Source: a virus. Taken from it: a stretch of 46,081 nucleotides of DNA. The translations under genes were made by a program, and so were the position numbers. The DNA lies in IMG/VR virus record IMGVR_UViG_3300009181_000124, positions 1 through 46,081 of that record. One strand, 5' to 3'. The notes below the pieces were generated by a model. It searched no databases. It was not told where the DNA came from and saw only the letters and a list, made by a program, of their open reading frames with translations. Of this stretch, positions 1 to 46,081 are shown in pieces; within the stretch, counting starts at the first letter, position 1, and the number at the start of each line of letters is the position of its first letter.

Positions 1-903
1 CACTTGTCCACCTGTCATTGTAGCAATGTCTTCTAAAATGAGTTTTCTACGATCTCCAAAGTCAGGAGCTTTTACTGCTGCTACTTTAAGTGTACCTCTG
101 ATTTTGTTTACTACTAATGTTGATAATGCTTCTGCTTCAATGTCTTCAGCAATGATCAATAATGACTTTCCTTGACTTGAAATACCTTCTAAAATAGGTA
201 GTAAATCTTTTGCTTGAGTAAATTTCTTGTCAGCAATTAAAATGTATGGATCTTCTAAGGTACAGTTCATTGAGTTGTTGTCTGTAACAAAGTAATGTGA
301 CTTGTACCCTCTGTCGAATTGCATACCTTCTACTGTTTCAAGATATGTTTCTCCACTTTTAGACTCTTCAATGTGAACTACTCCTTCACGACCTACTTTT
401 TCCATTGCCGCGGCAATTAACTTTCCAATTTCACCATCGTTGTTTGCAGAAATAGTAGCTACTTGTTCTAGTTGAGTTTCTGAAGTGATGTCTTTAGACA
501 CTTCCTTACGTAAAGCATTTACTACTTCTTTTACAGCTAAGTCAATGCCTCTTTTTATTTCTACTGCATTTGCTCCTTTGTCTAAGTAAGTTAAACCTTC
601 ATTAATGATTGCTTGTGCTAGTAAGGTTGAAGTAGTTGTTCCGTCACCTGCATTGTTGCCTGTTTTAATGGCTGCCTGTTTGATCATTTGAGCGCCCATG
701 TTTTCAGTTGGGTCTTCTAAATCTGAAATTTGTTTTGCAACCGAGACTCCATCCTTTGTCATGTTTATGTCTCCAAACTCATTTTTAAATACAACACATC
801 TACCATTTGGTCCTAATGTAGCACATACAGTATTGGCCAATTTATTTATACCAATAGCTAGTTTTTTTCTTGCTTCTGTTCCTAATTTAATTTCTTTATT
901 CAT
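1..903 (-). CDS. groEL: Chaperonin GroEL, N-terminal 301 residues (cut by window edge)
   Basis: Large subunit of the ATP-driven chaperonin that folds proteins in the cytoplasm; in phages it usually helps fold capsid or other virion proteins. The frame is open from the ATG at 903 to the window edge. Hallmarks sit at E. coli-like positions: TLGPNGR at 29-35, TKDGVSVAK at 49-57, the nucleotide-binding DGTTT at 87-91, and the apical-domain stretch GMQFDRGY. The C-terminal half, with the second ATPase Asp, lies outside the window, so completeness cannot be judged. GroES lies upstream at 1952-1656 but is separated from GroEL by a homing endonuclease gene. The pair presumably belongs to one late transcription unit led by the class II motif before groES. 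Confidence 0.97.
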
Positions 904-925
904 TTATTTATTGTTTATTTATTGT

Positions 926-1612
926 TTATTTATATTTCCATTTATAACCACCTGATTTTTTTAGTTTTCCTCTTATAGCATCATTAATACAACCTTGATT
1001 TAAATTTAAAGAATCGGCTGCTTTTTTTCCACTTTCCCATTCTTTTATAAAATTTCCTTTTAAATCATATTGTAAAATAGGTATTGATTTAGCTTTACTT
1101 AAATTTTTACAATGTTCTTCAGATTTAGGTTTTTGACATTTTTCTTTAAATCCTTCTGGTTTAGGATGTTTATTTTTTAGACCTATTTTATTTTTAGATT
1201 CTTGAGAATGTTTAGGTTTACCTAACATCTTTTCTCTTTTCTTTTGTGTTGATTCATTAGATTGTTTTTTACCTAAATGAGATACTCGTATTTTATTTTT
1301 TTGTTCTTCAGTTAATACACTCCAACCTCTACTTCTATTTGTTTTATTATAAAACAACGGATTACTAGCTACATCAAACTTCTTTAACCAATACTCTTCT
1401 CTTTCATTTATTTTAGAAATATCTTCAATATATTCTAATATTTCTTCAATCAAATCTAACTTAGGATCATTTATATATTTTTTATAATCTATTAAATAAT
1501 CAACTCCGGAGCCTTTATAATATTTACTATTGCTGCCGTTATGTTTACCTATGTAATATTTTCCAGTAGCGATAATTTGTCTTCGGTAGATGTGAGGTTT
1601 TGAGAAATCCAT
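926..1612 (-). CDS. Free-standing GIY-YIG-type homing endonuclease with NUMOD repeats
   Basis: Probable DNA endonuclease of the selfish, free-standing kind common in T4-like phages. The N-terminal region has a degenerate GIY-YIG pattern (HIYRRQ, then KYYIGKHNG, YYKGSG, and NEREEYW). The middle has lysine-rich NUMOD3-like repeats (HLGKKQS, MLGKPKHSQESKNKIG, KSEEHCKNLS), and the C-terminus has a NUMOD1-like DNA-binding module (PILQYDLKGNFIKEW, GGYKWKYK). An in-frame TTG lies at 1630, but I chose the ATG at 1612 because a class II TATTTATAATAAA motif directly precedes it. The gene sits between groES (ends 1656) and groEL (starts 903), so it interrupts a chaperonin pair that is normally adjacent. 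Its activity and target are inferred. Confidence 0.85.
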   Translation of the reverse strand: MDFSKPHIYRRQIIATGKYYIGKHNGSNSKYYKGSGVDYLIDYKKYINDPKLDLIEEILEYIEDISKINEREEYWLKKFDVASNPLFYNKTNRSRGWSVLTEEQKNKIRVSHLGKKQSNESTQKKREKMLGKPKHSQESKNKIGLKNKHPKPEGFKEKCQKPKSEEHCKNLSKAKSIPILQYDLKGNFIKEWESGKKAADSLNLNQGCINDAIRGKLKKSGGYKWKYK

Positions 1613-1617
1613 TTTAT

Positions 1618-1625
1618 TATAAATA
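1618..1625 (-). promoter_or_regulatory. Class II (late-type) motif before homing endonuclease
   Basis: In the sense direction the sequence reads TATATTTATAATAAAATG, with the ATG of the endonuclease at 1612. The same motif precedes structural genes elsewhere in the window. It may be a phage-specific late promoter or a translation signal. Confidence 0.45.
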
Positions 1626-1655
1626 TACAAAAAAATTAGATCTACTAAAGATGGT

Positions 1656-1952
1656 CTAAATCTCTTCTAAGATAATTGCGATTACTTGATTTTCTGCTGT
1701 TCCATAATATTCTTCTCCTTCAAATTCAATTTTGGTTGGACCTATTTGAGGTAAAATTACCTTTTGACCTACTTTTAATGTTGTTGGAACGAATTCTCCT
1801 GTTGCACAGTAGTAACCAGGACCTACAGATACAATAGTACCTACTAGAGATTTTTCCTTTCCGAGGTCAGGAACGATAATGTTTCCGTAAGTGACTTCTT
1901 CTTCTACTTTGGGTTTGACAATGATACTGTTGAATACAGCTGTTAACTTCAT
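1656..1952 (-). CDS. groES: Co-chaperonin GroES
   Basis: Small heptameric lid of the chaperonin, 98 residues, the usual length for GroES (about 97). The N-terminal strand (VFNSIIVKPK), the mobile loop region (EEVTYGNIIVPDLGKEKS, about 17-35), and the roof and C-terminal strand (VGQKVILP, EGEEYYGTAENQVIAII) are recognisable. The mobile loop would contact the GroEL apical domain. The gene is preceded by a rho-independent terminator and a class II motif, so it appears to start its own unit with the homing endonuclease and groEL downstream. Phage-encoded GroES/GroEL pairs are known in several large phages; this one is ordinary in length and motifs. Confidence 0.93.
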   Translation of the reverse strand: MKLTAVFNSIIVKPKVEEEVTYGNIIVPDLGKEKSLVGTIVSVGPGYYCATGEFVPTTLKVGQKVILPQIGPTKIEFEGEEYYGTAENQVIAIILEEI

Positions 1953-1986
1953 AACTTTATTTTTTTGTTTATAACTTATTTTACTA

Positions 1987-1998
1987 TGATAAATATAT
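1987..1998 (-). promoter_or_regulatory. Class II (late-type) motif before groES
   Basis: The sense sequence AATATATTTATCAT lies immediately after the terminator at 2001-2025 and about 35 nt before the groES ATG. It matches the motif before the holin-like gene (TATATTTATCATAA). It probably starts the groES-groEL unit. Confidence 0.5.
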
Positions 1999-2000
1999 TA

Positions 2001-2025
2001 AAAAAAGCTTGCGTTAACAAGCTTT
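2001..2025 (-). terminator. Rho-independent terminator
   Basis: The sense strand carries a perfect 8-bp stem (AAAGCTTG / CAAGCTTT) with a TTAACG loop followed by a T-run. It lies 15 nt after the 41-residue ORF and before the groES promoter, so it separates the sliding-clamp unit from the chaperonin unit. Confidence 0.85.
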
Positions 2026-2039
2026 AATTTATTTTATTT

Positions 2040-2165
2040 TTATTTAATATAATTAATTTTATCAACAGTGGTTTGATCTTCTAATAGTTTTTTATACTCG
2101 CTTTCAGTAATTAATCCAGCAAGTTTTTGCATTCTGCGGAATTGTTCGTTTAATGGTTGTTTCAT
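2040..2165 (-). CDS. Small phage protein, 41 residues
   Basis: An ATG at 2165 opens a 41-residue frame: MKQPLNEQFRRMQKLAGL, then ITESEYKKLLEDQ. The EQFxRMQKLAGxITE pattern recurs in small proteins and in the termini of larger proteins of T4-like marine phages. I know it as a recurrent phage motif without an assigned function. A class II motif (sense ATATTTATAGTAAA) lies upstream, and the gene is followed by a strong terminator. It is too short for standard ORF cut-offs, but coding is supported by the spacing, the family pattern and the tidy terminator. Confidence 0.7.
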   Translation of the reverse strand: MKQPLNEQFRRMQKLAGLITESEYKKLLEDQTTVDKINYIK

Positions 2166-2179
2166 TGTTTTATATTTTA

Positions 2180-2389
2180 CTATAAATATTGTTCTTCTTC
2201 AACTAATTGAGCTTCTTCAATTTTCTCCACAAAATAGTATATTCCGTTTTTCTTCAATACAGCATCAGCATAAATGTATTCCTTATACTCCTGTACCATG
2301 TCTTCTTTTATATATGTTTCTTTAATGGTGCGTTTGATGAAGTATAAACTGTCTTCCCAATTTACAACTTGTTTGACTATTGTGAACAT
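2180..2389 (-). CDS. Hypothetical protein, 69 residues
   Basis: Unrecognised acidic protein (MFTIVKQVVNWEDSLYF ... EEAQLVEEEQYL) with no clear motif, membrane segment or Cys cluster. Its ATG overlaps the stop codon of the sliding-clamp gene, so the two are translationally coupled. A class II motif overlaps its stop codon and serves the next small gene. The coupling to the clamp hints at a replication-linked or clamp-related role, but the protein itself does not show this. Confidence 0.65.
   Translation of the reverse strand: MFTIVKQVVNWEDSLYFIKRTIKETYIKEDMVQEYKEYIYADAVLKKNGIYYFVEKIEEAQLVEEEQYL
2181..2188 (-). promoter_or_regulatory. Class II (late-type) motif before 41-residue gene
   Basis: The sense sequence AATATTTATAGTAAAAT lies about 15 nt before the ATG at 2165 and overlaps the stop codon of the preceding gene. 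Confidence 0.4.
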
Positions 2390-3123
2390 TACATGTCCTT
2401 TTTAACAATGTAATATGTACTTTTTACATTGTTTGTTTTAAATTCTAGCTTCAACAGTCCTTCTAAGTTAACGTATATTTTAGCTGACTCATAGTCTTTG
2501 TTACAAGAAAGTATTTCTTTAAATAAGTCTGAGTTAAATGCTAGTTCAAAGATTTTACTAGTATTTTTACTAATGTTTAAATAGTAAGACACTTTATTTG
2601 CATATTCAATGTCTCCACCAAATGTAAGTTCTAATTGTGGATCACCATCTAAACTTTGACATGGATTGATAACTACTGTAGTACTTTCTGCTAATGCTGA
2701 TTTAGCTTTAATTAAAGCAACAACTACTTCAGATTCTAAGTCAACTTCAATGTCCCATTCTTCAGAACCATTGTATGCTCCTGTTTTTGAAACTGTTAAA
2801 ATGTCTGCTAATGAGTAGTTGACTGTGAATTGTTGATCAGCAATGATTAGTTTAGTAAAAATTTTGTGACTTTTAATAAAGGTCAACATTACTTCACCAG
2901 CCGTAATTCCAATTAGTTTAAGTAACTGTGAAGTGTTACTAATGCCAAATGATGAGTTTTCTAAATTAAAGTTATTGTGACTTACTTCACCAATCATTTC
3001 TCGTGATGGTGATGTGAATTTAATGTTTAAATTATTGTCTTTGACGTCCCACTTAACAGACTCAATTAAGCCGTTAAGATAGTATTTGTTTATAACATTT
3101 TGTAATTCTACTTTGTTTATCAC
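2389..3123 (-). CDS. DNA polymerase sliding clamp (T4 gp45-like)
   Basis: Probable processivity clamp for the family B polymerase; in T4-like phages it forms a trimeric ring and also activates late transcription. At 244 residues it is close to T4 gp45 (228). The sequence is divergent. The call rests on overall pattern: repeated beta-rich clamp-like stretches (KLIIADQQFTVNYSLADIL, AKIYVNLEGLLKLEFKTNN) and the final strand STYYIVKKDM, which resembles the end of gp45-type clamps. The rest of the T4-like replisome is present, and the polymerase C-terminal half ends in a clamp-binding-like FFTF. It has its own class I promoter at 3136-3167. A structure prediction would confirm the fold. Confidence 0.7.
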   Translation of the reverse strand: MINKVELQNVINKYYLNGLIESVKWDVKDNNLNIKFTSPSREMIGEVSHNNFNLENSSFGISNTSQLLKLIGITAGEVMLTFIKSHKIFTKLIIADQQFTVNYSLADILTVSKTGAYNGSEEWDIEVDLESEVVVALIKAKSALAESTTVVINPCQSLDGDPQLELTFGGDIEYANKVSYYLNISKNTSKIFELAFNSDLFKEILSCNKDYESAKIYVNLEGLLKLEFKTNNVKSTYYIVKKDM

Positions 3124-3129
3124 TTTTTT

Positions 3130-3354
3130 TTATTTTAAATATATAAATAAAAATCTTAAAAGCCTAACTAAATTGGTAAATTTATAATTATCTAAATAAG
3201 ATTGAAAATCAGAAGAATTTATATTAGTAGGATATTTTGTTGTTTTACCTAAAAATTCAGCGATATATCTTAAGTATAATTTAGATGTATTAGGTGAATA
3301 ATTTAAGTACTCTAACTTTTGTTTACAAATCTCGGAGTAATCCAATTTTTTCAT
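3130..3354 (-). pseudogene. Truncated tyrosine recombinase, N-terminal core-binding domain only
   Basis: The 74-residue frame resembles the N-terminal SAM-like (core-binding) domain of XerC/integron-type tyrosine recombinases: CKQKLEYLNYSPNTSKLYLR, YIAEFLGK, then INSSDFQSYLDNY. The YSPNT-x3-YL pattern and the following helix are typical. The catalytic domain with its Arg/His/Tyr residues is absent. The final 16 or so residues (FTNLVRLLRFLFIYLK) are encoded by the class I promoter of the sliding clamp, so the original gene was cut at about 3170. It lies directly beside the attC-like array, where an integron would carry its integrase gene. It may be a broken integron integrase or another Xer-like remnant. 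An N-terminal domain alone cannot recombine DNA. Confidence 0.65.
3136..3167 (-). promoter_or_regulatory. Class I promoter before sliding clamp
   Basis: The sense strand reads TTAGGCTT-N16-TATATTTAAAA, ending 13 nt before the clamp ATG. It overlaps the end of the truncated recombinase ORF, whose last residues are encoded by the promoter itself. Confidence 0.8.
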
Positions 3355-3389
3355 ATGTTAAAGCATTAATAGTTAATATTTTATAAAAG

Positions 3390-3415
3390 GTTAGATATAT
3401 AATATAGTTATATGC
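3390..3415 (-). other. attI-like region: two recombination cores
   Basis: On the plus strand GTTAGAT (3390-3396, an exact GTTRRRY core) is followed by GTTATATGC (3407-3415). The second core is the left boundary of the first cassette and is the exact reverse complement of the outer core of attC1 at 3644-3652. No long inverted repeat like the attC sites surrounds it, as expected of an attI rather than an attC. It lies between the truncated recombinase start (3354) and the first cassette gene. Confidence 0.5.
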
Positions 3416-3615
3416 TATTTTAAACAGAAGTACTTAACAAAATCTTCTTCGTTAAAAATTGAATATTGACCTGTCCCATCATTAGGTTCTACTAATTTGT
3501 TTTGCCAAATTGAACTTTCTGCATAATATTCGTATTCTTTGCCTTTTGTGAAAATCTCTTTTTCGTAGGCAGAACCTTTGTTTTTAAACATTGTTACTTT
3601 TGCTATTACTTTCAT
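3415..3615 (-). CDS. Cassette 1 gene: hypothetical protein, 66 residues
   Basis: Small unrecognised protein (MKVIAKVTMFKNKGSAYEKE ... EEDFVKYFCLK). The pattern of beta strands with KGKEYEYYAE and a C-terminal FNEEDFVKYF resembles small DUF-type cassette or phage proteins with an SH3-like fold, but I cannot name a family. The stop codon starts at the last base of the GTTATATGC core, so the gene fills the cassette completely. It has an A/T-rich leader typical of Bacteroidota starts. Function unknown. Confidence 0.75.
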   Translation of the reverse strand: MKVIAKVTMFKNKGSAYEKEIFTKGKEYEYYAESSIWQNKLVEPNDGTGQYSIFNEEDFVKYFCLK

Positions 3616-3643
3616 TTTATTATTGATTTGCGAAAGAAAAACA

Positions 3644-3778
3644 GCATATAACAGCGTGTATAAAAAATGGCGGGTTTAGTGCCATTAAGAAACATTTTGA
3701 TGATATGAACTGCATTGCTTTCAAGTTAATTTTGTGCTTTAATTCCGCCACTTCTTATACACTCAAAACGTTATACGC
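3644..3778. repeat. attC-like site 1 (135 bp)
   Basis: The plus strand runs from GCATATAAC (3644-3652) to GTTATACGC (3770-3778). The inner arms pair as GTGTATAA/TTATACAC and TGGCGG/CCGCCA, with an imperfect central region. The outer core is the exact reverse complement of GTTATATGC at 3407-3415. Confidence 0.85.
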
Positions 3779-3793
3779 AAATAAAAATTACTA

Positions 3794-3991
3794 TTAGCGT
3801 TCCTTCCCTGTCATATAGTTTATTTCAATATCCTTCTTCCCCGCAAGTGCGTTCTTTGCATATTCATAAGCCTGTCTTACTTGTCTATCATGGCACGTTA
3901 CACCTTTGCTGCTTTCATGGATATTTGAAGTTATCCGCAATGCTTCAATTATTGTTTCTAATTGAAATTTGTAAATTGTTATTTCTTCCAT
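3794..3991 (-). CDS. Cassette 2 gene: hypothetical helical protein, 65 residues
   Basis: Small, mostly helical protein (MEEITIYKFQLETIIEALRI ... VRQAYEYAKNALAGKKDIEI), unrecognised. GC-richer codons (CGC, GCG, CCC) set it apart from phage genes. It sits between the core at 3770-3778 and the outer core of attC2 at 4024-4032, whose sequences are exact reverse complements. No signal peptide or membrane segment. Function unknown. Confidence 0.75.
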   Translation of the reverse strand: MEEITIYKFQLETIIEALRITSNIHESSKGVTCHDRQVRQAYEYAKNALAGKKDIEINYMTGKER

Positions 3992-4023
3992 TCTATTTAG
4001 TTTATCGTTAGTAATTTTTATCA

Positions 4024-4091
4024 GCGTATAACAGCACCTTAGCGTCAGCTTCGTTCCTCAGCCGAACGCCAAGCTGCAAAACGTTATGTGC
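4024..4091. repeat. attC-like site 2 (68 bp)
   Basis: The plus strand runs from GCGTATAAC (4024-4032) to GTTATGTGC (4083-4091). The arms GCACCTTAGCGT and ACGCCAAGCTGC pair at 10 of 12 positions. The outer core is the exact reverse complement of the core that opens cassette 2 (GTTATACGC, 3770-3778). The 68-bp length is within the range known for integron attC sites. Confidence 0.88.
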
Positions 4092-4095
4092 AAGG

Positions 4096-4428
4096 CTACC
4101 TATACACACCATCGAACCTTTTTCTCATTGTTTCATCAAATAGTATTGTTCCAACCATCTTGATATATTTATCAGCAAGTTTCCCTATCCACTTCATATC
4201 TCTCCAACTCATTTTTTGCCCTTTCAATGGTTCTTTTCTTGCAACAAATTGTTTTTGTCTATCAGACCATTTAATGAGAAAAAGTTCTTTGTTAAACTCT
4301 ATTACCGAGCCTACAAAAATATCGTTTCCGTTTGCGTCTTTAATTCCAATATCCTCACCCGCCCTGCACATAACAGCACCTTGTTGCAATGCGGGGCTTT
4401 TCGGTTCATTCAAATTTTGTTCTTCCAT
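4096..4428 (-). CDS. Cassette 3 gene: YopX-like protein, 110 residues
   Basis: The central part resembles YopX-family phage proteins: IGIKDANGNDIFVGSVIEF matches their (T/I)GLKDxNGxxIYxGDIV block, followed by a beta-rich segment (LFLIKWSDRQKQFVARK) and a C-terminal stretch (YIKMVGTILFDETM) that recalls the family's xxVIGNIYENPxL end. Family members are small proteins of unknown function in phages and mobile elements. The first 18 or so codons lie inside the outer arm of attC3, so the attC hairpin is partly coding. A start at the internal Met (MCRAGED) is possible. It is one of seven cassette genes, all on the minus strand. Confidence 0.7.
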   Translation of the reverse strand: MEEQNLNEPKSPALQQGAVMCRAGEDIGIKDANGNDIFVGSVIEFNKELFLIKWSDRQKQFVARKEPLKGQKMSWRDMKWIGKLADKYIKMVGTILFDETMRKRFDGVYR

Positions 4429-4502
4429 TGTAATTTATTTTTAAGTTGATAATTTCGTTCTTCTAATCCCGCACTGACAACAAGCTGCGGAACGTTATAG
4501 GT
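4366..4502. repeat. attC-like site 3 (137 bp), overlapping a gene start
   Basis: The plus strand runs from GCACATAAC (4366-4374) to GTTATAGGT (4494-4502). The arms GCACCTTGTTG and CAACAAGCTGC pair, as do TGCGGG and CCCGCA. The outer core is the exact reverse complement of the opening core of cassette 3 (GTTATGTGC, 4083-4091). The left arm encodes the first residues of the cassette 3 protein. Confidence 0.85.
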
Positions 4503-4506
4503 AAGG

Positions 4507-4695
4507 CTAAGACAATACCCATTCTAATATTTTAATCTGATTTGAAAGTGTTGCAATATCTGAAAGCATATCTGTATTTTGTTCAGTCATTATACCGCCA
4601 TTTCTACTTAACAAATCTTGTCTTTGCTCGTGTATTTCAGATATTTCAACCTTAATACTTTCAATCATTCTTTCAATTTGTTCTTTACTCTGCAT
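4507..4695 (-). CDS. Cassette 4 gene: short coiled-coil protein, 62 residues
   Basis: Small protein with heptad-like pattern over most of its length (EQIERMIESIKVEISEIHEQ, then DIATLSNQIKILEWVL), consistent with a two-helix coiled coil. No recognised family, signal peptide or membrane segment. It lies between core GTTATAGGT (4494-4502) and the reverse-complementary outer core of attC4. Function unknown; a small oligomerising or antitoxin-like protein cannot be excluded, and nothing specific supports either. Confidence 0.72.
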   Translation of the reverse strand: MQSKEQIERMIESIKVEISEIHEQRQDLLSRNGGIMTEQNTDMLSDIATLSNQIKILEWVLS

Positions 4696-4719
4696 CTTTT
4701 TAAGTTTGTGAGAAGCCCT

Positions 4720-4855
4720 ACCTATAACAGCACATAGGCAATATGGCGGGTTCTCTGGTTAATATTAAGTTCAGTTTTTCAAATCAAGTTTAGTGGTTGC
4801 AGAAAGTTTTGTGTTCCAAATCCGCCACATCGCCTATCTGCAAAACGTTATGTTT
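4720..4855. repeat. attC-like site 4 (136 bp)
   Basis: The plus strand runs from ACCTATAAC (4720-4728) to GTTATGTTT (4847-4855). The arms GCACATAGGCAATATGGCGG and the reverse complement of CCGCCACATCGCCTATCTGC match at 17 of 20 positions. The outer core is the exact reverse complement of the opening core GTTATAGGT (4494-4502). The interior resembles that of attC1. Confidence 0.88.
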
Positions 4856-4862
4856 AATTAAA

Positions 4863-5039
4863 TTATTGTTTTTGAATTTGTTTAATCATTTCATTCATTT
4901 GTGTTTTATCATCTTCAAACTCAAACAGTCTTTCTATTTCTTGAATTTGTTCTTCTGTGGTTTTAAACTCTTTAGTTATCAAACTAAAATCTTTTTCCAC
5001 TATTTTTTCTTCGATTACTTTTAATCTAATTTTACTCAT
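4863..5039 (-). CDS. Cassette 5 gene: hypothetical helical protein, 58 residues
   Basis: The ATG at 5039 opens a 58-residue frame (MSKIRLKVIEEKIVEKDFSL ... NEMIKQIQKQ), just below common ORF cut-offs. It is highly charged and probably all-helical, with no recognised motif. Its stop lies 8 bp from the cassette core at 4847-4855, and its start lies 40 bp from the outer core of attC5, the same layout as its neighbours; this supports it as a real cassette gene. Function unknown. Confidence 0.65.
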   Translation of the reverse strand: MSKIRLKVIEEKIVEKDFSLITKEFKTTEEQIQEIERLFEFEDDKTQMNEMIKQIQKQ

Positions 5040-5078
5040 ATTTTTATTTTTTTAATTTGTAAAACAATAATTTAACTA

Positions 5079-5136
5079 AAACATAACAAAGTGTAAAAAA
5101 CATTAAAACGATTTTTTACACTTGACCGTTATACGC
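5079..5136. repeat. attC-like site 5 (58 bp)
   Basis: The plus strand runs from AAACATAAC (5079-5087) to GTTATACGC (5128-5136). The arms AAGTGTAAAAAA and TTTTTTACACTT are perfectly complementary over 12 bp. The outer core is the exact reverse complement of the opening core GTTATGTTT (4847-4855). Confidence 0.85.
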
Positions 5137-5208
5137 AAGCACTACATTCGTTCTCCGATTTAGCTTTTGTGGAAGTAAAAAAGAAAATAAAAATTTGCCA
5201 ACGCTCAA

Positions 5209-5481
5209 TTAAATTAATTTTGTTACCTCTGACTGACAATACCATTCTCCATTTACAAAATAAGTCCATTGGTCAAAATCCCATTCTGATTTTTCAATCT
5301 TTCCGTTTAATCTTTTGTCGCCACTCCTTACTGTTACATCAGTTCCATTGTCAAGTGGCTTTGGCTCTTCAACTTTTTCAAGTTCATCAATGTATTCTTC
5401 CAAGTCTGTTTCAAATTGTATATGGTCAAAGTTTCTTGTTCCTTGCCAGTATTTATCATTGCTTCTTTTTGGTCTGTTCAT
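5209..5481 (-). CDS. Cassette 6 gene: hypothetical protein, 90 residues
   Basis: Unrecognised acidic protein. The C-terminal half (GTDVTVRSGDKRLNGKIEKS, then YFVNGEWYCQSEVTKL) looks like a small beta barrel of the SH3/Tudor type seen in many short cassette and phage proteins. The N-terminus (MNRPKRSNDKYWQGTRNF) is basic. It lies between attC5 and the degenerate sixth site; 72 bp between attC5 and its stop codon hold nothing I can identify. Function unknown. Confidence 0.72.
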   Translation of the reverse strand: MNRPKRSNDKYWQGTRNFDHIQFETDLEEYIDELEKVEEPKPLDNGTDVTVRSGDKRLNGKIEKSEWDFDQWTYFVNGEWYCQSEVTKLI

Positions 5482-5499
5482 AATGATTTAATTTTAAAA

Positions 5500-5550
5500 T
5501 TGCCTCCCTAAAATTTTAAAGGCTTCGTTTAGCCCCGATACGTTATACGT
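5500..5550. repeat. Degenerate attC-like site 6 (inner core only)
   Basis: The plus strand ends in GATACGTTATACGT (core 5542-5550) after TTAGCCCC, like the inner ends of the other sites. A matching outer TATAAC core was not found. A short inverted repeat GCCT-N14-AGGC lies at about 5501-5524. Probably a decayed or rearranged site. Confidence 0.45.
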
Positions 5551-5938
5551 CATTTTGCTTTTCCCTACCGCCCTCAATACATTCAAGTTTGCCGTTAGTG
5601 AATTTGGCAAAAAACTCATACCAGTCACTTCCAATATTGGAATAGAAATTTACATAACCGTGATGCGGTATTACTTCAAGCCTTTCATTTACTCGCCTCA
5701 AACTGCCCATTAATCCAAGCAACCCTTCTCCATCAGGATGCGGTCTTTCTTCTTTTGGAACTTCCTCGTAATTCCATCTGCTTACTTTGAGTTCTCCTTC
5801 ATCGGTTATGTAAATTTCCGTTAGTTCGCAATCAAAGTCTTTTGTCTGCCAATTTGGATTTTTACCAATTAGTTTTTTTTCTTCATCTGTTACAGGCAAC
5901 TTGTCTGTATTGATGTATAAGTTGTCAAACATTCCCAT
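5543..5938 (-). CDS. Cassette 7 gene: hypothetical protein starting MGMFDNLY, 131 residues
   Basis: The protein begins MGMFDNLYINTDKLP, a start seen in small hypothetical proteins of Bacteroidota and other bacteria. It continues with WQTKDFDCELTEIYI and beta-rich segments ending in NGKLECIEGGREKQNDV. An in-frame GTG start at 5974 exists, but the ATG at 5938 fits the family-type start better. The stop codon (5543-5545) lies inside the core GTTATACGT of the degenerate site 6. Function unknown. Confidence 0.72.
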   Translation of the reverse strand: MGMFDNLYINTDKLPVTDEEKKLIGKNPNWQTKDFDCELTEIYITDEGELKVSRWNYEEVPKEERPHPDGEGLLGLMGSLRRVNERLEVIPHHGYVNFYSNIGSDWYEFFAKFTNGKLECIEGGREKQNDV

Positions 5939-6028
5939 TTTTATATTTTGTTTTTGATTAATATTTGTTGCCACTTCTATTTTTAAAATCTATTCTATTT
6001 CAACTACCCACTACACGGGCTTACGCAC

Positions 6029-6112
6029 TCTGCTAACATGGTATTACCGCAACCCCGAAAACTTTTCAGGTTGCCTATCGGGGCGGACGGCAATACCTGA
6101 AACGTTATCTCA
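6029..6112. repeat. attC-like site 7 (84 bp), distal end of array
   Basis: The plus strand runs from about TCTGCTAAC (6029-6037) to GTTATCTCA (6104-6112). The arms TGGTATTACCG/CGGCAATACC and CCCCGA/TCGGGG pair. Unlike sites 1-5, the outer core does not match the start of its cassette, so this cassette may have been rearranged. Confidence 0.65.
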
Positions 6113-6151
6113 GACTTTCCCCTGGCAGATTAATAAAGTTAAACATTTCTT

Positions 6152-6175
6152 TTATTCTAAAATTATTTTTCCCAT
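6152..6175 (-). pseudogene. Remnant gene start MGKIILE-stop at the edge of the cassette array
   Basis: Directly after class I promoter 6180-6211 the sense strand reads ATGGGAAAAATAATTTTAGAA then TAA. The intact gene at 19749 begins MGKIILEFDSEEE after the same promoter type. The 7-residue piece therefore looks like the 5' end of a related small gene, cut off where the cassette array begins. Confidence 0.55.
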
Positions 6176-6179
6176 ACTG

Positions 6180-6211
6180 TAAATATATGTCTATAAGTCT
6201 TGGAAGCCTAA
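6180..6211 (-). promoter_or_regulatory. Class I promoter facing the cassette array
   Basis: The sense strand reads TTAGGCTT-N16-TATATTTA. The TTAG includes the stop codon of the polymerase C-terminal gene. It would now drive the remnant ORF and then the cassette genes, giving them phage transcription. Confidence 0.8.
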
Positions 6212-7092
6212 TTAAATGTAAAAAATTTCTTAACGTTTGGATTGAGTGTTGGAAATTCCCATTTTAAGTCTTCATAAAGTGACTTTAACTTGTTAGCCAA
6301 CAATGAGTCAAATATTTCTTCAACATCAATGTACTGTTTAACAAATTCTTCAATTTCAGGAGGTGTTTTAGCATTTGGAACGCCTATTGTTTCTATTCCA
6401 AATGGATTTTGTTTTAAGTTGATAACAAACAGTTTGTCGCCTTCAATTATGCTCTCGTATTTTTTGTCTAGCTTTTTAAACTTTAACAAGTCATTATAAC
6501 GAACTGCTGCTTTTGTGTTGAATGGTGCTTTCAATTTAAATCTACTGAATATTTCTCCTGCAGTTGACCTTATTTGATAGTTAGATATTTGTTTTACTCC
6601 TGTAGGCTTTCCTAGTTCTTTTGGGTCTAGTGTTTTAAGTGACTTGTAAAAGTCAACAATGTTGTTGTCTATTTCTTCTTTTGGTTTGCCAAACAACACA
6701 TCTTTAATTAAGTTTTCACCAAACTTTTTAAACAGTTTGTTCATGTTGGACTTCATTAGTTCAAGTCCTTTCATGTCTAGTTCTTCAACAGGCACACCTT
6801 CCTTGTTGGTAACATACATGGCATATCTTCTTTTACCAGTAGTTAAAACCCCGGCACAAATTACTTCTTGTTTTAATTGGAAGTAATGTGTGTCGGGGCT
6901 GATGTTGAATAAACGCTTACTTAAACTGTTTAAGTTGTCGTTTGACTCATTTTGAATTTGGGTGGCTAATTTTAATATAATCTCATTTTTGTTGGCATCG
7001 TTGATTTCAATGCCTTGAGACTTCATGTATTTTATAATGTGACCTAAACAAATGTATAAACTATCAGTGTCACTTATAATAATATTTTGCAT
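6208..7092 (-). CDS. Family B DNA polymerase, C-terminal half (split gene)
   Basis: The 294-residue protein begins MQNIIISDTDSLYICLG: polymerase motif C (DTDS) stands at residues 8-11, followed by palm and thumb segments with the KRRY block (about 87-90), NPFG and VKQYIDVEEIFDSL. It ends VKKFFTFN, a clamp-binding-like peptide comparable to the C-terminus of T4 gp43. It lacks the exonuclease domain and motifs A and B, which are in the separate gene at 13044-11296. Together the two are 876 residues, near T4 gp43 (898). The halves presumably assemble into one enzyme. The gene follows a 69-residue ORF with 1 nt between them, behind its own class I promoter at 7325-7356. Confidence 0.93.
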   Translation of the reverse strand: MQNIIISDTDSLYICLGHIIKYMKSQGIEINDANKNEIILKLATQIQNESNDNLNSLSKRLFNISPDTHYFQLKQEVICAGVLTTGKRRYAMYVTNKEGVPVEELDMKGLELMKSNMNKLFKKFGENLIKDVLFGKPKEEIDNNIVDFYKSLKTLDPKELGKPTGVKQISNYQIRSTAGEIFSRFKLKAPFNTKAAVRYNDLLKFKKLDKKYESIIEGDKLFVINLKQNPFGIETIGVPNAKTPPEIEEFVKQYIDVEEIFDSLLANKLKSLYEDLKWEFPTLNPNVKKFFTFN

Positions 7093-7093
7093 A

Positions 7094-7303
7094 TTATGAA
7101 TTTGCCTTTACCTGCATGTATGGTTGAGGAATTGTTAATGTAACGTTGTATTTTTTGCTCCATTCTTCTGCAAAACTATTGAATTCTGCAAGAGCTGCTT
7201 GTTCACGTTTAACCATATCATCAATGACCGCTTGTTGTGCCTTTTTTAAGTCAATGGTTTCTTCTTCTGTTGCTGCTTTAATTGGTTTTTTAGGTTGTAA
7301 CAT
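7094..7303 (-). CDS. Hypothetical protein, 69 residues, cotranscribed with polymerase C half
   Basis: Lysine- and glutamate-rich helical protein (DLKKAQQAVIDDMVKREQAA, then FAEEWSKKYNVTLTIPQPYM), unrecognised. The YNVTLTIPQPYMQV ending recurs in small phage proteins. Its stop codon is 1 nt from the polymerase C-half ATG, so the two are translationally linked. Class I promoter 7325-7356 lies directly upstream. A role in polymerase assembly is possible from the linkage only. Confidence 0.7.
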   Translation of the reverse strand: MLQPKKPIKAATEEETIDLKKAQQAVIDDMVKREQAALAEFNSFAEEWSKKYNVTLTIPQPYMQVKANS

Positions 7304-7324
7304 ATTTTTTGTTTTATTTTATTT

Positions 7325-7356
7325 TAAATATAAAAAAGAATATTTAACTTTCCAAA
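7325..7356 (-). promoter_or_regulatory. Class I promoter for polymerase C half
   Basis: The sense strand reads TTTGGAAA-N16-TATATTTAAAA, with the same 16-nt gap as the other class I promoters. It gives the detached polymerase half its own start. Confidence 0.7.
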
Positions 7357-7393
7357 TTTACTTCATTAAAAGTAACATTTTTCTTGTAATTCT

Positions 7394-7645
7394 TTAACTA
7401 TTGGTGTAAGTTTCTTGAATGTAAACTAATGCCGCGTCAGTAGAGTATTGATCCATTAACAGTGGATCAAAAGTTGCAATAGTAACTTCGAATGTTGTGT
7501 TGTCAACTTGTTCAAATTTTCCTACTGGTGCATTTTCAATTTTTACAACAATCTGTTGGTTGAAAATGTATTTTGTTTTGTTTTCATTTAATTGTGGAAT
7601 ATTATTACTTAAGTAAGTTCCTGCTAATTGATAAGTTAATGCCAT
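7394..7645 (-). CDS. Hypothetical, probably structural, protein, 83 residues
   Basis: Beta-rich small protein (MALTYQLAGTYLSNNIPQLN, then ALVYIQETYTNS) with no named family. It directly follows the large tail-fibre gene and a weak class II-like AT motif, so I infer a virion or fibre-associated protein. It has no signal peptide or membrane segment. It is the last gene of the structural module that lies between the two DNA polymerase halves. Confidence 0.65.
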   Translation of the reverse strand: MALTYQLAGTYLSNNIPQLNENKTKYIFNQQIVVKIENAPVGKFEQVDNTTFEVTIATFDPLLMDQYSTDAALVYIQETYTNS

Positions 7646-7694
7646 GTTACAAAGTTATTATTTATTTTGTTATATATTATTTATTTTATTATAT

Positions 7695-10600
7695 TTAGCA
7701 TGATACCCATGCTGCTCCGTTGTAAAATACTCTAACTGTAACAGCCCCGCCACCAACTAAGGCGGCATTATATGTTGGCAAAGTTGCATCGGTTACATAA
7801 GCGGTATCACCTACTGACCCTGCGGGTAAAGTAGCAACTGTGTAACCCATTAATTTTATCGGAACCGCTGCCGTAACCCTTAATTCTCCAATAGTAAATC
7901 GCGTTGTTGCTGTTTGCAATGTCGTTCCACTTGCTAATGTAGTTCCTGTTTGAAAAATAATATTTGGAGGAGTGGCGTTTCCTGTGCTGCGTGTAGCAAA
8001 TGTAAGTGATGCCCCTGCGTTATTTGAACCTGAACCTCCACAAGCATTAAGAACAGTCGAATATGCTGCTGTGTGTGTTACTCCGTTAAAGTACCAATTT
8101 GAAATATAACCATTAGCACTATTTGAACCCAAAACACCCTGATTAGCTGCTGTTGCTGTTGCTAAAAAGCCTATACAAACGGTTGCATTAAATGTACTAT
8201 ATGCTCCACCACCTAATGATACAGCAAAATTTCCAGAAGCATATGTAACATTATATTGACAATTGCCAATAGCTGTCGAATTTACTCCTGCAACGTTTGT
8301 TCCAGAAGATAAATTTCCACCAATTGCCAATCCATAACCGCTGGCAGTGGCTTGTCCCATAGCTATTGAACCATAAGTTCCTATTGTAGCTGATGGCCCT
8401 ATTGAAAAACCATTTTCTGCTACACCAAGTCTTAAAAATTTAGCTCCACCTAAATTTAAACCATTTGTTGTTGCTGTTCCACCTGACGCTCCAATATTTA
8501 AAAGGTTATTTGTCTTATCCCAAGTTAAATCTGCATCCTCGCCATATACACCACTGTCATTAAATGGTATTCTTGTTGAAGTTCCGCTTGTTATGGTGGT
8601 TGTGCCTACTGTTATTCCTGATGAAGCCGTTGCCCAAGATAAAGTAGCCACTCCTGCTGCGGGTGCTGTACTCTGTAATACCTGCCCTGCCGTTGGTGCT
8701 GTTGTTGGTAAATCGTATGTTATAGAAGCGGACGGATTTGTTCCTCTGAATGTTTGGATGAAAGCATTGGTAGCGTTTCTTAACACTAAAGTTCCTGCCA
8801 CGCTACTTGCTACTCCTGATGTTACTGCGCCTGTTAAAACCAAACTTGTTCCTGTTGCTACTCCTACATATGATGATGTTGAAGCAAAAGAACTACTTAC
8901 TGCGTTTAAGACATATGATGCACTTGTTGCGTTTTGAACATATGATGCGCTTACTGCGTTTAAGACATATGATGCACTTACTGCATTAGATGCTGTACCA
9001 ATTAATGTTCCTGTAAATGAACCACTAAATGAACCGGTATTACTTAAAAATTGATCTACTCTATTTGCTGTTACAATAAGTGATGGTATGCCTGGTACTA
9101 CTCCGAACCCTGCTTCAGCATGTAATCTTACATTTGCATCCGGTGAATACCACATTAATTGATAATAATCATTTGCTGCTGAGTTAACAAAGAAATTCCA
9201 TGCTGCAACATAGTGAGCTCCATTTCCTACAAGTTGTATAGAAGTAGCTGAGTCACTAATATCAGTTCCATTTTTTCTTAGCCAAATCCATATCTCATCT
9301 GTTCCACTATCTGTTTTATCTACTTGAGCAGAAAATTGAATATCATATACTCCAGCATTTTCTGTTTTAATATATGTATTAAATGGATTTGTTGAACCTG
9401 AAATAGATACTCCGTTTGTAATATCTGTTATATTAAGAGACATTGAACGAGCGGTACCTGCTATATTAGTTTGTATTTGAGTAGAATAAAAGCTACCATA
9501 TGAACCAGTTGCCGTATTAAATCCTCCTCCACCTGATGTTGAAGAAATAGTAACTTGACCTAAACCATTTGTTGGTGATAATGTTACATTTGGTCCTGCT
9601 AATAATTGAGTTACACCACCGTTTAAAGCAAATGAGCTACTTACAGCTTGTAATACATATGATGCTGTTAAAGCGTATGAAGATGTACCTGCAAATTGGG
9701 AAGCATTAGATCCAGTGTATAAATTGAATGATGCTGTTGTTACTAATGACCCTGTGTCTACTGATCCTCCTCCATTTAGTGAATATGATGCTGTTAAAGC
9801 GTATGATGCACTTGTTGATGTGGAAGCATAACTCGCTGTTCCAAATAAAGATCCAGTAAATGATGGGGCTGTTACTCCTCCAGGCATTGAAAGTGTACCA
9901 TCATTATTAAAATTCCAGGTGTGTGAAGCTGAGGTTTGAATATAAGCACCAAAGTCATCTACCCAAATAAGTGATTGTGTGTTGCTTGATGCTAATTCTA
10001 CATATTCTCCGGGTGCAGCTATTATATCAATGCCTCCTCCATAAAATAAATTATTTACAAGACTACCTCCTTTTAAATTTATAGAACCAGTCACTTCTAC
10101 ATTATTAATAAAAGCAACTTTATCTGGATATACCAACAATCCATTTTCAGCATTGTATCCATTTACTTGTAAGCCTATACTTTGTGTTGAGTCGTTGTGA
10201 AAAACAAATCTACCATCATCCCAACCAAAGTAACTCATTATAGAGTTTGTTGTTGAGAATGTGTCATTGTAAAAACGAGATGTCCAAGGGTATGCATTAT
10301 TAGCATGAATTTCTTGAATTGCTAGGTTTGGACTACCAACCGTTGGAGTTAACATTATGTAACCATTATCTCCAATTAAAGATTGATTGCCTAACACACC
10401 TACTGAACCTGTAAATTGAGCTGGTCCTATGTTTATAAAAGTGTTAGAACCACTTACAATAAATGAACCTGTTATTTCAATACTACTTGTAGTATTCCAA
10501 ATGTTTCCACCTACATAAGTAAAAGGAGCAGAAGATCCGGATGGGCCTTGAGAGCCAGATGGGCCTTGAGAGCCAGATGGACCAGGAGGACCTTGAGAGC

Positions 10601-10808
10601 CAGATGGGCCTTGAGAGCCAGATGGACCAGGAGGACCTTGAGAGCCTGATGGACCTTGAGAGCCTGATGGACCTTGAGAGCCAGATGGACCTTGAGAGCC
10701 AGATGGACCAGGAGAACCTTGAGGACCTAATGAATTAACTGTCACTACACTAGTAGATGGATTTAATATAGTAACAGTATTAGCGTCTGAGATAATATTT
10801 ACTGACAT
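7695..10808 (-). CDS. Tail fibre protein with collagen-like and YadA-head-like repeats, 1037 residues
   Basis: Large probable host-recognition fibre. Residues about 28-92 are Gly-X-Y collagen-like repeats (GPSGSQGPSGSQGPPGPSG). A beta-rich shaft follows with many short repeats of the ASYALTASY / SASYVLNAV kind (about 330-400 and 610-680). The C-terminal third contains trimeric-autotransporter-head-like segments (GSIAMGQATASGYGLAIGG, NSTAIGN) and ends in a compact VGDTAYVTDATLPTYN ... AAWVSC domain. Such proteins are normally homotrimers. The C-terminal third is visibly GC-richer than the rest, which suggests domain exchange. The gene starts 4 nt after the preceding virion gene ends and lies between the two DNA polymerase genes. 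Confidence 0.88.
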   Translation of the reverse strand: MSVNIISDANTVTILNPSTSVVTVNSLGPQGSPGPSGSQGPSGSQGPSGSQGPSGSQGPPGPSGSQGPSGSQGPPGPSGSQGPSGSQGPSGSSAPFTYVGGNIWNTTSSIEITGSFIVSGSNTFINIGPAQFTGSVGVLGNQSLIGDNGYIMLTPTVGSPNLAIQEIHANNAYPWTSRFYNDTFSTTNSIMSYFGWDDGRFVFHNDSTQSIGLQVNGYNAENGLLVYPDKVAFINNVEVTGSINLKGGSLVNNLFYGGGIDIIAAPGEYVELASSNTQSLIWVDDFGAYIQTSASHTWNFNNDGTLSMPGGVTAPSFTGSLFGTASYASTSTSASYALTASYSLNGGGSVDTGSLVTTASFNLYTGSNASQFAGTSSYALTASYVLQAVSSSFALNGGVTQLLAGPNVTLSPTNGLGQVTISSTSGGGGFNTATGSYGSFYSTQIQTNIAGTARSMSLNITDITNGVSISGSTNPFNTYIKTENAGVYDIQFSAQVDKTDSGTDEIWIWLRKNGTDISDSATSIQLVGNGAHYVAAWNFFVNSAANDYYQLMWYSPDANVRLHAEAGFGVVPGIPSLIVTANRVDQFLSNTGSFSGSFTGTLIGTASNAVSASYVLNAVSASYVQNATSASYVLNAVSSSFASTSSYVGVATGTSLVLTGAVTSGVASSVAGTLVLRNATNAFIQTFRGTNPSASITYDLPTTAPTAGQVLQSTAPAAGVATLSWATASSGITVGTTTITSGTSTRIPFNDSGVYGEDADLTWDKTNNLLNIGASGGTATTNGLNLGGAKFLRLGVAENGFSIGPSATIGTYGSIAMGQATASGYGLAIGGNLSSGTNVAGVNSTAIGNCQYNVTYASGNFAVSLGGGAYSTFNATVCIGFLATATAANQGVLGSNSANGYISNWYFNGVTHTAAYSTVLNACGGSGSNNAGASLTFATRSTGNATPPNIIFQTGTTLASGTTLQTATTRFTIGELRVTAAVPIKLMGYTVATLPAGSVGDTAYVTDATLPTYNAALVGGGAVTVRVFYNGAAWVSC
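10530..10727 (-). repeat. Collagen-like Gly-X-Y coding repeats
   Basis: A short unit encoding GSQGPSGSQGP is repeated almost identically about ten times within the fibre gene. Such DNA can expand or contract by slippage. Confidence 0.85.
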
Positions 10809-10812
10809 TGTA

Positions 10813-11211
10813 TTATGTTGTTACTTGATTACTTAATCTAATTTGGCCTTCTAATAATCTTATAGTGTAAGGACAATCACTACCTGAGTACAATTCTAAA
10901 TCATAGTAAGCTGTAGGAAATGTAAGTAAAGATGAAGTACAAGAGGATATGTATATTCCAATGGAACCACTTGTTGGAGGTGTAATTCCATTACTTCCAC
11001 TAAAATTTAAACCTGTTCCATCTGAATTTAAAGAACTAGACAAGGTAATGTACACAGTGCGAGTAACATCATATGCATAATTAGACGCAATTTGCATTCG
11101 ACCTGAGTAGTTAGTTAAGTCTACTGGGTTGTTTAGTGAGTCTAGATATTGTATTTCAAAATTAGTTGTTGCTCCTTGTTCTATAGTAAAAGAATATCTA
11201 CCTGCTGCCAT
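10813..11211 (-). CDS. Virion structural protein, 132 residues
   Basis: The start MAAGRYSFTIEQGATTNFEI with IQYLDSLNNPVDLTNYSGRM, and the end IRLLEGQIRLSNQVT, form a pattern I know from virion proteins of T4-like marine phages (IEQGATT-x-FEIxYxD ... LEGxxxLSxEVT). It is probably a small beta-sandwich fibre- or head-associated protein; the precise location is unknown. A class II motif (11223-11230) precedes it, and the tail fibre gene follows 4 nt downstream, so the two form a late unit. Confidence 0.75.
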   Translation of the reverse strand: MAAGRYSFTIEQGATTNFEIQYLDSLNNPVDLTNYSGRMQIASNYAYDVTRTVYITLSSSLNSDGTGLNFSGSNGITPPTSGSIGIYISSCTSSLLTFPTAYYDLELYSGSDCPYTIRLLEGQIRLSNQVTT

Positions 11212-11222
11212 TAATTTTTTAT

Positions 11223-11230
11223 TATAAATA
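11223..11230 (-). promoter_or_regulatory. Class II (late-type) motif before structural module
   Basis: The sense sequence CATATTTATAATAAAAAATTA precedes the ATG at 11211. It begins the late unit that lies between the two polymerase halves. Confidence 0.5.
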
Positions 11231-11295
11231 TGTATTCTTTATAAAAAAATTAAACTTTTACTACTATAAATCCATTCCTATTTAATGTAAATATT

Positions 11296-13044
11296 TTATA
11301 AATTGAACTTAGCTATCAATTCTTCTTTACTTAACTGTAAATACTCATTGTTTATTTTATTGTTTACAAAGTCAATAGTAGACATAGTTAAACGTTGTCC
11401 TGAGTTTGTAATGGCTGAACTACAAATCAAGTGACCATCAGTGTATCTCCATCCATTTTTAGCAAAAGTACCATACATTGCGTTTTGTAAAATTTTAAAA
11501 CTATGTTGAAATAAGTCGTACAATTTATAGTTAGTCCAATCTTCTTCCTTACCTGCTTTCTTTTTTAGTGCTCTATAATGTTCTCTCTTTTTAAACCATC
11601 CTTCTAATATTTTAGCTACAATACTTTGTTCATCTGTTCTAAACATAGCACCTGATGCTGCAATAGTAAAGTTGTTTTTTTCAATTAAGTCAATTAAGTC
11701 TTTTAATTTTATTTGGGCTGACTTAAGAGTGTAATTTTCTTTGTTTAACTTTTCAATTTCTACTATTTCATTTGGATCTCTTTCTTTAAGCTTTTCTAAT
11801 GATTGGTTTTGCTCATAAGTAACATCGTGATGTACTTTAATTCTACCTACTAATGTTTCAATGGCTAAGTTAAGAGACTTAATAATACTAGGATACAGTG
11901 ACGTAAAGTCTAAGTCTATGACGTCAAAGTACAAGCCAGATATTGGTTCAAGTAAATATCCGCCAGCATATGATATATTATCCGCTTTTAAAGACGAATT
12001 ATGAGTAGTTGGCTTATTTGGTGAAACAATGCCTTCTCGTTTTAAATACTTTAAAATTGCGCCTTCATTCATAACTGTGTTCCAATATATGCTTTCATAA
12101 GGAATGTTACAGATGTGGGATATCATGATGGTCAGTTCAATGAACTTTAACTTGTCTTCAAGTTTTTCTAAAATGTCAACGTCACGTAAGTTATAGTCAA
12201 TAAAAGTATTTAAGTCGTTTTTAAACAATGTGTTTAAATTTCCCTCATATTCTACCTTACCTAAGTCAACGTATTTTAAGCCAATGTCTCCTAGTTTATA
12301 TGATGGTTCTTCCTTCATAATGTATTTTTTATGAAGTAACATATAGTCTAAGTGATTGACTCCTCCTATTCTAACTTGTAAAGTACCTGCAAATTCTCTA
12401 AAGTTGATTTTTCCAATAGGAGACATTCTCAATATTTCGTCGTCGCCTAAAGTGTGTTTAATTCTGAAGTATAAGTAAGGCATGTCAAAGTAAGCACTGT
12501 TCCATCCCACTACTATTGTTGGGTCTAATTCCTCCCACTTGTCTAAGAATTTTTTGATGAGTTCCTTTTCAGAAACACATGGTACAATGTGTTTACCATT
12601 TTCATTTGATTCTTGAATTTCCTTATTTTTGTCTACAACAAAACACATTTTAGTCTTTGTAGTCATGTCTATTAAAGCAATTGAAGTTATAGGCATAGGA
12701 GCAGCCTTGATGTATTCAGGTGTTAAGGCACCTCCCATTTCAATTTCAATGTCTAAGTATACAATGTTGTGAAATGAAGGTACCACGTCATCATACTTAT
12801 AGTACAATTCTCGTAAAATGAGAAGTTCCTTGTTGATGTCTTTTTCTAAGAGATTAGTGTCGTCTTTACTGAATTTTTTAGTTGGAATTGCAAATCCTCC
12901 AGTTAAGATAGGTTGAGCACCTTCTTGCCATTCATCAACTCGTTTCCAATAAGTGGGTTGATATTGAAATTTAGACCATCCATTTTTATCATCTCGAAGA
13001 TAATATGTGTAGTCCTCAAATGAATAGTGAAGTGCTTGATACAT
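11296..13044 (-). CDS. Family B DNA polymerase, N-terminal half: exonuclease plus motifs A and B
   Basis: The 582-residue protein holds the 3'-5' exonuclease motifs (Exo I VYLDIEIE near 96, Exo II VVGWNSAYFD near 180, Exo III YNLRDVDIL near 285), polymerase motif A (DLDFTSLYPSI near 378) and motif B (KILQNAMYGTF near 520). It stops after the helix SGQRLTMSTIDFVNN with a tail ending AKFNL. Motif C is absent and is found at the start of the gene at 7092. T4 gp43 carries all of these in one chain. The gene follows dUTPase by 16 nt behind class I promoter 13524-13555. Split gene 43 forms are known in some Aeromonas T4-like phages. Confidence 0.95.
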   Translation of the reverse strand: MYQALHYSFEDYTYYLRDDKNGWSKFQYQPTYWKRVDEWQEGAQPILTGGFAIPTKKFSKDDTNLLEKDINKELLILRELYYKYDDVVPSFHNIVYLDIEIEMGGALTPEYIKAAPMPITSIALIDMTTKTKMCFVVDKNKEIQESNENGKHIVPCVSEKELIKKFLDKWEELDPTIVVGWNSAYFDMPYLYFRIKHTLGDDEILRMSPIGKINFREFAGTLQVRIGGVNHLDYMLLHKKYIMKEEPSYKLGDIGLKYVDLGKVEYEGNLNTLFKNDLNTFIDYNLRDVDILEKLEDKLKFIELTIMISHICNIPYESIYWNTVMNEGAILKYLKREGIVSPNKPTTHNSSLKADNISYAGGYLLEPISGLYFDVIDLDFTSLYPSIIKSLNLAIETLVGRIKVHHDVTYEQNQSLEKLKERDPNEIVEIEKLNKENYTLKSAQIKLKDLIDLIEKNNFTIAASGAMFRTDEQSIVAKILEGWFKKREHYRALKKKAGKEEDWTNYKLYDLFQHSFKILQNAMYGTFAKNGWRYTDGHLICSSAITNSGQRLTMSTIDFVNNKINNEYLQLSKEELIAKFNL

Positions 13045-13060
13045 AACTTTTATTTAACAT

Positions 13061-13519
13061 TTACTTTCCTGATGAGCCAAAACCACCGTCTCCTCTTTGT
13101 TGAGATTTTTTAAATGTTTCCCAAATGAATCCTTCTAGTTCTACAATTTCATATTGTGGTTTTTCTATAACTGCTATTTGAGCGTAACGTTCACCTTTTT
13201 CAATAGTCACGTCAACATTTCCAACATTGTATATTTTTACTCCTAAGTCGCCTGTGTATCCTGCGTCTACTGTTCCATAATGGGGTATTAAAGCATGTTT
13301 GAAACCTTTAGAACTGCGTAATTGAATTTGCATCCAATAATTTTTTTGTTGATCTATTGTTAGGTTTAAACCATTTGGCACCACAGCTGATGATTTAGCT
13401 GGTATTATTGTTGTTTCGGTGCATGTTATGTCAAAACAAGCGCTTGTGTTGTTGTAAGCGATTTGAGGAATAACTGCGTCTGGATGAGTTTTATGTGCGT
13501 AAATTGTAATTTTTTTCAT
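13061..13519 (-). CDS. dut: dUTPase
   Basis: Hydrolyses dUTP to dUMP and pyrophosphate, keeping uracil out of DNA and feeding dTMP synthesis. All five motifs of the trimeric family are visible in 152 residues: SACFDI (26-31), RSSKG (68-72), GTVDAGYTGD (82-91, with the catalytic Asp and the substrate Tyr), KGERYAQ (108-114) and the C-terminal lid RGDGGFGSSGK (142-152). Motif 1 has Cys-Phe where Gly-(Tyr/Phe/Ala) is usual, a mild deviation. It is cotranscribed with the polymerase N-terminal half. Confidence 0.96.
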   Translation of the reverse strand: MKKITIYAHKTHPDAVIPQIAYNNTSACFDITCTETTIIPAKSSAVVPNGLNLTIDQQKNYWMQIQLRSSKGFKHALIPHYGTVDAGYTGDLGVKIYNVGNVDVTIEKGERYAQIAVIEKPQYEIVELEGFIWETFKKSQQRGDGGFGSSGK

Positions 13520-13523
13520 AATT

Positions 13524-13555
13524 TTAATATATGTAAAAAAATTTAATTTTTCAAG
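13524..13555 (-). promoter_or_regulatory. Class I-like promoter for dUTPase and polymerase N half
   Basis: The sense strand reads CTTGAAAA-N16-TATATTAA, a weaker variant of the class I pattern with the conserved 16-nt gap. It ends 5 nt before the dUTPase ATG. Confidence 0.5.
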
Positions 13556-13561
13556 CTTTCC

Positions 13562-13777
13562 TTAATCTTCTTTAAAGAAGTTAGTTAAAAATTTACCTAC
13601 AACTCCAAGTGTAATTGAACTAACAATCATTGCTCGTAATTGTCCTGATGTAAAGATTTCTTTAAGTGCTTCAAATTGCCAAATGCCACCTACAGCGATT
13701 ACTGTTGCAGCTGCTAATAGACCGTCACCGATCTTTCTCCATTTTTTAGGGGTTGGTGCCCAATACTTATTCATCAT
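13562..13777 (-). CDS. Small membrane protein, putative holin
   Basis: A 71-residue protein with a basic N-terminus (WAPTPKKWRKIGDGLL) and two hydrophobic stretches (LLAAATVIAVGGIW and MIVSSITLGVVGKFL), ending in acidic KED. The KxWxPTPKKWRKIGDxLL start recurs in small membrane proteins of phages that infect Bacteroidota. Size and two predicted transmembrane helices fit a class II-type holin that would let the M15 endolysin reach the cell wall. Holin function is inferred from topology only. A class II motif at 13792-13799 precedes it, consistent with late expression. Confidence 0.6.
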   Translation of the reverse strand: MMNKYWAPTPKKWRKIGDGLLAAATVIAVGGIWQFEALKEIFTSGQLRAMIVSSITLGVVGKFLTNFFKED

Positions 13778-13791
13778 AGTTGTGTGTTTAT

Positions 13792-13799
13792 GATAAATA
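13792..13799 (-). promoter_or_regulatory. Class II (late-type) motif before holin-like gene
   Basis: The sense sequence TATATTTATCATAAACACAC lies about 15 nt before the double ATG at 13777/13774. Confidence 0.45.
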
Positions 13800-13846
13800 T
13801 AGGCTAGTTTGATAAAATTAATTTTATTTGTACTCGTAAATTATAA

Positions 13847-13987
13847 TTATACCTTAGGTAATTCTAGTTCAAAAAATTCTGTATCAACTGCAATACCTTG
13901 TTGCTTGACAACTCTCGAGAACATAAGGTATTTTACAATCCAAACATTGTCCTCTTCTCTTTTATGTATTGTTCCCTTTAATACCAT
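13847..13987 (-). CDS. Small hypothetical protein, 46 residues
   Basis: The ATG at 13987 opens a 46-residue frame: MVLKGTIHKREEDNVWIVKY, then LMFSRVVKQQ, ending FFELELPKV. It lies 17 nt after the secreted collagen-like gene and is too short for most gene finders. The VLKGTIHKREEDNVWIV pattern looks like a beta hairpin with Trp, as in short conserved T4-like phage proteins, but I cannot name a family. A plus-strand ORF of similar size overlaps it and is less plausible because all neighbours are on the minus strand. Confidence 0.5.
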   Translation of the reverse strand: MVLKGTIHKREEDNVWIVKYLMFSRVVKQQGIAVDTEFFELELPKV

Positions 13988-14004
13988 TTCCTAACTTCTT
14001 ACTA

Positions 14005-14904
14005 TTAATACCCTGGGTAATAGCTTACTAAATGCCATACTGTTCCAATAGACATAAATGTAAGAACTTCTCTATCACTTAATGGATTAACATAAGGACC
14101 TCCACCAAACTGGACAGTATTACCTGTTGCGGCTGTTATTGTCCAATAAGTGGCGCTTGTATTTTGAATGTTTTTTATAATTAAAATTCTTCCATCAGTT
14201 GTTCCAGATACTAAAGTTGGTAGTGTTAAAGTTGCTGTATTTAGTCCCGCTCCAGTCATATAAACAATATAATCAGTTGCAGCTAAAGTTGTGGCAGTTG
14301 TAGTAACATATGTTGTAACTTTACCAGCTATATTTCCATTTACCTTTAGTGTTGAGCCTGGTGTAGTTATTCCTATACCTACATTAGTACCATTATCAAA
14401 TGTTGTTCCTATTCCTATTGTAGTAGCACTTGTCCAACGAACAAGATAGTTAGTAGTACCTCCACTTAATGTAGCTGCAGCGCCTGTAGGACCTGTAGCA
14501 CCTACAGAACCATTTGATCCTGCTGTTCCCGTTGCTCCAGTAGCTCCTACTGCACCATTGGTTCCATTTATACCATTTGATCCTGCAGTACCTGTAGCTC
14601 CATTTATACCTGTAGCTCCTGCAGTACCTGTAGCTCCAGTAGGTCCTGTTGCTCCTATAGGTCCAGCAGTCCATGTTAATGCACCTGCACCACTATTATA
14701 AAGGTATCCTGCACTATGTGCAACAGGCCAACTATAACCTGATACATTATTTATTTTTATTGGATTACCTGATGAATTGATTTGGAATTTACCTTCAACA
14801 TCAAATAATGATGTTGGAGTAAAGCCTGAAGATGTACTAATGCCTACTTGAGCATAAGTAACCATACTAAATAAAGAGAATAGTAATACTAGAAGATTTT
14901 TCAT
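14005..14904 (-). CDS. Secreted collagen-like protein with signal peptide, 299 residues
   Basis: An N-terminal Sec signal (MKNLLVLLFSLFSMVTYAQ) is followed by a beta-rich region, then a Gly-X-Y collagen-like segment (GATGPTGATGTAGATG and similar, about 80-143). The C-terminal domain contains VGIGITTPGSTLKVNGN, a pattern common in Bacteroidota secreted and fibre proteins. A signal peptide is unusual for a virion protein, so export to the host periplasm or surface is likely. The ATG overlaps the stop of the T9SS-cargo gene (ATGA), showing tight coupling. It may alter the host surface, or it may be a host-derived gene. Confidence 0.75.
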   Translation of the reverse strand: MKNLLVLLFSLFSMVTYAQVGISTSSGFTPTSLFDVEGKFQINSSGNPIKINNVSGYSWPVAHSAGYLYNSGAGALTWTAGPIGATGPTGATGTAGATGINGATGTAGSNGINGTNGAVGATGATGTAGSNGSVGATGPTGAAATLSGGTTNYLVRWTSATTIGIGTTFDNGTNVGIGITTPGSTLKVNGNIAGKVTTYVTTTATTLAATDYIVYMTGAGLNTATLTLPTLVSGTTDGRILIIKNIQNTSATYWTITAATGNTVQFGGGPYVNPLSDREVLTFMSIGTVWHLVSYYPGY

Positions 14905-16073
14905 TGTTTTATAAATTTAAAGGTGTATTTATTTGTTTCGTTTTCCATTCTAAAGTAATAAGTTCCATTAGCTAAATTAGTAACATCAAACTTTGTTTTA
15001 TTACTTAAATCATCAAAAACTAATTTTCCATTAACATCAAATATTGTGAAATGATATTTAGAAGAATGATTTACATTAAATACTCCTTCGTTTGGGTTAG
15101 GATATAAAACTATGGTTTTTATTTCATTACAACCTACTATAATATCACTGTATTCAAATTCATCATTATTATCTACTTGTTTTAACCTATAATATTGATA
15201 TGTGTTTTCTGTTTGATATGAATAATAAACTAAGGAGTTTGAGTTCCCTTCGCCTGAGATAGTATCTATATCAGTAAAAGTACTAGCATTATCACTTCCT
15301 TGAACAATAAAGTATTTGTTATTTGTTTCAGATGCAGTTCCCCACATTATTAAACCCACACAGTTTATTTTAAAATAAACTAATTCAATTGGTAAAGCAT
15401 TACCACCGTCTACAGCAGTCCATGTTTCATAATAATCCTGTACGTTGGCTAAGTTAATGATTATTGTATTAAGTCCAGTATTAGAGTAAGGAGAATAAAG
15501 CCAGTCACCCCATCTGTCAGCCACATCGTTATAACGTTGCATCGTTAAGTTTGACTCAGTGATTGTGTTCCCGACTAAGTCAAGGTCAGCATAAGTAAAT
15601 GTTACAGTAGACTTAGGCTCTGCAACAGGATAACCATTAAATTTAATTTGCCAAAATCTGTCAATAACACTGATAGAGTTATCAGCATGTGCATCGTTGG
15701 TTACAAAATTAACTAGAGATGGATAAGGAGTATTGCTGTTGGTTGTTTCATAAGTATTTAGTTCAATGTTTGTTCCTGGAGAAGTAGAAGTTACATTCAA
15801 CAATAAAGGTATTCTTGTTCCATTAGAAGCAACATATGGAATAGTATATGTTCCTAATGTTGAACCGGTTACTAACCATTTTATTTTTGCTGTTTCATTT
15901 TGACAGTAAATTCCTCCACTTGTTCCTATGTCTCTTAGTCCAGTTGGATCATTTTTAGTTAAAACTAAGTATGTATTTGCTGAAATGTAAACATATGAAT
16001 CTTTAATAACCATTTGTGAAAATGACAAAGTAAAGTAAAAAAATAATATTGTAAAAATTATAGTTTTTTTCAT
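14901..16073 (-). CDS. Secreted protein with type IX secretion C-terminal sorting domain, 390 residues
   Basis: The start MKKTIIFTILFFYFTLSFSQ is a Sec signal peptide. The body is beta-rich. The region LPIELVYFKINC ... MWGTASETNNKYFIVQGSDN ... YYRLKQVDNNDEFEYSDI is the block that in Bacteroidota proteins precedes a sorting domain. The last 75 or so residues (IVLYPNPNEGVFNV, FTIFDVNGKLVFDD, LANGTYYFRM) form a type A T9SS sorting domain. Such proteins cross the outer membrane through the T9SS and are attached to or released from the cell surface. It is cotranscribed with the collagen-like protein and follows the 86-residue gene by 6 nt. Role unknown; surface modification or exclusion of other phages is an inference. 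Confidence 0.88.
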   Translation of the reverse strand: MKKTIIFTILFFYFTLSFSQMVIKDSYVYISANTYLVLTKNDPTGLRDIGTSGGIYCQNETAKIKWLVTGSTLGTYTIPYVASNGTRIPLLLNVTSTSPGTNIELNTYETTNSNTPYPSLVNFVTNDAHADNSISVIDRFWQIKFNGYPVAEPKSTVTFTYADLDLVGNTITESNLTMQRYNDVADRWGDWLYSPYSNTGLNTIIINLANVQDYYETWTAVDGGNALPIELVYFKINCVGLIMWGTASETNNKYFIVQGSDNASTFTDIDTISGEGNSNSLVYYSYQTENTYQYYRLKQVDNNDEFEYSDIIVGCNEIKTIVLYPNPNEGVFNVNHSSKYHFTIFDVNGKLVFDDLSNKTKFDVTNLANGTYYFRMENETNKYTFKFIKQ

Positions 16074-16079
16074 AGTTTA

Positions 16080-16340
16080 TTAGAATTCATTTCCAAAATT
16101 TGGTGTTTTTAATTTATTTCCATTTTTATCTTTAGCAAAATCTAAACAAGTACAAGTTAAGTTACCATTGTCTGATAATGCAAAGAATAAAAATTCTTTA
16201 ACTGTTTTATCATCACAATTAGTTAAGATGTACATCGCGTCTTTTCTTGCTGACAATTTGATGTTTTCTTTAACTAACTGTTTAAGTACTTTTTTTAACT
16301 TAGAATTGACTTTATATAAGTCATTAGAATTCTTTTTCAT
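16080..16340 (-). CDS. Hypothetical protein, 86 residues
   Basis: Basic helical N-terminal half (NSKLKKVLKQLVKENIKLSA) and a C-terminal half containing FALSDNGNLTCTCLDFAKDK. The CTC pair is the only potential metal- or redox-active feature. No family recognised. It lies 19 nt after FolE and 6 nt before the T9SS-cargo gene in one operon. Function unknown. Confidence 0.65.
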   Translation of the reverse strand: MKKNSNDLYKVNSKLKKVLKQLVKENIKLSARKDAMYILTNCDDKTVKEFLFFALSDNGNLTCTCLDFAKDKNGNKLKTPNFGNEF

Positions 16341-16359
16341 TTGTTGTAGCTTTTTTACA

Positions 16360-16998
16360 CTAAAATTCAGAACCGTTCTTCATAATTGCTTGTAAAAATT
16401 CTTCTCTGATTAAGTTATTTGATTCCATAAATACACCGCTGAATTTGTTAGTAGTCATTGTTGAATCATGTTTAATACCTCTACTTGAGCAACATGTATG
16501 TTTACATGAGATTGATACTGCTACTGATAGGCAATCCATTTTTTCTGAAATGTAGTTGTGGACTTGTTGGGTTAATGATTCTTGCATTTGTGGTCTTCTA
16601 GAAAACCATTCTACAATTCTATTTAGTTTTGACAAACCAATAACATTTTCTTGTGGAACATAAGCTACAGTAGCATAACCTGTAAACGCTAGATTGTGAT
16701 GTGCACACATACTTGTTACTTCAATACCACTTTGTATTACTAAACCATCGTATTTTTCATCGTTTGGAAACACTGTAATGTTTGGTTCGTCTGTTACTGA
16801 TCCTATAATAAGGTCATTTATAAATGATTTCGCAACTCTTTTAGGAGTATCAATAGTTTGTCTATCTGCTTCGTAATCAAAACCTAAGGCATTTAAAAAT
16901 TTACCATAGTGTTTTGCTGCTTCATTAATCATATTATCTTTTTCCTTTTCAGAACGAGACATACTACCATTTGATTTTTTTAATAGTTCAATTTTCAT
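16360..16998 (-). CDS. folE: GTP cyclohydrolase I
   Basis: Converts GTP to 7,8-dihydroneopterin triphosphate, the first step of folate and of 7-deazaguanine synthesis. In 212 residues the zinc ligands and active site are intact: MCAHH (Cys98, His101), the block SKLNRIVEWFSRRPQMQE (123-140) and CKHTCCSSRG (Cys169). With QueD, QueE, QueC and a DpdA-like protein in the same window, it most likely feeds preQ0 synthesis for DNA modification. The ATG overlaps the stop of an upstream homing endonuclease gene (ATGA), so that gene lies between queE and folE in one transcription unit. Confidence 0.95.
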   Translation of the reverse strand: MKIELLKKSNGSMSRSEKEKDNMINEAAKHYGKFLNALGFDYEADRQTIDTPKRVAKSFINDLIIGSVTDEPNITVFPNDEKYDGLVIQSGIEVTSMCAHHNLAFTGYATVAYVPQENVIGLSKLNRIVEWFSRRPQMQESLTQQVHNYISEKMDCLSVAVSISCKHTCCSSRGIKHDSTMTTNKFSGVFMESNNLIREEFLQAIMKNGSEF

Positions 16999-17642
16999 AT
17001 TTGTTTGTTTTTATAATAGTTTTTGTTTATATATTTATAATTACTTTTTGGATTTTTTAATAGTAAAAACATTTTTCTTTTGGAAATTTTTTCATTAATC
17101 ATGCATTTTTTTATAGAATTATATATTTCCCCACTTACAACATTTATAATACTATTACCTGTTTTAGGTCCCGATCCTATTAGTTTATTTCCTTTACCAC
17201 ATCCAGCACCTGGTTTGGGTTTACCTTTTTGTTTTAGATCGGGTTTACCTTTGCGTTTACTTGGGATACCTGTTTTAGATATACTTAAATTCAAACAATG
17301 TTCTTTACTTTTTGCCTTTCCTTTTAATGAATTACTAATTTTGTTTCTTGTATTTTTACTACAACTGCCTCTACCATTCCCTAATCTTAGATTCAATCCA
17401 TTATTTAATACATCATAATGATTTCCCCAATATATTTCACGTTCATTTAAATTACATTTGCTACATTCTTCAATAATTTCAAATTGGTGATTGGTAATGC
17501 CATGTTTTTTAAATGAATTATATAATTTAACTTGTCTTTTATTATTGAGATTATTATATTTTCCAAAACGTTCTTCTATATTGACAGATTGTCCAATGTA
17601 TATTTTTCCTGTTGGGTTTGTTATTTTATATATTCCTACCAT
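16995..17642 (-). CDS. Free-standing GIY-YIG homing endonuclease
   Basis: Residues 1-90 form a canonical GIY-YIG domain: VGIYKITNPTGKIYIGQS, then NIEERFGKY and NEREIYW with the metal-binding Glu. The middle has NUMOD3-like repeats (RNKISNSLKGKAKSKEHCLN, SKTGIPSKRKGKP), and a lysine-rich DNA-binding tail follows. It is placed between queE and folE and overlaps the folE start by 4 nt. It is closely similar in design to the endonuclease at 26180-26779, which suggests both spread from a common source. A TTGACA-N15-TATATTTA stretch and a TATTTATT motif precede the start. Confidence 0.92.
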   Translation of the reverse strand: MVGIYKITNPTGKIYIGQSVNIEERFGKYNNLNNKRQVKLYNSFKKHGITNHQFEIIEECSKCNLNEREIYWGNHYDVLNNGLNLRLGNGRGSCSKNTRNKISNSLKGKAKSKEHCLNLSISKTGIPSKRKGKPDLKQKGKPKPGAGCGKGNKLIGSGPKTGNSIINVVSGEIYNSIKKCMINEKISKRKMFLLLKNPKSNYKYINKNYYKNKQI

Positions 17643-17700
17643 GTTAATAAATATACAAAAATATTGAATTTGTCAATGCTGTATGAGGTGTCTTAAATTG

Positions 17701-18546
17701 TTATACATTTAATGTTTTATTCCATGCGGCAATATGTAATCTTGTCATACCTCTAAATTTATATTTCTTTGCCATTTCTAATGTAAATCTAGTGCGCTCT
17801 TCAAAATTCTTTACATCATCCAACCCAGGCATACAAACTACATTTGTAAGCGGTATTTTAAATGGTTCTACGAAGTCTTTAAATAATTCTTTGACATCGT
17901 CTTCAGTTGAAATAACAAACTTAAATTGATAGTTATTATGTTCCATAATACGTTTAATCGCATCTGGATTAATACGTTGTTTTTCTGTCATACCTGAGTT
18001 TGATAATTTGGGTGAACAGTTGATTTGATTAATCAATAAAAACAATTCATCTCCTATATATTGTGTACCATTTGTTTCTATTTCATTAAAAGGTGTCCAT
18101 TCATGAAATGAAGTTCCATACCATTCTACATTATGCCAATGTCCAAAAAAATGTTTTATTGCTTCTTGATGTTTAGGTAATGTTGGTTCTCCACCTGTCC
18201 AAATGATGTGAACATCACCATTTCTAATATATTCATAGATATCTTGTTCTTTCCATTGATCAATTAAGTATTGAAAGTCTTTATCTTCACCTCTCCACAA
18301 CCATTGAGACGTTGAGTCACAAGTCCAAGATGCTTTACCTTCTAATTCTAAGTCACCTTTGAACACTTCACCATCTTCTAGTGATTTTTCCTTTAATAAT
18401 TTGTTTGTGAATGCTCTTGACATACCACAGTTTAAATTACATAAACCTAAACGAACGAAGTATGATAGGACCCCTGATGATATTCCTTCTCCTTGGCAAG
18501 AAAAAAAGTCGCTGCTTATTAATAATTTATCTGATTTTATTGACAT
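17701..18546 (-). CDS. queE: 7-carboxy-7-deazaguanine synthase QueE (radical SAM)
   Basis: Radical SAM enzyme that rearranges 6-carboxytetrahydropterin to 7-carboxy-7-deazaguanine. The N-terminus has the substrate-binding FFSCQGEGISSG and the radical SAM cysteines Cys36 and Cys40 (RLGLCNLNCG). The third cluster Cys is Cys76 (SWTCDS), displaced by a 35-residue insertion. The SAM-binding IIWTGGEPTLP and the EIETNGTQ block follow. The usual short CxxxCxxC is therefore stretched, as seen in some QueE subfamilies. A 45-residue ORF overlaps its start by 10 nt, and class I promoter 18946-18977 lies upstream of the unit. Confidence 0.93.
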   Translation of the reverse strand: MSIKSDKLLISSDFFSCQGEGISSGVLSYFVRLGLCNLNCGMSRAFTNKLLKEKSLEDGEVFKGDLELEGKASWTCDSTSQWLWRGEDKDFQYLIDQWKEQDIYEYIRNGDVHIIWTGGEPTLPKHQEAIKHFFGHWHNVEWYGTSFHEWTPFNEIETNGTQYIGDELFLLINQINCSPKLSNSGMTEKQRINPDAIKRIMEHNNYQFKFVISTEDDVKELFKDFVEPFKIPLTNVVCMPGLDDVKNFEERTRFTLEMAKKYKFRGMTRLHIAAWNKTLNV

Positions 18547-18674
18547 AACTGTTTTATTTGATTTATAATATAATCTTTATATGTTGAAAATTCTATTCCA
18601 TTAATATAAAGTAAAAATACATTAGGATGATTGTCTCCACAAATTCCTAAACTATGGGTTAATATTTCAATCAT
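18537..18674 (-). CDS. Small hypothetical protein, 45 residues
   Basis: The ATG at 18674 opens MIEILTHSLGICGDNHPNVF, then LLYINGIEFSTYKDYIINQI. The frame overlaps the queE start by 10 nt and begins 9 nt after the stop of the 81-residue gene, consistent with tight operon packing. One Cys lies in GICGDNHP and another near the end. No family recognised. Confidence 0.6.
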   Translation of the reverse strand: MIEILTHSLGICGDNHPNVFLLYINGIEFSTYKDYIINQIKQLCQ

Positions 18675-18683
18675 TTTTATTTT

Positions 18684-18929
18684 TTAAAAAGGTAAATCAT
18701 CTTCTACTTTTGAAGATACAATTGCACGTGTTGGGGAAGATCTTTTAAAATATTCATCTAAAAAATACACAGGATACATCATAATTTTTCCTTTATATTT
18801 AAGAGTTTCTACATATTTTGTTGAATATGGAATGTTTTTAGTTGTTGCTGATTTTGCCACTTCTGCTCCCAGTTCTCCACCAGCTGGTTTTCCTAAATAA
18901 TCGTATAAACTTAACATTTGATTGTTCAT
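18684..18929 (-). CDS. Hypothetical protein with SSB-like C-terminal tip, 81 residues
   Basis: Unrecognised body (MNNQMLSLYDYLGKPAGGEL, then GKIMMYPVYFLDEYFKR). The C-terminus VEDDLPF closely matches the acidic tip of bacterial SSB proteins and the end of this phage's own gp32-like SSB (EEEDNLPF). Such tips recruit replication and repair enzymes, so this small protein might compete for, or mimic, SSB contacts. The N-terminal segment YDYLGKPAG recurs in other small phage proteins. It is the first gene of the queE unit, behind class I promoter 18946-18977. Confidence 0.7.
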   Translation of the reverse strand: MNNQMLSLYDYLGKPAGGELGAEVAKSATTKNIPYSTKYVETLKYKGKIMMYPVYFLDEYFKRSSPTRAIVSSKVEDDLPF

Positions 18930-18945
18930 TTTTAAAATATTTATT

Positions 18946-18977
18946 TTAATATATAATTAAATTTTACGTCTCCGAAA
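18946..18977 (-). promoter_or_regulatory. Class I promoter for the queE unit
   Basis: The sense strand reads TTTCGGAG-N16-TATATTAA, a variant of the class I pattern with the same gap, 16 nt before the ATG at 18929. Confidence 0.55.
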
Positions 18978-19003
18978 GTTGTTGTTGATGTCCACATTTT
19001 ATT

Positions 19004-19504
19004 TTATATTGATGATTTTTTTAGCCATTTATCTTTTAATATTTTATCCCAGTAGTTAATTTTTATTTTATTACATTCCCAAATGCAAGGAAATATTTCT
19101 TTAGCTTGAATAATTCTTTCTTTTGTGTTTTTAGATTTATCAGTGTCTCTAGTGTAACATAACCAACATGTCCAATAATGATCTCTTTCTGGAGCAGTAA
19201 ATGTTACTGCTATTTGCCATTTAAAAAATACAAATGACCATATTGGAGACCATTCAAATCGATAGTCAGTGTCTTCCCACTTAGTTTTCCATCCAAGTCC
19301 AACAAAATCAAAACCTATTTTTTTATCAACCGCCATTAAATATCCTGGATTTACTTTACTTTTAATCCATTTTCTTGGAAAAAAGTATGGTGTGCCTATG
19401 TTAATTTTTCCAATGTATAATCTTGGCATTGGTGGTTTAAATGGTGAATTGTACGCTTGTAAAAATTTAAATTTGTCAAAAAAATACTTTAGTTTATATA
19501 TCAT
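19004..19504 (-). CDS. Hypothetical aromatic-rich protein, 166 residues
   Basis: Protein rich in Trp, Tyr and Phe (PFKPPMPRLYIGKINIGTPY, then FPRKWIKSKVNPGYLM and WSPIWSFVFFKWQIAVTF), ending in a basic segment. The aromatic beta-rich centre resembles conserved hypothetical proteins of phages and Bacteroidota, with no function I can assign. Its ATG overlaps the stop of the 82-residue upstream gene by 4 nt (coupled). No signal peptide. Confidence 0.7.
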   Translation of the reverse strand: MIYKLKYFFDKFKFLQAYNSPFKPPMPRLYIGKINIGTPYFFPRKWIKSKVNPGYLMAVDKKIGFDFVGLGWKTKWEDTDYRFEWSPIWSFVFFKWQIAVTFTAPERDHYWTCWLCYTRDTDKSKNTKERIIQAKEIFPCIWECNKIKINYWDKILKDKWLKKSSI

Positions 19505-19749
19505 AATTCTAAATTTAAATCGTTGTCCTTTAATATTTCTCTAAGTATCTCTCTGTACTTTTCTGCAACATCCTGTTCAAATTCATCTACTTCTGATTCC
19601 CTATGAATTACACTTTGGGCATATTTAGTAGTATTTCTTAACTTTTGGTCTAATTCCCACATTGCATGTTTCCATTTATAACCGTCTAATGCGACTCTTG
19701 CCTCATATCGTTCTTCTTCAGAGTCAAACTCTAATATTATTTTTCCCAT
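19501..19749 (-). CDS. Conserved phage hypothetical protein MGKIILEFDSEEE, 82 residues
   Basis: Pattern (I/V)xFEFDSEEERxxAxxALxGxKW ... WELDQKLRNTTKY is a recurring small phage protein type; here FDSEEERYEARVALDGYKWK and WELDQKLRNTTKYAQ are visible. It is charged and helical, with no known role. The same first seven residues with the same promoter occur as a truncated remnant at 6152-6175 beside the cassette array, implying a second copy once existed there. Class I promoter 19754-19785 lies directly upstream. Confidence 0.75.
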   Translation of the reverse strand: MGKIILEFDSEEERYEARVALDGYKWKHAMWELDQKLRNTTKYAQSVIHRESEVDEFEQDVAEKYREILREILKDNDLNLEL

Positions 19750-19753
19750 GATT

Positions 19754-19785
19754 TAAATATATAATAAAATATTTTGTAAGCCTAA
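19754..19785 (-). promoter_or_regulatory. Class I promoter
   Basis: The sense strand reads TTAGGCTT-N16-TATATTTAAAT, 5 nt before the ATG at 19749, overlapping the stop of the preceding gene. Confidence 0.8.
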
Positions 19786-20156
19786 TTATTTAACCACTCA
19801 TCCTCTATTAATTTTGAAATAAACAATCTTAATTGTTGAATTTCATCATTTAAAAGTGTGTCAGATACCTTATTTAATGCTTCTTTATTACCATTAAGCA
19901 ATTGACTCATCCATGTATTATTGTCCCAACATTCTTCATTTTGTGTTTGCTTATTTACATATTTAATGTAAAGACTATTTTTTATAAAAATTTCATTGTT
20001 GTAATCTGAAAATATTCTGATTGCTTCAAATGAACATTTGTCTAATTCAAGAAGACAGTTTTGAGAGTAAATTAGATCTTGAAGTTCTACTTTAGAATTT
20101 TCTTTTTCTTTAACATACCAAACACCATCTATTTGTATTCTGTCTTTTACTGTCAT
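19782..20156 (-). CDS. Hypothetical protein, 124 residues
   Basis: Unrecognised protein (MTVKDRIQIDGVWYVKEKEN, then LLELDKCSFEAIRIFSDYNN and NNTWMSQLLNGNKEALNKVS). The start with VKDRIQIDGVWYV forms a short beta hairpin also seen in other small phage proteins. It lies 15 nt downstream of queD in the same direction and ends inside class I promoter 19754-19785. No membrane segments. Function unknown. Confidence 0.7.
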   Translation of the reverse strand: MTVKDRIQIDGVWYVKEKENSKVELQDLIYSQNCLLELDKCSFEAIRIFSDYNNEIFIKNSLYIKYVNKQTQNEECWDNNTWMSQLLNGNKEALNKVSDTLLNDEIQQLRLFISKLIEDEWLNN

Positions 20157-20171
20157 GATTTTATTTTTTGT

Positions 20172-20651
20172 TTAAATTTCTTCGTAAATGCTTGAGTTGT
20201 TATTGTTTTCAAAACATTCTACTTTAATCACTTTACATCTACCACCATCTGTTTTAGACAATACTTCATTAAAATGTTCAAACACTAATTTAGCACATGA
20301 TTCTGCTCCCATTTTATCCATTATTCGTAAATCACAAATACCTTCCATAGCTGCAGACTGAAAGAAGTCTAAATATGGATCGTCTTTTTCAATCAGTAAG
20401 GTATGATCCCACATATGGTTCATCCATGATTTTAGACCATTACCTTTAGGTGCATCTTTAAATCCACCATAGTCAACAATCCATGACATTGAGTCAAGTT
20501 GTTTATCAACATCTGGTTCGTTTGAAGCAAACCATACTTTAAATTTTAAAGCATAACCATGTAATAATTCACAGTGTGAGTGAGATGCCTTCCATTGTCT
20601 TAACGCAACAGAATAGTTTTCAAATAATTTTGTAGAAATAAATCTAGCCAT
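20172..20651 (-). CDS. queD: 6-carboxytetrahydropterin synthase QueD
   Basis: Converts dihydroneopterin triphosphate to 6-carboxy-5,6,7,8-tetrahydropterin, the substrate of QueE. In 159 residues the signature blocks are ASHSHCELLHGYALKF (catalytic Cys and zinc His), SWIVDYGGFKD, MWDHTLLI and KVECFENNNNSS near the end. The canonical HGH zinc block is HGY here, a variant I associate with a phage and proteobacterial subfamily; the loop between the first His and the Cys is short. The ATG overlaps the thioredoxin stop by 8 nt. It belongs to the unit started by class I promoter 21203-21234. Confidence 0.9.
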   Translation of the reverse strand: MARFISTKLFENYSVALRQWKASHSHCELLHGYALKFKVWFASNEPDVDKQLDSMSWIVDYGGFKDAPKGNGLKSWMNHMWDHTLLIEKDDPYLDFFQSAAMEGICDLRIMDKMGAESCAKLVFEHFNEVLSKTDGGRCKVIKVECFENNNNSSIYEEI

Positions 20652-20895
20652 TGATAAGATTGTTTAATTGATCACTTGTTAATGCTCCTACATGTCTTTT
20701 TACTTCATTTCCGTTTTCTAAAACGATTGTAGTTGGAACACTTTTTACATTATACTTAGGAACAAATGTTCCATCATAGTCAATGTCAATTTTTTGCACT
20801 GGAATTGAGTGAGTTTTTTTTAATTGCTCAACTATTGGAGTCATGTTTTGACAGCTTGGACACCATGATGCTGTAAAGTAAAGTATTTGTTTCAT
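20644..20895 (-). CDS. Thioredoxin-like protein, 83 residues
   Basis: Short thioredoxin fold: ILYFTASWCPSCQNM with the CPSC active site (Cys12, Cys15), KIDIDYDG, and the cis-Pro segment SVPTTIVLENG (Pro54), then GALTSDQL. It is shorter than bacterial thioredoxin (about 105), similar to phage glutaredoxin/thioredoxin proteins. It probably reduces the class II ribonucleotide reductase at 26823-28685, whose C-terminus carries a Cys pair; this partner is inferred. It overlaps the queD start by 8 nt. Confidence 0.93.
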   Translation of the reverse strand: MKQILYFTASWCPSCQNMTPIVEQLKKTHSIPVQKIDIDYDGTFVPKYNVKSVPTTIVLENGNEVKRHVGALTSDQLNNLING

Positions 20896-20897
20896 TT

Positions 20898-21185
20898 TTA
20901 TTTATATTTATATTTTGTTAATAATTTTTCTTCATTTTCTAGACAAGGAATACATATGTGTCCTCTACTTATTGTAGATAATAATTGGTCGTAGGAATTT
21001 AAGTCGTCTAAATCTTTAACTTCTACTTCTGTTAGATCTGTTCTTTCTAAATTCTTCCACCATTCTGCTCCTCCCCATTTTATTTTTCGTTCTTCCATTT
21101 CAGGAATAGGAGGACACATAGCTATAAAACCATAAAACATATTCTCTTTTTCTGTGGATTTTCCACAATATTGACAATTATCCAT
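20898..21185 (-). CDS. Hypothetical zinc-ribbon-like protein, 95 residues
   Basis: Two CxxC pairs frame the protein: NCQYCGKS at the N-terminus (Cys4, Cys7) and HICIPCLENE near residue 80, suggesting one zinc site built from both ends. The middle contains PPIPEMEERKIKWGGAEWW and the acidic TDLTEVEVKDLDDLNSYDQL. No named family. It is the first gene after class I promoter 21203-21234 and is followed 2 nt later by thioredoxin. Confidence 0.7.
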   Translation of the reverse strand: MDNCQYCGKSTEKENMFYGFIAMCPPIPEMEERKIKWGGAEWWKNLERTDLTEVEVKDLDDLNSYDQLLSTISRGHICIPCLENEEKLLTKYKYK

Positions 21186-21202
21186 CTTATTTTATTTATA
21201 TT

Positions 21203-21234
21203 TAAATATATGTTCTTTTTTAAGGGAAGCCTAA
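21203..21234 (-). promoter_or_regulatory. Class I promoter for zinc-ribbon/thioredoxin/queD unit
   Basis: The sense strand reads TTAGGCTT-N16-TATATTTAAAT, 18 nt before the ATG at 21185. Confidence 0.8.
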
Positions 21235-21236
21235 TT

Positions 21237-21392
21237 TTATACTAATTCTTCGTAAATACCTATTACTTCTGATGTTATTAGTATTACTACTCCTAGTGGA
21301 ATGTTAAACAGTAAAGTAAAGTAACCTATTATTCTAATTGCTGACTTAATAAAACTGATTTCTTGATGTTTTTTGGGGTTTGGTTGTGTCAT
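21237..21392 (-). CDS. Small membrane protein, 51 residues
   Basis: The ATG at 21392 opens MTQPNPKKHQEISFIKSAIR, then IIGYFTLLFNIPLGVVILIT and EVIGIYEELV. A basic N-terminus and a single long hydrophobic segment predict one transmembrane helix. The pattern NPKKHQExSFIxSxxR ... EVxGIxEELV is one I recognise from short conserved proteins of T4-like marine phages, function unknown. It lies 31 nt after queC, and its stop overlaps class I promoter 21203-21234. Confidence 0.75.
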   Translation of the reverse strand: MTQPNPKKHQEISFIKSAIRIIGYFTLLFNIPLGVVILITSEVIGIYEELV

Positions 21393-21423
21393 TTTTTATT
21401 TATTTGTTTTAAATATGGTAATT

Positions 21424-22371
21424 CTATAGAATTTCAAATTTTTCTCCTGTAAATTCTTCTTCTATTCTAATAGCATACTCTTTAACAAAATCCCAAGATA
21501 CTAATGTTCCATCTTCTTCAGCATATTGTGATGGATCTTCTAATCCTAATTTGGTAAAACTAATTATACGTTCAATACTAGCACCTGATTTGTAATCACT
21601 GTACCATACTCCTATTCCTGGAGTAGATTCTGTTAATCCTAATAATTTTGTTTTTTCTTCATCTTTAACAAATATAGGAATATAACTAGTATTAGTACGT
21701 TTATAAATTTCTTTATAATCCAATCCTAATTTTTCACAGCATTCAATTCCATCTTTTAATACTCCAGTTTTATCAGTAATATTATATGGGGCATAATAAT
21801 CTACTTTTTCAGAATCCCAATTACCTATTTTAAATGCATGTTCAAGAGCAATTTTAAATTCTTCTGAACAATCTGGGTATATTCCGCTTTGTTTTTTATT
21901 ATCAAAATCACCCATGTGAGTTCCTAATGCTATTTTACATGATTCTCCTGTTTTTTTAGCAATAGATAATGCAACAGCATAAGTAATTGATGCAAATATA
22001 GCATTTCTGTTTGGAACTACAGTAGTTAAAGCATTTTCATGTGCATAATGTCCTGTTTTGAGTTCCATAGAATTATTATCAACTAATCCACTTACTAATA
22101 GTTGACTTAAACCATCTAATTTGATGATTTGATGATTTACTTTAGAATATACTTCACCAAATCCACCAGGTGCTCTGTCTGCAGGATAAATTCTAAGTAC
22201 ATTTGAGTTAATGTACTTTACTAAGTCAACTGCTCTTTCCAATTCTACTTTATGTTTTTGCCCATAGTCAAATGATAGAGCTGTCACTTGATATTCATTG
22301 GCTAGTAGGTGAAGTAACAGTGTACTTGAATCCATACCTCCACTTAAACTTAATACTGCTTGTTTTTTCAT
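21424..22371 (-). CDS. queC: QueC-like 7-cyano-7-deazaguanine synthase lacking the zinc cysteines
   Basis: QueC converts 7-carboxy-7-deazaguanine to preQ0 with ATP and ammonia. The PP-loop SGGMDSST (10-17), the ALSFDYGQKH block, VVPNRNAIFASI and ALGTHMGDF are all present. The C-terminal zinc site (Cys ... CGxCxxC) found in QueC enzymes is missing: the aligned region reads NTSYIP and WYSDYKSGASIERIISF, with Ser, Tyr and Gly in place of cysteines, while the following GLEDPSQY is kept. At 315 residues it is longer than typical QueC (about 230). It may be a phage subfamily with altered stability or reaction. It is in the same unit as the DpdA-like gene. Confidence 0.9.
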   Translation of the reverse strand: MKKQAVLSLSGGMDSSTLLLHLLANEYQVTALSFDYGQKHKVELERAVDLVKYINSNVLRIYPADRAPGGFGEVYSKVNHQIIKLDGLSQLLVSGLVDNNSMELKTGHYAHENALTTVVPNRNAIFASITYAVALSIAKKTGESCKIALGTHMGDFDNKKQSGIYPDCSEEFKIALEHAFKIGNWDSEKVDYYAPYNITDKTGVLKDGIECCEKLGLDYKEIYKRTNTSYIPIFVKDEEKTKLLGLTESTPGIGVWYSDYKSGASIERIISFTKLGLEDPSQYAEEDGTLVSWDFVKEYAIRIEEEFTGEKFEIL

Positions 22372-22381
22372 ATTTTTATTT

Positions 22382-22576
22382 TTATTTATAATCTTCGGAT
22401 GATGTTAGTGTTATTAATTCATATGAGCCTTTATTAACATACATTTTAAGGTTTTCAATATCTTTAAGTGATATATGATCACGATTATCATATATTTTAT
22501 CTAATATTAATTTTAATTCATTTTCGGTATTACTACAAACTTCATATTTTGATTTTACTAATGTTTTTATATACAT
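22382..22576 (-). CDS. Hypothetical protein, 64 residues
   Basis: Charged small protein (KSKYEVCSNTENELKLILDK, then HISLKDIENLKMYVNKGSYE), probably a beta hairpin with two helices. No family recognised. It is placed between the HExxH protein and queC with short gaps in one operon behind class I promoter 23663-23694. Confidence 0.65.
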   Translation of the reverse strand: MYIKTLVKSKYEVCSNTENELKLILDKIYDNRDHISLKDIENLKMYVNKGSYELITLTSSEDYK

Positions 22577-22587
22577 AATTTTTATTT

Positions 22588-22857
22588 TTATATTGTACCA
22601 TCTTGTAATGGTATACTGTTTGAATTGTCTACTTTTCTATATCCTATTTTCCATAAAAGATTTGTTAAAGTAATAGCGTTTGTTTCTATCATTTCTTCTT
22701 CTTGTGTAGGATATATAAGATGTAATGATTCATGAATTAATAATTCTAATTCTTTTTTACCTGTAGCCCGTGGGTCTATTTCTATAATATTTTTTCCAAC
22801 AGCTTGAGCCCATATTCTTTCACGTCCTACTTTTTTATATATTACTTTTATTTTCAT
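22588..22857 (-). CDS. Small putative metallopeptidase (HExxH), 89 residues
   Basis: The motif LLIHESLHLIYP gives His42-Glu43-x-x-His46, the zincin zinc-binding helix, followed by an acidic stretch (TQEEEMIETNAITL) that can supply the third ligand. The N-terminal beta segment (KIKVIYKKVGRERIWAQ) precedes it. The length suits a minimal zincin core, but a substrate is unknown and such motifs can be non-catalytic. It overlaps the DpdA-like gene stop (4 nt) and is thus coupled to the DNA-modification unit. Confidence 0.65.
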   Translation of the reverse strand: MKIKVIYKKVGRERIWAQAVGKNIIEIDPRATGKKELELLIHESLHLIYPTQEEEMIETNAITLTNLLWKIGYRKVDNSNSIPLQDGTI

Positions 22858-23648
22858 ATGGTATTTATTTTTTTAAACATCTGTATATTATAGTATACTA
22901 AATCTAAATCTATTGTTTTAGAATCTTTATTAAACACTGTATTCATATTTGCTTTAGGTTTTTCAGTTAATCCAAAACAATTGTATCTTTTATTTTCAAC
23001 AGCTGCCATTACTGGGTTTGAAGTGTCTATAGACTCAATAAACGTAAAATCTTTATAGAAGCCAAACTCTCCTGGAAAACATGTTCCTAAAAGATGAACT
23101 CTATCTGTAGGTGAAATAATATTATTTTTAAACATGTTAGATATAAGAGACACTCTACCTAATGCTTTTGCTATATTTACATTTGGGTGTGGAGTTACTT
23201 TAGTGTAAAATTCTGCACCATAACTAAAAGCTATTTTTTTATAACCTAAATCTTTATATGCATTGTAACATAATGTTGCTTCACTTGTGTCTTTAGCTTG
23301 CACTACAGCTACTTTAGTTGTTTCTTTAGGCAATTCAATTTTAGACCAGTATTTAGCATTTCGTCTAGACATATTTATGTCCATCCAAACGTCTGGTACT
23401 ATAAATTCTTGTGGTTTAATTTCATTTACCCAATGTATTAAACGCTGTTCATTATATGCATGTCCAAGTTCATGTAATGAATTGTCCATTATGATGTAAC
23501 GTCCTTTTGCTTTAGCGTCAATAAAGAACTTTTTATATTCTTCATTTTCATCCATTAAATGTGGTAAACAATAGTCTCCATCAGTAAGAGATTGTACTTG
23601 ACTCATTATTGACAATGGAGCTTCATGAAATACTTTTATTTTTTCCAT
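22854..23648 (-). CDS. DpdA/TGT-like transglycosylase for 7-deazaguanine DNA modification
   Basis: A 264-residue TIM-barrel-type protein resembling phage DpdA proteins, relatives of tRNA-guanine transglycosylase that exchange guanine for preQ0 in DNA. Visible landmarks: YIIMDNSLHELG with a candidate base-binding Asp55, EFIVPDVWMD, the HLLGTCFPGEFG turn, and FIESIDTSNPV with candidate nucleophile Asp208 (compare GIDxFD in TGT). The C-terminal zinc site of TGT is absent, as expected for short phage DpdA types. With FolE, QueD, QueE and QueC nearby, the phage can plausibly make preQ0 and put it into its own DNA. The exact base is not determined by sequence. Confidence 0.75.
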   Translation of the reverse strand: MEKIKVFHEAPLSIMSQVQSLTDGDYCLPHLMDENEEYKKFFIDAKAKGRYIIMDNSLHELGHAYNEQRLIHWVNEIKPQEFIVPDVWMDINMSRRNAKYWSKIELPKETTKVAVVQAKDTSEATLCYNAYKDLGYKKIAFSYGAEFYTKVTPHPNVNIAKALGRVSLISNMFKNNIISPTDRVHLLGTCFPGEFGFYKDFTFIESIDTSNPVMAAVENKRYNCFGLTEKPKANMNTVFNKDSKTIDLDLVYYNIQMFKKINTI

Positions 23649-23662
23649 ATAATTTTTATTTT

Positions 23663-23694
23663 AAAATATAAATTAGAAAGTTTTAAAAGCCAAA
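23663..23694 (-). promoter_or_regulatory. Class I promoter for dpdA-queC unit
   Basis: The sense strand reads TTTGGCTT-N16-TATATTTT, 14 nt before the ATG at 23648. Confidence 0.78.
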
Positions 23695-23700
23695 TTTATT

Positions 23701-24339
23701 TTACTCAAATATAACTTTTAAAATAGTATTTTTTTCTTCTCTTAGTCCAATGTCTGAGTTAAAAATAGTCTGAATGTAAATTCTAGCTGTGTCTCCAATC
23801 ATTTCATTGTCGAAAAAGAAGTTTTGTTGTGGGGTGTAAGTGTACTTACTATGTGTACCTAGTAAAGTAGAAGTATATGGACAATCCCAACACATATAAG
23901 GACTTAACTGATAGCCGGCTATATTTAGTGGTGGTTGAATTTCTGCTAGAGTCTTTAATGTGTAAGTATATCCCCCAATAGAAATAGGAGTATTGAACTG
24001 GTTATTTGTAAACCAACCTAAATAAGAATACATTGGTGTTGTATATTGAATAGTGTCAAAAATTACCCAATAATCAGAATCGAAATTTACTTCAATTAAA
24101 GGGACTCCATTGACTACATATTTTACATCTAGTTGAGATAAATTACCTTTAATTGTAAAATAATTTGCGCCTAAATAAGACACGTGCCAATATCCATCAG
24201 ATTGAAGTGTAGATGAAGGTGAAGTAATTATATAGTCACTGTAACATCCTCCAGGACATGTTTCTTTAGGTTCTAGTGATTCTTTTTTACAACTTATTAA
24301 TGTAACAACAGTTGCTAAGATGATTAATATTTTTTTCAT
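23701..24339 (-). CDS. Phage-encoded lipoprotein, 212 residues
   Basis: A type II signal peptide with lipobox (MKKILIILATVVTLISCKKE, lipidated Cys17). The lysines after the Cys are typical of Bacteroidota lipoproteins. The mature part is beta-rich with several Cys (TCPGGCYS, YMCWDCPYT), suggesting a disulfide-bonded or metal-binding periplasmic or surface domain. No family recognised. It is a single gene between two class I promoters (24353-24384 upstream, 23663-23694 downstream), so it is probably expressed early or mid infection. A superinfection-exclusion role would fit, but is inferred only. Confidence 0.8.
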   Translation of the reverse strand: MKKILIILATVVTLISCKKESLEPKETCPGGCYSDYIITSPSSTLQSDGYWHVSYLGANYFTIKGNLSQLDVKYVVNGVPLIEVNFDSDYWVIFDTIQYTTPMYSYLGWFTNNQFNTPISIGGYTYTLKTLAEIQPPLNIAGYQLSPYMCWDCPYTSTLLGTHSKYTYTPQQNFFFDNEMIGDTARIYIQTIFNSDIGLREEKNTILKVIFE

Positions 24340-24352
24340 AACCTTTTTTCTT

Positions 24353-24384
24353 TAAATATATGTTAAAAGATTTTAGAAGCCAAA
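24353..24384 (-). promoter_or_regulatory. Class I promoter for lipoprotein gene
   Basis: The sense strand reads TTTGGCTT-N16-TATATTTAAAG, 13 nt before the ATG at 24339. Confidence 0.8.
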
Positions 24385-24385
24385 C

Positions 24386-25378
24386 CTAATATGTTTTTAC
24401 ATCATCATCATTCTTTTTTCTTTTAAAAATAGGAGGAATCCAGGAATTATTCACTGGTGGAGGTGGAGTAACTGGTGCTATTATAGGTGATTGGTTTGGA
24501 TCAAGATGTGTAGATTTTTCAACAATTGGTTTTATTGGTTTTTCATTGTATATAGCCAATTGCTCAGGATGAGCAGCTTTATTGAATGCATTATTAGCAG
24601 CTATGACTAAAGCAATAGCTAAAGGATCAAATACAAATATGATGACTAAAATAAACCAATTTATAATTTTATCCATTGGTGTGTTTAATAATTTACTAAT
24701 GTACTTTAAAGGACCTAATTCACCGGACGTTTCTGCTTTTGACTGGCTATCTAACACTTGAGACTCTAAACTAAATATACTATCATTTACTGTATTAATT
24801 TTGCTGTCAAGTGTAGAGTCTTTTTTAAGCGTTTTTTCTAGTTGTTTTTCAAAGGCTTTTCTGTTGCCTGTGTTTGCAACATTTATAATTTGTCCTGTTT
24901 CTTTGTCTTTATATTGAGTCATAGTTCCAGTAGACAATGCTTGTCTTAACTCAGAAGTACTTTTAGACGTTTCCACTTTCTCTTTTAAGTATGAGTCTCT
25001 AGTGTCTAAGTATCTTACTTTTTTACTTTCTAAAGCCACTATTTGTTTTTCCACCACTATGTTTTTAGAAGCAGTTTGTTCATAAGCAGAAGACAAGAAT
25101 CCATAAATGCCTGCTGAGGTAATCAAGATTAAAATGAACACAGCTACTGTTAAGTATACTTTGAGAAACATTTTTGTCTTGTCCCAGTATTGATATAAAT
25201 AAGATGCAATTACTAACTTTGCTACTTCTAAAGAAGCAGCCATCACTATAACAGCAAAACTAGCTCCAATAAAAATTTTTGACAAACCGGTTATTGAGTA
25301 GAAAGCCGCTGATGCACTCACGGATAAAGCCGAAAGTGCAATCAGGGTTGGGAATAGGTACTGTTTAATTTTTTTCAT
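24386..25378 (-). CDS. Membrane protein with coiled coil, 330 residues
   Basis: Four hydrophobic segments are visible at about 8-28, 35-60, 72-96 and 238-262. A long charged coiled-coil-like region (104-220, with ESQVLDSQSKAETSGELGPL) lies between the third and fourth. The C-terminal tail is proline-rich (PVTPPPPVNNSWIPP) and ends in basic and acidic runs (KRKKNDDDVKTY). The layout is familiar from conserved membrane proteins of T4-like phages without known function. The start overlaps the upstream gene by 14 nt. It may reshape the host inner membrane; this is inferred from topology. Confidence 0.75.
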   Translation of the reverse strand: MKKIKQYLFPTLIALSALSVSASAAFYSITGLSKIFIGASFAVIVMAASLEVAKLVIASYLYQYWDKTKMFLKVYLTVAVFILILITSAGIYGFLSSAYEQTASKNIVVEKQIVALESKKVRYLDTRDSYLKEKVETSKSTSELRQALSTGTMTQYKDKETGQIINVANTGNRKAFEKQLEKTLKKDSTLDSKINTVNDSIFSLESQVLDSQSKAETSGELGPLKYISKLLNTPMDKIINWFILVIIFVFDPLAIALVIAANNAFNKAAHPEQLAIYNEKPIKPIVEKSTHLDPNQSPIIAPVTPPPPVNNSWIPPIFKRKKNDDDVKTY

Positions 25379-25862
25379 TTTTATATAAAATTATTTCTCT
25401 TTTTTCAGAGTTAAAATATGTTTTCCATTTATTCTTATCTAAATATTTGTTTAAAAGTAACTGAAGTAGTCTAAATCTAATATCATCGTTTGGTCTAATC
25501 AAAAATTGATCATAATTAGGTAAAAACTTATTTATGATATTAGACATATGAGTATTCATTGTTTTAGGTTGAACACCTTCAGGAGTATCCATTCTGACAT
25601 TTCCTCCGGGTTCAGCCCAATATAATTTTATCTCAATAAAATTGTTATTTAATTTACCTTTAGTAATATTTAATCTATCTTTATCATCTTTAAATTCTAC
25701 ATTAAAAGGAAGTTCATTAGTTATAGGATAAGTATTTTCTAAATTATAATTAAATTCAGCTAATAATTCATTTTCACGTAATGTAATCCAAGAAAAATCT
25801 CCAGAACCTTGTAAAGTTTGGATTTCTTCCTTAATGAATTTTTTTAATTGTGATTTATTCAT
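25365..25862 (-). CDS. Hypothetical protein, 165 residues, with phage N-terminal tag
   Basis: Begins MNKSQLKKFIKEEIQTLQ, an amphipathic N-terminal tag of the kind that recurs on unrelated proteins in large phages. The rest (FSWITLRENELLAEFNYNLE, then EIKLYWAEPGGNVRMDTPEG and QFLIRPNDDIRFRLLQLLLN) is unrecognised and looks mixed alpha/beta. It lies 2 nt after the 87-residue gene and overlaps the membrane-protein gene. Packaging with the virion is possible given the tag, but not shown. Confidence 0.68.
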   Translation of the reverse strand: MNKSQLKKFIKEEIQTLQGSGDFSWITLRENELLAEFNYNLENTYPITNELPFNVEFKDDKDRLNITKGKLNNNFIEIKLYWAEPGGNVRMDTPEGVQPKTMNTHMSNIINKFLPNYDQFLIRPNDDIRFRLLQLLLNKYLDKNKWKTYFNSEKREIILYKNEKN

Positions 25863-25864
25863 GT

Positions 25865-26128
25865 TTAAAATTTAGCATCTAGTCCTGGATACACAATTGT
25901 TCCTGTATCTTTTTCTCCTCTAGACGTAACCATTTTTTCTACTATTGTAATATTAATGGTTGCTCCATTAATTTTTGTATCGCCACCTTGTTTAAGCATT
26001 TTCTTAAAGAAATTTATTTGTGATTCAGACCAGGTGGTGCTTAAATCAATAATTTCTTGTTTTTCTACTTCTTTACCATTTAAAATAATGGTAACACCTT
26101 TTCTAATTGATTGTGGTTTTAAAGTCAT
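25865..26128 (-). CDS. Hypothetical protein, 87 residues
   Basis: Unrecognised. GVTIILNGKEVEKQEIIDLS, then SESQINFFKKMLKQGGD and INGATINITIVEKM suggest a small alpha/beta domain. It is the first gene after class I promoter 26152-26183, in an operon with the tagged 165-residue protein and the membrane protein. No motifs that indicate a function. Confidence 0.68.
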   Translation of the reverse strand: MTLKPQSIRKGVTIILNGKEVEKQEIIDLSTTWSESQINFFKKMLKQGGDTKINGATINITIVEKMVTSRGEKDTGTIVYPGLDAKF

Positions 26129-26151
26129 AACTTTTTATTTATTTGTTTACT

Positions 26152-26183
26152 TAAATATATGTTAAAGAATCTTGGAAGCCTAA
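26152..26183 (-). promoter_or_regulatory. Class I promoter
   Basis: The sense strand reads TTAGGCTT-N16-TATATTTAAGT, 24 nt before the ATG at 26128, overlapping the stop codon of the homing endonuclease gene. Confidence 0.82.
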
Positions 26184-26779
26184 CCAATTATATCTTTATA
26201 AGAATTAATTTTATCAGTTATGTTTTTTATAGTACCCCAACTTACTCCATATTCTCTAGCTAAATCAGAACGAGTAAAATCTCCAGTTTTATACTTTATT
26301 CTTATTTCTTCCGCAATTTCTTTGTTACATAAATGTTGAGGGCCAATTTTTTTATTTGTTTTCCAATGTTCTTTTAAAGTTTCCCCAATCTTTTTTCCAT
26401 GATTTAATTTTTGACCAAAAGGTCCCCCACCTTTTTTAGACCAGGTATTTTTTCTCCCTTTTAATGCTTTACCTATTTTATCTTTTGTAGATTGAGCCAA
26501 ATGACCATTTCTCCCACCTAATCTTATATTTAATCCTTTTTCTACACTATCAAATTGATATATCCAATAAATTTCTTTTTCATATAATTGTTCTATTGAG
26601 CATTCTTCTATAAGTTCAAATTTATGATTAATCCAACCAAACTTAATCAAACTATTATATATTAATGATTGACCTTTAACTTTTAAATTTTTATATTCAT
26701 GTAATCTTCTTTCCCAATTAATAGTACATCCAATATAAATTTTTCCTTCAGGGTTTATTATTTTATAAATTCCAATCAT
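26180..26779 (-). CDS. Free-standing GIY-YIG homing endonuclease with C-terminal HTH
   Basis: N-terminal GIY-YIG domain: IGIYKIINPEGKIYIGCTIN, RRLHEYKNLK and YEKEIYW with the metal-binding Glu. NUMOD3-like repeats follow (KDKIGKALKGRKNTWSKKGG), and the C-terminus has a helix-turn-helix (FTRSDLAREYGVSWGTIKNI) likely used for DNA recognition. It lies between the ribonucleotide reductase gene and the next operon, a classic position for phage homing endonucleases that target nrd genes. A degenerate class I-like promoter precedes it at 26790-26821. Confidence 0.92.
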   Translation of the reverse strand: MIGIYKIINPEGKIYIGCTINWERRLHEYKNLKVKGQSLIYNSLIKFGWINHKFELIEECSIEQLYEKEIYWIYQFDSVEKGLNIRLGGRNGHLAQSTKDKIGKALKGRKNTWSKKGGGPFGQKLNHGKKIGETLKEHWKTNKKIGPQHLCNKEIAEEIRIKYKTGDFTRSDLAREYGVSWGTIKNITDKINSYKDIIG

Positions 26780-26789
26780 ATATTTTGAT

Positions 26790-26821
26790 TATACATATTA
26801 TAAAATTTCACAAACGCCTAA
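26790..26821 (-). promoter_or_regulatory. Degenerate class I-like promoter before homing endonuclease
   Basis: The sense strand reads TTAGGCGT-N16-TATGTATA. The spacing is kept but the downstream element is weak. It may be a decayed copy duplicated with the endonuclease. Confidence 0.4.
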
Positions 26822-26822
26822 A

Positions 26823-28685
26823 TTACATTATTTCACATCCTCCTCCACCACTACAAGCAAGTTCGTCTTGACGAGCTGTGTTGTCAATCATTTCAATAAC
26901 TTTACTTAAGTCAATATCATGTAATTGTTTTACCATTTCATTAAATTGTTCTTCAGTAATGTCTTCAAACGGTGCTTGAGTGTATGTGTGATCTGAGTAA
27001 GGTAAGAAAGACAACGCTGTAAAATATTCTTTATTTTCAAATACCCAATCTCCAATACTATTCCATTCATCATTTTTAATAGTAATAGTAGCTGAAACGT
27101 TATGTTGATTAGCTCCTTTTCTATATCCTGGTTTTATCCATTTTTGATTTATTGTTTTAATCCTTTCCAATAAGTCGATTGCTGATTCTCCTTTTCTAGT
27201 TATTGCTCCTTCAGGTGCTTTTTGAGGTATTTTTACAATAGATTGAATTGTTGGTTTGAAAAAATCATCTTCCAATAATTCTGGGTGGTGAATAGCTAAA
27301 TATGTGTACAATGCTTCATTTTTACCCAACCGAATTCTTCTAATGTAATAATCTGAGTGCCAAGCGTGAATTCCACTTGACGTTCCTAACACTAATGAAG
27401 TTGTACCTGATGGTTTAACAGTTGTTACACGAGCTGCTTTGTTTATTCCTATACGTTCTGCTACTCTTTCATTCTCATCACAAGCAGCTTTTGCTGCTTC
27501 TTTGATGTTGAATTTAAAAATATTTCCAGATGCAATTCCGGTCATTCCTATTCCTAATAATGCTTCTTTTTCAGTTGTTTTTTTCCAAACATCTCTCAAA
27601 TAGTGAAAATCAGTATATGATGCTTGTAATGTTCCTATAAACGCGGCTGCTCTTGATCTTGCGTTAAATTCTTCCTGTGAGTCAATGTCTGATGCATTAA
27701 TTTCACATAAATTACAAAATTGATTTGGTTTTAAGTTAATTTCAGCACATGGATTTGTACCTGCGTCTTTATCATTTGTAAAGATAAATCCTGGTTCTCC
27801 GCTATTTGAAGCTTCAATTTTCTTCCATAAGTTTAAAAACGTTTCCTTATCAATTTTACTACGAAGTAACACTGCTGAATTGTTTGATCTTCCTCTTTGT
27901 GGATTTTCTTCCCACCAATTCCCAAACTTACAAGTCAACATGTCTTCATCATCTAAGTCAAATAAAGAAATTAAAGCTGCTCTACGAATTCCTCCTGACA
28001 ATACTGCATCTGCTAAGTGGCAAATGATGTCATGACATTCTACTGATGTTAATTTTTCTCCGTCATTTTTTCTGTCCAATATTGCTTTAACATGTACTAA
28101 AGCTATTTTTAATGGTTCAGGTCCTGGTGCTTTTCCTCCTACTGTAATCAATTGAGAACCTTTAGGTCTAATGTCTCTAAAGTCAAACTTAGGACAAGAT
28201 GAAATTTGACCAAAATATGCTTTCATTAACATTCTAACAGCATCAGCCCATCCTTCAATTGAATCACCAACTAAATATCTTTTAGACTTTAATGGTTTTC
28301 TAATGTCTGGCAGATTTTCTACGTGATGTGTTTGCACTGAATATCCTACTCCACAACCTGATAATAGTAAGAACATAATCTCAGAAAATGCTCTATGATC
28401 GTCAATAGGTAAGTAAGAGCAATTAAATATCCTTGCATTGTTTATTTCTACTGGTTTTCCTGCGAATTGTAAACTTCGCATTGATGGTAATACTTTTTTA
28501 CTGTAAACGTATTCGTAAGTGTTTTCAATTTCAATTGCTAGTTCAGGAAACTTTGCTAAGTGCATTTCCATGTTTCTAGTAATTAGTTCTTCCCATGTCT
28601 CTCTTCTCTCCAATTCAGGAGTATACTTCGCGTATTTTAAATGAGTGGTAATTTCTGATAGAATTTTCGATTCTTTGTTTAGCAT
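26823..28685 (-). CDS. nrdJ: Adenosylcobalamin-dependent (class II) ribonucleotide reductase
   Basis: Reduces ribonucleotides to deoxyribonucleotides using a B12-derived radical, independent of oxygen. The 620-residue chain matches the monomeric RTPR type: PSMRSLQFAG, NCSYLP with the first redox Cys (near 88), GCGVGYSVQ, NPCAEINL with catalytic Cys and Glu (near 313-316), CNLCEINA with the second redox Cys, and the C-terminal shuttle pair CSGGGGC (Cys611, Cys617). Thioredoxin at 20644-20895 is the likely reductant. It is the last gene of the SSB-UvsX-RNaseH-helicase operon and is followed by a homing endonuclease. B12 must come from the host. Confidence 0.95.
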   Translation of the reverse strand: MLNKESKILSEITTHLKYAKYTPELERRETWEELITRNMEMHLAKFPELAIEIENTYEYVYSKKVLPSMRSLQFAGKPVEINNARIFNCSYLPIDDHRAFSEIMFLLLSGCGVGYSVQTHHVENLPDIRKPLKSKRYLVGDSIEGWADAVRMLMKAYFGQISSCPKFDFRDIRPKGSQLITVGGKAPGPEPLKIALVHVKAILDRKNDGEKLTSVECHDIICHLADAVLSGGIRRAALISLFDLDDEDMLTCKFGNWWEENPQRGRSNNSAVLLRSKIDKETFLNLWKKIEASNSGEPGFIFTNDKDAGTNPCAEINLKPNQFCNLCEINASDIDSQEEFNARSRAAAFIGTLQASYTDFHYLRDVWKKTTEKEALLGIGMTGIASGNIFKFNIKEAAKAACDENERVAERIGINKAARVTTVKPSGTTSLVLGTSSGIHAWHSDYYIRRIRLGKNEALYTYLAIHHPELLEDDFFKPTIQSIVKIPQKAPEGAITRKGESAIDLLERIKTINQKWIKPGYRKGANQHNVSATITIKNDEWNSIGDWVFENKEYFTALSFLPYSDHTYTQAPFEDITEEQFNEMVKQLHDIDLSKVIEMIDNTARQDELACSGGGGCEIM

Positions 28686-28705
28686 AATGTTTCTTTGTTG
28701 TTTAT

Positions 28706-30091
28706 TTATATATTTCCACTTAACTCAAAAAATTGTTTAGACAAATGTTCTCTATCAAAATTATCTAAACCACCATTAAACCCAGTAGATTTAGAATTAT
28801 TGTTGTTTGTCATTTCTTCTTCCTCATCTTCACCTATTTCACCCATAATATCTATATGACCAGTAGATGTGTCTACTTTTGCATTAAAAGACATACCATC
28901 AGCTCCATATCTATTTTTCATAATGTGAAAACGTCCTGTTCCATTAACTTTATCTTTCTTTTGTCTTGATAAAGACATAGCAAAATCTGCAATCATAATT
29001 TTATCATATGAACCAGCGGCTTTGTCTCCCTCAATAATATTATCTTTTGCACCTGCTCTGTTAACTTGTGAAACACTCCATATTGGTAATTTTAATTCTC
29101 GAGCTAATCCTTTTGTGCTCATATAAATATCATCTATTTCATCTTTTCGTTCACGATTTGTTCTTTTTGATGAAAGAAGATCAACATAGTCAATAATAAT
29201 TAAATCTGGTTTAAAGTCTAAGTCGATGCATTTTTTAATGTGACTTTCTATTGTTGAAAGTGACGCTTTACCCATTGGATATTCTTTAATAATTAAATTT
29301 CCTGGTAAATCAGATGTTGATGTTATTACTTTTTCTCTATTGAATTTTAACTTGTCAACAGGTATTTTAGTAAAGTATGCGTCATATCGTCTTCCTATAT
29401 ATCCTTCACCTAATTCTAATGTGTAGTGAATAACATTAAAACCACATTTTACAGCATATGCACCCATTGCAATTAAACTCCATGATTTTCCGCCTCCTGG
29501 ATTGCCAAATATTAAGCCAAAGTCTCCTTCTCCTAATCCACCCTGTAAAATTTCGTTAAACTTATCCCAAGGTGTAGGAATTGGTGTTCGATCTTCTTCT
29601 CTATATCTAGACTCAGTGTCTTTATTATACTCATGACCAATGTTTTTATCTTGTCCAGAACGTAAAGCGCTGTCAACTAATGATCTAATAGAATCATAGT
29701 CACCTGCTTTTAATAAGTCAACTGAACTTAAAAGTGCTCTTTTTAACTGTTGGTTTTTACAAAAATTAGCAAATTCTTGCTTAACATAAGTTAAGTCACT
29801 TTCATCTGATGACCTGTATGCTTCTTTTAACTGTTCTTTAATTGACAGTTGAAGAACTTCGTTGTCAATTCTTTTCATTTCTACTTTAAGTACATCCATT
29901 GTTGGATTAGTGTGATACTTTCCATAGTATTTTAACACCTCATTTATAATCCACTTATGTGAAACATTTGGAAAATAATCTTCTGTTAAAACATCATTAA
30001 TGTTTTGCAGGAAGGGTTTATCAGTCAATAATGCTGATAGTACTTTTGTTTGGAATGAAATTCCATAAGACTCTATACTTGTTAATGTCAT
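28706..30091 (-). CDS. Replicative DNA helicase (T4 gp41/DnaB-like)
   Basis: Hexameric 5'-3' helicase that unwinds the phage replication fork. The 461-residue protein has an N-terminal helical domain, then a RecA-type ATPase: Walker A FGNPGGGKSW (near 200), Walker B LIIIDYVDLL (near 299), the SVSQVNRAG sensor motif, and IMKNRYG near the arginine-finger region. The C-terminal tail is acidic (EDEEEEMTNNNN). It lies between the RNase H/FEN gene and the ribonucleotide reductase gene in the replication operon. Confidence 0.93.
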   Translation of the reverse strand: MTLTSIESYGISFQTKVLSALLTDKPFLQNINDVLTEDYFPNVSHKWIINEVLKYYGKYHTNPTMDVLKVEMKRIDNEVLQLSIKEQLKEAYRSSDESDLTYVKQEFANFCKNQQLKRALLSSVDLLKAGDYDSIRSLVDSALRSGQDKNIGHEYNKDTESRYREEDRTPIPTPWDKFNEILQGGLGEGDFGLIFGNPGGGKSWSLIAMGAYAVKCGFNVIHYTLELGEGYIGRRYDAYFTKIPVDKLKFNREKVITSTSDLPGNLIIKEYPMGKASLSTIESHIKKCIDLDFKPDLIIIDYVDLLSSKRTNRERKDEIDDIYMSTKGLARELKLPIWSVSQVNRAGAKDNIIEGDKAAGSYDKIMIADFAMSLSRQKKDKVNGTGRFHIMKNRYGADGMSFNAKVDTSTGHIDIMGEIGEDEEEEMTNNNNSKSTGFNGGLDNFDREHLSKQFFELSGNI

Positions 30092-30096
30092 AACTT

Positions 30097-31146
30097 TTAT
30101 TTATTTTTTGCTTTATTATATCTATTAATTGGATTCCAAATGTCTTTTATCCAATAGTCTACATTTTTCAATACGTTTCCTAATCCATCTTTATTGTAAA
30201 ATCTAAGAAATGTTTCTATGTTTAACTCATACGGAGATTCTTTTACATATTCTAATATATATTCTTTTTCTACTTCATCAAGCATAGGATTACTTAAGTC
30301 CATAATCTTGTAAGCTTTTCTTAAGTTGTCAAAATTTTCTAAGGCTCTACAATATATAACATGTTCTTTAAATTTAGCAGCACAAATATCATAAATGTTG
30401 TCTAAATTTAACTTTTCATCACCTAACACTTCAGGAAATAATTTGTTGAATTTTCCTGTTCCTAATCCTTTAACTCCACCTACTTTATCTGAGTTATCTC
30501 CCATCAGTGTTTTATATATAAGAAAATTGTGAGGATGAACACCATATTTTTCTTTGACTGATTTGGAGGTGACAAATTCTTTCTCTACAGATCTATACAT
30601 GATAATGTTTTCATTTACTAGTTGAAGAAAATCATTGTCAGCTGACACTATATATGTTTTATTCTTTTTATTTATTGTAAGTTTATTACTTAAAAACGCT
30701 ATAATGTCATCTGCTTCTACTCCATCTAATGATAAAATTTTAATAGGTAAACATTGTAAGTAGTGAATTAAGTGAATGATTTGATTGGTTTTAGACTCAT
30801 TTTCTGTTTCTTGAGAGTCAAATGATAACTTATTAATCCTTAAAACATTTCTTCCTGATTTATACTCGGGAAGTAAATTCTTCCTGTTTACAGAAGAACC
30901 TACTCCGTCGAATACAATGTAAATTGATGTTGGTTTTAGTTGTTTAACTAATGAACCTAATGAACGTAAAAATCCACCTAAACCTCCTATGTGAGTGCCT
31001 TCTGGGTTAATGTAGTTTAACACTGCAAAGTTTCTTAAAAAGAGATTTAAACCATCTATAATTAGGATTCTTTCTCCCTCGTCTAAAGACGGCATGTCAT
31101 CTTCCTTAATGTCATTAAGGAGTTTAAGTAAATTATTTTTATCCAT
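30097..31146 (-). CDS. 5'-3' exonuclease / RNase H (FEN-type, T4 Rnh-like)
   Basis: Removes RNA primers and 5' flaps at the phage replication fork. The acidic residues of the PIN/FEN fold are visible: ILIIDGLNLF (Asp near 31), SLDGVEADDIIAFL, VSADNDFLQL and MGDNSDKVGGVKGLG (helix-two-turn-helix DNA-binding region). At 349 residues it is close to T4 Rnh (305) and Taq-type 5' nucleases. It lies 2 nt after uvsX in the replication operon, which supports the assignment. Confidence 0.9.
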   Translation of the reverse strand: MDKNNLLKLLNDIKEDDMPSLDEGERILIIDGLNLFLRNFAVLNYINPEGTHIGGLGGFLRSLGSLVKQLKPTSIYIVFDGVGSSVNRKNLLPEYKSGRNVLRINKLSFDSQETENESKTNQIIHLIHYLQCLPIKILSLDGVEADDIIAFLSNKLTINKKNKTYIVSADNDFLQLVNENIIMYRSVEKEFVTSKSVKEKYGVHPHNFLIYKTLMGDNSDKVGGVKGLGTGKFNKLFPEVLGDEKLNLDNIYDICAAKFKEHVIYCRALENFDNLRKAYKIMDLSNPMLDEVEKEYILEYVKESPYELNIETFLRFYNKDGLGNVLKNVDYWIKDIWNPINRYNKAKNK

Positions 31147-31148
31147 AA

Positions 31149-32240
31149 TTAATCTTCAGACTCTACAATGTCAGAAACATCTGCTTTTTCATTCCATTCA
31201 CTGTTGTCTTCAACAGTTTTATAATTTCCCTCTCCTAAAATGTTAGCCCATTCATGTGAATGTTCTTTTTTATACTTGGTAATGTCTTTAGCATCATCTG
31301 GTATGAAACCATGTACTGTACTAATTACTGTGTTTTTAGTTGTAATTCCATTAACGTGATTTTTATCACATGCTACTTTTGTTCTTAAAGCAAACTCAAC
31401 GTCTTTGCCATCTTTTTGTGCTTTAATTTTTGACGTTCCACTATTAGTAACGTTTCCAAAAGTTAAACACAATGATGAATCATAAAAAAACGTATTGCCG
31501 CCTTTGTTAGTCATTCTAGGTTGAGAAAATACATTTTCTGCTGGTGCTACTCCTGTTTTATTGATGATTAAGAATGTATTTGTGTATTTACTTTCTTCCT
31601 TTCTTGACAACACAACTCTTTGATTGATAAAGTTTCCAAATTGAGTTGCAATTGCACCAGCATTCCACATTGGATTGTTTTTACCTTGTTCAATGCTCAA
31701 TCTACAAGGTATAGAACCTACTGAGTCCCATAAGAACAGTAAATCGTATGGTAAGTTTCCTTTATCTTGTTCATTTAACATGTCTAACATGAATTCAGCT
31801 ACATCTTCAATTGAGTTTAATTTTCCTCTGTCTCTGTAGATGAAAAATCCATCATAGTCTACAACATTTTCTTCTGTGTCTTTGATTTCGTTCATTTCAA
31901 ATCCCATCATTTTCCAATGTTCCCAACTATGTTTCATTTCTGTAATCATTAAAACAGGTAAAATACCCATTTTTTGAGCAGATACTACAGTCTCTATAGA
32001 CGTGGTGGTTTTTCCTGTGTTACTACCACCACGTACTATATTGATGTGACCCATAGCTATTCCTGGAATTGACAAAGCATTTTGCATTGCTTCTGAAAAT
32101 GGAATCCATTTTTGTTCTTTGAATTTTACATTTCCGCTTAATAGCTTTTTCTCCTTAAACTTGTTTAAGTCAAATTTAGACTTAAGTTCTTTAGAGACCG
32201 CTTCCATTAACGAAGATTCTTCGTTTGTTTTTTTAGCCAT
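31149..32240 (-). CDS. uvsX: UvsX-like RecA recombinase
   Basis: Strand-exchange protein for recombination-dependent replication and repair. The 363-residue chain has Walker A GGSNTGKTT (71-79), ITEMKHSWEHW, Walker B LLFLWDSVGSIP (near 168) and the loop region NKTGVAPAENVFSQPRMTNK typical of T4-like UvsX rather than bacterial RecA. The C-terminus is acidic (SDIVESED). It lies 11 nt after the gp32-like SSB gene behind class I promoter 33151-33182. Confidence 0.92.
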   Translation of the reverse strand: MAKKTNEESSLMEAVSKELKSKFDLNKFKEKKLLSGNVKFKEQKWIPFSEAMQNALSIPGIAMGHINIVRGGSNTGKTTTSIETVVSAQKMGILPVLMITEMKHSWEHWKMMGFEMNEIKDTEENVVDYDGFFIYRDRGKLNSIEDVAEFMLDMLNEQDKGNLPYDLLFLWDSVGSIPCRLSIEQGKNNPMWNAGAIATQFGNFINQRVVLSRKEESKYTNTFLIINKTGVAPAENVFSQPRMTNKGGNTFFYDSSLCLTFGNVTNSGTSKIKAQKDGKDVEFALRTKVACDKNHVNGITTKNTVISTVHGFIPDDAKDITKYKKEHSHEWANILGEGNYKTVEDNSEWNEKADVSDIVESED

Positions 32241-32251
32241 TTTGTTTTATT

Positions 32252-33118
32252 TTAGAAAGGTAAATTATCCTCTTCTTCTTCAAACAAGGCATCGAATTTA
32301 TCTGCTTTAGATGCTTTCGCTGGTGTTTTTAAAGTGTAATTTGATTCCTTTTTAGGAGCAGCTTTAACAGTTACTTCTTCATCCTTCCAAGGTAAATCAT
32401 TTGTTGGTGATGTTGTTGCTTCTACTTCTTCAACAGCGTCAACAGCATCTTCTGGGTTTAAGAAGTTTTGTAAAATTTCTTTTACACTGTCAAAATCGTG
32501 TTTACGTTGAAGTTCTAAAATGTTTGGTTGTTCAGACAACCATGTTTTAATGTCTTCTTTACTGTCACTTAATTTTGACGTTTTAGGTTTAATACGAATT
32601 GATGATTTTAGACCTTGACGACCACCAATGTCTCCTGTTACTGTTTCTAATGTGAAGTCTCTTCCTTCATTGATGTCAGTAAAGTCACCATAGTCTTCAT
32701 CGTCAGCAATGCCTAACAATTGCATGTAAATTTCTTTACCAAATTCCCACAAACGAACGCCTTTGTCTTCTTCACCTCTAACGATGACAGGAGCAAACAC
32801 TCTCATTTTTGGTTCTAATTTTTTAGAAAGTTTCCAATTTTCTTTGTCAGATGTTTGACGCAGTTGTTTTGTGAATTCTACAATTGGATCTTTTTCGCCC
32901 CAATTTGTTAATGCGTAAATTGGAAATTTAGAAAGTCCGTAATGAACAAACACTTCCTTGAACGGATTTTGTTTGTCTAGAATAGACGGTACTATTCTGA
33001 TTGTAAATTTGCCTTCTGACTTTGGCTTCCATAGTGACTTGGTGTAGTCAACTTTTTCTTTGCTTTTACCTTGCGACTGTAGCGCATTAAGCTTACTTTT
33101 AATTGAATTTAAATCCAT
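32252..33118 (-). CDS. Single-stranded DNA-binding protein (T4 gp32-like)
   Basis: Coats single-stranded DNA and coordinates the replisome. The 288 residues show a gp32-type basic N-terminal LAST-like region (MDLNSIKSKLNALQ, then KEKVDYTKSLWKP), a core with FTIRIVPS, FVHYGLSKFPIYAL and KMRVFAPVIVRGEED, and a long acidic linker ending EEEEDNLPF. The tip resembles the SSB C-terminal motif that recruits partners. The zinc ligands of T4 gp32 are not evident. It is the first gene of the replication operon, led by class I promoter 33151-33182. Confidence 0.88.
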   Translation of the reverse strand: MDLNSIKSKLNALQSQGKSKEKVDYTKSLWKPKSEGKFTIRIVPSILDKQNPFKEVFVHYGLSKFPIYALTNWGEKDPIVEFTKQLRQTSDKENWKLSKKLEPKMRVFAPVIVRGEEDKGVRLWEFGKEIYMQLLGIADDEDYGDFTDINEGRDFTLETVTGDIGGRQGLKSSIRIKPKTSKLSDSKEDIKTWLSEQPNILELQRKHDFDSVKEILQNFLNPEDAVDAVEEVEATTSPTNDLPWKDEEVTVKAAPKKESNYTLKTPAKASKADKFDALFEEEEDNLPF

Positions 33119-33150
33119 CTTTGTTTTTATTTATTGATTATTAATTTACT

Positions 33151-33182
33151 TAAATATACTATCTTTTTATTATTAGGCCAAA
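33151..33182 (-). promoter_or_regulatory. Class I promoter for the replication operon
   Basis: The sense strand reads TTTGGCCT-N16-TATATTTAAGT, followed by a 30-nt A/T-rich leader to the ssb ATG at 33118. It would drive ssb, uvsX, rnh, helicase and nrdJ. Confidence 0.8.
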
Positions 33183-33205
33183 TTAGCTTTTAAAGCTTTG
33201 AACAT
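33173..33205 (-). other. Possible 10-codon leader ORF before the replication operon
   Basis: The sense strand reads AAAGAAAGGC then ATG and encodes MFKALKANLA, stopping inside the class I promoter. The frame is also open upstream without an ATG. It may be a micro-ORF or chance; there is no supporting homology. Confidence 0.2.
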
Positions 33206-33249
33206 GCCTTTCTTTTTGTAGTGTTGAACTAGTATTACAAATCTATTTA

Positions 33250-33840
33250 TTATAAATATATTTCTCCCTTTACTCCAGGACACATTTGTTTGATTTGTAT
33301 TTTGGTGTATTTTTTAGACATTCGAGTATTTCTTAAATATAAATCTTTTCCCACTTTTAAATCATTTGGAAGTGTTTTTATTGGAGTATTTCTTAAATAT
33401 AAATTTCCTCCCACATTTAAGCCATTTGGAAGTGTTTCAATTGGAGTATTTCTTAAATATAAATATCCTCCCACTTTTAAGCCATTTGGAAGTGTTTTTA
33501 TTGGAGTATTACTTAAATCTAAATCTTTTCCCACTTTTAAATCATTTGGAAGTGTTTTTATTTGAGTATTACTTAAATCTAAATATCCTCCCACTTTTAA
33601 ATCATTTGGAAGTGTTTCAATTGGAGTATTTCTTAAATATAAACCTCCTTCCACATTTAAGTCATTTGGAAGTGTTTTAATTGGAGTATTACTTAAATAT
33701 AAATCTCCTTTACTCCCTTGTTCAATGTATTGTTGAATTTTTTGTTGGGCTTGTTGATGTAACTGTTCCTTGCGTGCTTCGATGCGCCTAGGTATCAGTA
33801 TTTTGTTATTTTCAAGAAGTAGGTCTACTAGTTTTATCAT
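33250..33840 (-). CDS. LRR-like repeat protein with N-terminal phage tag, 196 residues
   Basis: Residues 1-10 (MIKLVDLLLE) form an N-terminal tag shared with the next upstream gene (MIKLIDLLNE). After a basic helical region (PRRIEARKEQLHQQAQQKIQ) come about six 20-residue leucine-rich-type repeats (LYLRNTPIETLPNDLKVGG), each coded by an exact 60-bp DNA repeat. The end (KIQIKQMCPGVKGEIYL) caps the solenoid. Related short-repeat proteins are common in large phages and may bind proteins. Its ATG overlaps the stop of the 212-residue gene by 4 nt. Confidence 0.75.
   Translation of the reverse strand: MIKLVDLLLENNKILIPRRIEARKEQLHQQAQQKIQQYIEQGSKGDLYLSNTPIKTLPNDLNVEGGLYLRNTPIETLPNDLKVGGYLDLSNTQIKTLPNDLKVGKDLDLSNTPIKTLPNGLKVGGYLYLRNTPIETLPNGLNVGGNLYLRNTPIKTLPNDLKVGKDLYLRNTRMSKKYTKIQIKQMCPGVKGEIYL
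33341..33710 (-). repeat. 60-bp tandem repeats coding LRR units
   Basis: About six nearly identical 60-bp units, each encoding 20 residues with the core TPIxTLPNxLKVG. The strict period and high identity suggest recent expansion or unequal recombination. Confidence 0.9.
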
Positions 33841-34475
33841 ATTCCTATTAAATTAGTAAAAGTTTTTACATCATTAGATGACATTTTTTTATCTAATCCA
33901 TCCCAACCCTTAATTTCATTTTTTTCTGAAACAGTCAACGCTACAACAACCATATTTTTCCAATTTTTAGGAAATACTTTCTTTAATTTTTCTATCATTT
34001 CAGAAGATTTTATTTTAACATAGTAAAAGGTTAAAAAACTTTTAGTGTAATATGAATTCCAATGATCTGGAGATTTAAATGTAGTACACCATGCTGAGTC
34101 TTTTCCACCGCTTTCACATTCTCTGAATGTAAAATGAGATAAGCCTAGCTTACGGGATGCTTCATGAGTATGTGGTGACATTATTAATAAATCAGAATTG
34201 TCTATTATTGTTTCATAGTCAGATTCTAATGATTTAGATGTGTCTGTTTTAGATGTTGTTTTTAACTTTTTTAAGTCTTCAATAGTTTTTAAACTACCAT
34301 CTTCAATTTGTTTTTTTAAATCAGAATATTTTATATCTTGTGCATTTAATGCATTCATTAATGAATTGAACTCATTGCGATCTTCAACATTTAATTTAAC
34401 AGCAACATAATCTAGTTGTGATTTATTGTATTCTAACAATATTACTTCATTCAATAAATCAATTAATTTAATCAT
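33837..34475 (-). CDS. Phage protein of unknown function with MIKLIDLL tag, 212 residues
   Basis: The tag MIKLIDLLNEVILLEYN is followed by a helical region (DRNEFNSLMNALNAQDIKYS) and a C-terminal domain with the block SAWCTTFKSPDHWNSYYTKS, then FLTFYYVKI. This Trp-Cys/His-Trp-Tyr block recurs in proteins of large phages whose function I do not know. The ATG at 34475 lies only 3 nt after a class II motif. A virion-packaged protein is possible because of the N-terminal tag. Confidence 0.7.
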   Translation of the reverse strand: MIKLIDLLNEVILLEYNKSQLDYVAVKLNVEDRNEFNSLMNALNAQDIKYSDLKKQIEDGSLKTIEDLKKLKTTSKTDTSKSLESDYETIIDNSDLLIMSPHTHEASRKLGLSHFTFRECESGGKDSAWCTTFKSPDHWNSYYTKSFLTFYYVKIKSSEMIEKLKKVFPKNWKNMVVVALTVSEKNEIKGWDGLDKKMSSNDVKTFTNLIGI

Positions 34476-34478
34476 GAT

Positions 34479-34486
34479 TATAAATA
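34479..34486 (-). promoter_or_regulatory. Class II (late-type) motif touching a start codon
   Basis: The sense sequence TTTAATATTTATAATCATG ends in the ATG at 34475. If it is a promoter, the transcript would be leaderless or nearly so. Confidence 0.5.
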
Positions 34487-34945
34487 TTAAAGATCTACAA
34501 TCTTGTAAATTTTTGTGTTCAGTTGTTTTACTTCTCCTTGTTGAGTTAATAGAACACAGTTTTTATAATTCTGCCATTCTATTTTATAGGTTGGATCAAC
34601 TTCACCACCATTTAATTTTCTAATCAAATCGTTTAATGCATTGATTGTGTATAGAGTGTTGCTTTCTTTTTTACGATGAACTAATATAGTATTTTCTGGG
34701 ATTGTGTTGACGTTGCCTTGTTCTACATTGTACGTAATAACATATTCATTTGTGCTCTTAATGAAAAGGACAAACATTTTTTTGTACATTATACTGTATG
34801 TGGATGATAATTCATTTATCAGTCCTTCTATTAAATTTTGCTGTGTAAATGTAGCAAATAGTCTGTTGTTCATAAAATCAGTTTCTGTTGTAAAGTCATA
34901 CTGATTATAAATATCAATTGATGTTTCAAACGCGTTCTTTTCCAT
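34487..34945 (-). CDS. Hypothetical phage protein, 152 residues
   Basis: Unrecognised protein (MEKNAFETSIDIYNQYDFTT, then NEYVITYNVEQGNVNTIPEN and KKESNTLYTINALNDLIRKL). The order of a central beta sheet and a late helix resembles small virion or regulatory proteins of T4-like phages, but no family can be named. It lies 2 nt after the PolA-like gene and shares its class I promoter. Confidence 0.65.
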   Translation of the reverse strand: MEKNAFETSIDIYNQYDFTTETDFMNNRLFATFTQQNLIEGLINELSSTYSIMYKKMFVLFIKSTNEYVITYNVEQGNVNTIPENTILVHRKKESNTLYTINALNDLIRKLNGGEVDPTYKIEWQNYKNCVLLTQQGEVKQLNTKIYKIVDL

Positions 34946-34947
34946 AA

Positions 34948-36234
34948 TTACTGTAATAGCGCCATTGCACCATAATTTTTTCCTGTGGTTAATTTAACTT
35001 TTAGTTTGTGTTTTTCAAACACTTGTTTAATGTCTTCTAATATATTTTCTTCTTCACTGTAGTCAAGCAATATTGAATCATAAGTGTACAATACTATTTG
35101 TGTCTTTTTACCTTTCAATATTTTTACAACATCCCATATGATACGAACGTTAGTTGACGTTTCCAAGTTTTGAAGCGTATAGTTAAACAGTTTTTGTGGA
35201 TTTATGTCTTTTAAGTCAGTGGTGAATTTGTGTCCTGAAATTGGACATTCAACGTAACCGTTACTTGTAAAATCACTCCACAACTTATTTACATGTTCTT
35301 CAATTAGTTGGAAGTATTCAATATATTGATATTCCTTGTACACTCCTCCATATAACTGTCTAAACATTAATGTCTTTGCTTCACTAATGTCTATGCCTGC
35401 TTTCTTTGCAAAGTACTCATACGGTGTGACACTTCCAAAATCATAGTTTACTAGTTGAGCTGCTAGAGTTGGATGATAAGAACTTATGTCTATTTCAATA
35501 AAGCAGTCATTTTTAGGAATAAACGATTTTCTACTGCCATTGTCTTTTCCTAATGCTGCAAAATTGATGCCATTAAAACTATTGGAAGGCCGTCTGGTTG
35601 TAGTGTACAAATTATACTTGGAATAAACTGTGTTATTTTGTATAAAAAACGCTTCATTGTTGATTTCAAAATGTTTATCGAATTCATATTTGTCAATTTT
35701 TAAACCGTTTCTTTCAATTGAAAAAAATGCGGTTGTTAATTTATTTAAAAACTTATTGTTGTCTGACTTAACGCAGTAATTTTTTACTTTATCATATATT
35801 AACTCACATTTTTCATAATGTTTAACCACTGGAATGATTGTGTTTATGTTTGTTAAGTCTCCTTGTCTTTGATAAAAGAAATCATGTGCTGAAGTTGAGG
35901 GTTCAACATAGTCAGGTGTTGTAAAAGATATGTCTACTAAATTGTTTAGTGGGAAGAAGTATATAAATGTTTTTCTGTCTCTAACATATATTTCATCATA
36001 ATCAGCGAGAATCTGCGTTATAGGTGTTTTGTTCAACAAAAGCGTCTCAGTATGGTCAAGACATAATATATAGCCTTTATCGCCGTTTAACGGCTTGATG
36101 TACAGTAAAGATAATTCATTTAATGCGGGGTGAGTGTGATCATTATGAAGTATAAGTTCAACAAACACTTTGTTGTACTTTATATTAGAAAATTCTTTTA
36201 ACTGTTCATCAGTCTCTACAATATAGAAAGCCAT
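34948..36234 (-). CDS. Divergent family A DNA polymerase-like protein, 428 residues
   Basis: The C-terminal half carries recognisable but altered family A motifs: the segment TTRRPSNSFNGINFAAL (compare TGRLSSxxPNLQNIP), motif A FIEIDISSYHPTLAAQL with catalytic Asp, motif B AKTLMFRQLYGGVYKEY, and motif C LYTYDSILLDY, where the usual His-Asp-Glu is Tyr-Asp-Ser. Both metal-binding Asp residues are kept. The N-terminal half (FVELILHNDHTHPALNELSL) looks like a decayed exonuclease domain. The phage also encodes a family B polymerase, so this may be a specialised repair or accessory polymerase, or an inactive relative. It has its own class I promoter (36253-36284). Confidence 0.72.
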   Translation of the reverse strand: MAFYIVETDEQLKEFSNIKYNKVFVELILHNDHTHPALNELSLLYIKPLNGDKGYILCLDHTETLLLNKTPITQILADYDEIYVRDRKTFIYFFPLNNLVDISFTTPDYVEPSTSAHDFFYQRQGDLTNINTIIPVVKHYEKCELIYDKVKNYCVKSDNNKFLNKLTTAFFSIERNGLKIDKYEFDKHFEINNEAFFIQNNTVYSKYNLYTTTRRPSNSFNGINFAALGKDNGSRKSFIPKNDCFIEIDISSYHPTLAAQLVNYDFGSVTPYEYFAKKAGIDISEAKTLMFRQLYGGVYKEYQYIEYFQLIEEHVNKLWSDFTSNGYVECPISGHKFTTDLKDINPQKLFNYTLQNLETSTNVRIIWDVVKILKGKKTQIVLYTYDSILLDYSEEENILEDIKQVFEKHKLKVKLTTGKNYGAMALLQ

Positions 36235-36252
36235 TTATAACCTTTATTTACT

Positions 36253-36284
36253 TAAATATACTAAAAAATACTTAATAAGCCAAG
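36253..36284 (-). promoter_or_regulatory. Class I promoter for PolA-like unit
   Basis: The sense strand reads CTTGGCTT-N16-TATATTTAAGT, 18 nt before the ATG at 36234 and directly after the terminator at 36291-36326. Confidence 0.8.
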
Positions 36285-36290
36285 TTAAAA

Positions 36291-36326
36291 GAAAGCACCC
36301 TAGATAGCGAGTCGTGGGGTGCTTTC
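36291..36326 (-). terminator. Strong rho-independent terminator of the late tail/lysis unit
   Basis: The sense strand has a perfect 10-bp stem GAAAGCACCC / GGGTGCTTTC with a 16-nt loop, followed by TTTT. It ends the unit whose last gene is the endolysin. Confidence 0.88.
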
Positions 36327-36357
36327 ATAGCCGAAGCTATAACGGTCCTAAGTCCGT
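36327..36357 (-). ncRNA. Structured RNA element with UUCG hairpin and 23S-rRNA-complementary 16-mer
   Basis: Just upstream of the terminator the sense strand contains ATAGC-TTCG-GCTAT (5-bp stem with a UUCG tetraloop). Overlapping its left side is CTTAGGACCGTTATAG (36337-36352), exactly complementary to the CTATAACGGTCCTAAG of helix 69 in bacterial 23S rRNA (the I-CeuI site core). Complementarity to a universally conserved rRNA hairpin is unlikely by chance. Whether it is a small RNA, a 3' UTR element or a relic is unknown. Confidence 0.45.
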
Positions 36358-36362
36358 ATGTT

Positions 36363-36863
36363 TTAGTCTAAATCAACATATGTTGTTTTAGTTATAAATT
36401 TTTTACTGTTGTAAAGTTTAAGTAAATCTACAATTGATTTACTGTGTGTTTTTTGAAAGTGAGGAGCATCATAAAACTTCCAGTCGCCACCCCATTCCCA
36501 TCCATATCTTTTAAAAATTGCTACAATTTCCATCCAGTCTGCTGTTTTATCTTGATCAAAGTCTGACTTAACGTCCCACAATGCTGATTCATAAGATCCA
36601 TTTTTATCTTTGTCTACTAACAATACTATGTCAACTGCTAAGCCATAGTTGTGATATGATTGTCCTCCTTTTGCTTTTGTAACTTGAGGACGAGCATTAA
36701 ATAAAGCATCCTGCTCTGCAAATGTTCTTAGTGTATATGAAAATCTACAAATGGCTTTACCTGTTAAGGCTGCTTTAATTTCTTGATAAATTAGTGTTGC
36801 CTCATCTCTTAGTTTAGGATGCAGTAATTTTATTCTGTCAATGGTTGGTTTATCGTCTGTCAT
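36363..36863 (-). CDS. Endolysin: M15 peptidase (L-alanyl-D-glutamate/VanY type)
   Basis: Probable peptidoglycan peptidase for host lysis, related to the T5-type M15 endolysins. The 166 residues show RTFAEQDALFNARP, the zinc block GGQSYHNYGLAVDIV (His71, Asp78), and GWEWGGDWKFYDAPHFQ with the third ligand His135. No signal peptide is present, so a holin is needed (candidate at 13562-13777). It lies at the end of the baseplate block and overlaps the upstream gene by 4 nt. A second M15-type protein lies 600 nt upstream. Confidence 0.88.
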   Translation of the reverse strand: MTDDKPTIDRIKLLHPKLRDEATLIYQEIKAALTGKAICRFSYTLRTFAEQDALFNARPQVTKAKGGQSYHNYGLAVDIVLLVDKDKNGSYESALWDVKSDFDQDKTADWMEIVAIFKRYGWEWGGDWKFYDAPHFQKTHSKSIVDLLKLYNSKKFITKTTYVDLD

Positions 36864-37468
36864 TGTTTATAGTATTTAGTAAAGTCCATTTTTAAATATT
36901 CTGCTAACATTGACAATTTTTGTCTCACTGATGTTAGTTCTACTATGTTTTTATTTGTTGTAAACACTTGTTCTTTACTACCTGTTAATTGCCAAGGTAA
37001 ATTGAATGGTTGATATAATTGCCATAATATTTGAGAATCTTGACCTACCAATTTATCATATGTATCTTTACTTACTTCTAAGTATATGATTTCGTTTGTT
37101 TTTTTACAAAAGTATCTTCTCATTTCTCCGTTGGTATAATCTTGTTGTGTTGGGAGTGTTGGAAAGTAAGTGGGAGCATACATTACTTTAAATGAATCTA
37201 TACTTTTTAATTTATCGTAAGTACTCAAATAATTAACTTTGTTAATAGGTGAAGGAGTATTTGCATTGTTAAAAGTCTCATTAACTGGATCAGAATATAC
37301 TGTTAATTCTTGTGTTGGAACATCTTGAGGTGTTTTTCCTGTATAATATTTTCCTTTAGAATTTTTCCAATAAGAACCAACATATGGAGTAAGAGTATTT
37401 ATGTATACAAATTCTCCTCCATTAGTATATAAATTTGATGTTATTTGAGATAATGGATAATATGACAT
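36860..37468 (-). CDS. Virion structural protein, 202 residues
   Basis: Pattern MSYYPLSQITSNLYTNGGEF, NSKGKYYTGKTPQ, RYFCKKTNEIIYLEVSKDTY and LYQPFNLPWQLTG is one I recognise from structural genes of T4-like phages of marine and Bacteroidota hosts; no exact role is known. The frame is open further to a TTG at 37510, but the ATG at 37468 is preferred because a class II motif lies directly before it and the upstream gene ends at 37480. It overlaps the endolysin start by 4 nt. Confidence 0.75.
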   Translation of the reverse strand: MSYYPLSQITSNLYTNGGEFVYINTLTPYVGSYWKNSKGKYYTGKTPQDVPTQELTVYSDPVNETFNNANTPSPINKVNYLSTYDKLKSIDSFKVMYAPTYFPTLPTQQDYTNGEMRRYFCKKTNEIIYLEVSKDTYDKLVGQDSQILWQLYQPFNLPWQLTGSKEQVFTTNKNIVELTSVRQKLSMLAEYLKMDFTKYYKQ

Positions 37469-37471
37469 GTC

Positions 37472-37479
37472 TATAAATA
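37472..37479 (-). promoter_or_regulatory. Class II (late-type) motif deciding the start at 37468
   Basis: The sense sequence TTTAATATTTATAGACATG places the motif 3 nt before the ATG, in the 11-nt gap after the M15 tail protein gene. Confidence 0.5.
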
Positions 37480-38100
37480 TTAAACTAAACCCCAATACTC
37501 CCAATGCCAAATTTCATCTACACCATTTCCGTCTGCTAATCGATATGGGTTATGCCATCCAAATTTAGGTCCATTTTCTGACATCCATTTGTACAATGAA
37601 TTAGATTGTCTGGTTGATGAATTTATTGATGGGCTTCCTGATCCTCCTACTGATTGGTACAATTCAGACACATCAAATGCTCCTCCCCACCCATGTGGAG
37701 AAGATCCAGGACTTGCAACTGTTTCTTTTGAGCCTAAACTAGCTTGATGTTGTTTACTTCTATATGCTGAACTTAAAGTCCAGTTGTATTTTGCTGCTTT
37801 ACCTGCGTTATAGAATGCAAGATATGCTTTAGCTGCAGATGGGTGTAATCTCCAGTATCCGTCAGGATAATATGTTGTATCTGCTGATGGAGATAAAAAT
37901 ACTAGTTTTTGTAAAACTAGAGAATTGTTAATATTTAATAAACCATTTTGTTTTCCTTTAACTGTAAGATTTTTTGCTACTTCTGAAAAACTGTAAGGTT
38001 GAGTGCCTACTTTATCACTTGAAGGAATAATATTTCCACTATTAATATATGATTGTTGTGATGCAGCATTTTGTCCGTTTGGAAATATGTCTATTGGCAT
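37480..38100 (-). CDS. Tail-associated M15 (D-Ala-D-Ala carboxypeptidase type) protein, 206 residues
   Basis: The C-terminal 100 residues form a VanY-like M15B domain: SAYRSKQHQ (111-119), SSPHGWGGAFDVSEL with His136 and Asp143, and DEIWHWEYW with His199. All three zinc ligands are present. The N-terminal 80 residues (MPIDIFPNGQNAASQQSYIN) resemble a virion-attachment region. Its place among baseplate genes, 600 nt from a separate endolysin, suggests a peptidoglycan-opening enzyme at the tail tip. The stop of the upstream hub gene overlaps its ATG. Confidence 0.85.
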   Translation of the reverse strand: MPIDIFPNGQNAASQQSYINSGNIIPSSDKVGTQPYSFSEVAKNLTVKGKQNGLLNINNSLVLQKLVFLSPSADTTYYPDGYWRLHPSAAKAYLAFYNAGKAAKYNWTLSSAYRSKQHQASLGSKETVASPGSSPHGWGGAFDVSELYQSVGGSGSPSINSSTRQSNSLYKWMSENGPKFGWHNPYRLADGNGVDEIWHWEYWGLV

Positions 38101-39515
38101 TATTTGTTTCCTCCTTGAGATATTACTACTGATTCTATTTTAGTAGTCCATTTATTATTAGAAATACTATGATTTATATTCTTTATTAAAAAATCTGCGT
38201 TGTCTGGATAATTTGATGGTAAATATGTTGTGTCTATAAGAAATTTACTGTATATTTTCATTCCTGACAGTCCATCCATTGTTAATGACATGTTAAATGG
38301 AATAAAACCTGTTGATGGGGTGAAAGTATCAATGTTCTTATATTTTTCAGGTTCTTTACTTTTTAAATATGCACGAAACGCATAGTCTCCTTGTTGTTTG
38401 TAAGTAATAAAATTACTTAACGCGTCTTTATAAGTATCTGCTTCTCCATTGTATTTTTTTTCACTTAAATTTTTTAAATATGTACCGTAATTTCTATATA
38501 TAGTAATGTATTTTTGATATAATTCTTCATAAAGTTTTTTCTGTTCTTCTAATTGTTTTCCTAAAGCAATACTCTCAGGAGTTATATTTAAAGCTTGAAA
38601 TGTGTTTTTTAGAAAAAAGGGTATGACATTAATATTATCTTTATATGTTATTTCTTTTTTATATCTATCTGTTAGACCAGCATTAAATTTAGAAAAAGCA
38701 GTTGAATTTTCTCCTACTACTGTACTATTTGCTGTTGCTCCAACAGTCAACATTGTTGACAGTTCAGGAGATATTTCTGTTGTAAAACTAAAGTCTTTTA
38801 TAAATGAAGCATGACTTTTCCCTCCATAATCTACTGTTGAGTTTGGAGGATTAGTAGTACTGTAACCATATAAATCAAATGTAGCATATTTATCGTATAT
38901 GTTAAATTTAGACTTTGATAAGTTCTTATTTTTCATTACTTCAATTACCTTTTGAATATTTGGAAGAGGATTTCCATCTCTTATAATTACAGTTGTTTCA
39001 TTAAGAGTAGCTTCTAGTTTGCTTATTCCTCCTAAAGAACTGTTTATTGCTGATAATATGTTATTTAAAAAATCAATAAGAACTACTTTGTTGGTATTAG
39101 CATCTTTTAGCTCATTTAGTTTAAGTAAAATAAACTTCATACTAACATATATGTTCATTATTTGTCCGTATGGATTTAAATCATCTTGGAAAAGTGGACT
39201 TTCAAATTTATCTCCTAAATTACCATCTCCTACTCCTACTTCAATTAAAGACGGAGATGGTACTAATGAAGACATAAGAAATGTTCTTCTAACAACACAA
39301 ACCTCAGGATCAACACTAGCTTGAAGTGGATTAATGTACATTAAATTTGTTTCAACTTCTGTGTCAAAAGTTAACGCTGGAACTGATTTTCCGTTAGCTA
39401 AAACATAATACATTAAATCTGTTTCAATAAAATTTAAAAATGCTCCTAGTCTAATGTAATGAATAACATTTGATTCTTCTCCTCCTTTATATGTTATATT
39501 TATTGTGTCTTGCAT
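38100..39515 (-). CDS. Baseplate hub-like structural protein, 471 residues
   Basis: Large beta-rich protein with an embedded helical coiled region (LGKQLEEQKKLYEELYQKYI, near 325-345) and a C-terminal domain (PFNMSLTMDGLSGMKIYSKF, then ADFLIKNINHSISNNKWTTK) resembling the end of gp27/gpD-type baseplate hub proteins (substituted MDGLSGI ... FLIxxIxHxI...WxTxI). It starts 1 nt after the 356-residue gene ends, and the two may be halves of one hub in other phages. Assignment rests on the C-terminal pattern and gene order. Confidence 0.68.
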   Translation of the reverse strand: MQDTINITYKGGEESNVIHYIRLGAFLNFIETDLMYYVLANGKSVPALTFDTEVETNLMYINPLQASVDPEVCVVRRTFLMSSLVPSPSLIEVGVGDGNLGDKFESPLFQDDLNPYGQIMNIYVSMKFILLKLNELKDANTNKVVLIDFLNNILSAINSSLGGISKLEATLNETTVIIRDGNPLPNIQKVIEVMKNKNLSKSKFNIYDKYATFDLYGYSTTNPPNSTVDYGGKSHASFIKDFSFTTEISPELSTMLTVGATANSTVVGENSTAFSKFNAGLTDRYKKEITYKDNINVIPFFLKNTFQALNITPESIALGKQLEEQKKLYEELYQKYITIYRNYGTYLKNLSEKKYNGEADTYKDALSNFITYKQQGDYAFRAYLKSKEPEKYKNIDTFTPSTGFIPFNMSLTMDGLSGMKIYSKFLIDTTYLPSNYPDNADFLIKNINHSISNNKWTTKIESVVISQGGNK

Positions 39516-39516
39516 T

Positions 39517-40587
39517 TTATGATTCTCCTGGTTTTTTCTTACCTACGTTTTCTGCCCTTTTGTTCACCTCTGATGTTGTTTTCGCTATATTTTCTTTAGT
39601 TAATTTCCAAAAGTACTTTCCTATTTCACTTTGATTAGCATACAAAGTAATCACAGATGCACTAGACCTTTGTGAAGGATCTTTATCATCATCTTTATCA
39701 TCATCTTTTACTACTTTTGTAGAAACATCAATTCCACTTATTAAAGCATTTATTTTAAAAGATTCAATTATATCTCCAATACTAACTAAATCTATAGTAA
39801 TATCATAACTTCCATCTTGCATAAATGACCAATGAAAATTACAAACTTTACCAAACATTGCATCGTAATTTCCATTTGACACTTTTCTTTGATTATCTAT
39901 TAACTCAAGAAAATCTACATATGTAAGTGAAGCAAATGTACCACCAGTACCTAGAAATCCAGAACCTGGTATATATTTACCTTGTCCACTTAAAAAATCA
40001 CCTACTAAACTATTGTCGTTGTCTGTTCCTTTTTGTAGTGTTCCTTTATTATCAAAATACATTGAATGTCCCCATTCTAGTAAAACATTAAAACCTAATC
40101 TTAAATATAAAACATCTATAATGTCAAATTGTACTTTATTGAATGCTTTAACTTTTATTGTTGCTCTTCTTATAGAACCTCTGTTTTCATGTTTTATGTC
40201 AGCTGAAATGATGCCCATCATTGGACGTAAACCAAATTCTGTTCCGCCGATACCATAGGCGTTGTTGTTTCCTAAAAGATCTTTATTTAAAGCAATGCCT
40301 GATCTTAATTTTTCACTATAGTCATCTGTTCCATTAAACAAGACAAATTTCTTAGCTAATTTATTGTCTTTTATATCTTCATCAGCTAATGATGAATTTC
40401 TGATGATTGAAGGATCATCTACATTAACTGATGAGGCTAGTTTAACCCACGATGTATTCGCATTTAAATATACTATTTCTTCTGATGTTCTTGGATTTAA
40501 TGAATTGTAGCCTGAACCGTAGACTTGTTGTCTTATTTTTACTTGTTCTATAATTTCATCTGGAAATCCTTCACCTAATATGTTCAT
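39517..40587 (-). CDS. Baseplate structural protein, 356 residues (possible N-terminal partner of hub)
   Basis: Features a central segment RRATIKVKAFNKVQFDIIDV then LYLRLGFNVLLEWGHSMYFD, with FHWSFMQDGSYDITIDLVSI, patterns I recognise from structural proteins of T4-like phages that sit next to the hub. A short acidic run (KDDDKDDDKD) and a basic tail (VGKKKPGES) close the protein. It is packed between the LysM-like gene (1 nt) and the hub-like gene (1 nt). No enzymatic motif. Confidence 0.68.
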   Translation of the reverse strand: MNILGEGFPDEIIEQVKIRQQVYGSGYNSLNPRTSEEIVYLNANTSWVKLASSVNVDDPSIIRNSSLADEDIKDNKLAKKFVLFNGTDDYSEKLRSGIALNKDLLGNNNAYGIGGTEFGLRPMMGIISADIKHENRGSIRRATIKVKAFNKVQFDIIDVLYLRLGFNVLLEWGHSMYFDNKGTLQKGTDNDNSLVGDFLSGQGKYIPGSGFLGTGGTFASLTYVDFLELIDNQRKVSNGNYDAMFGKVCNFHWSFMQDGSYDITIDLVSIGDIIESFKINALISGIDVSTKVVKDDDKDDDKDPSQRSSASVITLYANQSEIGKYFWKLTKENIAKTTSEVNKRAENVGKKKPGES

Positions 40588-40588
40588 T

Positions 40589-40915
40589 TTATAAACTATT
40601 TATGTTCTTAAAACCATTTATCACATCAACATAATTTGCTGGAATACGAATTTGCATTCCCTCAGGAATAATAAGTGAATCTTGAGGTAAGTCTGAAGGT
40701 AAAGATGTTCCGGCTGTTGCTGTATTTGCAATAGATATAATCCACCATAATGATTGATCACCATAATATTGGTTTGCTAACACATCAAATCTGTCACCTT
40801 GTGTTGAATAAACGTAAGTGTCGTTATCATTTAAGGGTACCTCAGGATAACGAGTTGTTTGATAGTTAGGTTTATTATCTGTCTTTATAACAGGTGTATT
40901 TTTATATCTATTCAT
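40589..40915 (-). CDS. LysM-like baseplate wedge protein (gp53-type), 108 residues
   Basis: A LysM-like core follows a short extended N-terminus: QGDRFDVLANQYYGDQSLWW, then IISIANTAT and IPEGMQIRIPA. The GDRxDxLAxxYYGDxxLWWxIxxxN pattern is typical of tail proteins such as T4 gp53 and related baseplate or tail-terminator proteins. Overlaps the ATG of its neighbour by one base. It probably helps hold the baseplate together. Confidence 0.82.
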   Translation of the reverse strand: MNRYKNTPVIKTDNKPNYQTTRYPEVPLNDNDTYVYSTQGDRFDVLANQYYGDQSLWWIISIANTATAGTSLPSDLPQDSLIIPEGMQIRIPANYVDVINGFKNINSL

Positions 40916-42906
40916 TATTTATCGTAATTACTAACTCCGTTAGATAACGCTATATATCTTTCTGCTCCGTATGAATTATTATCTTGTAATATATTACCTG
41001 GACTTATATTTCCAAAAGAATTTTGTTGTAATCTTGGAACAAAATTATGAATTGGAATAAAGTTAAATCCTGTTACTTTAATTAAATGCGGTAGTTCTTT
41101 AACTGATGGGTCATAAAAATCTCCTCCTGTTTCTGTATCTGGTATTCCTATTTCCCAAGTAGCATTGTCATCATTCATTTCATAACTTAAACCTGTTATA
41201 ATACCTGGTTGTTCGTAAAAATATCCCCCGACTGTTAAAGTAACTATGTTACCTCTCATATATCCATTACCGCTGTAATTAGGAGCACAAATCGAAGCTA
41301 AATAGTTTAATTTCTTATACATTGGTATAAGTTCGGCTTTTGATTGAGCGGCTACTGTCCAAGATAATGAAACTTTTCTGTCAAAACCAGCGTAAGTGTA
41401 AAAGTTTTCACCTCTTCCTATGTATCTTGTAGAAGTCCAATCTGATGAGAATTGATCGGATATATTGTTTAAAAATGCTCTAAAATGAATGTAGTTTTTA
41501 GGTATGTTTTTGTCTCCAGTTAAATCATATACTCCTATTCTAAATTTTACTAAGTCATTTGTTATTGTACTACCATCAGGATCTGCTTTTGCTTTTGATG
41601 GACCATTACTTTGATAAATTGGTAAAGCGTTTATTTTATCGTATGAAGATACAGATGCCGCTCCTTTTATTGATCCACTAACATATGATGTTAGATTTTT
41701 TCCATTTCTACTTCCTGGGTCGCCTAAGTTTACTCTTTTTTCTATATTTCTTGTAGTATAATCTGGGGCATTAGCTAATGAACCAATTGTTTCATCATCT
41801 TTTAATGATTGAGGAGTTCTTAATAATGCTCTAAAATCACCAGGTGTTGTAATACTATTTTTTCCTATATATGATGATATATAATTTGATGGATCGGAAT
41901 CTATGTCCCTTAATTGCTGTCGACTGTAAGTATTATATGTACCATCTTGTACAGTAGTAATTTCTAAAATTGGAGATATAACATTTACCAATGATGTACT
42001 GTATAAGTCACTTGGTGAAGTATTTGAACCTGATGTAAAATAAAGTCCACTTAAACCTAAAAATCTTTGAAAATTTCCTTGTGGATCACTATAGGGAATA
42101 GGTAAATAATTTCCATATCTATCAAGATATTCAGTTCGTTGAACATAAGAACCTGATCCTAAAAATTGAGATTCTTTAGTTCCTTTTGTATAGTAATTAT
42201 TTATTCCTGTTCTTACACTATTAGAACCATTACCTGTTGCAAATTTAATATTGGTGTTACCTATGCCTAATGTTGAACCAGGACCTCCTTTATATGAGAT
42301 AAGATTGACAACATCATTTTGAGAAGTTACTCCGTTTATTTTAGCAAAACCTCCTATTTCATGCTGGAGGATTTTAGACTCATATAAAGACGCTAATCTG
42401 TTCTTTAAAATTCCGTCTGGAGAATTAGCGGCATCATATACTTCTCTATTTATTATGTCTGCGTATTGATTAGGAGTAAAAGCTCCTGCTGATAGTAATC
42501 CACTAAAAGGATTTAGTCCTTGTTTGTTAACATGTAGTCCAAACGCTACTCCACCTGCTTCTGCTAATGTGCTTAAAGGAGTGTATATTCCTTCGTTTAG
42601 TAATCTACCACTTGCTTGAGTACGAACTGCTGTTCTAGACAGTAAGTTTTGTTTTGCAACAAACAATAAACCACTAGGATTTCTTACATCTGTAAAGTAT
42701 TTTCCTAAACGTTCAACATCTTTTACAGAATCTACAACATCTCTACTGCCTCCTCTTAGTAAAAAGTCAGTGTCAAGGACTCCAAAACCTCCTGAGTTTT
42801 CAGGAATTGGAGTTTGAATGTAAGGTTGTTTACTACTACCTCCATGAACTCTATCGTGTCCAAATCTAAGAGATTTAAGATTAGTTTGGAGATTTATAAG
42901 TCCCAT
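40915..42906 (-). CDS. Large baseplate/tail structural protein, 663 residues
   Basis: The C-terminal 150 residues include LNYLASICAPNYSGNGYMRG, NIVTLTVGGYFYEQPGIITG and LSYEMNDDNATWEIGIPD, a block I know from T4-like phages in tail-tube-associated or baseplate (gp54/gp48-like) proteins. The N-terminal two thirds contain many Ser/Gly/Asn-rich segments and are variable. It is cotranscribed with LysM and hub proteins. Exact location in the virion is inferred. Confidence 0.72.
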   Translation of the reverse strand: MGLINLQTNLKSLRFGHDRVHGGSSKQPYIQTPIPENSGGFGVLDTDFLLRGGSRDVVDSVKDVERLGKYFTDVRNPSGLLFVAKQNLLSRTAVRTQASGRLLNEGIYTPLSTLAEAGGVAFGLHVNKQGLNPFSGLLSAGAFTPNQYADIINREVYDAANSPDGILKNRLASLYESKILQHEIGGFAKINGVTSQNDVVNLISYKGGPGSTLGIGNTNIKFATGNGSNSVRTGINNYYTKGTKESQFLGSGSYVQRTEYLDRYGNYLPIPYSDPQGNFQRFLGLSGLYFTSGSNTSPSDLYSTSLVNVISPILEITTVQDGTYNTYSRQQLRDIDSDPSNYISSYIGKNSITTPGDFRALLRTPQSLKDDETIGSLANAPDYTTRNIEKRVNLGDPGSRNGKNLTSYVSGSIKGAASVSSYDKINALPIYQSNGPSKAKADPDGSTITNDLVKFRIGVYDLTGDKNIPKNYIHFRAFLNNISDQFSSDWTSTRYIGRGENFYTYAGFDRKVSLSWTVAAQSKAELIPMYKKLNYLASICAPNYSGNGYMRGNIVTLTVGGYFYEQPGIITGLSYEMNDDNATWEIGIPDTETGGDFYDPSVKELPHLIKVTGFNFIPIHNFVPRLQQNSFGNISPGNILQDNNSYGAERYIALSNGVSNYDK

Positions 42907-43178
42907 TACTGAGGCAAATTATTGATGTATTGAGTTGGCGTTTGTCCGTTTAAGTCTAATTGTGAGGGTTGAGGTAAAATGTTGTTTACACCATCATTAT
43001 ACTGTTGAAATGCTGAGTTTACAGTTGAAAAGTCAGATCCATCTAGTGAGTATCCTGGGGTGTTGCCATCTGCGTGTAATTTTGATTGTTGTGTTGCTCC
43101 TGGATTTACTGTTGGTGTTGTTCCGTTACCATATGAATATGGAGTTCCGTCTACTGTTAATTTGTTTAAAAGTCCCAT
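42906..43178 (-). CDS. Small virion protein, 90 residues
   Basis: Begins MGLLNKLTVDGTPYSYGNGT and continues with NPGATQQSKLHADGNTPGYS, a low-complexity, Gly/Asn/Gln-rich sequence common to small structural proteins placed after the tape measure gene in T4-like phages of Bacteroidota and marine hosts. Its stop overlaps the next ATG by 1 base. A class II motif (43201-43208) precedes it. Confidence 0.7.
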   Translation of the reverse strand: MGLLNKLTVDGTPYSYGNGTTPTVNPGATQQSKLHADGNTPGYSLDGSDFSTVNSAFQQYNDGVNNILPQPSQLDLNGQTPTQYINNLPQ

Positions 43179-43200
43179 TGTTTGTAAGTTTTGTTTTTAT

Positions 43201-43208
43201 TATAAATA
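43201..43208 (-). promoter_or_regulatory. Class II (late-type) motif before baseplate block
   Basis: The sense sequence TAATATTTATAATAAAAAC lies about 25 nt before the ATG at 43178. Confidence 0.5.
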
Positions 43209-43215
43209 TTATATT

Positions 43216-45627
43216 TTATTGAACTTTATAAGTGTTCATAGCAACTGCTGTTCCAAATCTAGTACCATTTACACTATTTTCTATTATTGTTGGTTTAGAG
43301 TTTGATCTTGCTTGTTCTTGACGCATTGCTCTTATTTCGTTTAATAAGGCAGGGTCAGTATATGCCGACTGTTGTGAATTTCCTTTTGAATTTCCTTTTC
43401 CTCCTAAATCAGTACCTGCTATAACATGATCATTTTTATCTAATTGGTATGTGCCTTTTTTACCTGAAACTGTTAGTCCACCATCTGGTGCAATTTGACC
43501 ATCTTGTATTTTTTTACTACTTACCATTGAATATAAAAAAGATGCTGCTCCTACAGCTGCTGCGGTTGCTAATACTGGGCCTACAATTGGAATAGCTGCT
43601 AATGCCATAAATGCTGCTATTGCCGCGGCTGCTATTAATGGAGATAAAATTGCTAATATTGCTATTCCTATACCCTTTAATACAGGCATTATTGGTTGCA
43701 ATTTATCTACAAACCAATTCCAAGCTTTTCCAATATAATCTATTGCTACTCCCATTACTCTAAATCCTTCAATTATTGGAGACAATACAAACATTATTCC
43801 ATTTATCGCTGGGATTAACATGTCTACAATTGGAGAAATTAATTGCATTATAGGTCCAGCTATACCCATAAATAATTCTTTCAGTTTTTCAACGGAATTA
43901 TTCAATCGTTCTTGAACAGATTGTTGTTTCATTAAATTATCTACACCTTGTTTAGCTATTTGATCTTCAGTCATCCCCTGAGTTCGAGCTAAGTCTAATG
44001 CGGCTTGAGCATCTTTTAATTTATCTCCTGACAGTCCTTTTAGAGCAGCTTGATCTGTCAAAGTAGTAGCTAATTCTTCACGAGACATTCCTACTGCTTT
44101 AGCAGCTGCTTCTTGTTGAATACGATTCATTTTAGAAAACTCAGCTACACTTCCAAAGTTTTTGGCTATTTCTCTAGATAGACCAGCCATGTCATTGTTT
44201 AAGGCATATAAACGAGCTTGTTCTAAATTTATTTGTTTACCAGTTATTAATTCAGCTGATAATTCATTAGTAATTGATGATTCAAAGTCTAATAATGATC
44301 CTGCTATCTTGTCAACTTGTTCTAAACTCATTCCTAAAGCTTTAGCTTGCGCAGCAGCTTCACCTAATTTTTTACCACTTCCTCCTAATGAAAGTTTAAT
44401 TGCATCTGATGCTTTTGCAACATCTCGCATTATGTCTTTTTCGTTTAGTAAAACTTTATTGTTTAAACCTGTTAGTTTAGCTGAGTATAGTATATTTTTA
44501 GCATTTTTCTCTAAGTTTCCTCCTGTTGCTAAAGTAGTTTTTTCTATTCCTAACAATTCTTCATTAGTAAATCCAGCTTGTTCTCTAAGTTTGGTAAATG
44601 TAGCTAAATCTTTTTCATTTAACATAGCATTAGAACCTAACGCTTGACCTACTGCCATTAATGTTTCTTGTAGTGCTCTTGTGTTTAAAGCAACATCCAT
44701 AGATAAATTACCCATTTGATTAAGTTCTTCCCTTACTCTCATGGCTTCATTATATGTCATGTTGAAACCTTTAGCTAACTCTCCTGCTCCTTTATCTGCT
44801 CCTTTAAGTGCTTCTAACATTTGGGTAAAGGCAAATAAAGCTATGTTTGCAGGATTGGTAACACTTTCCATGAATTGACTACCCATGTCTTTTATACCCG
44901 CCTTTAATCCTGCTACTCCTCCACCGGCTTCTTTCATGGCTTTTAAAGCACGTTCGGTGTCAACTAAATCTCCTAATATTGGAATTTTAGATATGCCTTT
45001 TAATACTCCACCAACTATTCCTAAACGTTTTTCTAATGTTTTAGCTTCTTCAGCGGAATCAGTTAATTTTTTATTTAATTCAGTTAATATTACATCATTA
45101 TTTGAGTATAAATTACTTATAGCATTTTGTGAAGCTAAATTTTCGTCTAGAGATTTTTGAATTTTTTTATCAAGTGGATCTCTTTGTGATAATATATTTA
45201 GTTCTCTTTCTTCTTCTTTTAAAACTTCTTGTAATCTTGTTAATCTTGATGTTTCAATTCTTGCTTTATCTTTAAGAGTAGCAAGTTCTTTAGCTGATAG
45301 TACATTAAATCCTGCCTGATGAGACGCAAGATCTTGAGATATACTACTTAAACTTCTAAAAGTTTTGGTAGTTTCATTTACACCAACATTTGATTTTTTA
45401 ATTTCTCCTACTAACGATTGGAAACCTGAAATTAGATATTCTACTTCTGAGTTGGATTGCTTGAATTGGTCGTTTAATCTTTCAAAAAGAGCTTCAATAG
45501 TTCCAGCATCTGCTTCTATTGGTTTAAGATTAATAGTATTAATATTAGCTCCTAATAACTTAGATAATCTTTCAATTTCTTTTAGTTGTTGAGCTAATTT
45601 CGCTGCATCTTGGGGTGTTAAAGCCAT
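43216..45627 (-). CDS. Tail tape measure protein, 803 residues
   Basis: Long helical protein with heptad-rich N-terminal part (DKARIETSRLTRLQEVLKEE), a middle with repeated helical hairpins, and a hydrophobic block at about 590-715 (ISPIVDMLIPAINGIMFVLS, AILAILSPLIAAAAIAAFMA) as in tape measure proteins that contact the membrane. The C-terminus is polar with EIRAMRQEQARSNSKPTIIE. Its length would set the tail tube length; 803 residues suggest a contractile tail of roughly 120 nm by the usual 1.5 angstrom per residue rule. A class II motif (45641-45648) lies before the start. Confidence 0.85.
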   Translation of the reverse strand: MALTPQDAAKLAQQLKEIERLSKLLGANINTINLKPIEADAGTIEALFERLNDQFKQSNSEVEYLISGFQSLVGEIKKSNVGVNETTKTFRSLSSISQDLASHQAGFNVLSAKELATLKDKARIETSRLTRLQEVLKEEERELNILSQRDPLDKKIQKSLDENLASQNAISNLYSNNDVILTELNKKLTDSAEEAKTLEKRLGIVGGVLKGISKIPILGDLVDTERALKAMKEAGGGVAGLKAGIKDMGSQFMESVTNPANIALFAFTQMLEALKGADKGAGELAKGFNMTYNEAMRVREELNQMGNLSMDVALNTRALQETLMAVGQALGSNAMLNEKDLATFTKLREQAGFTNEELLGIEKTTLATGGNLEKNAKNILYSAKLTGLNNKVLLNEKDIMRDVAKASDAIKLSLGGSGKKLGEAAAQAKALGMSLEQVDKIAGSLLDFESSITNELSAELITGKQINLEQARLYALNNDMAGLSREIAKNFGSVAEFSKMNRIQQEAAAKAVGMSREELATTLTDQAALKGLSGDKLKDAQAALDLARTQGMTEDQIAKQGVDNLMKQQSVQERLNNSVEKLKELFMGIAGPIMQLISPIVDMLIPAINGIMFVLSPIIEGFRVMGVAIDYIGKAWNWFVDKLQPIMPVLKGIGIAILAILSPLIAAAAIAAFMALAAIPIVGPVLATAAAVGAASFLYSMVSSKKIQDGQIAPDGGLTVSGKKGTYQLDKNDHVIAGTDLGGKGNSKGNSQQSAYTDPALLNEIRAMRQEQARSNSKPTIIENSVNGTRFGTAVAMNTYKVQ

Positions 45628-45640
45628 TTAGATATTTTGT

Positions 45641-45648
45641 TATAAATA
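45641..45648 (-). promoter_or_regulatory. Class II (late-type) motif before tape measure gene
   Basis: The sense sequence TTAATATTTATAACAAAATAT lies 13 nt before the ATG at 45627. Confidence 0.5.
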
Positions 45649-45652
45649 TTAA

Positions 45653-45988
45653 CTATTTATACTTTGTTTGCGGTTTAGTTTTTGCTCCGGGAGTGATTTT
45701 TTGAGGTACGCTACTCCAATTTTCACGATGAACTTGACCTGATGGGTCTATGAGGGTAGATTTGTTAGAACCTCCTTTAGAAGCATTTTCGTTTGCTTCA
45801 TTTTGTTTTTGATAGAAATCGTTGATTTTGTTGAAGGTAAAAAGACGTAGCCATCGAGGCATGTTGTAAACGGTGTTCCAATCATATCCACCCTTACCAT
45901 GAAATACTATTTCATGGATTTGGGTAAATAAATTAGCTCTTGCAATAGATGCGGTATTAGAAGTCAGGCCAAAAAAACTTAACCCCAA
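45653..45988 (-). CDS. Conserved T4-like tail assembly/baseplate protein, 111 residues
   Basis: The core ANLFTQIHEIVFHGKGGYDW then NTVYNMPRWLRLFTFNKIND is strongly conserved in T4-like phages, where it lies next to the tape measure and baseplate hub genes; its exact role is not clear to me (annotated variously as baseplate hub or assembly protein). No ATG precedes the conserved core: the frame must start at the TTG at 45988, which overlaps the previous gene by 32 nt, or use another non-ATG codon. Confidence 0.8.
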   Translation of the reverse strand: MGLSFFGLTSNTASIARANLFTQIHEIVFHGKGGYDWNTVYNMPRWLRLFTFNKINDFYQKQNEANENASKGGSNKSTLIDPSGQVHRENWSSVPQKITPGAKTKPQTKYK

Positions 45989-46081
45989 CTGGAATATCGA
46001 TTCTACTGGAACTCCCTTCGGGAAAAAAAGTCAGATCGACGTCTGGTTGAGTTTCTTTAATGTGTTTTCTTAACTCTCTCG
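45957..46081 (-). CDS. Tail/baseplate protein, C-terminal 40 residues (cut by window edge)
   Basis: The frame is open from the window edge to TAA at 45957: RELRKHIKETQPDVDLTFFP, then EGSSSRIDIPVGVKFFWPDF. The TFFPEGSSxxxxIPVGxxFFWPD ending is one I recognise from baseplate hub-type proteins of T4-like phages (gp26-like), encoded just before the conserved IHEIVFHG protein. The start lies outside the window, so nothing can be said about its N-terminus. Confidence 0.75.
   Translation of the reverse strand, partial: RELRKHIKETQPDVDLTFFPEGSSSRIDIPVGVKFFWPDF

Follow-up and report, generated by a model that had tools for sequence, protein, structure and literature searches.

The locus between the clamp and polymerase genes

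The window, by which we mean the entire stretch of DNA analyzed here, is 46,081 bases long and represents a linear viral contig. It encodes a split family-B DNA polymerase, a helicase, a ribonucleotide reductase, and a protein matching a tail tape-measure protein, a gene content that marks it as a T4-like phage, which probably infects Bacteroidota. The region of interest is flanked on the left by a minus-strand gene for a 244-aa protein (2389–3123), with homologues in 29 viral relatives. The protein had no match in Pfam or PHROG; its place in T4-like phages suggests that it is the sliding clamp, and we refer to the gene as clamp. The right neighbor, polC, encodes the C-terminal part of the split polymerase (6208–7092, minus strand; phrog_1918, E = 3e-45). 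The two polymerase halves of the window (11296–13044 and 6208–7092) are kept apart by four genes (7094–11211), one of which encodes a product of 1037 aa containing collagen-like repeats; the halves of most relatives are separated by ~15 bp.

Upstream of clamp and on the same strand lies a repeat, TTAGGCTT...TATATTTA (3126–3170; repeat families D4 and D7), which looks like a phage promoter. Copies of the form TTAGGCTT/TAGGCTT...TATATTTA occur at gene ends at 3112–3170, 6156–6214, and 19730–19788, and several relatives carry a matching sequence upstream of clamp. Each end of the array described below has one copy of the TTAGGCTT-type repeat.

Fused onto this element is a minus-strand ORF for 74 aa (3130–3354). 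The first-pass annotation had described it as the core-binding domain of a tyrosine recombinase without its catalytic part, and this was borne out by Pfam: residues 10–58 matched PF13495 (Phage_int_SAM_4; E = 3.2e-6, 27.9 bits at a gathering cutoff of 27 bits), and a catalytic domain was not found in the ORF. Residues 1–60 ("...DFQSYLDNYKFT") align with full-length recombinases and are near-invariant across the family. Since homology stops at residue 60 and the 14-residue tail (61–74) is encoded by phage intergenic DNA containing the TTAGGCTT repeat, the ORF is the 5' remnant of an integrase gene. Its full-length counterpart would comprise about 266–270 aa, and the cut falls inside the core-binding domain. 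AlphaFold predicted four helices for the 74-mer (pLDDT 71). A tblastn search of viral contigs with the 74-mer returned 21 viral loci (best E = 2e-20), 18 of which encode complete recombinase ORFs of 269–302 aa; of the other three, L018 and L019, which are nearly identical, contain a frameshift, and L003 is cut by the end of its contig. A stand-alone 74-residue homologue, as could be expected in array-free phages if this were an intact protein, was not found among the 21 loci. The window contained no further integrase fragments at E < 0.1, and a search of 50,697 named phage records gave no direct relative of the 74-mer. The integrase gene seems to have been truncated by a deletion that took its 3' part up to the promoter-like element of clamp; the cut does not look like a trace of the array's arrival in the phage, as had been proposed alternatively. 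The frameshift in L018/L019 (the same contigs as L112/L113) lies at about residue 137 and represents another decaying copy.

The integrase remnant is adjoined on its 5' side by an attI-like site, GGTTAGATATATAATATAGTTATATG (3388–3413, plus strand), with a putative crossover at G3407^T3408. Two motifs that had been singled out as attI-like cores, GTTAGAT and GTTATATGC, were read directly at 3390–3396 and 3407–3415, and both proved to be parts of a conserved block found upstream of intact integrases. On the integrase strand, the surroundings read TATAACTATATTATATAT and match 53 distinct sequences located 5' of intact integrases at 62 loci. TAAC is conserved in 53 of these 53 sequences and the TATAT block in 52–53. 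The distance of the block, YATAACTATNATATAT, to the first matched integrase codon is 29–77 bp (median 67; 62 loci, 53 unique). Eight near-identical array contigs were removed before the attI-block and the cassette-HSP counts were made.

From 3408 to 6104, seven one-gene cassettes form an array between clamp and polC. Each unit consists of one minus-strand ORF and an imperfect inverted repeat, which is bounded by ...AAC and CGTTAT. Cassette 1 (3408–3770) contains an ORF at 3415–3615 (66 aa) and attC1 at 3647–3776, and cassette 2 (3771–4083) an ORF at 3794–3991 (65 aa) and attC2 at 4027–4089. The ORF of cassette 3 (4084–4494) at 4096–4428 encodes a YopX-like protein of 110 aa, which matches PF09643 slightly below the cutoff (E = 2.7e-4) and whose start codon lies within its own attC (attC3, 4369–4500). 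Cassette 4 (4495–4847) comprises an ORF at 4507–4695 (62 aa) and attC4 at 4723–4853, and cassette 5 (4848–5128) an ORF at 4863–5039 (58 aa) and attC5 at 5082–5134, a 53-bp type of which close variants recur among viral contigs. Cassette 6 (5129–5542), read from the sequence, carries an ORF at 5209–5481 (90 aa) and a degenerate attC at about 5490–5548, in which R' (GTTATAC) is kept, the R'' side is unrecognizable, and which was missed by the scanner. Cassette 7 (5543–6104) has an ORF at 5543–5974 (143 aa, GTG start) with a 32% match in the phages L090–L092, and attC7 at 6032–6110. The R' core TTATAC (5543–5548) provides the stop codon of this ORF (TAA on the gene strand), which therefore ends at the recombination junction. 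All seven cassette genes read toward the integrase.

A custom scanner, written for this analysis to call attC-like sites, recovered six of the seven repeats (all but the sixth in order), all of one polarity. Six polarity-consistent sites in the 2.5-kb array compare to four sites of mixed polarity in the other ~43 kb of the window. The combination of six sites called in this way, one degenerate site, and a truncated integrase bears on the label CALIN, a cluster of two or more attC sites that has no intact integrase. No match to IntI1 above chance was found in the window.

An integrase family adjoining attI-like sites and attC arrays

A profile of the full-length proteins identified 67 viral loci. 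Searched against 84,980 genomes, the same profile found three relatives, one of which is 42% identical and belongs to a Bacteroidales MAG, in whose locus no attC-like sites were detected. The platform in intact relatives is ordered as an integrase of ~270 aa, attI upstream, and then the attC array. Sequence of 2 kb or more 5' of the integrase is available for 48 viral loci, and all but one of them (47/48) have two or more polarity-consistent attC-like sites there. Around the 67 viral integrases, 309 attC-like sites were counted in 411 kb of 5' sequence versus 58 in 547 kb of 3' sequence, and 289 of the 309 share one direction (289 to 16), numbers that still contain some near-identical contigs.

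Intact members show the domain layout PF13495 + PF00589, as in Xer/XerA, and their alignment contains conserved R, K, HxxR, H, and Y columns, which we take to be the active-site residues of tyrosine recombinases; the window protein represents the core-binding part only. Models for XerA, XerC, and XerD are matched below their cutoffs. The integron integrase model TIGR02249 scores about 150–160 bits in two stretches, compared to a cutoff of 265 bits, and the alignment to IntI4 (2A3V) extends up to residue 180 and resumes at 257, skipping the IntI-specific region (about 181–256). As judged from sequence, the family is not IntI and has no I2 insertion; the window integrase is cut before the I2 region. 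A Foldseek search with a model of the L002 integrase, which is of moderate quality (pLDDT 79, pTM 0.58), returned IntI4 (2A3V, E = 1.6e-15) as the first match, followed by XerA. In a quick tree with long branches, in which the deep branching order is unsure, IntI formed one clade (21 rows, SH-aLRT 100), Bacteroidota XerC/D another (10 rows, SH-aLRT 99), and the phage integrases together with their chromosomal relatives a third group (support 83).

These results bear on several proposals of the first-pass annotation. The ORF had been viewed as a remnant of the integrase that built the array, which agrees with a family that adjoins attI and attC arrays in 47/48 viral loci and occupies the same slot in L043 (see below). 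The structural matches are to tyrosine recombinases and not to an unrelated fold, as would be expected if the assignment were wrong, and full-length homologues beside attC arrays, for which a search had been proposed, exist in viral contigs and on Bacteroidota chromosomes. Regarding the position that intI takes in an integron, the arrangement holds, with an integrase remnant beside attI and the array, but the identity does not: the family is distinct from IntI, and the IntI-specific insertion that was sought in the homologues is absent.

The chromosomal relatives (L280–L299, notably L287, L290, and L297) encode integrases of 42–52% identity beside similar attC arrays. They are co-directional with arrays of the type without extrahelical bases (EHBs); the sites lie 3' of the integrase, and 36 of 43 have the opposite polarity relative to the gene. 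All ten scored cassettes (10/10) show the normal order of gene and then attC. On the 3' side and the plus strand, 19 sites have no bulge, four an EHB, and two a bulge on the other arm, the other bulge categories including likely false calls. It is possible that L280–L299 represent an unrecognized class of chromosomal integron. Among named phages, a 42% relative is encoded by Polaribacter phage Freya, where its annotation is integrase; in P12002L (L052), which is among the phages of Qi et al. (2023; PMC9892861), the called sites are of mixed polarity and no array of the window type was recognized. On a Chryseobacterium plasmid (L122), a single well-formed attC-like site (10184–10313) is located after a RidA-family gene, with a 44% identical integrase nearby.

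L043, a relative of the window phage, and the near-identical L042 carry an array and an open integrase frame (7165–7941 in L043) between polC and clamp, which is the slot occupied in the window. Nine of the 12 attC-like sites called in L043 are in the expected polarity. Its integrase is a divergent, long-branch member (41–45% identity), and the conserved attI block was not recognizable in this contig. The polC/clamp junction (2389–7092; L023–L051) is an insertion hotspot: among 26 relatives, 11 have a gap of ≤50 bp, two an array, and 13 a stretch of 147–1288 bp without attC-like sites that usually contains one or more ORFs; three of the 29 clamp loci (L036, L048, and L051) lie outside this comparison. 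Some relatives carry homologues of ORF 926–1630, which we guess to be homing-endonuclease-like, or other small ORFs at this junction.

Carrier markers were searched in 50 of the 67 integrase loci, namely those on contigs of at least 24 kb. A terminase scored above the cutoff in 13/50, so that many carrier contigs are incomplete or unproven as phages. A homologue of the window-type polymerase was clear in one (L077, E = 1e-59) and weak in two of the 50, and ribosomal protein L14, detected in 14/14 control genomes, was found in none of them (0/50). The strongest case for phage carriers is the window's own clade.

The array might instead be a host cassette cluster of the IntI type that entered the phage through illegitimate recombination, the recombinase fragment being unrelated to it. 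Canonical IntI does occur in 84 of 296 sampled Bacteroidota genomes, and PMC9892861 describes phage CALINs whose attC sites are compatible with IntI1. However, the fragment, attI, and the array recur in the same order and spacing across viral relatives, the whole unit occupies the same slot in L043, and sites of the window type lack the EHBs of IntI arrays, which makes such an origin quite improbable.

Site architecture, cassette boundaries, and gene orientation

The architecture of the attC-like sites was analyzed in a deduplicated set of 248 unique phage sites, including those of the window and L043. They possess R''/R' cores and inverted arms, and the bottom strand is predicted to form the more stable fold in 231 of them. 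A C precedes GTT in 225/248, and the commonest spacers on the R'' and the R' side, respectively, are 1/4, 1/5, and 2/5 nt. Wobble pairs are biased to one folding strand, with 547 on the bottom compared to 125 on the top strand. At nt 15 after the AAC of R'', an A.C on the top strand, corresponding to T.G on the folding strand, was observed in 156 of the 193 phage stems reaching this position (100/136 after reduction to distinct arms) and in 19/21 chromosomal sites, while stem positions 16–20 are about 95% Watson-Crick. Only two of the six called window sites show A15.C.

The polarity of ordinary attC sites is marked by EHBs, according to PMC2727003. As the ungapped scanner recovers few attC sites of canonical IntI arrays, a bulge-tolerant scanner was written for this comparison. 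Arm alignment revealed extrahelical bases in 6/186 phage sites versus 37/39 sites around canonical IntI genes, the latter count being confined to sites with spacer or bulge asymmetry and the former made without such a filter. The phage sites thus differ from ordinary attC sites in lacking EHBs on the R''-L'' arm.

We also scanned the sites for a Bacteroidota-type promoter, presumed here to follow the consensus TAnnTTTG with −33/−7 elements. The full −33/−7 pattern was present in 19/247 sites versus 4.6 in shuffles. A promoter in every attC was rejected, since TAnnTTTG alone occurred in 43 sites versus 34 in shuffles and the full pattern applies to a minority at most.

Cassette boundaries were assessed by comparing arrays that have one cassette in common and differ around it. 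By eye, shared blocks span from the TAAC of one site to the TAAC of the next (L067/L007 and L118/L119) or stop at TAAC (L043/L090, L076/L087, and L067/L071), and identity on the integrase side begins at the TATAAC of attI (L056/L057, L067/L071, and L079/L104). Cassette-HSPs started within 10 bp of the R' crossover in 18/30 cases compared to 71/880 random positions, and at R'' in 2/30 compared to 41/880. HSP ends were mixed (4/33 at R' and 9/33 at R'') and say little about boundaries, since successive attC sites frequently share a type. At attI, different first cassettes are joined to integrases that are identical over 359 bp at their starts (100%, L067 and L071) or 97.8% identical (L056 and L057). 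Breakpoints at R' and at attI are the pattern expected from cassette turnover at attI, as far as sequence comparison can indicate. Two shared genes (L085/L090 and L043/L090) are preceded by different attC sites, which indicates that an attC and its gene are sometimes inherited separately.

In 161 of 165 unique phage cassettes the gene reads toward the integrase, and not away from attI as in ordinary integrons. With the crossover placed at R', a phage cassette begins with its own attC and ends with the gene, and 37 of 161 longest cassette ORFs begin within their own attC, as in cassette 3 of the window. Compared to the chromosomal order of gene and then attC, the phage cassettes are therefore inverted. 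An outward Pc at attI would be of little use in this orientation.

Another explanation holds that the integrase serves only to integrate a phage or satellite at attI, the hairpins being bystanders or transcription signals. It would fit the annotation of the 42% relative in Freya as an integrase and the promoter matches in some attC sites (19/247). Boundaries at the R' core with an integrase-side breakpoint at attI, a polarity of 289 to 16 among sites that cluster only 5' of the integrase, and the strand bias of the wobbles are nevertheless at odds with it, and we give this explanation little credence. A function of the 74-residue protein as a small DNA binder, e.g. as a regulator or, during co-infection, as a dominant-negative partner to a complete integrase, is more improbable still: the frame is open, its start lies at a normal distance from attI, and the model keeps four helices, but no short homologue is conserved as such, the tail is encoded by intergenic DNA, and the fold's own fourth helix is lost, with chance sequence in its place.

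A proposed mechanism and its relation to known systems

The evidence makes it very probable that the window contains a decayed phage-borne integron without I2 and EHBs, composed of an attI, seven cassettes, and a 60-codon integrase remnant, and belonging to a family that works by the mechanism outlined here. In intact members, the Xer-like integrase of ~270 aa would join double-stranded attI to the folded bottom-strand hairpin of attC at G^TT, and newly added cassettes would take the position closest to the integrase. The asymmetric central spacer and the T.G wobbles, above all the one at nt 15, probably tell the integrase which strand and which core to use. Each gene would follow its own attC; because the cassette genes face attI, they would be expressed not from a promoter at attI but through phage transcription arriving from upstream or through signals inside the cassettes. 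In the window phage, the integrase gene appears to have lost three quarters of its length, at the 3' end, to a deletion, so that the array is probably frozen and may be mobilized only by an integrase supplied in trans.

The system resembles IntI integrons in the order of an integrase gene with attI and a one-gene cassette array on its 5' side, as well as in the R''/R' cores, the putative crossover at G^TT, the C that usually precedes GTT, and a bottom strand that is predicted to form the fold; for IntI, PMC2727003 describes both bottom-strand recombination and the position of cleavage at R'. It differs from them in the absence of I2 and EHBs, the asymmetric 1–2/4–5-nt spacer, the A15.C, the inverted genes, and its location on phages. 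According to PMC9892861, Qi et al. (2023) identified 21 phages with IntI-type components or CALINs and tested six attC sites with IntI1. Some of those phages are virulent, and the attC clusters they carry are comparable to the window in that an intact integrase is likewise missing, whereas the integrases on the 67 viral contigs identified here form a distinct lineage that has an attI of its own.

Xer recombinases act on double-stranded dif sites. Xer/XerA (PDB 4A8E and 5HXY) provide the best whole-length sequence matches and share PF13495 + PF00589; in contrast to Xer, the phage family is accompanied by hairpin arrays and an attI-like site, and Bacteroidota XerC/D form the separate clade mentioned above. 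A further parallel is CTX-phi, which is not known to have an attI or cassettes. As described in PMC4792948, this phage has no integrase of its own and is captured by the host XerCD, i.e. a recombinase without I2, through a folded site without EHBs. The same article holds that single-strand recombination by IntI arose from the gain of I2, the domain that recognizes extrahelical bases in attC, and it discusses the co-evolution of I2 and EHBs as a chicken-and-egg problem, together with a possible viral origin of integrons. PMC7790495 describes I2 as a requirement for capturing cassettes. Both the definitions in print and the tools depend on the IntI domain: IntegronFinder needs it (PMC9668308) and a 2008 survey likewise selected for it (PMC2426708), so that a family without I2 would be missed or left as CALINs. 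Within the published literature, preprints being outside its scope, our search found no paper on an I2-less integrase with attC arrays of its own. On present sequence evidence, the intact phage members are a previously overlooked variant of the integron.

More tentatively, phages and Bacteroidota chromosomes could share a second kind of integron, with hairpin cassettes, neither I2 nor EHBs, and a polarity set by the nt-15 wobble and the spacer, which would have arisen independently or before I2 and have its natural home in phages; we consider this conceivable but somewhat doubtful. If true, a natural system of attI, attC hairpins, and cassettes without I2 and EHBs would make the chicken-and-egg question testable and would bear on how integrons arose, as a survivor of a pre-I2 stage or as an independent invention. 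A phage home of I2-less integrons would also fit the proposed viral origin, and phages would possess a dedicated gene-capture device. The cargo of the arrays includes matches to DNA methylases, RNA ligase, and tRNA synthetase domains.

As a separate observation, at least 120 viral contig stretches (L161–L240 and others) share one exact 33-nt attC stem-loop (ATGATAAACAACATTAAAACGATTGTTTATCAT), which is part of different arrays.

Follow-up and report, generated by a model that had tools for sequence, protein, structure and literature searches.

A probable decayed integron-like element between the DNA polymerase and putative sliding clamp genes of a metagenomic phage

A virus record of 46,081 bases from IMG/VR (the window, meaning the whole stretch of DNA analysed), from a T4-like phage of Bacteroidota, very probably contains a decayed phage integron-like element, the mechanism taken as a whole being assigned a probability of roughly 0.85. 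According to this mechanism, each cassette would consist of one small gene and one hairpin, and a phage-encoded tyrosine recombinase would recombine the hairpin of a circular cassette with an attI site adjacent to the recombinase gene, the crossover taking place at G|TTA and incoming cassettes probably being placed next to the recombinase. In the circle, the two ends of the cassette would pair and complete an arm adjacent to an 11-bp stem, with an asymmetric unpaired spacer between arm and stem, an arrangement that would give a core site from one folded strand. The genes would face the recombinase and would presumably be read within the polymerase-clamp operon. The sites, the cassette boundaries, one cassette jump, the association of recombinase, attI and array, and the use of the same slot by relatives are all legible in the sequences, which also give good support to the view that the element works like an integron. 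It is not a member of the canonical IntI family, a defining feature of which is lacking. The integron-type array in a T4-like phage proposed by the initial annotation holds as to its working, but it is not simply a CALIN (at least two close attC sites, no integrase gene) of canonical sites: it appears to be a decayed element with an attI and a recombinase of a phage clade of its own.

The hairpin site was defined on contigs other than the window as NTAAC, one base, an 11-bp stem, a 3-nt internal loop, a stem of about 6 bp and a loop, with a return arm of 3 nt, 11 bp, five bases (usually AAAAC) and then GTTAN. The covariance model R1, built from 46 sites with those of the window excluded, has exactly five matches in the 46-kb window (E-values 4e-10 to 4e-5), all on the + strand, all within the array and none elsewhere, which bears out the earlier recognition of seven short genes with attC-like hairpins at 3390-6112. 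A template of the stem with at least 9 pairs finds six sites in the array, compared to none in five Markov controls, and 265 sites across all analysed loci, compared to one in reversed sequence. Stem positions are 92.8% paired, compared to 60% after shuffling, in 46 seed sites that had been selected for pairing; because of this selection, the out-of-sample matches of R1 are the cleaner test. Nearly all pairs are Watson-Crick and G-T pairs are rare except at one stem position, as expected of a DNA hairpin rather than an RNA hairpin; this DNA-type covariation is indirect support for the idea that folded single-stranded DNA would be used in recombination. Since their loops are long, the longer hairpins of the window fold no better than shuffled sequences over the whole strand, and whole-strand folding energy was set aside as weak evidence for such sites. 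No Rfam family matches the hairpins. The sites have an R box, and no base is consistently bulged out of the 11-bp stem.

The array (3408-6104) comprises seven cassettes with six hairpin sites and one half-site, the hairpins lying between seven small minus-strand open reading frames (3415-5974); the true extent of the element reaches left to 3130. All seven cassettes are on the minus strand. The first (3408-3770) consists of a gene for 66 amino acids (3415-3615) and a hairpin at 3648-3774 (R1 E-value 2e-8), and its own ends form a terminal inverted repeat; the second (3771-4083), with a 65-aa gene (3794-3991) and a hairpin at 4028-4087 (7e-7), has a terminal inverted repeat of 24 nt with two mismatches. 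The third (4084-4494) carries a gene with weak similarity to YopX (4096-4428), for which an ATG is also present within the core site, and a hairpin at 4370-4498 (4e-7), and the fourth (4495-4847) carries a gene for a coiled-coil-like protein of 62 aa (4507-4695) and a hairpin at 4724-4851 (4e-10). The fifth (4848-5128), with a 58-aa gene (4863-5039), has the sixth site, a short one (5083-5132) with a perfect stem (11 of 11 pairs) and a DNA-folding z-score of -3.8 (0 of 200 shuffles). In the sixth (5129-5542; 90-aa gene at 5209-5481, with a relative in locus L346), the site at about 5519-5546 has decayed to its right half and has no R1 match; the seventh (5543-6104; 143-aa gene at 5543-5974, with relatives in loci L083-L086) has a hairpin at 6033-6108 (4e-5) and ends that no longer match. 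Matching ends are kept in cassettes 1-5, cassettes 6 and 7 having decayed. The different base composition once attributed to this block did not hold up: its G+C content is 33.5% against 31.1%, and 131 of 758 stretches of equal length elsewhere reach 33.5%.

The recombinase remnant, the attI-like site and the mobility of the cassettes had been overlooked by the initial annotation. The remnant is a truncated open reading frame of 74 aa (3130-3354, minus strand) with an N-terminal core-binding domain (Pfam PF13495, Phage_int_SAM_4, E-value 3.2e-6, above cut-off), and it shares 53% identity with the first 76 residues of the intact recombinase of locus L100; its catalytic domain has been lost, and its reading frame enters the polymerase-clamp spacer. 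Full-length homologues of about 266 aa (265-270 aa) adjoin arrays in L097 and L100, that of L100 matching PF00589 with an E-value of 5e-39. The catalytic residues R, K, H, R, H and Y, absent from the remnant, are invariant in ten phage sequences, a pattern suggesting that the intact phage recombinase would be catalytic. With its recombinase broken, the array of the window may now be fixed, or mobile solely in trans. When the recombinase open reading frame was the sole bait among viral loci, 21 loci were fetched, in which R1 detects 66 sites, invariably upstream of the recombinase and on the other strand; sites are present in all 18 of the loci with enough upstream DNA (about 15 of them independent, several being near-duplicates). 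Loci with recombinase and array have phage neighbours (terminase, baseplate hub, RNA ligase) and are on contigs of up to 362 kb. The best solved relative of the recombinase is the XerA-like protein 4a8e; a single-sequence structure prediction (pLDDT 50) was too poor for use.

Between the recombinase and the first cassette is the attI-like site GGTTAGATATATAATATAGTTA (3389-3410, + strand), with a probable crossover at G3407|T3408. The region on the 5' side of the recombinase start, aligned in 19 phage loci including the window, contains a TATA-rich stretch that is conserved and ends in GTTA; the GTTA is invariant in all 19, and right after it the sequences diverge into different cassettes. The motif ATATATAN{3,4}TAGTTA occurs seven times in the 5.5 Mb analysed (both strands), once in the window, and of 14 bacterial loci at least 8 have a similar motif on the 3' side of the recombinase gene.

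The same hairpin sites are present in many Bacteroidota genomes (at least 119 stretches). Because genome searches with R1 under-report, the first pass losing long-loop sites, a gapped pattern was used for genomes: one or more strict long sites occur in 35 of 297 Bacteroidota genomes, compared to about 5 control matches. Of 20 IntI-like recombinase loci in genomes with such arrays, 8 have sites no farther than 1.5 kb away, compared to none of 16 chromosomal XerC/D loci in the same genomes. Such an abundance of similar sites in bacteria would suit another origin of the array, as a CALIN: a block of standard integron cassettes would have been taken up from a bacterial chromosome, and at most a host IntI would recognise its sites. 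So would the CALINs known in the virulent phages TJE1 and PH101 and the Bacteroidota phage P12002L, some sites of which are recombined by IntI1 (Qi et al. 2023, PMC9892861); arrays of attC sites in lytic phages had been described in this earlier report, whereas the initial annotation knew of none in a lytic T4-like phage. The origin as a CALIN is nevertheless unlikely, since R1 has no match in two published CALIN phages (P12002L and MW202573), in the Vibrio integron array of phage MK672802 or in R100, and no IntI passes the TIGR02249 cut-off in any of 23 genomes with arrays of the present kind. The window has no intact integrase, as in a CALIN, but it carries its own recombinase remnant and attI, and the phage recombinases, with attI at the array, are a clade of their own (main clade support 100/96). 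In the same tree, XerC/D are separate (100/100), array recombinases group with IntI, and IntI falls among the bacterial array recombinases (95/81, its placement inside them being weaker). The IntI-specific insert near patch III is absent from all aligned phage and bacterial array recombinases, the TIGR02249 match of the array recombinase is broken and below cut-off, and a C-terminal SPL motif is common to array recombinases and IntI.

Gene polarity also argues against capture from bacteria: 112 phage units have the gene opposite to attC and none has it in the same direction, whereas 57 bacterial units have the same direction and eight the opposite. Phages and bacteria probably keep separate cassette pools, since each gene would have to be aligned with the transcription of its operon. 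A role of the phage as a vehicle for cassettes between Bacteroidota, as suggested earlier, is disfavoured by these opposite polarities, and a phage-only cassette pool fits better. The Bacteroidota arrays (e.g. loci L155, L201, L227 and L289) share with the phage element the site model, a related recombinase without the insert and a similar attI motif, but their genes are mostly in the canonical orientation and their recombinase reads toward attI, which therefore follows its 3' end, whereas the phage attI precedes the 5' end. Among the 99 phage cassette proteins are a few DNA methyltransferases, one Mom-like modification protein and one GNAT acetyltransferase, most of the 99 being without known function. 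The capture of small anti-defence genes is plausible, and counter-restriction can be proposed for the cargo as a reasonable guess, though a limited one; no function is assigned to the cassettes of the window itself.

Several observations indicate how the decayed integron-like element is divided into cassettes and that these cassettes move. The two ends of one gene unit are complementary (GTTA and 6 bp, then 4 bp beyond a conserved mismatch), with values of 0.6-0.9 for a unit's own ends, compared to 0.3-0.5 for shuffled ends, and no complementarity is found across the flanks of one hairpin. Excision of the unit as a circle would bring both ends to the flanks of its own hairpin and would account for this pattern; complementary ends could also be retained for some other reason. 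Where hairpins of different loci are nearly identical, the unit that they have in common is the left-hand one in 23 left-only pairs, several of them strong; ownership of each hairpin by the right-hand unit was rejected, right-only pairs being six in number and weak. The hairpin thus travels with its left-hand unit, which puts the crossover at the right-hand G|TTA. Cassette 3 (matched region 4083-4505) recurs with 91% identity as a solitary insertion at 2921-3343 in L345, an unrelated phage that encodes a DnaB-type helicase, where identity begins exactly at GTTAT and both sides of the hairpin show compensatory changes in its arms; this is the jump of a single cassette, and it shows that cassettes move. 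In L112, the hairpin and left arm of cassette 4 are 86% identical and the right neighbour is different. None of the window's cassettes was found in sister arrays, and L029 has other cassettes in the same slot. The hairpins might instead be terminators of transcription, or repeats that separate small phage genes, being intergenic and GC-richer in an AT-rich genome and, as noted, without an Rfam match; this is very improbable given the single-cassette insertion with exact boundaries, the complementarity of cassette ends that skips the hairpin, and the fixed side and strand of the sites relative to recombinase and attI.

The element occupies a definite place in the operon. On its upstream side is the C-terminal part of DNA polymerase (6208-7092, minus strand; phrog_1918, E-value 3e-45), and on its downstream side the putative sliding clamp gene (2389-3123, minus strand), which adjoins the polymerase gene in nearly all relatives; the earlier placement between these genes is confirmed as to the conserved position beside the polymerase, but neither Pfam nor PHROG gives a match for the clamp gene itself. 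The gap between polymerase and clamp is 3,083 nt in the window, compared to about 24-55 nt in most relatives, and the insert is bracketed by two copies of the polymerase-clamp spacer, one by the clamp (3131-3173, minus strand) and one beside the polymerase (6175-6217), that are 77% identical. The same slot also hosts GIY-YIG-like genes in other phages. In 835 kb of relatives' DNA, sites were found only in the T4-like phages L029/L076 and L023, all in the polymerase-clamp slot. L029 has a full-length recombinase, the end of which overlaps the clamp start, and L023 retains the C-terminal end of the recombinase alone (identified visually by the final residues), whereas the window keeps the N-terminal end. 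The split polymerase gene was considered as a sign of chimerism and rejected, the same split being present in 13 of 72 relatives. A chimeric assembly that joins phage to bacterial DNA, a concern with any metagenomic virus record, is scarcely credible when in the independent contigs L029/L076 and L023 this slot also holds sites and a whole or partial recombinase, as the search of related phage genomes advised by the initial annotation revealed, and when the gene orientation is of the phage type.

Among known systems, the integron resembles the phage element in its tandem one-gene cassettes, a folded site per cassette, a G|TTA crossover, a tyrosine recombinase with an adjacent attI at one end, and recombinases that share the SPL motif and the grouping apart from XerC/D. 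It differs in that the element's recombinase lacks the IntI insert, the phage sites have an 11-bp stem in which no bulged base is evident and an asymmetric unpaired spacer (1 nt facing 5 nt), the phage genes point at the recombinase, against the polarity of attC, and R1 misses canonical sites. XerC/XerD-dif and XerA-type systems are similar in recombinase size and domain layout; unlike the double-stranded dif-like sites of chromosomal XerC/D, the phage sites are hairpins, their recombinases form a separate clade, and, as noted, no hairpin site lies within 1.5 kb of the 16 chromosomal XerC/D genes of bacteria with related arrays. Complete integrons have been reported as rare in Bacteroidetes (PMC9024848), and no description of an association of this type of recombinase, attI and array was found in the open-access literature. 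On balance, the comparisons favour a second, insert-less kind of integron in Bacteroidota and the phages of these bacteria, of which the phage version would be dedicated (own recombinase clade and attI, a private cassette pool, and genes inverted relative to attC for reading in phage operons) and from whose broader recombinase group IntI may be a later, insert-bearing branch.

Such a system would provide lytic and very large phages with their own means of gene capture, and a route for the exchange of small accessory genes, some for DNA modification, at a constant position from which they would be expressed. The system may be under-counted, since its recombinase would escape any tool that depends on the IntI domain. 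The IntI insert is, according to work cited in PMC8138268, not fully conserved yet essential for integron function; recombinases that would handle attC-like hairpins without it would make the origin of integrons directly testable.

In L222 and L257, two contigs of bacterial metagenome-assembled genomes, the cassettes are found exclusively in phage orientation, with the gene opposite to attC polarity, and L257 carries two phage-type methyltransferases; for these reasons, both may be phage contigs that were mis-grouped into bacterial bins. At two other loci (L147 and L148), the tyrosine recombinase that adjoins the array is a frameshifted copy, split over two frames (residues 1-133 and 134-266). 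Among the bacterial arrays (L152-L231 and those of the surveyed Bacteroidota genomes), hairpins of 128 bp are common and have long loops, the text of which is repetitive (TTCAGTGCT...TTGTGCTTC) and kept across species.

The DNA polymerase gene of the window is in two pieces (6208-7092 and 11296-13044), separated by tail-fibre-like and other ORFs (7094-11211). The polymerase is broken between the same two halves in 13 of the 72 relatives, with shorter inserts of approximately 0.6-1.6 kb. Three ORFs resembling GIY-YIG homing endonucleases were recognized by eye in the window, all on the minus strand (926-1630, 16995-17642, and 26180-26779). GIY-YIG-like genes also occupy the slot between polymerase and putative clamp genes in L029, a T4-like relative with a full-length recombinase, and at another compared locus, L040.

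Other minus-strand genes of the window were likewise recognized by eye. The protein encoded at 14901-16073 ends in a domain resembling type IX secretion sorting domains, which points to a Bacteroidota host. The presence of FolE-, QueE-, QueD-, and QueC-like genes (16360-16998, 17701-18546, 20172-20651, and 21424-22371, respectively) suggests that the phage DNA carries a 7-deazaguanine modification.

Follow-up and report, generated by a model that had tools for sequence, protein, structure and literature searches.

A T4 gp43-type DNA polymerase encoded in two genes flanking a tail-fibre module, and the mosaic ancestry of its split allele

The closest described relative of the locus reported here is the split gene 43 of Aeromonas phages (Petrov, Ratnayaka and Karam 2010), known here through a review (PMC2988022) and AY303350. 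According to that review, gene 43 is split as 43A/43B in phages 25 and 44RR, a GIY-YIG endonuclease lies between 43A and 43B in phage 25, and the two halves of the Aeromonas phage protein co-purify and polymerise (PMC2988022). The review adds that whether an endonuclease made the split is hard to tell, since 44RR is split without one (PMC2988022). Other phage genes have been cut as well: nrdA of Aeh1 is split by mobE and its NrdA product is active, while a T4 topoisomerase gene is split by mobA (PMC2988022). In the Jug phages, DNA polymerase genes are reported to be split by intervening endonucleases (PMC12363816), and in MIJ3 the two ORFs of a family B polymerase flank an HNH endonuclease gene, the polymerase having a split intein (PMC6892783). 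Finally, the endonucleases of HEG-islands, which are replaced by other classes at one position, confer mobility on essential genes and virion operons (Barth et al. 2023, PMC10448857). Since most work on split essential genes of phages has dealt with single genomes or pairs, it has stayed open for gene 43 whether the endonuclease was the maker of the split or a later arrival.

The window analysed here is a whole IMG/VR virus record of 46,081 bases, a linear fragment of a T4-like phage, in which a T4 gp43-type family B DNA polymerase is encoded by two minus-strand genes. The N-terminal subunit (582 residues; 11296..13044, minus strand) comprises the exonuclease, palm motif A, the fingers and motif B, and ends in a tail, NEYLQLSKEELIAKFNL, that is specific to split alleles. 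The C-terminal subunit (294 residues; 6208..7092, minus strand), whose protein starts as MQNIIISDTDS, comprises motif C (SDTDS), GKRRYA, the thumb and an FF-type C-terminus. Among family profiles, the N half matches DNA_pol_B_exo1 (E 4e-17) and DNA_pol_B (E 2e-26), and the C half matches divDNApol (3e-7), with DNA_pol_B at 1e-3, below the cut-off. The motifs could be read directly in both proteins: YLDIEIE, GWNSAYFDMPYLY and DYNLRDVDIL (exonuclease I-III), DLDFTSLYPSI (motif A) and KILQNAMYGTFA (motif B) in the N half, SDTDSLY (motif C, within the N-terminal stretch MQNIIISDTDSLY) and then GKRRYA in the C half. The catalytic motifs are all intact. The C half ends in NPNVKKFFTFN, and the pattern NPNV.KFF.F, which looks like a clamp-binding peptide, is kept among relatives. 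The best PDB relative of each half is RB69/T4 gp43, a relationship that, with exonuclease motifs I-III and motifs A, B and C, identifies the polymerase as gp43-type. The ORFs, their family matches and their motifs bear out the split gene that a first-pass annotation had put forward, and the 46,081-b fragment holds no third polymerase-B match beyond the N and C halves, and no full-length polymerase gene.

Two scans of viral contigs, one per half, gathered ~70 informative loci from relatives (designated by L numbers below). In ~58 of them the polymerase is a single unbroken ORF of about 860 aa, and the unsplit junction reads ..VNDKINTEIKEEKQNICISDTDSLYIVL in the great majority. By contrast with these unsplit alleles, 11 other contigs of the main group, to which the window belongs, are split at the window's site (L003, L005, L011, L013, L017, L018, L019, L021, L022, L031 and L052); their N half ends in a NEYLQLSKEELI.KFNL-type tail, and their C half starts just before motif C. 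The split is shared with these relatives and is not peculiar to the window phage, whose tail-fibre case is one late stage. Two distant loci, L078 and L082 (~50% identity), are also split there, with a different tail; their split is perhaps of independent origin. When further split alleles were sought with the split-specific tail, only those already known were recovered.

In the window, the gap between the halves is filled by a 4.2-kb late module of four genes on the same strand. A virion-type gene of phrog_1084 (10813..11211, minus strand) and a 1037-residue tail-fibre gene with collagen-like repeats (7695..10808, minus strand) are followed by a small gene of no family (7394..7645, minus strand) and by a 69-residue gene (7094..7303, minus strand) that ends 1 nt before the C-half start and for which our search found no relatives. 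The structural module announced by the first-pass annotation is therefore indeed located between the halves. The phrog_1084 gene precedes the collagen-type fibre gene in relatives too, elsewhere in the genome. Since the pair lies ~45 kb from the polymerase in the unsplit relative IMGVR_UViG_3300011115_000874 (160.8-kb contig; L131, L145), the window phage has evidently taken the module into its polymerase locus. That locus is otherwise in place, as judged from the dUTPase gene directly upstream of the N half (13061..13519, minus strand), which is 98.7% identical to that of L081, where it likewise precedes the polymerase, there unsplit. On the other side, 3 kb downstream of the polymerase, the window has a conserved gene (2389..3123, minus strand) that closely follows the polymerase in L007, L008, L020, L003 and others.

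Two candidate promoters, recognised as consensus matches, accompany the module. The virion genes are preceded by an exact match to the late promoter-type motif TATTTATAATAAAA (11217..11230, minus strand), a class over-represented in the window, where 22 sites with at most 2 mismatches compare with 8.2 expected. An exact TTG-N20-TATATTTA site (7325..7355, minus strand), also of an over-represented class (31 against 7.0 expected, with at most 1 mismatch), lies upstream of the small gene at 7303-7094 and of the C half; because that gene ends 1 nt before the C half, the site would serve both genes. The promoter of its own that had been claimed for the C half thus has a candidate in this site.

The inserts in the 11 split main-group relatives, of 0.64-1.2 kb, are homing endonucleases or late genes. 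Related GIY-YIG endonucleases, 84-96% alike, sit in the gaps of L011 (phrog_314), L021 (where the frame is broken by a stop) and L022, while the gap of L013 contains an HNH-type endonuclease of phrog_559 and that of L052 an endonuclease-VII/HNH-like gene. Outside the main group, the L082 gap holds a GIY-YIG gene and the L078 gap a relative of it. The gaps of L003, L005, L017, L018 and L019 encode small proteins behind late-type motifs, several with recurrent leaders, and that of L031 a DUF6934-like protein, again behind a late-type motif. Where a main-group gap holds an endonuclease gene, that gene's end overlaps with the C-half start codon. Four other alleles, those of L003, L018, L019 and the window, instead have a TTG-N20-TATATTTA site upstream of the C half. 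There is no endonuclease gene in the window's own gap nor in those of six other split contigs (7/12 main-group split records, window included), which counts against the history proposed below in that homing by the present alleles is no more than putative.

The window retains a fossil of older cargo. At 11250..11276 (minus strand), it carries the 3' end of a cargo gene (..NGFIVVKV-stop) that lines up, over a 26-nt match, with the last codons of the L031 insert gene (..DGFIIVKI-stop). In addition, the end of the N half and the start of the spacer match L031 at 89% over 47 nt, reaching into the start of the L031 late motif, and the ~500 bases that L031 has between the two matching stretches are missing from the window. 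This remnant of an L031-like cargo gene after the N half indicates that the tail-fibre module most likely took the place of an earlier cargo in the window phage. It also bears on whether the module could be an assembly chimera, with a shorter true gap, since the spacer runs continuously from the N-half end through the fossil and the late promoter-type motif to the fibre module. Although the collagen repeats of the fibre gene can be misassembled and viral-contig searches found no second contig with the identical gene arrangement, such a chimera is improbable: the split ends are split-specific sequences, the genes are all on one strand, flanking synteny is kept, and the separate assemblies L018 and L019 have another split locus in common.

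The ancestry of the split alleles is mosaic. In the N-half tree, the sister of the window N half is unsplit L004 (91% identity), all the split rows are placed among unsplit ones, and as many changes are needed as there are splits; a single split clade is rejected on codons 1-540 (p-AU 1e-68). Likewise, codons 440-545 and 650-876 require 11 changes for 12 splits, and one clade is rejected for both (p-AU 2e-65 and 4e-64, respectively). For codons 586-650, the splits form one group that needs only 1 change (shuffled 11.1, 0/500), with a support for the single clade that is moderate (SH-aLRT 78) because the segment is short. DNA divergence between split alleles and their nearest unsplit relatives is 0.33-0.44 in codons 545-640 and 0.04-0.14 outside, with Fisher p values ranging from 1e-12 (window/L004) to 2e-51 (L011/L079). 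In the latter pair, the proteins are 99% identical on both sides of the divergent tract. Where examined, this tract is short and has the junction at its centre, flanking sequence having been co-converted with the split. Since the flanks resemble different unsplit relatives while codons 586-650 form one group, the mosaic points to one cassette that spread by gene conversion, and indicates that this cassette has moved into at least nine backbones.

Purifying selection is strong on both halves, with dN/dS values between split phages of 0.03-0.13 across N half, tract and C half. These values reject the notion that the polymerase is a decaying pseudogene in a genome replicated by another enzyme. 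That reading, to which the fragmentary nature of the record lends some room, is highly improbable in view also of the intact catalytic motifs and of the ~99% identity of some split phages to unsplit kin outside the tract. What the comparison with relatives shows is a maintained polymerase allele that has moved repeatedly between phages.

How the enzyme could tolerate the break is suggested by a structural model of unsplit L004, which is only moderately confident (pLDDT 69) and whose best Foldseek match is RB69 gp43 (E 1e-37). In this model, the break falls in a loop (residues 569-574) between the helix that follows motif B (536-568) and the motif C strand, a position at which it costs no catalytic aspartate. 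Modelled alone, the N half gives a weak model in which residues 524-565 are of low confidence; this may reflect the missing C half or a shallow alignment. By analogy with the active split gp43 and split NrdA of other phages (PMC2988022), the polymerase probably works as two separate chains. The alternative that the halves are rejoined into one protein by trans-splicing, through a split intein or a split intron, has a precedent in the split intein of the MIJ3 family B polymerase (PMC6892783). At this break, a split intein is ruled out by lack of room for its N and C parts, the N half having only ~15-17 extra residues and the C half 7 before DTDS. Nor did Rfam, at gathering or permissive thresholds, give any credible match, group I/II introns included, in the window or in nine split relatives. 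Moreover, the extra tail of the N half is terminated by a stop and is kept at the protein level among split alleles, while a start codon of its own opens the C half. Trans-splicing is therefore highly improbable.

Together, these findings make it quite likely, in our judgement, that this two-subunit gp43-type polymerase stems from a split of single origin that was made via a homing endonuclease, spread by conversion and was later re-filled by late genes. The two chains of the polymerase, an N subunit with the exonuclease and motifs A and B and a C subunit with motif C, the thumb and the clamp-binding-like tail, would be translated separately and would assemble noncovalently into an active enzyme. 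A single event in this phage group would have produced the split. Most likely, a free-standing homing endonuclease gene inserted itself and its end provided the C half with a start codon; such genes were probably the first carriers of the split allele. Cleavage of the unsplit allele by the endonuclease, followed by break-repair gene conversion, would then have brought the split allele, with ~100 flanking codons, into many unsplit relatives. Upon loss of the endonuclease, late genes would have occupied the gap and the C half would have gained its own host-type promoter. As the presumed last step in the window phage, the earlier cargo would have been mostly deleted and the tail-fibre module would have come in its place.

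A different route to the same distribution is that the split allele spread by ordinary homologous recombination and selection, acting either on cargo (fibre genes, for example) or on the split as such, the endonucleases having invaded later. This would suit the seven main-group records whose gap lacks an endonuclease, and the same doubt is on record for the Aeromonas phages because of 44RR (PMC2988022). We nevertheless regard ordinary recombination as rather unlikely, since a short, junction-centred tract is what break-induced repair acting at a single site would leave, endonucleases of different families are found in the one gap, and the C-half start codon overlaps with the endonuclease gene's end.

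Tentatively, and with less confidence than we place in the history favoured above, the split junction might be a mobile docking site, at which a conversion cassette installs a two-subunit polymerase in new phages and delivers late cargo of packaged-protein-type genes, here tail fibres. If so, receptor-binding genes would move together with a gene for replication. The locus also offers tail fibres a possible way of becoming tied to such a gene. Closely related split and unsplit alleles occur in this phage group, and the one site is seen at stages that bear an endonuclease, a broken endonuclease, late genes or tail fibres. How a gene in pieces originates, spreads and becomes domesticated can be traced and tested here. 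For gp43-type polymerases, the site further adds a new break point of natural origin, located in the palm.

In the open-access literature, we found neither a polymerase gene interrupted by structural genes nor the spread of a split polymerase allele by conversion described, an absence that is weak evidence in itself. The locus resembles the Aeromonas gene 43 in being a T4-type polymerase in two cistrons. The first-pass annotation had rightly mentioned splits of this kind, but when the window break was mapped against that of phage 25, the two sites proved to be different: in phage 25, the break is in the fingers, 43A (498 aa) stopping short of motif B and 43B having its start upstream of KILINSLYG, whereas in the window it is between motifs B and C. 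The window break is accordingly not the phage 25 split point. Furthermore, the Aeromonas split has no structural genes between its halves and no set of split and unsplit sisters showing transfer. The split Aeh1 nrdA and T4 topoisomerase genes are alike in that an essential phage gene was cut by a free-standing endonuclease, with function kept there, but the gene is a different one, and it is the window's gap that was re-used by virion genes. In MIJ3, the polymerase has intein halves, which are absent from the window polymerase. The Jug phages share endonuclease-split polymerase genes and predicted Bacteroides/Phocaeicola hosts; they are huge phages, and the passages on these genes describe no split sites, transfer or fibre module (PMC12363816). 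In HEG-islands, lastly, endonucleases bracket the cargo, whereas in the window the cargo lies inside the split gene and the endonuclease may be gone.

A clue to the host of this T4-like phage comes from a phage protein encoded at 14901-16073 (-), in which PF18962, the C-terminal sorting domain of type IX secretion, is matched at E 7e-14. This points to a Bacteroidota host, and the protein is perhaps exported via the host type IX secretion system. The window also encodes queuosine-type genes, folE (16360-16998), queE (17701-18546) and queC (21424-22371), all on the (-) strand, whose role possibly lies in modified DNA bases.

Three more homing endonuclease genes matching phrog_314 are found at 926-1630, 16995-17642 and 26180-26779 (all on the (-) strand), one of which sits between the folE-like and queE-like genes, while another adjoins ribonucleotide reductase.

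Directly past the polymerase C half, a GC-rich structured element lies at 5990-6140 (-), with a fold z of -3.4 and two possible, mutually exclusive pairings, UUUCAGGUAUUGCC/GGCAACCUGAAA or GGUAUUGCCG/CGGUAAUACC. No Rfam family corresponds to it, and a search of viral contigs for an exact copy found none.

Inside the gap between the polymerase halves of the split phage L003, an apparent copy of a polymerase-gene 3' end (..FPSLNPNIKKFFAF-stop; L003:1358-1420) precedes a late motif. It is possibly a scar left by recombination with another polymerase locus.

Small ORFs otherwise unlike each other share common N-terminal leaders, either 'MKKSELRQIIKEEISKVLNE' (9 among 80 loci) or 'M..EF.KMQKLAGLI.E' (17). 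They include L003:875, L005:9335, L015:15175, L017:9275, L018:1854, L031:6980 and L052:14249, among others, and several are preceded by late-type motifs. In T4, capsid-targeting sequences are cleaved by the prohead protease; both leaders terminate in (L/I)xE, as those T4 sequences do. The leaders are thus possible tags of packaged proteins, the set of which would vary.

Follow-up and report, generated by a model that had tools for sequence, protein, structure and literature searches.

A gene on a T4-like phage fragment encodes a protein, P0001, that looks like a genuine type A cargo of the type IX secretion system (T9SS), and it overlaps a second gene, P0002, for a collagen-like protein with a Sec-type signal of its own. 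The reading that we prefer, with a probability of about 70%, is that the pair is a captured surface-protein module in which a T9SS-exported cargo and an exported fibre would modify the infected cell's surface. The window, by which we mean the whole stretch of DNA that was analyzed, is a 46,081-base IMG/VR fragment with its main genes all on the minus strand. It encodes T4-type PolB, UvsX, a DnaB-like helicase and an ssDNA-binding protein, and matches to baseplate-wedge and tape-measure proteins were also found. The window is a fragment of a T4-like Bacteroidota phage; at the family level only, the evidence points to Bacteroidota as its host. The region around the pair holds the following features:

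13562..13777, minus strand: 71-aa small membrane protein
14005..14904, minus strand: P0002, 299 aa, with Sec-type signal, VGIST...FDVEG motif, collagen repeats and C-terminal knob
14901..16073, minus strand: P0001, putative T9SS type A cargo gene, 390 aa, ATG at 16073
14904..15107, minus strand: type A T9SS sorting domain (CTD) of P0001, residues 323-390, TIGR04183
15138..15395, minus strand: FN3-like domain of P0001, ~residues 227-312
15408..16004, minus strand: N-terminal beta-rich domain of P0001, ~residues 24-222
16017..16073, minus strand: Sec-type signal peptide of P0001, ~residues 1-19, assigned by sequence and hydropathy
16080..16340, minus strand: 86-aa gene, upstream of P0001 with a 6-nt gap

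The sequence-only reading had placed a gene at 14901-16073 and given no strand for it. The ORF is real and lies on the minus strand; the plus strand of the same interval holds many stops. All three motifs quoted in that reading are present in the ORF, which encodes, in this order, a Sec signal, an N-terminal beta domain, an FN3-like domain and a C-terminal sorting domain. The N-terminus, MKKTIIFTILFFYFTLSFSQ, has lysines, a hydrophobic core (mean hydropathy ≤2.7) and an SFS/Q end, and by sequence and hydropathy it reads as the Sec signal that had been claimed. Relatives of the N-terminal beta domain occur in large surface proteins of Bacteroidota, on their C-terminal side, and the FN3-like domain carries the motif LPIELVYF...W.TASETNN...YYRLKQVD. 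None of the PHROG families covers P0001, and domain searches detected no enzymatic domain in P0001 or P0002.

The proposed type A T9SS sorting domain was recovered by two family models. TIGR04183 matched residues 323-390 of 390 over the whole model (1-72) with an E-value of 8.9e-14 and 51.2 bits (cut-off 23), and PF18962 agreed (E 7.2e-14, 52.3 bits, cut-off 27). The TIGR04183 match is far beyond chance, and P0001 alone was matched by this model in the whole 46,081-base record. The structure of P0001 was predicted by AlphaFold with 30 aligned relatives; the mean pLDDT was 82, and it reached ∼90 across residues 341-390 of the CTD. The predicted model has the Ig-like beta-sandwich fold of a CTD. 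In Foldseek comparisons the predicted CTD aligned to 8glk_D, the NucA CTD solved within the F. johnsoniae translocon, with a TM-score of 0.78 by target length and an rmsd of 2.0, and to 8glj_D (FspA CTD) with a TM-score of 0.72 by target length; the sequence match between P0001 and 8glk_D had an E-value of 3e-4. Type A CTDs have an almost invariant lysine close to the C-terminus (PMC10994853). In P0001 this conserved residue is K386, which aligns with the lysine of the NucA CTD and is a K or R in 26 of the 30 aligned relatives. According to the literature, type A substrates use PorV and end up either anchored or released.

The two genes overlap by 4 nt, the stop of P0001 and the start of P0002 sharing the letters ATGA, and they are probably translationally coupled. 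P0002 has no CTD. It resembles tail-fibre families via its collagen repeats, and its relatives in viral contigs are mostly collagen-repeat matches, which are uninformative. Signal-bearing VGINT genes adjoin FN3-CTD genes with gaps of 2-9 nt in three contigs (L093, L098, L166). A search begun from the L098 fibre found signal-bearing fibre genes in L098, L373 and L374, each followed 9-14 nt on by a gene that encodes a signal and either a full or a short CTD, so that the fibre-cargo pair occurs in five further phage contigs. The cargo comes first in the window and the fibre first in the other paired contigs. By profile comparison P0001 is related to the cargos of these pairs, mainly over the FN3-like domain (E 7e-45), and P0002 matched the L093 fibre in BLASTP with an E-value of 3e-16, helped by the collagen repeats. 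At the same locus, the relatives L021 and L052 have a different T9SS type A gene, and a beta-helix gene with a signal overlaps it. A general host operon that joins type A cargo and fibre was also considered and is unsupported: 2 of 23 fibre genes in host genomes adjoin a type A cargo gene, about the background expected from ∼75-150 CTD genes per genome (cargo makes up ∼4% of genes, as measured). Adjacency to a type B cargo gene was found in 4/23.

The region between folE and polB, in which the pair lies, is variable. Related polymerase loci (73) were fetched for comparison. L004 and L060 are 95% identical to the window up to 13816, carry another gene in place of the pair and match once more from 16371 (folE); they share the 71-aa membrane protein, which may be holin-like and marks the downstream edge of the insertion. 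In L005, L006 and L067 the match extends over the 86-aa gene, which is the upstream edge, and the P0001/P0002 pair is absent. As the flanks match relatives without the pair, the ∼2.2-kb block of P0001 and P0002 is an insertion in the variable region. Another contig (L002), 7,376 bases long, encodes residues 1-360 of P0001 at 100% identity and has the upstream genes at 99.6-100%. That P0001 is a phage gene, as the sequence-only reading held, is upheld by the phage genes around it, by the flanks in common with L004, L005, L060 and L067, and by its presence on this second contig. Contamination with host DNA, the objection which that reading had itself raised, is excluded by the phage flanks, by L002 and by the relatives with the same flanks and an empty site.

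The same neighborhood bears on a possible role in lysis, in which late export of the proteins would loosen the outer surface (S-layer, capsule) for release. A small membrane protein gene adjoins the pair, in L052 and L011 the same region encodes small membrane proteins and has an endolysin-like gene (a GH19 match, tested in L052), and glycoside hydrolases are among the cargos of the published Cryophage. P0001 and P0002 themselves, however, have no enzymatic domain, and we consider a lysis helper very unlikely.

Regarding the origin of the cargo gene, all of the best 80 genome relatives with the FN3-CTD design (80/80) belong to Bacteroidota. These were retrieved with an alignment query; a scan of genome contigs with the single P0001 sequence returned nothing. 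A Flavobacteriales UBA2669 protein (L172) aligns along the whole of P0001 (30%, E 5e-50). Because full-length relatives are present in Bacteroidota genomes, P0001 appears to be a captured host-type cargo.

A search of phage genomes for sorting domains, as the sequence-only reading had proposed, showed that type A or B cargo genes recur sporadically in related T4-like phages. Besides the window, a type A domain over the cut-off was found in 3 of 73 records of T4-like relatives (G020, G042, G051) and type B (CHU_C) in 5 of 50 scanned records (G008, G009, G010, G031, G037); both counts are lower bounds, since many records are short fragments. As few T4-like relatives have such a cargo, it is not essential. 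In G020 and G051 the type A gene is at the same place, ∼2 kb upstream of polB, and the gene after it, which encodes a signal-bearing beta-helix protein, overlaps it. The T4-like relatives with type B (CHU_C) cargo genes include L084-L087 and L011, and in G008 and G037 the type B cargo lies in a conserved gene run, adjacent to a large gene that lacks a signal.

When viral contigs were scanned with an alignment, 166 stretches proved to encode FN3-CTD relatives, and among the 80 of these that were kept most complete ORFs begin with a signal, by a crude test. Terminase_6N was matched in 14 of 50 viral FN3-CTD records, and in L155 and L373 a T4-type major head protein gene lies directly upstream; at least part of these records are therefore certainly phages. 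In the INPHARED phage collection, tblastn with the cargo returned only four unannotated huge-phage records, and tblastn with the fibre gave no match. The four records (LR756504, LR756500, LR756502 and LR745206; L088-L091; 462-642 kb) have genes with FN3-like domains, three of which (L088-L090) start with a Sec-type signal.

The position directly after the major head protein gene in L373 and L155, and the similarity of P0002 to tail-fibre families through its collagen repeats, would also suit a virion component, that is a fibre or decoration, envelope-folded or added late, and not a cell-surface protein. Tailed phages assemble in the cytoplasm. A virion protein is expected to have no export signal, but P0001 and P0002 both carry one at the N-terminus, and the CTD marks surface export. 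Given its Sec signal, a virion role of P0001 is unlikely, and we rank this explanation as the least probable of the alternatives weighed here.

The 80 kept viral relatives, a non-random sample, comprise 60 with a short C-terminus and 20 with a longer one. The short C-terminus has ∼35 residues, NLLGQEVD..YKGLVIEIYSDGT.KK, after the FN3-like domain, and occurs in L112, L135, L153, L155 and others as well as in host sequences of some Flavobacteriales (L252-L254). None of the NCBIfam models recognized the short form in the examples scanned, and the short form may represent a T9SS signal that is still unmodelled. A short CTD exclusive to phages was ruled out, since 22 of 150 genomes from the order to which Crocinitomix catalasitica belongs have matches to nearly the whole model. 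The contigs L098 and L373 have 85-93% nucleotide identity on both sides of the cargo region. Their cargo genes are near-identical up to FN3, diverge over the rest of the coding sequence and become similar again beyond the stop codon; one cargo has the full CTD at its end and the other the short form. This difference can be read as an exchange of export modules that would be equivalent. Both genes of the L098/L373 pair are under purifying selection (dN/dS 0.11 for the cargo upstream of the swap and 0.14 for the fibre).

These results also bear on whether P0001 is a host passenger gene gained by recombination, which would be exported if expressed and be of no use to the phage. Such a gene could account for the sporadic distribution among relatives, the host-like architecture of P0001 and the variable locus between folE and polB. 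It agrees less well with the independent recurrence of signal, FN3 and CTD genes in many viral contigs, with the purifying selection in the related cargo-fibre pair and with the intact-looking C-terminal module retained through the module swap. We therefore regard a passenger gene as unlikely.

The captured surface-protein module that we favor starts from what is recognized by sequence, namely the signal, the CTD, its predicted fold, the gene overlap and the recurrence of the pair; expression, actual T9SS export, the partnership of P0001 and P0002 and a benefit to the phage are what we infer. The two overlapping genes would have been captured from Bacteroidota surface proteins. P0001 would be made during infection and exported by Sec, its type A CTD would be recognized by the host T9SS (SprA/PorV), and the protein would then be anchored on the infected cell or released. 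P0002, as a Sec-exported collagen-like fibre, would probably act with P0001. The pair could alter the infected-cell surface through adhesion, receptor masking or the exclusion of other phages. The sequence-only reading had suggested that the protein may coat the cell, keep out competitors or change adhesion. More tentatively, and with less than even odds, the pairs may represent a recurrent two-gene module of Bacteroidota phages, in which a Sec-exported collagen/knob fibre and a T9SS cargo with export/anchor ends swapped by recombination (the full type A CTD vs. the short, unmodelled CTD) remodel the infected-cell surface.

The idea of a phage-encoded T9SS cargo was already published for Cryophage, together with a suggested role in superinfection exclusion or inter-strain competition (Bellas et al., 2020, PMC7468147). 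As in the present case, the genes belong to phages of Bacteroidetes, encode type A sorting domains and lie in variable regions, and the same use of the host system was proposed. In the 76-kb Cryophage the cargos comprise an endoglucanase, a GH39 and a PA14 protein, whereas here a non-enzymatic FN3-type protein and an exported collagen fibre are encoded by a T4-like phage. T9SS sorting domains were also noted in 2019 in crAss-BACON phages (cluster 2 proteins; PMC6949934), which are gut phages with BACON repeats; no such repeats were found here. Three UniProt entries of uncultured Caudovirales (A0A6J5M2J1, A0A6J5M064, A0A6J5L910) are annotated as 'Secretion system C-terminal sorting domain', but they are not described as a system and their overall TM-score to P0001 is below 0.3. 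Type A cargos of host Bacteroidota, such as L172 with its whole-length alignment to P0001, are chromosomal, and many host relatives have further large N-terminal parts that are absent from P0001. New here are the frequency of cargos in phages, the pairing with a fibre and the swapping of export ends.

If the genes work as read, lytic phages would put their own proteins on infected cells via a phylum-specific exporter. Among the exports of the T9SS are gliding adhesins that have been proposed as phage receptors (PMC13288928), and a cargo would thus offer a means of blocking or changing adsorption. Both the fibre-cargo pairing and the C-terminal module swap provide concrete genes for testing, and in the short C-terminus current family models may be missing a T9SS signal.

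Several other features of the window were observed. A gene at 23701-24339 (minus strand) has a lipoprotein-like signal, and its N-terminus matched the Cor superinfection exclusion family phrog_1119 weakly (E 0.001), which is likely driven by the signal peptide. DNA polymerase B (6208-13044, minus strand) is split just before motif C (DTDS) into an N part (11296-13044) and a C part (6208-7092), with a tail-fibre-type gene cassette (7094-11211) between them. The same split was seen in eight relatives (L007, L008, L010, L024, L028, L032, L044, L072), with other genes between the parts, GIY-YIG-like in L024 and L028. By sequence inspection, GroEL-like and GroES-like genes lie at 1-903 and 1656-1952 (minus strand), a position that is conserved in several relatives.

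Follow-up and report, generated by a model that had tools for sequence, protein, structure and literature searches.

A conserved family of structured phage RNAs with loops complementary to the H69-H71 region of 23S rRNA

The stretch of DNA analysed here, referred to as the window, is a virus record of 46,081 bases with a G+C content of 31%, and its main genes lie on the minus strand. Between an endolysin gene and a gene for a protein of unknown family, this strand carries an element of three hairpins (HP1 to HP3) spanning approximately 70 nt at 36287-36357. The element, its parts and its two neighbours are as follows:

36363..36863, minus strand: M15-peptidase endolysin, upstream of the element, with its stop codon 5 nt before HP1
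36342..36357, minus strand: HP1, stem ACGG/CCGT (36354-36357 with 36342-36345) and loop ACUUAGGA at 36346-36353
36346-36351, minus strand: UUAGGA in the HP1 loop, complementing 23S 1923-1928
36337..36352, minus strand: 16-mer CTTAGGACCGTTATAG, which complements E. coli 23S 1914-1929 exactly
36327..36340, minus strand: HP2, stem ATAGC/GCTAT with a UUCG tetraloop
36291..36326, minus strand: HP3, 10-bp stem GAAAGCACCC/GGGTGCTTTC and loop CACGACUCGCUAUCUA, which here doubles as the terminator hairpin
36303..36310, minus strand: core of the HP3 loop, UCGCUAUC, complementing 23S 1929-1936 with one G-U at G1930
36287..36290, minus strand: U-run UUUU after HP3, the tail of an intrinsic terminator
34948..36234, minus strand: 428-aa protein of unknown family, downstream of the element

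Elsewhere in the window, a phage protein (14901-16073) has a C-terminal type IX secretion sorting domain, which suggests a Bacteroidota host. In addition, QueE-like (17701-18546) and QueC-like (21424-22371) genes are present, suggesting that the phage carries 7-deazaguanine modification in its DNA.

The original prediction placed at this site a 16-nt complement to 23S rRNA on the gene-sense strand, next to a UUCG-capped hairpin. Both are there: CTTAGGACCGTTATAG at 36337-36352 complements E. coli 23S (rrlB) 1914-1929 with 0 mismatches, the flanking genes are also on the minus strand, and the UUCG hairpin is HP2 at 36327-36340. For reference, rrlB 1914-1937 reads CTATAACGGTCCTAAGGTAGCGAA. The predicted span, 36327-36357, takes in HP1 and HP2 and misses the third hairpin at 36291-36326. 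The match had also been called improbable by chance, and this was overstated: approximately 0.10 matches to an rRNA 16-mer are expected given the size and composition of the window, as estimated from 60 order-1 Markov copies and, in agreement, from a uniform formula. The 16-mer alone is therefore weak evidence, so relatives had to decide, and it is conservation that lifts the element above chance. Rfam 15 gives no match in the window at the gathering score, and at 36200-36420 only sub-threshold ones.

Four scans combined yield 154 elements in 50 sequence clusters. The first pattern, which avoids true 23S by the base following ATAG (C in the element, whereas antisense 23S has T), matched 42 viral stretches. 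With HP1 left free there were 86 stretches, with HP2 and HP3 free 118, and with both loops free 48. Chance rows were dropped before counting: L117 of the 42 (a reading-frame end), 12 of the 86, 11 of the 118 and two of the 48. UUAGGA is present in 74 of the 86 matches found with HP1 free, and the other 12 are the chance rows, which have no features of the element. Similarly, UCGCU is present in 105 of the 107 elements found with HP3 free; the exceptions are L269, where UUGCU forms a wobble opposite G1935, and L224, which has an inverted loop. When both loops were free, 46 of the 48 matches were still elements. Here, HP1 reads UUAGGAC in 39, UUAGGGC in six (A to G opposite U1923, a wobble) and has a shorter loop in one, and UCGCU is found in 45 of the 46. 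Across the clusters, UUAGGA in HP1 and UCGCUAYY in HP3 are fixed, and the stems change with their pairing kept. Conservation in related phages was the ground on which the original prediction could have failed, and the comparison came out in the element's favour. In L224 (270-350), the inverted loop (ATAGCGATA) sits in an intact terminator stem, as if flipped.

The structure of the element was analysed using 146 elements in 48 clusters, from which 48 representatives were taken; L269 and L224 are not among the 146. The HP1 stem has at least 4 bp in all 48 representatives. It is mostly ACGG/CCGU, with ACGA/UCGU in two of the 48 and AUACG/CGUAU in another two, and the loop ends in, or contains, UUAGGA. 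The HP2 tetraloop is UNCG in most relatives and its stem varies by subfamily. HP3 has 48 distinct stems among the 48 representatives, each closing on a loop with UCGCU. RNAalifold on a MAFFT alignment of 47 of the 48 (L220 was omitted for length, and kept in the scripts) returned no consensus pairs. Because this alignment has HP2 in two registers and does not bring the HP3 stems into line, a permutation approach, in which the 3' arms are dealt to other members, was used to assess covariation instead. The mean longest helix in HP3 is 10.3, as compared to 7.1 or less in 200 permutations, and that of HP2 is 3.96, against a maximum of 3.40 in 200 permutations. As the stems are lost when the arms are exchanged, variation is tolerated in the stems and not in the loops. 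The element has a conserved RNA secondary structure with covarying HP2 and HP3 stems.

Placed in rRNA order, the HP3 loop UCGCUAYY and the HP1 segment UUAGGACCGUUA complement one contiguous stretch of 23S. We take this site to run from the 3' side of H69 over the linker into the beginning of the next helix, that is, the H69-H71 junction. At the three HP3 positions that the scans left unconstrained (opposite 1929-1931), the 50 clusters provide 150 cells, comprising 108 Watson-Crick pairs, 37 wobbles and five broken pairs. Pairing is preserved by G-U wobbles in 37 of the 42 non-Watson-Crick cells (P 3e-13 against one third and P 0.001 against two thirds, treating the cells as though they were independent, although they are not). 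A G-U opposite G1930 is present in 10 of the 50 clusters.

Duplex predictions bear on the same site. With the HP3 loop and HP1 block joined, the target is the best site in E. coli 16S and 23S for 48 of 48 representatives, at a mean of -30.0 kcal/mol versus -19.6 for shuffles. The HP1 block by itself ranks the target best in 45 of the 48, and the HP3 loop by itself in 31. A scan with the whole element singled out the site by the preset criterion in 0 of 48, since gapped duplexes ran on; in 23 of the 48, the best site began at 23S 1881-1892 and ended by 1936, a region in which 0 of 36 shuffles fell. The CCGU strand is needed both by the HP1 stem and for pairing with the target, so the two compete. 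The element has a conserved complementarity to a target encoded elsewhere and, on these predictions, it is well supported that its loops would pair with 23S at H69-H71.

A relic of captured rRNA was among the readings offered by the original prediction. In the element, the order of the blocks is permuted relative to rRNA, with HP1 first and HP3 last, and so it is not a copied rRNA fragment. The blocks are not collinear with 23S, and the stems that hold them are unrelated to it and covary. A chance match, with 0.10 expected per window and the 16-mer alone not very rare, is contradicted by loop conservation in 50 clusters and by a second block that continues the same 23S stretch. A captured-rDNA relic or a coincidence is thus barely credible as the origin of the element.

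The element is single-copy in all 22 pattern-matching records, including those of 100-325 kb; 26 records were searched, and the four that do not match hold a variant excluded by the pattern. A same-strand ORF (the longest candidate being taken) is found within 300 nt upstream of 135 of 146 elements, and these ORFs belong to 32 families. In 110 of the 135, the distance from the upstream stop to the element start is between -6 and 30 nt. Neighbouring genes include those for tail tube, terminase and baseplate. In L120, L133 and L246-type loci, the upstream proteins begin with a motif like MKKxELxxIIxEEI. Several large viruses carry the element within tRNA arrays: in L132 the space from tRNA-Glu to tRNA-Val is taken up precisely by the element, which has no U-run, and in L119, L148 and L239 it lies less than 10 nt after a tRNA. 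One element-carrying viral contig (L163:8589-8938) also encodes a predicted tmRNA with the tag ANVDYSTEYYAVAA.

A U-run of at least four follows HP3 in 44 of the 48 representatives. The four that have none (L127, L132, L148 and L239) are all in tRNA arrays and keep both loops. The U-run and the proximity to upstream stops (110 of 135) are what would be expected of a cis-acting 3'-end module, an elaborate terminator or mRNA stabiliser for which the 23S complementarity is secondary. Such a module would not explain one copy per genome, 32 upstream families, the tRNA-array members that lose the U-run and keep the loops, or conservation that resides in the loops and not the stems, making it very improbable. 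A terminator and nothing more was rejected on the single copy (22 of 22), the fixed loops and the loss of the U-run in tRNA arrays, and it leaves HP1 unexplained. Instead, the single copy, varied neighbours and location in tRNA arrays argue for a trans-acting RNA, which may sometimes be freed by tRNA processing.

In the phage group of the window, the 428-aa protein adjoins the element often but not always. Among 31 viral loci with a relative of this protein, L009 and L010 have the element before the gene for it and a different gene upstream. In L033, the endolysin is 93% identical in amino acids to that of the window and the element is absent at that site, so that it behaves like a movable cassette. 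The element is also missing at the corresponding place in the close relatives L002 and L004-L008. From these absences, it is either dispensable in such phages or has moved.

A second form, in which the complement is contiguous, was found by a scan for a contiguous complement with U opposite G1930. This gave 20 stretches, of which L305 was dropped as a chance row; L125 was assigned to this group. Nineteen of the 20 share TTTCGCTATCTTAGGACCGTTATAG, 25 nt antisense to 23S 1914-1938 with one G-U. This form is a putative small RNA gene in a separate phage group, at 19 viral loci. A -10 box (TATAAT or TATACT) is present in 19 of 19 at one of a few upstream distances, a count that has no shuffle control, and L309 and L310 have a promoter-like pair. 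A terminator-like hairpin lies downstream in the listed sequences, and an FmdB-like zinc-ribbon gene lies upstream in the three loci examined. The two forms differ in structure and in neighbours, and they are likely to be of independent origin. Requiring C opposite G1930, followed by a non-T base, in a scan for the contiguous antisense gave 0 matches.

Separately, a Deltaproteobacteria MAG contains 23 nt exactly antisense to 23S, TCGCTACCTTAGGACCGTTATAG (L160, ~4150-4172, minus strand; G026:C39:108150-108171). The stretch is outside the rRNA genes, near an ORF named by eye as signal-peptidase-like, and it is absent from the 32 other genomes of the G026 family that were searched.

The predicted duplex of the contiguous form with 23S has an energy of -54 to -65 kcal/mol (three loci). 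A duplex of this length could recruit RNase III or another nuclease to 23S, so that the RNA would be a guide for rRNA destruction and break host ribosomes. The three-hairpin form provides two short helices and no long duplex, and the G-U opposite G1930 in 10 of the 50 clusters is a further point against a guide of this kind, which we regard as improbable.

Metagenome contigs are the source of nearly all loci of the element. Among 50,697 phage records, a query of the window's type found the element only in one 735-kb uncultured phage (two records), and a subfamily query found none. In the phage records, the contiguous-form query matched 20, each carrying the one mismatch that true 23S would give; several of them are annotated as 23S. 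The element was not matched in plasmids, and the seven matches of a bacterial genome scan did not include an element. In 395 genomes from the phylum of G025, there were 23 places in 21 genomes, none of which, read by eye, has the sequence of HP1 or HP2. The 24-nt target is exact in 24 of 61 genomes of this phylum; the others may lack assembled rRNA genes or differ. The open-licence PMC papers covered contain no phage or bacterial RNA antisense to 23S H69-H71 that we could find, an absence that weighs little given this scope. The elements form a real and conserved family of phage RNAs, one that appears not to have been described before.

In archaea and eukaryotes, natural RNAs with guides that complement rRNA are known as box C/D and H/ACA guide RNAs; the element belongs to bacterial viruses. 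Neither class fits. A C box (RUGAUGA) is present in 0 of the 48 representatives, a D box (CUGA) in six and both in 0, and an ACA 3 nt from the 3' end is found in 0 of 48 (manually trimmed sequences).

T4 RNA D (species 2 RNA; L311:1554-1672) is a stable phage RNA that, as the element does in several viruses, lies with tRNA genes, at the end of the tRNA cluster of T4. GUCGCUA forms the loop of its best-conserved hairpin, which yields UCGCUACC, the sequence of the HP3 loop, in nine of nine T4-like sequences. Only 8 nt complement the target, which 2.2% of shuffles equal, and the longest 23S complement in this RNA is at another place (9 nt at 890-898). UUAGGA is absent from the printed sequence of T4 RNA D. 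Homology was rejected, as UCGCUACC alone is shared and, across eight further T4-like phages, there is no conservation of a second segment, AAGGAAUU, that seemed complementary. T4 RNA D is a statistically weak lead and not a relative of the element.

The trans-encoded antisense sRNAs of bacteria and phages, some of which are covered by a review (PMC12197685), are likewise short, structured and either intergenic or from 3'-UTRs, with complementary loops and a 3' terminator. The phage sRNAs described there act on mRNAs or other sRNAs, whereas the complement of the element is 23S rRNA; the word "rRNA" does not occur in the review's main text. A man-made counterpart is a PNA against helix 69, which is reported to inhibit the growth of E. 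coli (Kulik et al. 2017, as cited in PMC7038079). It is antisense to the same 23S helix, and the phage RNAs extend further 3', through the H69-H71 junction. Of the phage proteins that target ribosomes, PhiKZ014 is reported to be bound to the host 50S early in infection (PMC10914614). It is a protein located at the central protuberance, whereas the element is an RNA directed at H69-H71.

Of the three readings in the original prediction, a small RNA that would bind ribosomal subunits or rRNA precursors has fared best. The rRNA-complementary loops on varying stems, the single copy, the tRNA arrays and the contiguous form all point to it. No observation points to a decoy for a nuclease directed at rRNA, though it is conceivable; the RNA is antisense to rRNA and not a copy of it.

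We propose, with a little more confidence than doubt, that the phage encodes the element as a structured RNA that acts in trans and pairs with 23S H69-H71 on free or immature 50S subunits, thereby delaying maturation or blocking joining. Here, an RNA of ~70 nt would be transcribed and set free, either from a tRNA array or from a transcript's 3' end, and would then base-pair with host 23S at the H69-H71 junction (E. coli 1914-1937), with HP1 (UUAGGA and the following CCGUUA) and HP3 (UCGCUAYY) lying side by side on the contiguous sequence UAACGGUCCUAAGGUAGCGA. Cryo-EM work reports that H68/69 and H71 are flexible in pre-50S particles, that a flexible H68 is incompatible with 30S association and that the docking of H68 comes late in 50S assembly and limits its rate (PMC11260487). 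Binding to a free or flexible 50S, in which H68-H71 is undocked, could delay 50S maturation or block 30S joining. The phage may in this way lower or retune the supply of host ribosomes during infection.

The late, rate-limiting docking of H68 (PMC11260487) would also suit an assembly helper, an RNA chaperone that holds H68-H71 open and speeds or steers late 50S maturation, as proposed for the protein YjgA. Pairing through two loops could be reversible, but the near-perfect 25-nt antisense of the contiguous form seems too stable for this role, and we give a helper about the same small chance as a guide for destruction. Somewhat less unlikely, though still doubtful, is a protective or modification-blocking clamp on H69-H71 that shields it from a host rRNA toxin or masks H69 sites, favouring phage translation. 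It shares the same pairing evidence, and U1915 and U1917 would be inside the duplex. Helix 69 is a known point of attack, as Ribocin of P. aeruginosa is reported to cut eukaryotic ribosomes there (PMC13189344), and several element-carrying viruses have many tRNA genes and so invest in translation. The stretches that were read link no partner toxin or modification system to the element, and a stable antisense duplex over an intersubunit bridge should hinder translation unless removed. An RNA that delays 50S maturation or blocks subunit joining remains the preferred reading.

Phages act on host translation via proteins and their own tRNAs. The mirroring of a universal 23S stretch in the loops of phage RNAs suggests that host ribosomes can also be gripped or blocked directly by RNA. 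It is conceivable, although we hold it to be slightly less than an even chance, that unrelated phage groups have independently evolved two RNA forms that grip ribosomes via H69-H71 and that orphan RNAs of tRNA clusters, perhaps including T4 RNA D, act alike. Because the highly conserved target has the same sequence in E. coli, a single RNA could function in different hosts. If this is true, phages would possess a novel type of weapon or regulator, an RNA directed at rRNA itself, and with it a natural mechanism of RNA-on-rRNA takeover or ribosome control. Small RNAs of phage tRNA arrays that now lack an explanation would gain a concrete hypothesis, and antisense antibacterials directed at helix 69 would have a natural counterpart to be modelled on.
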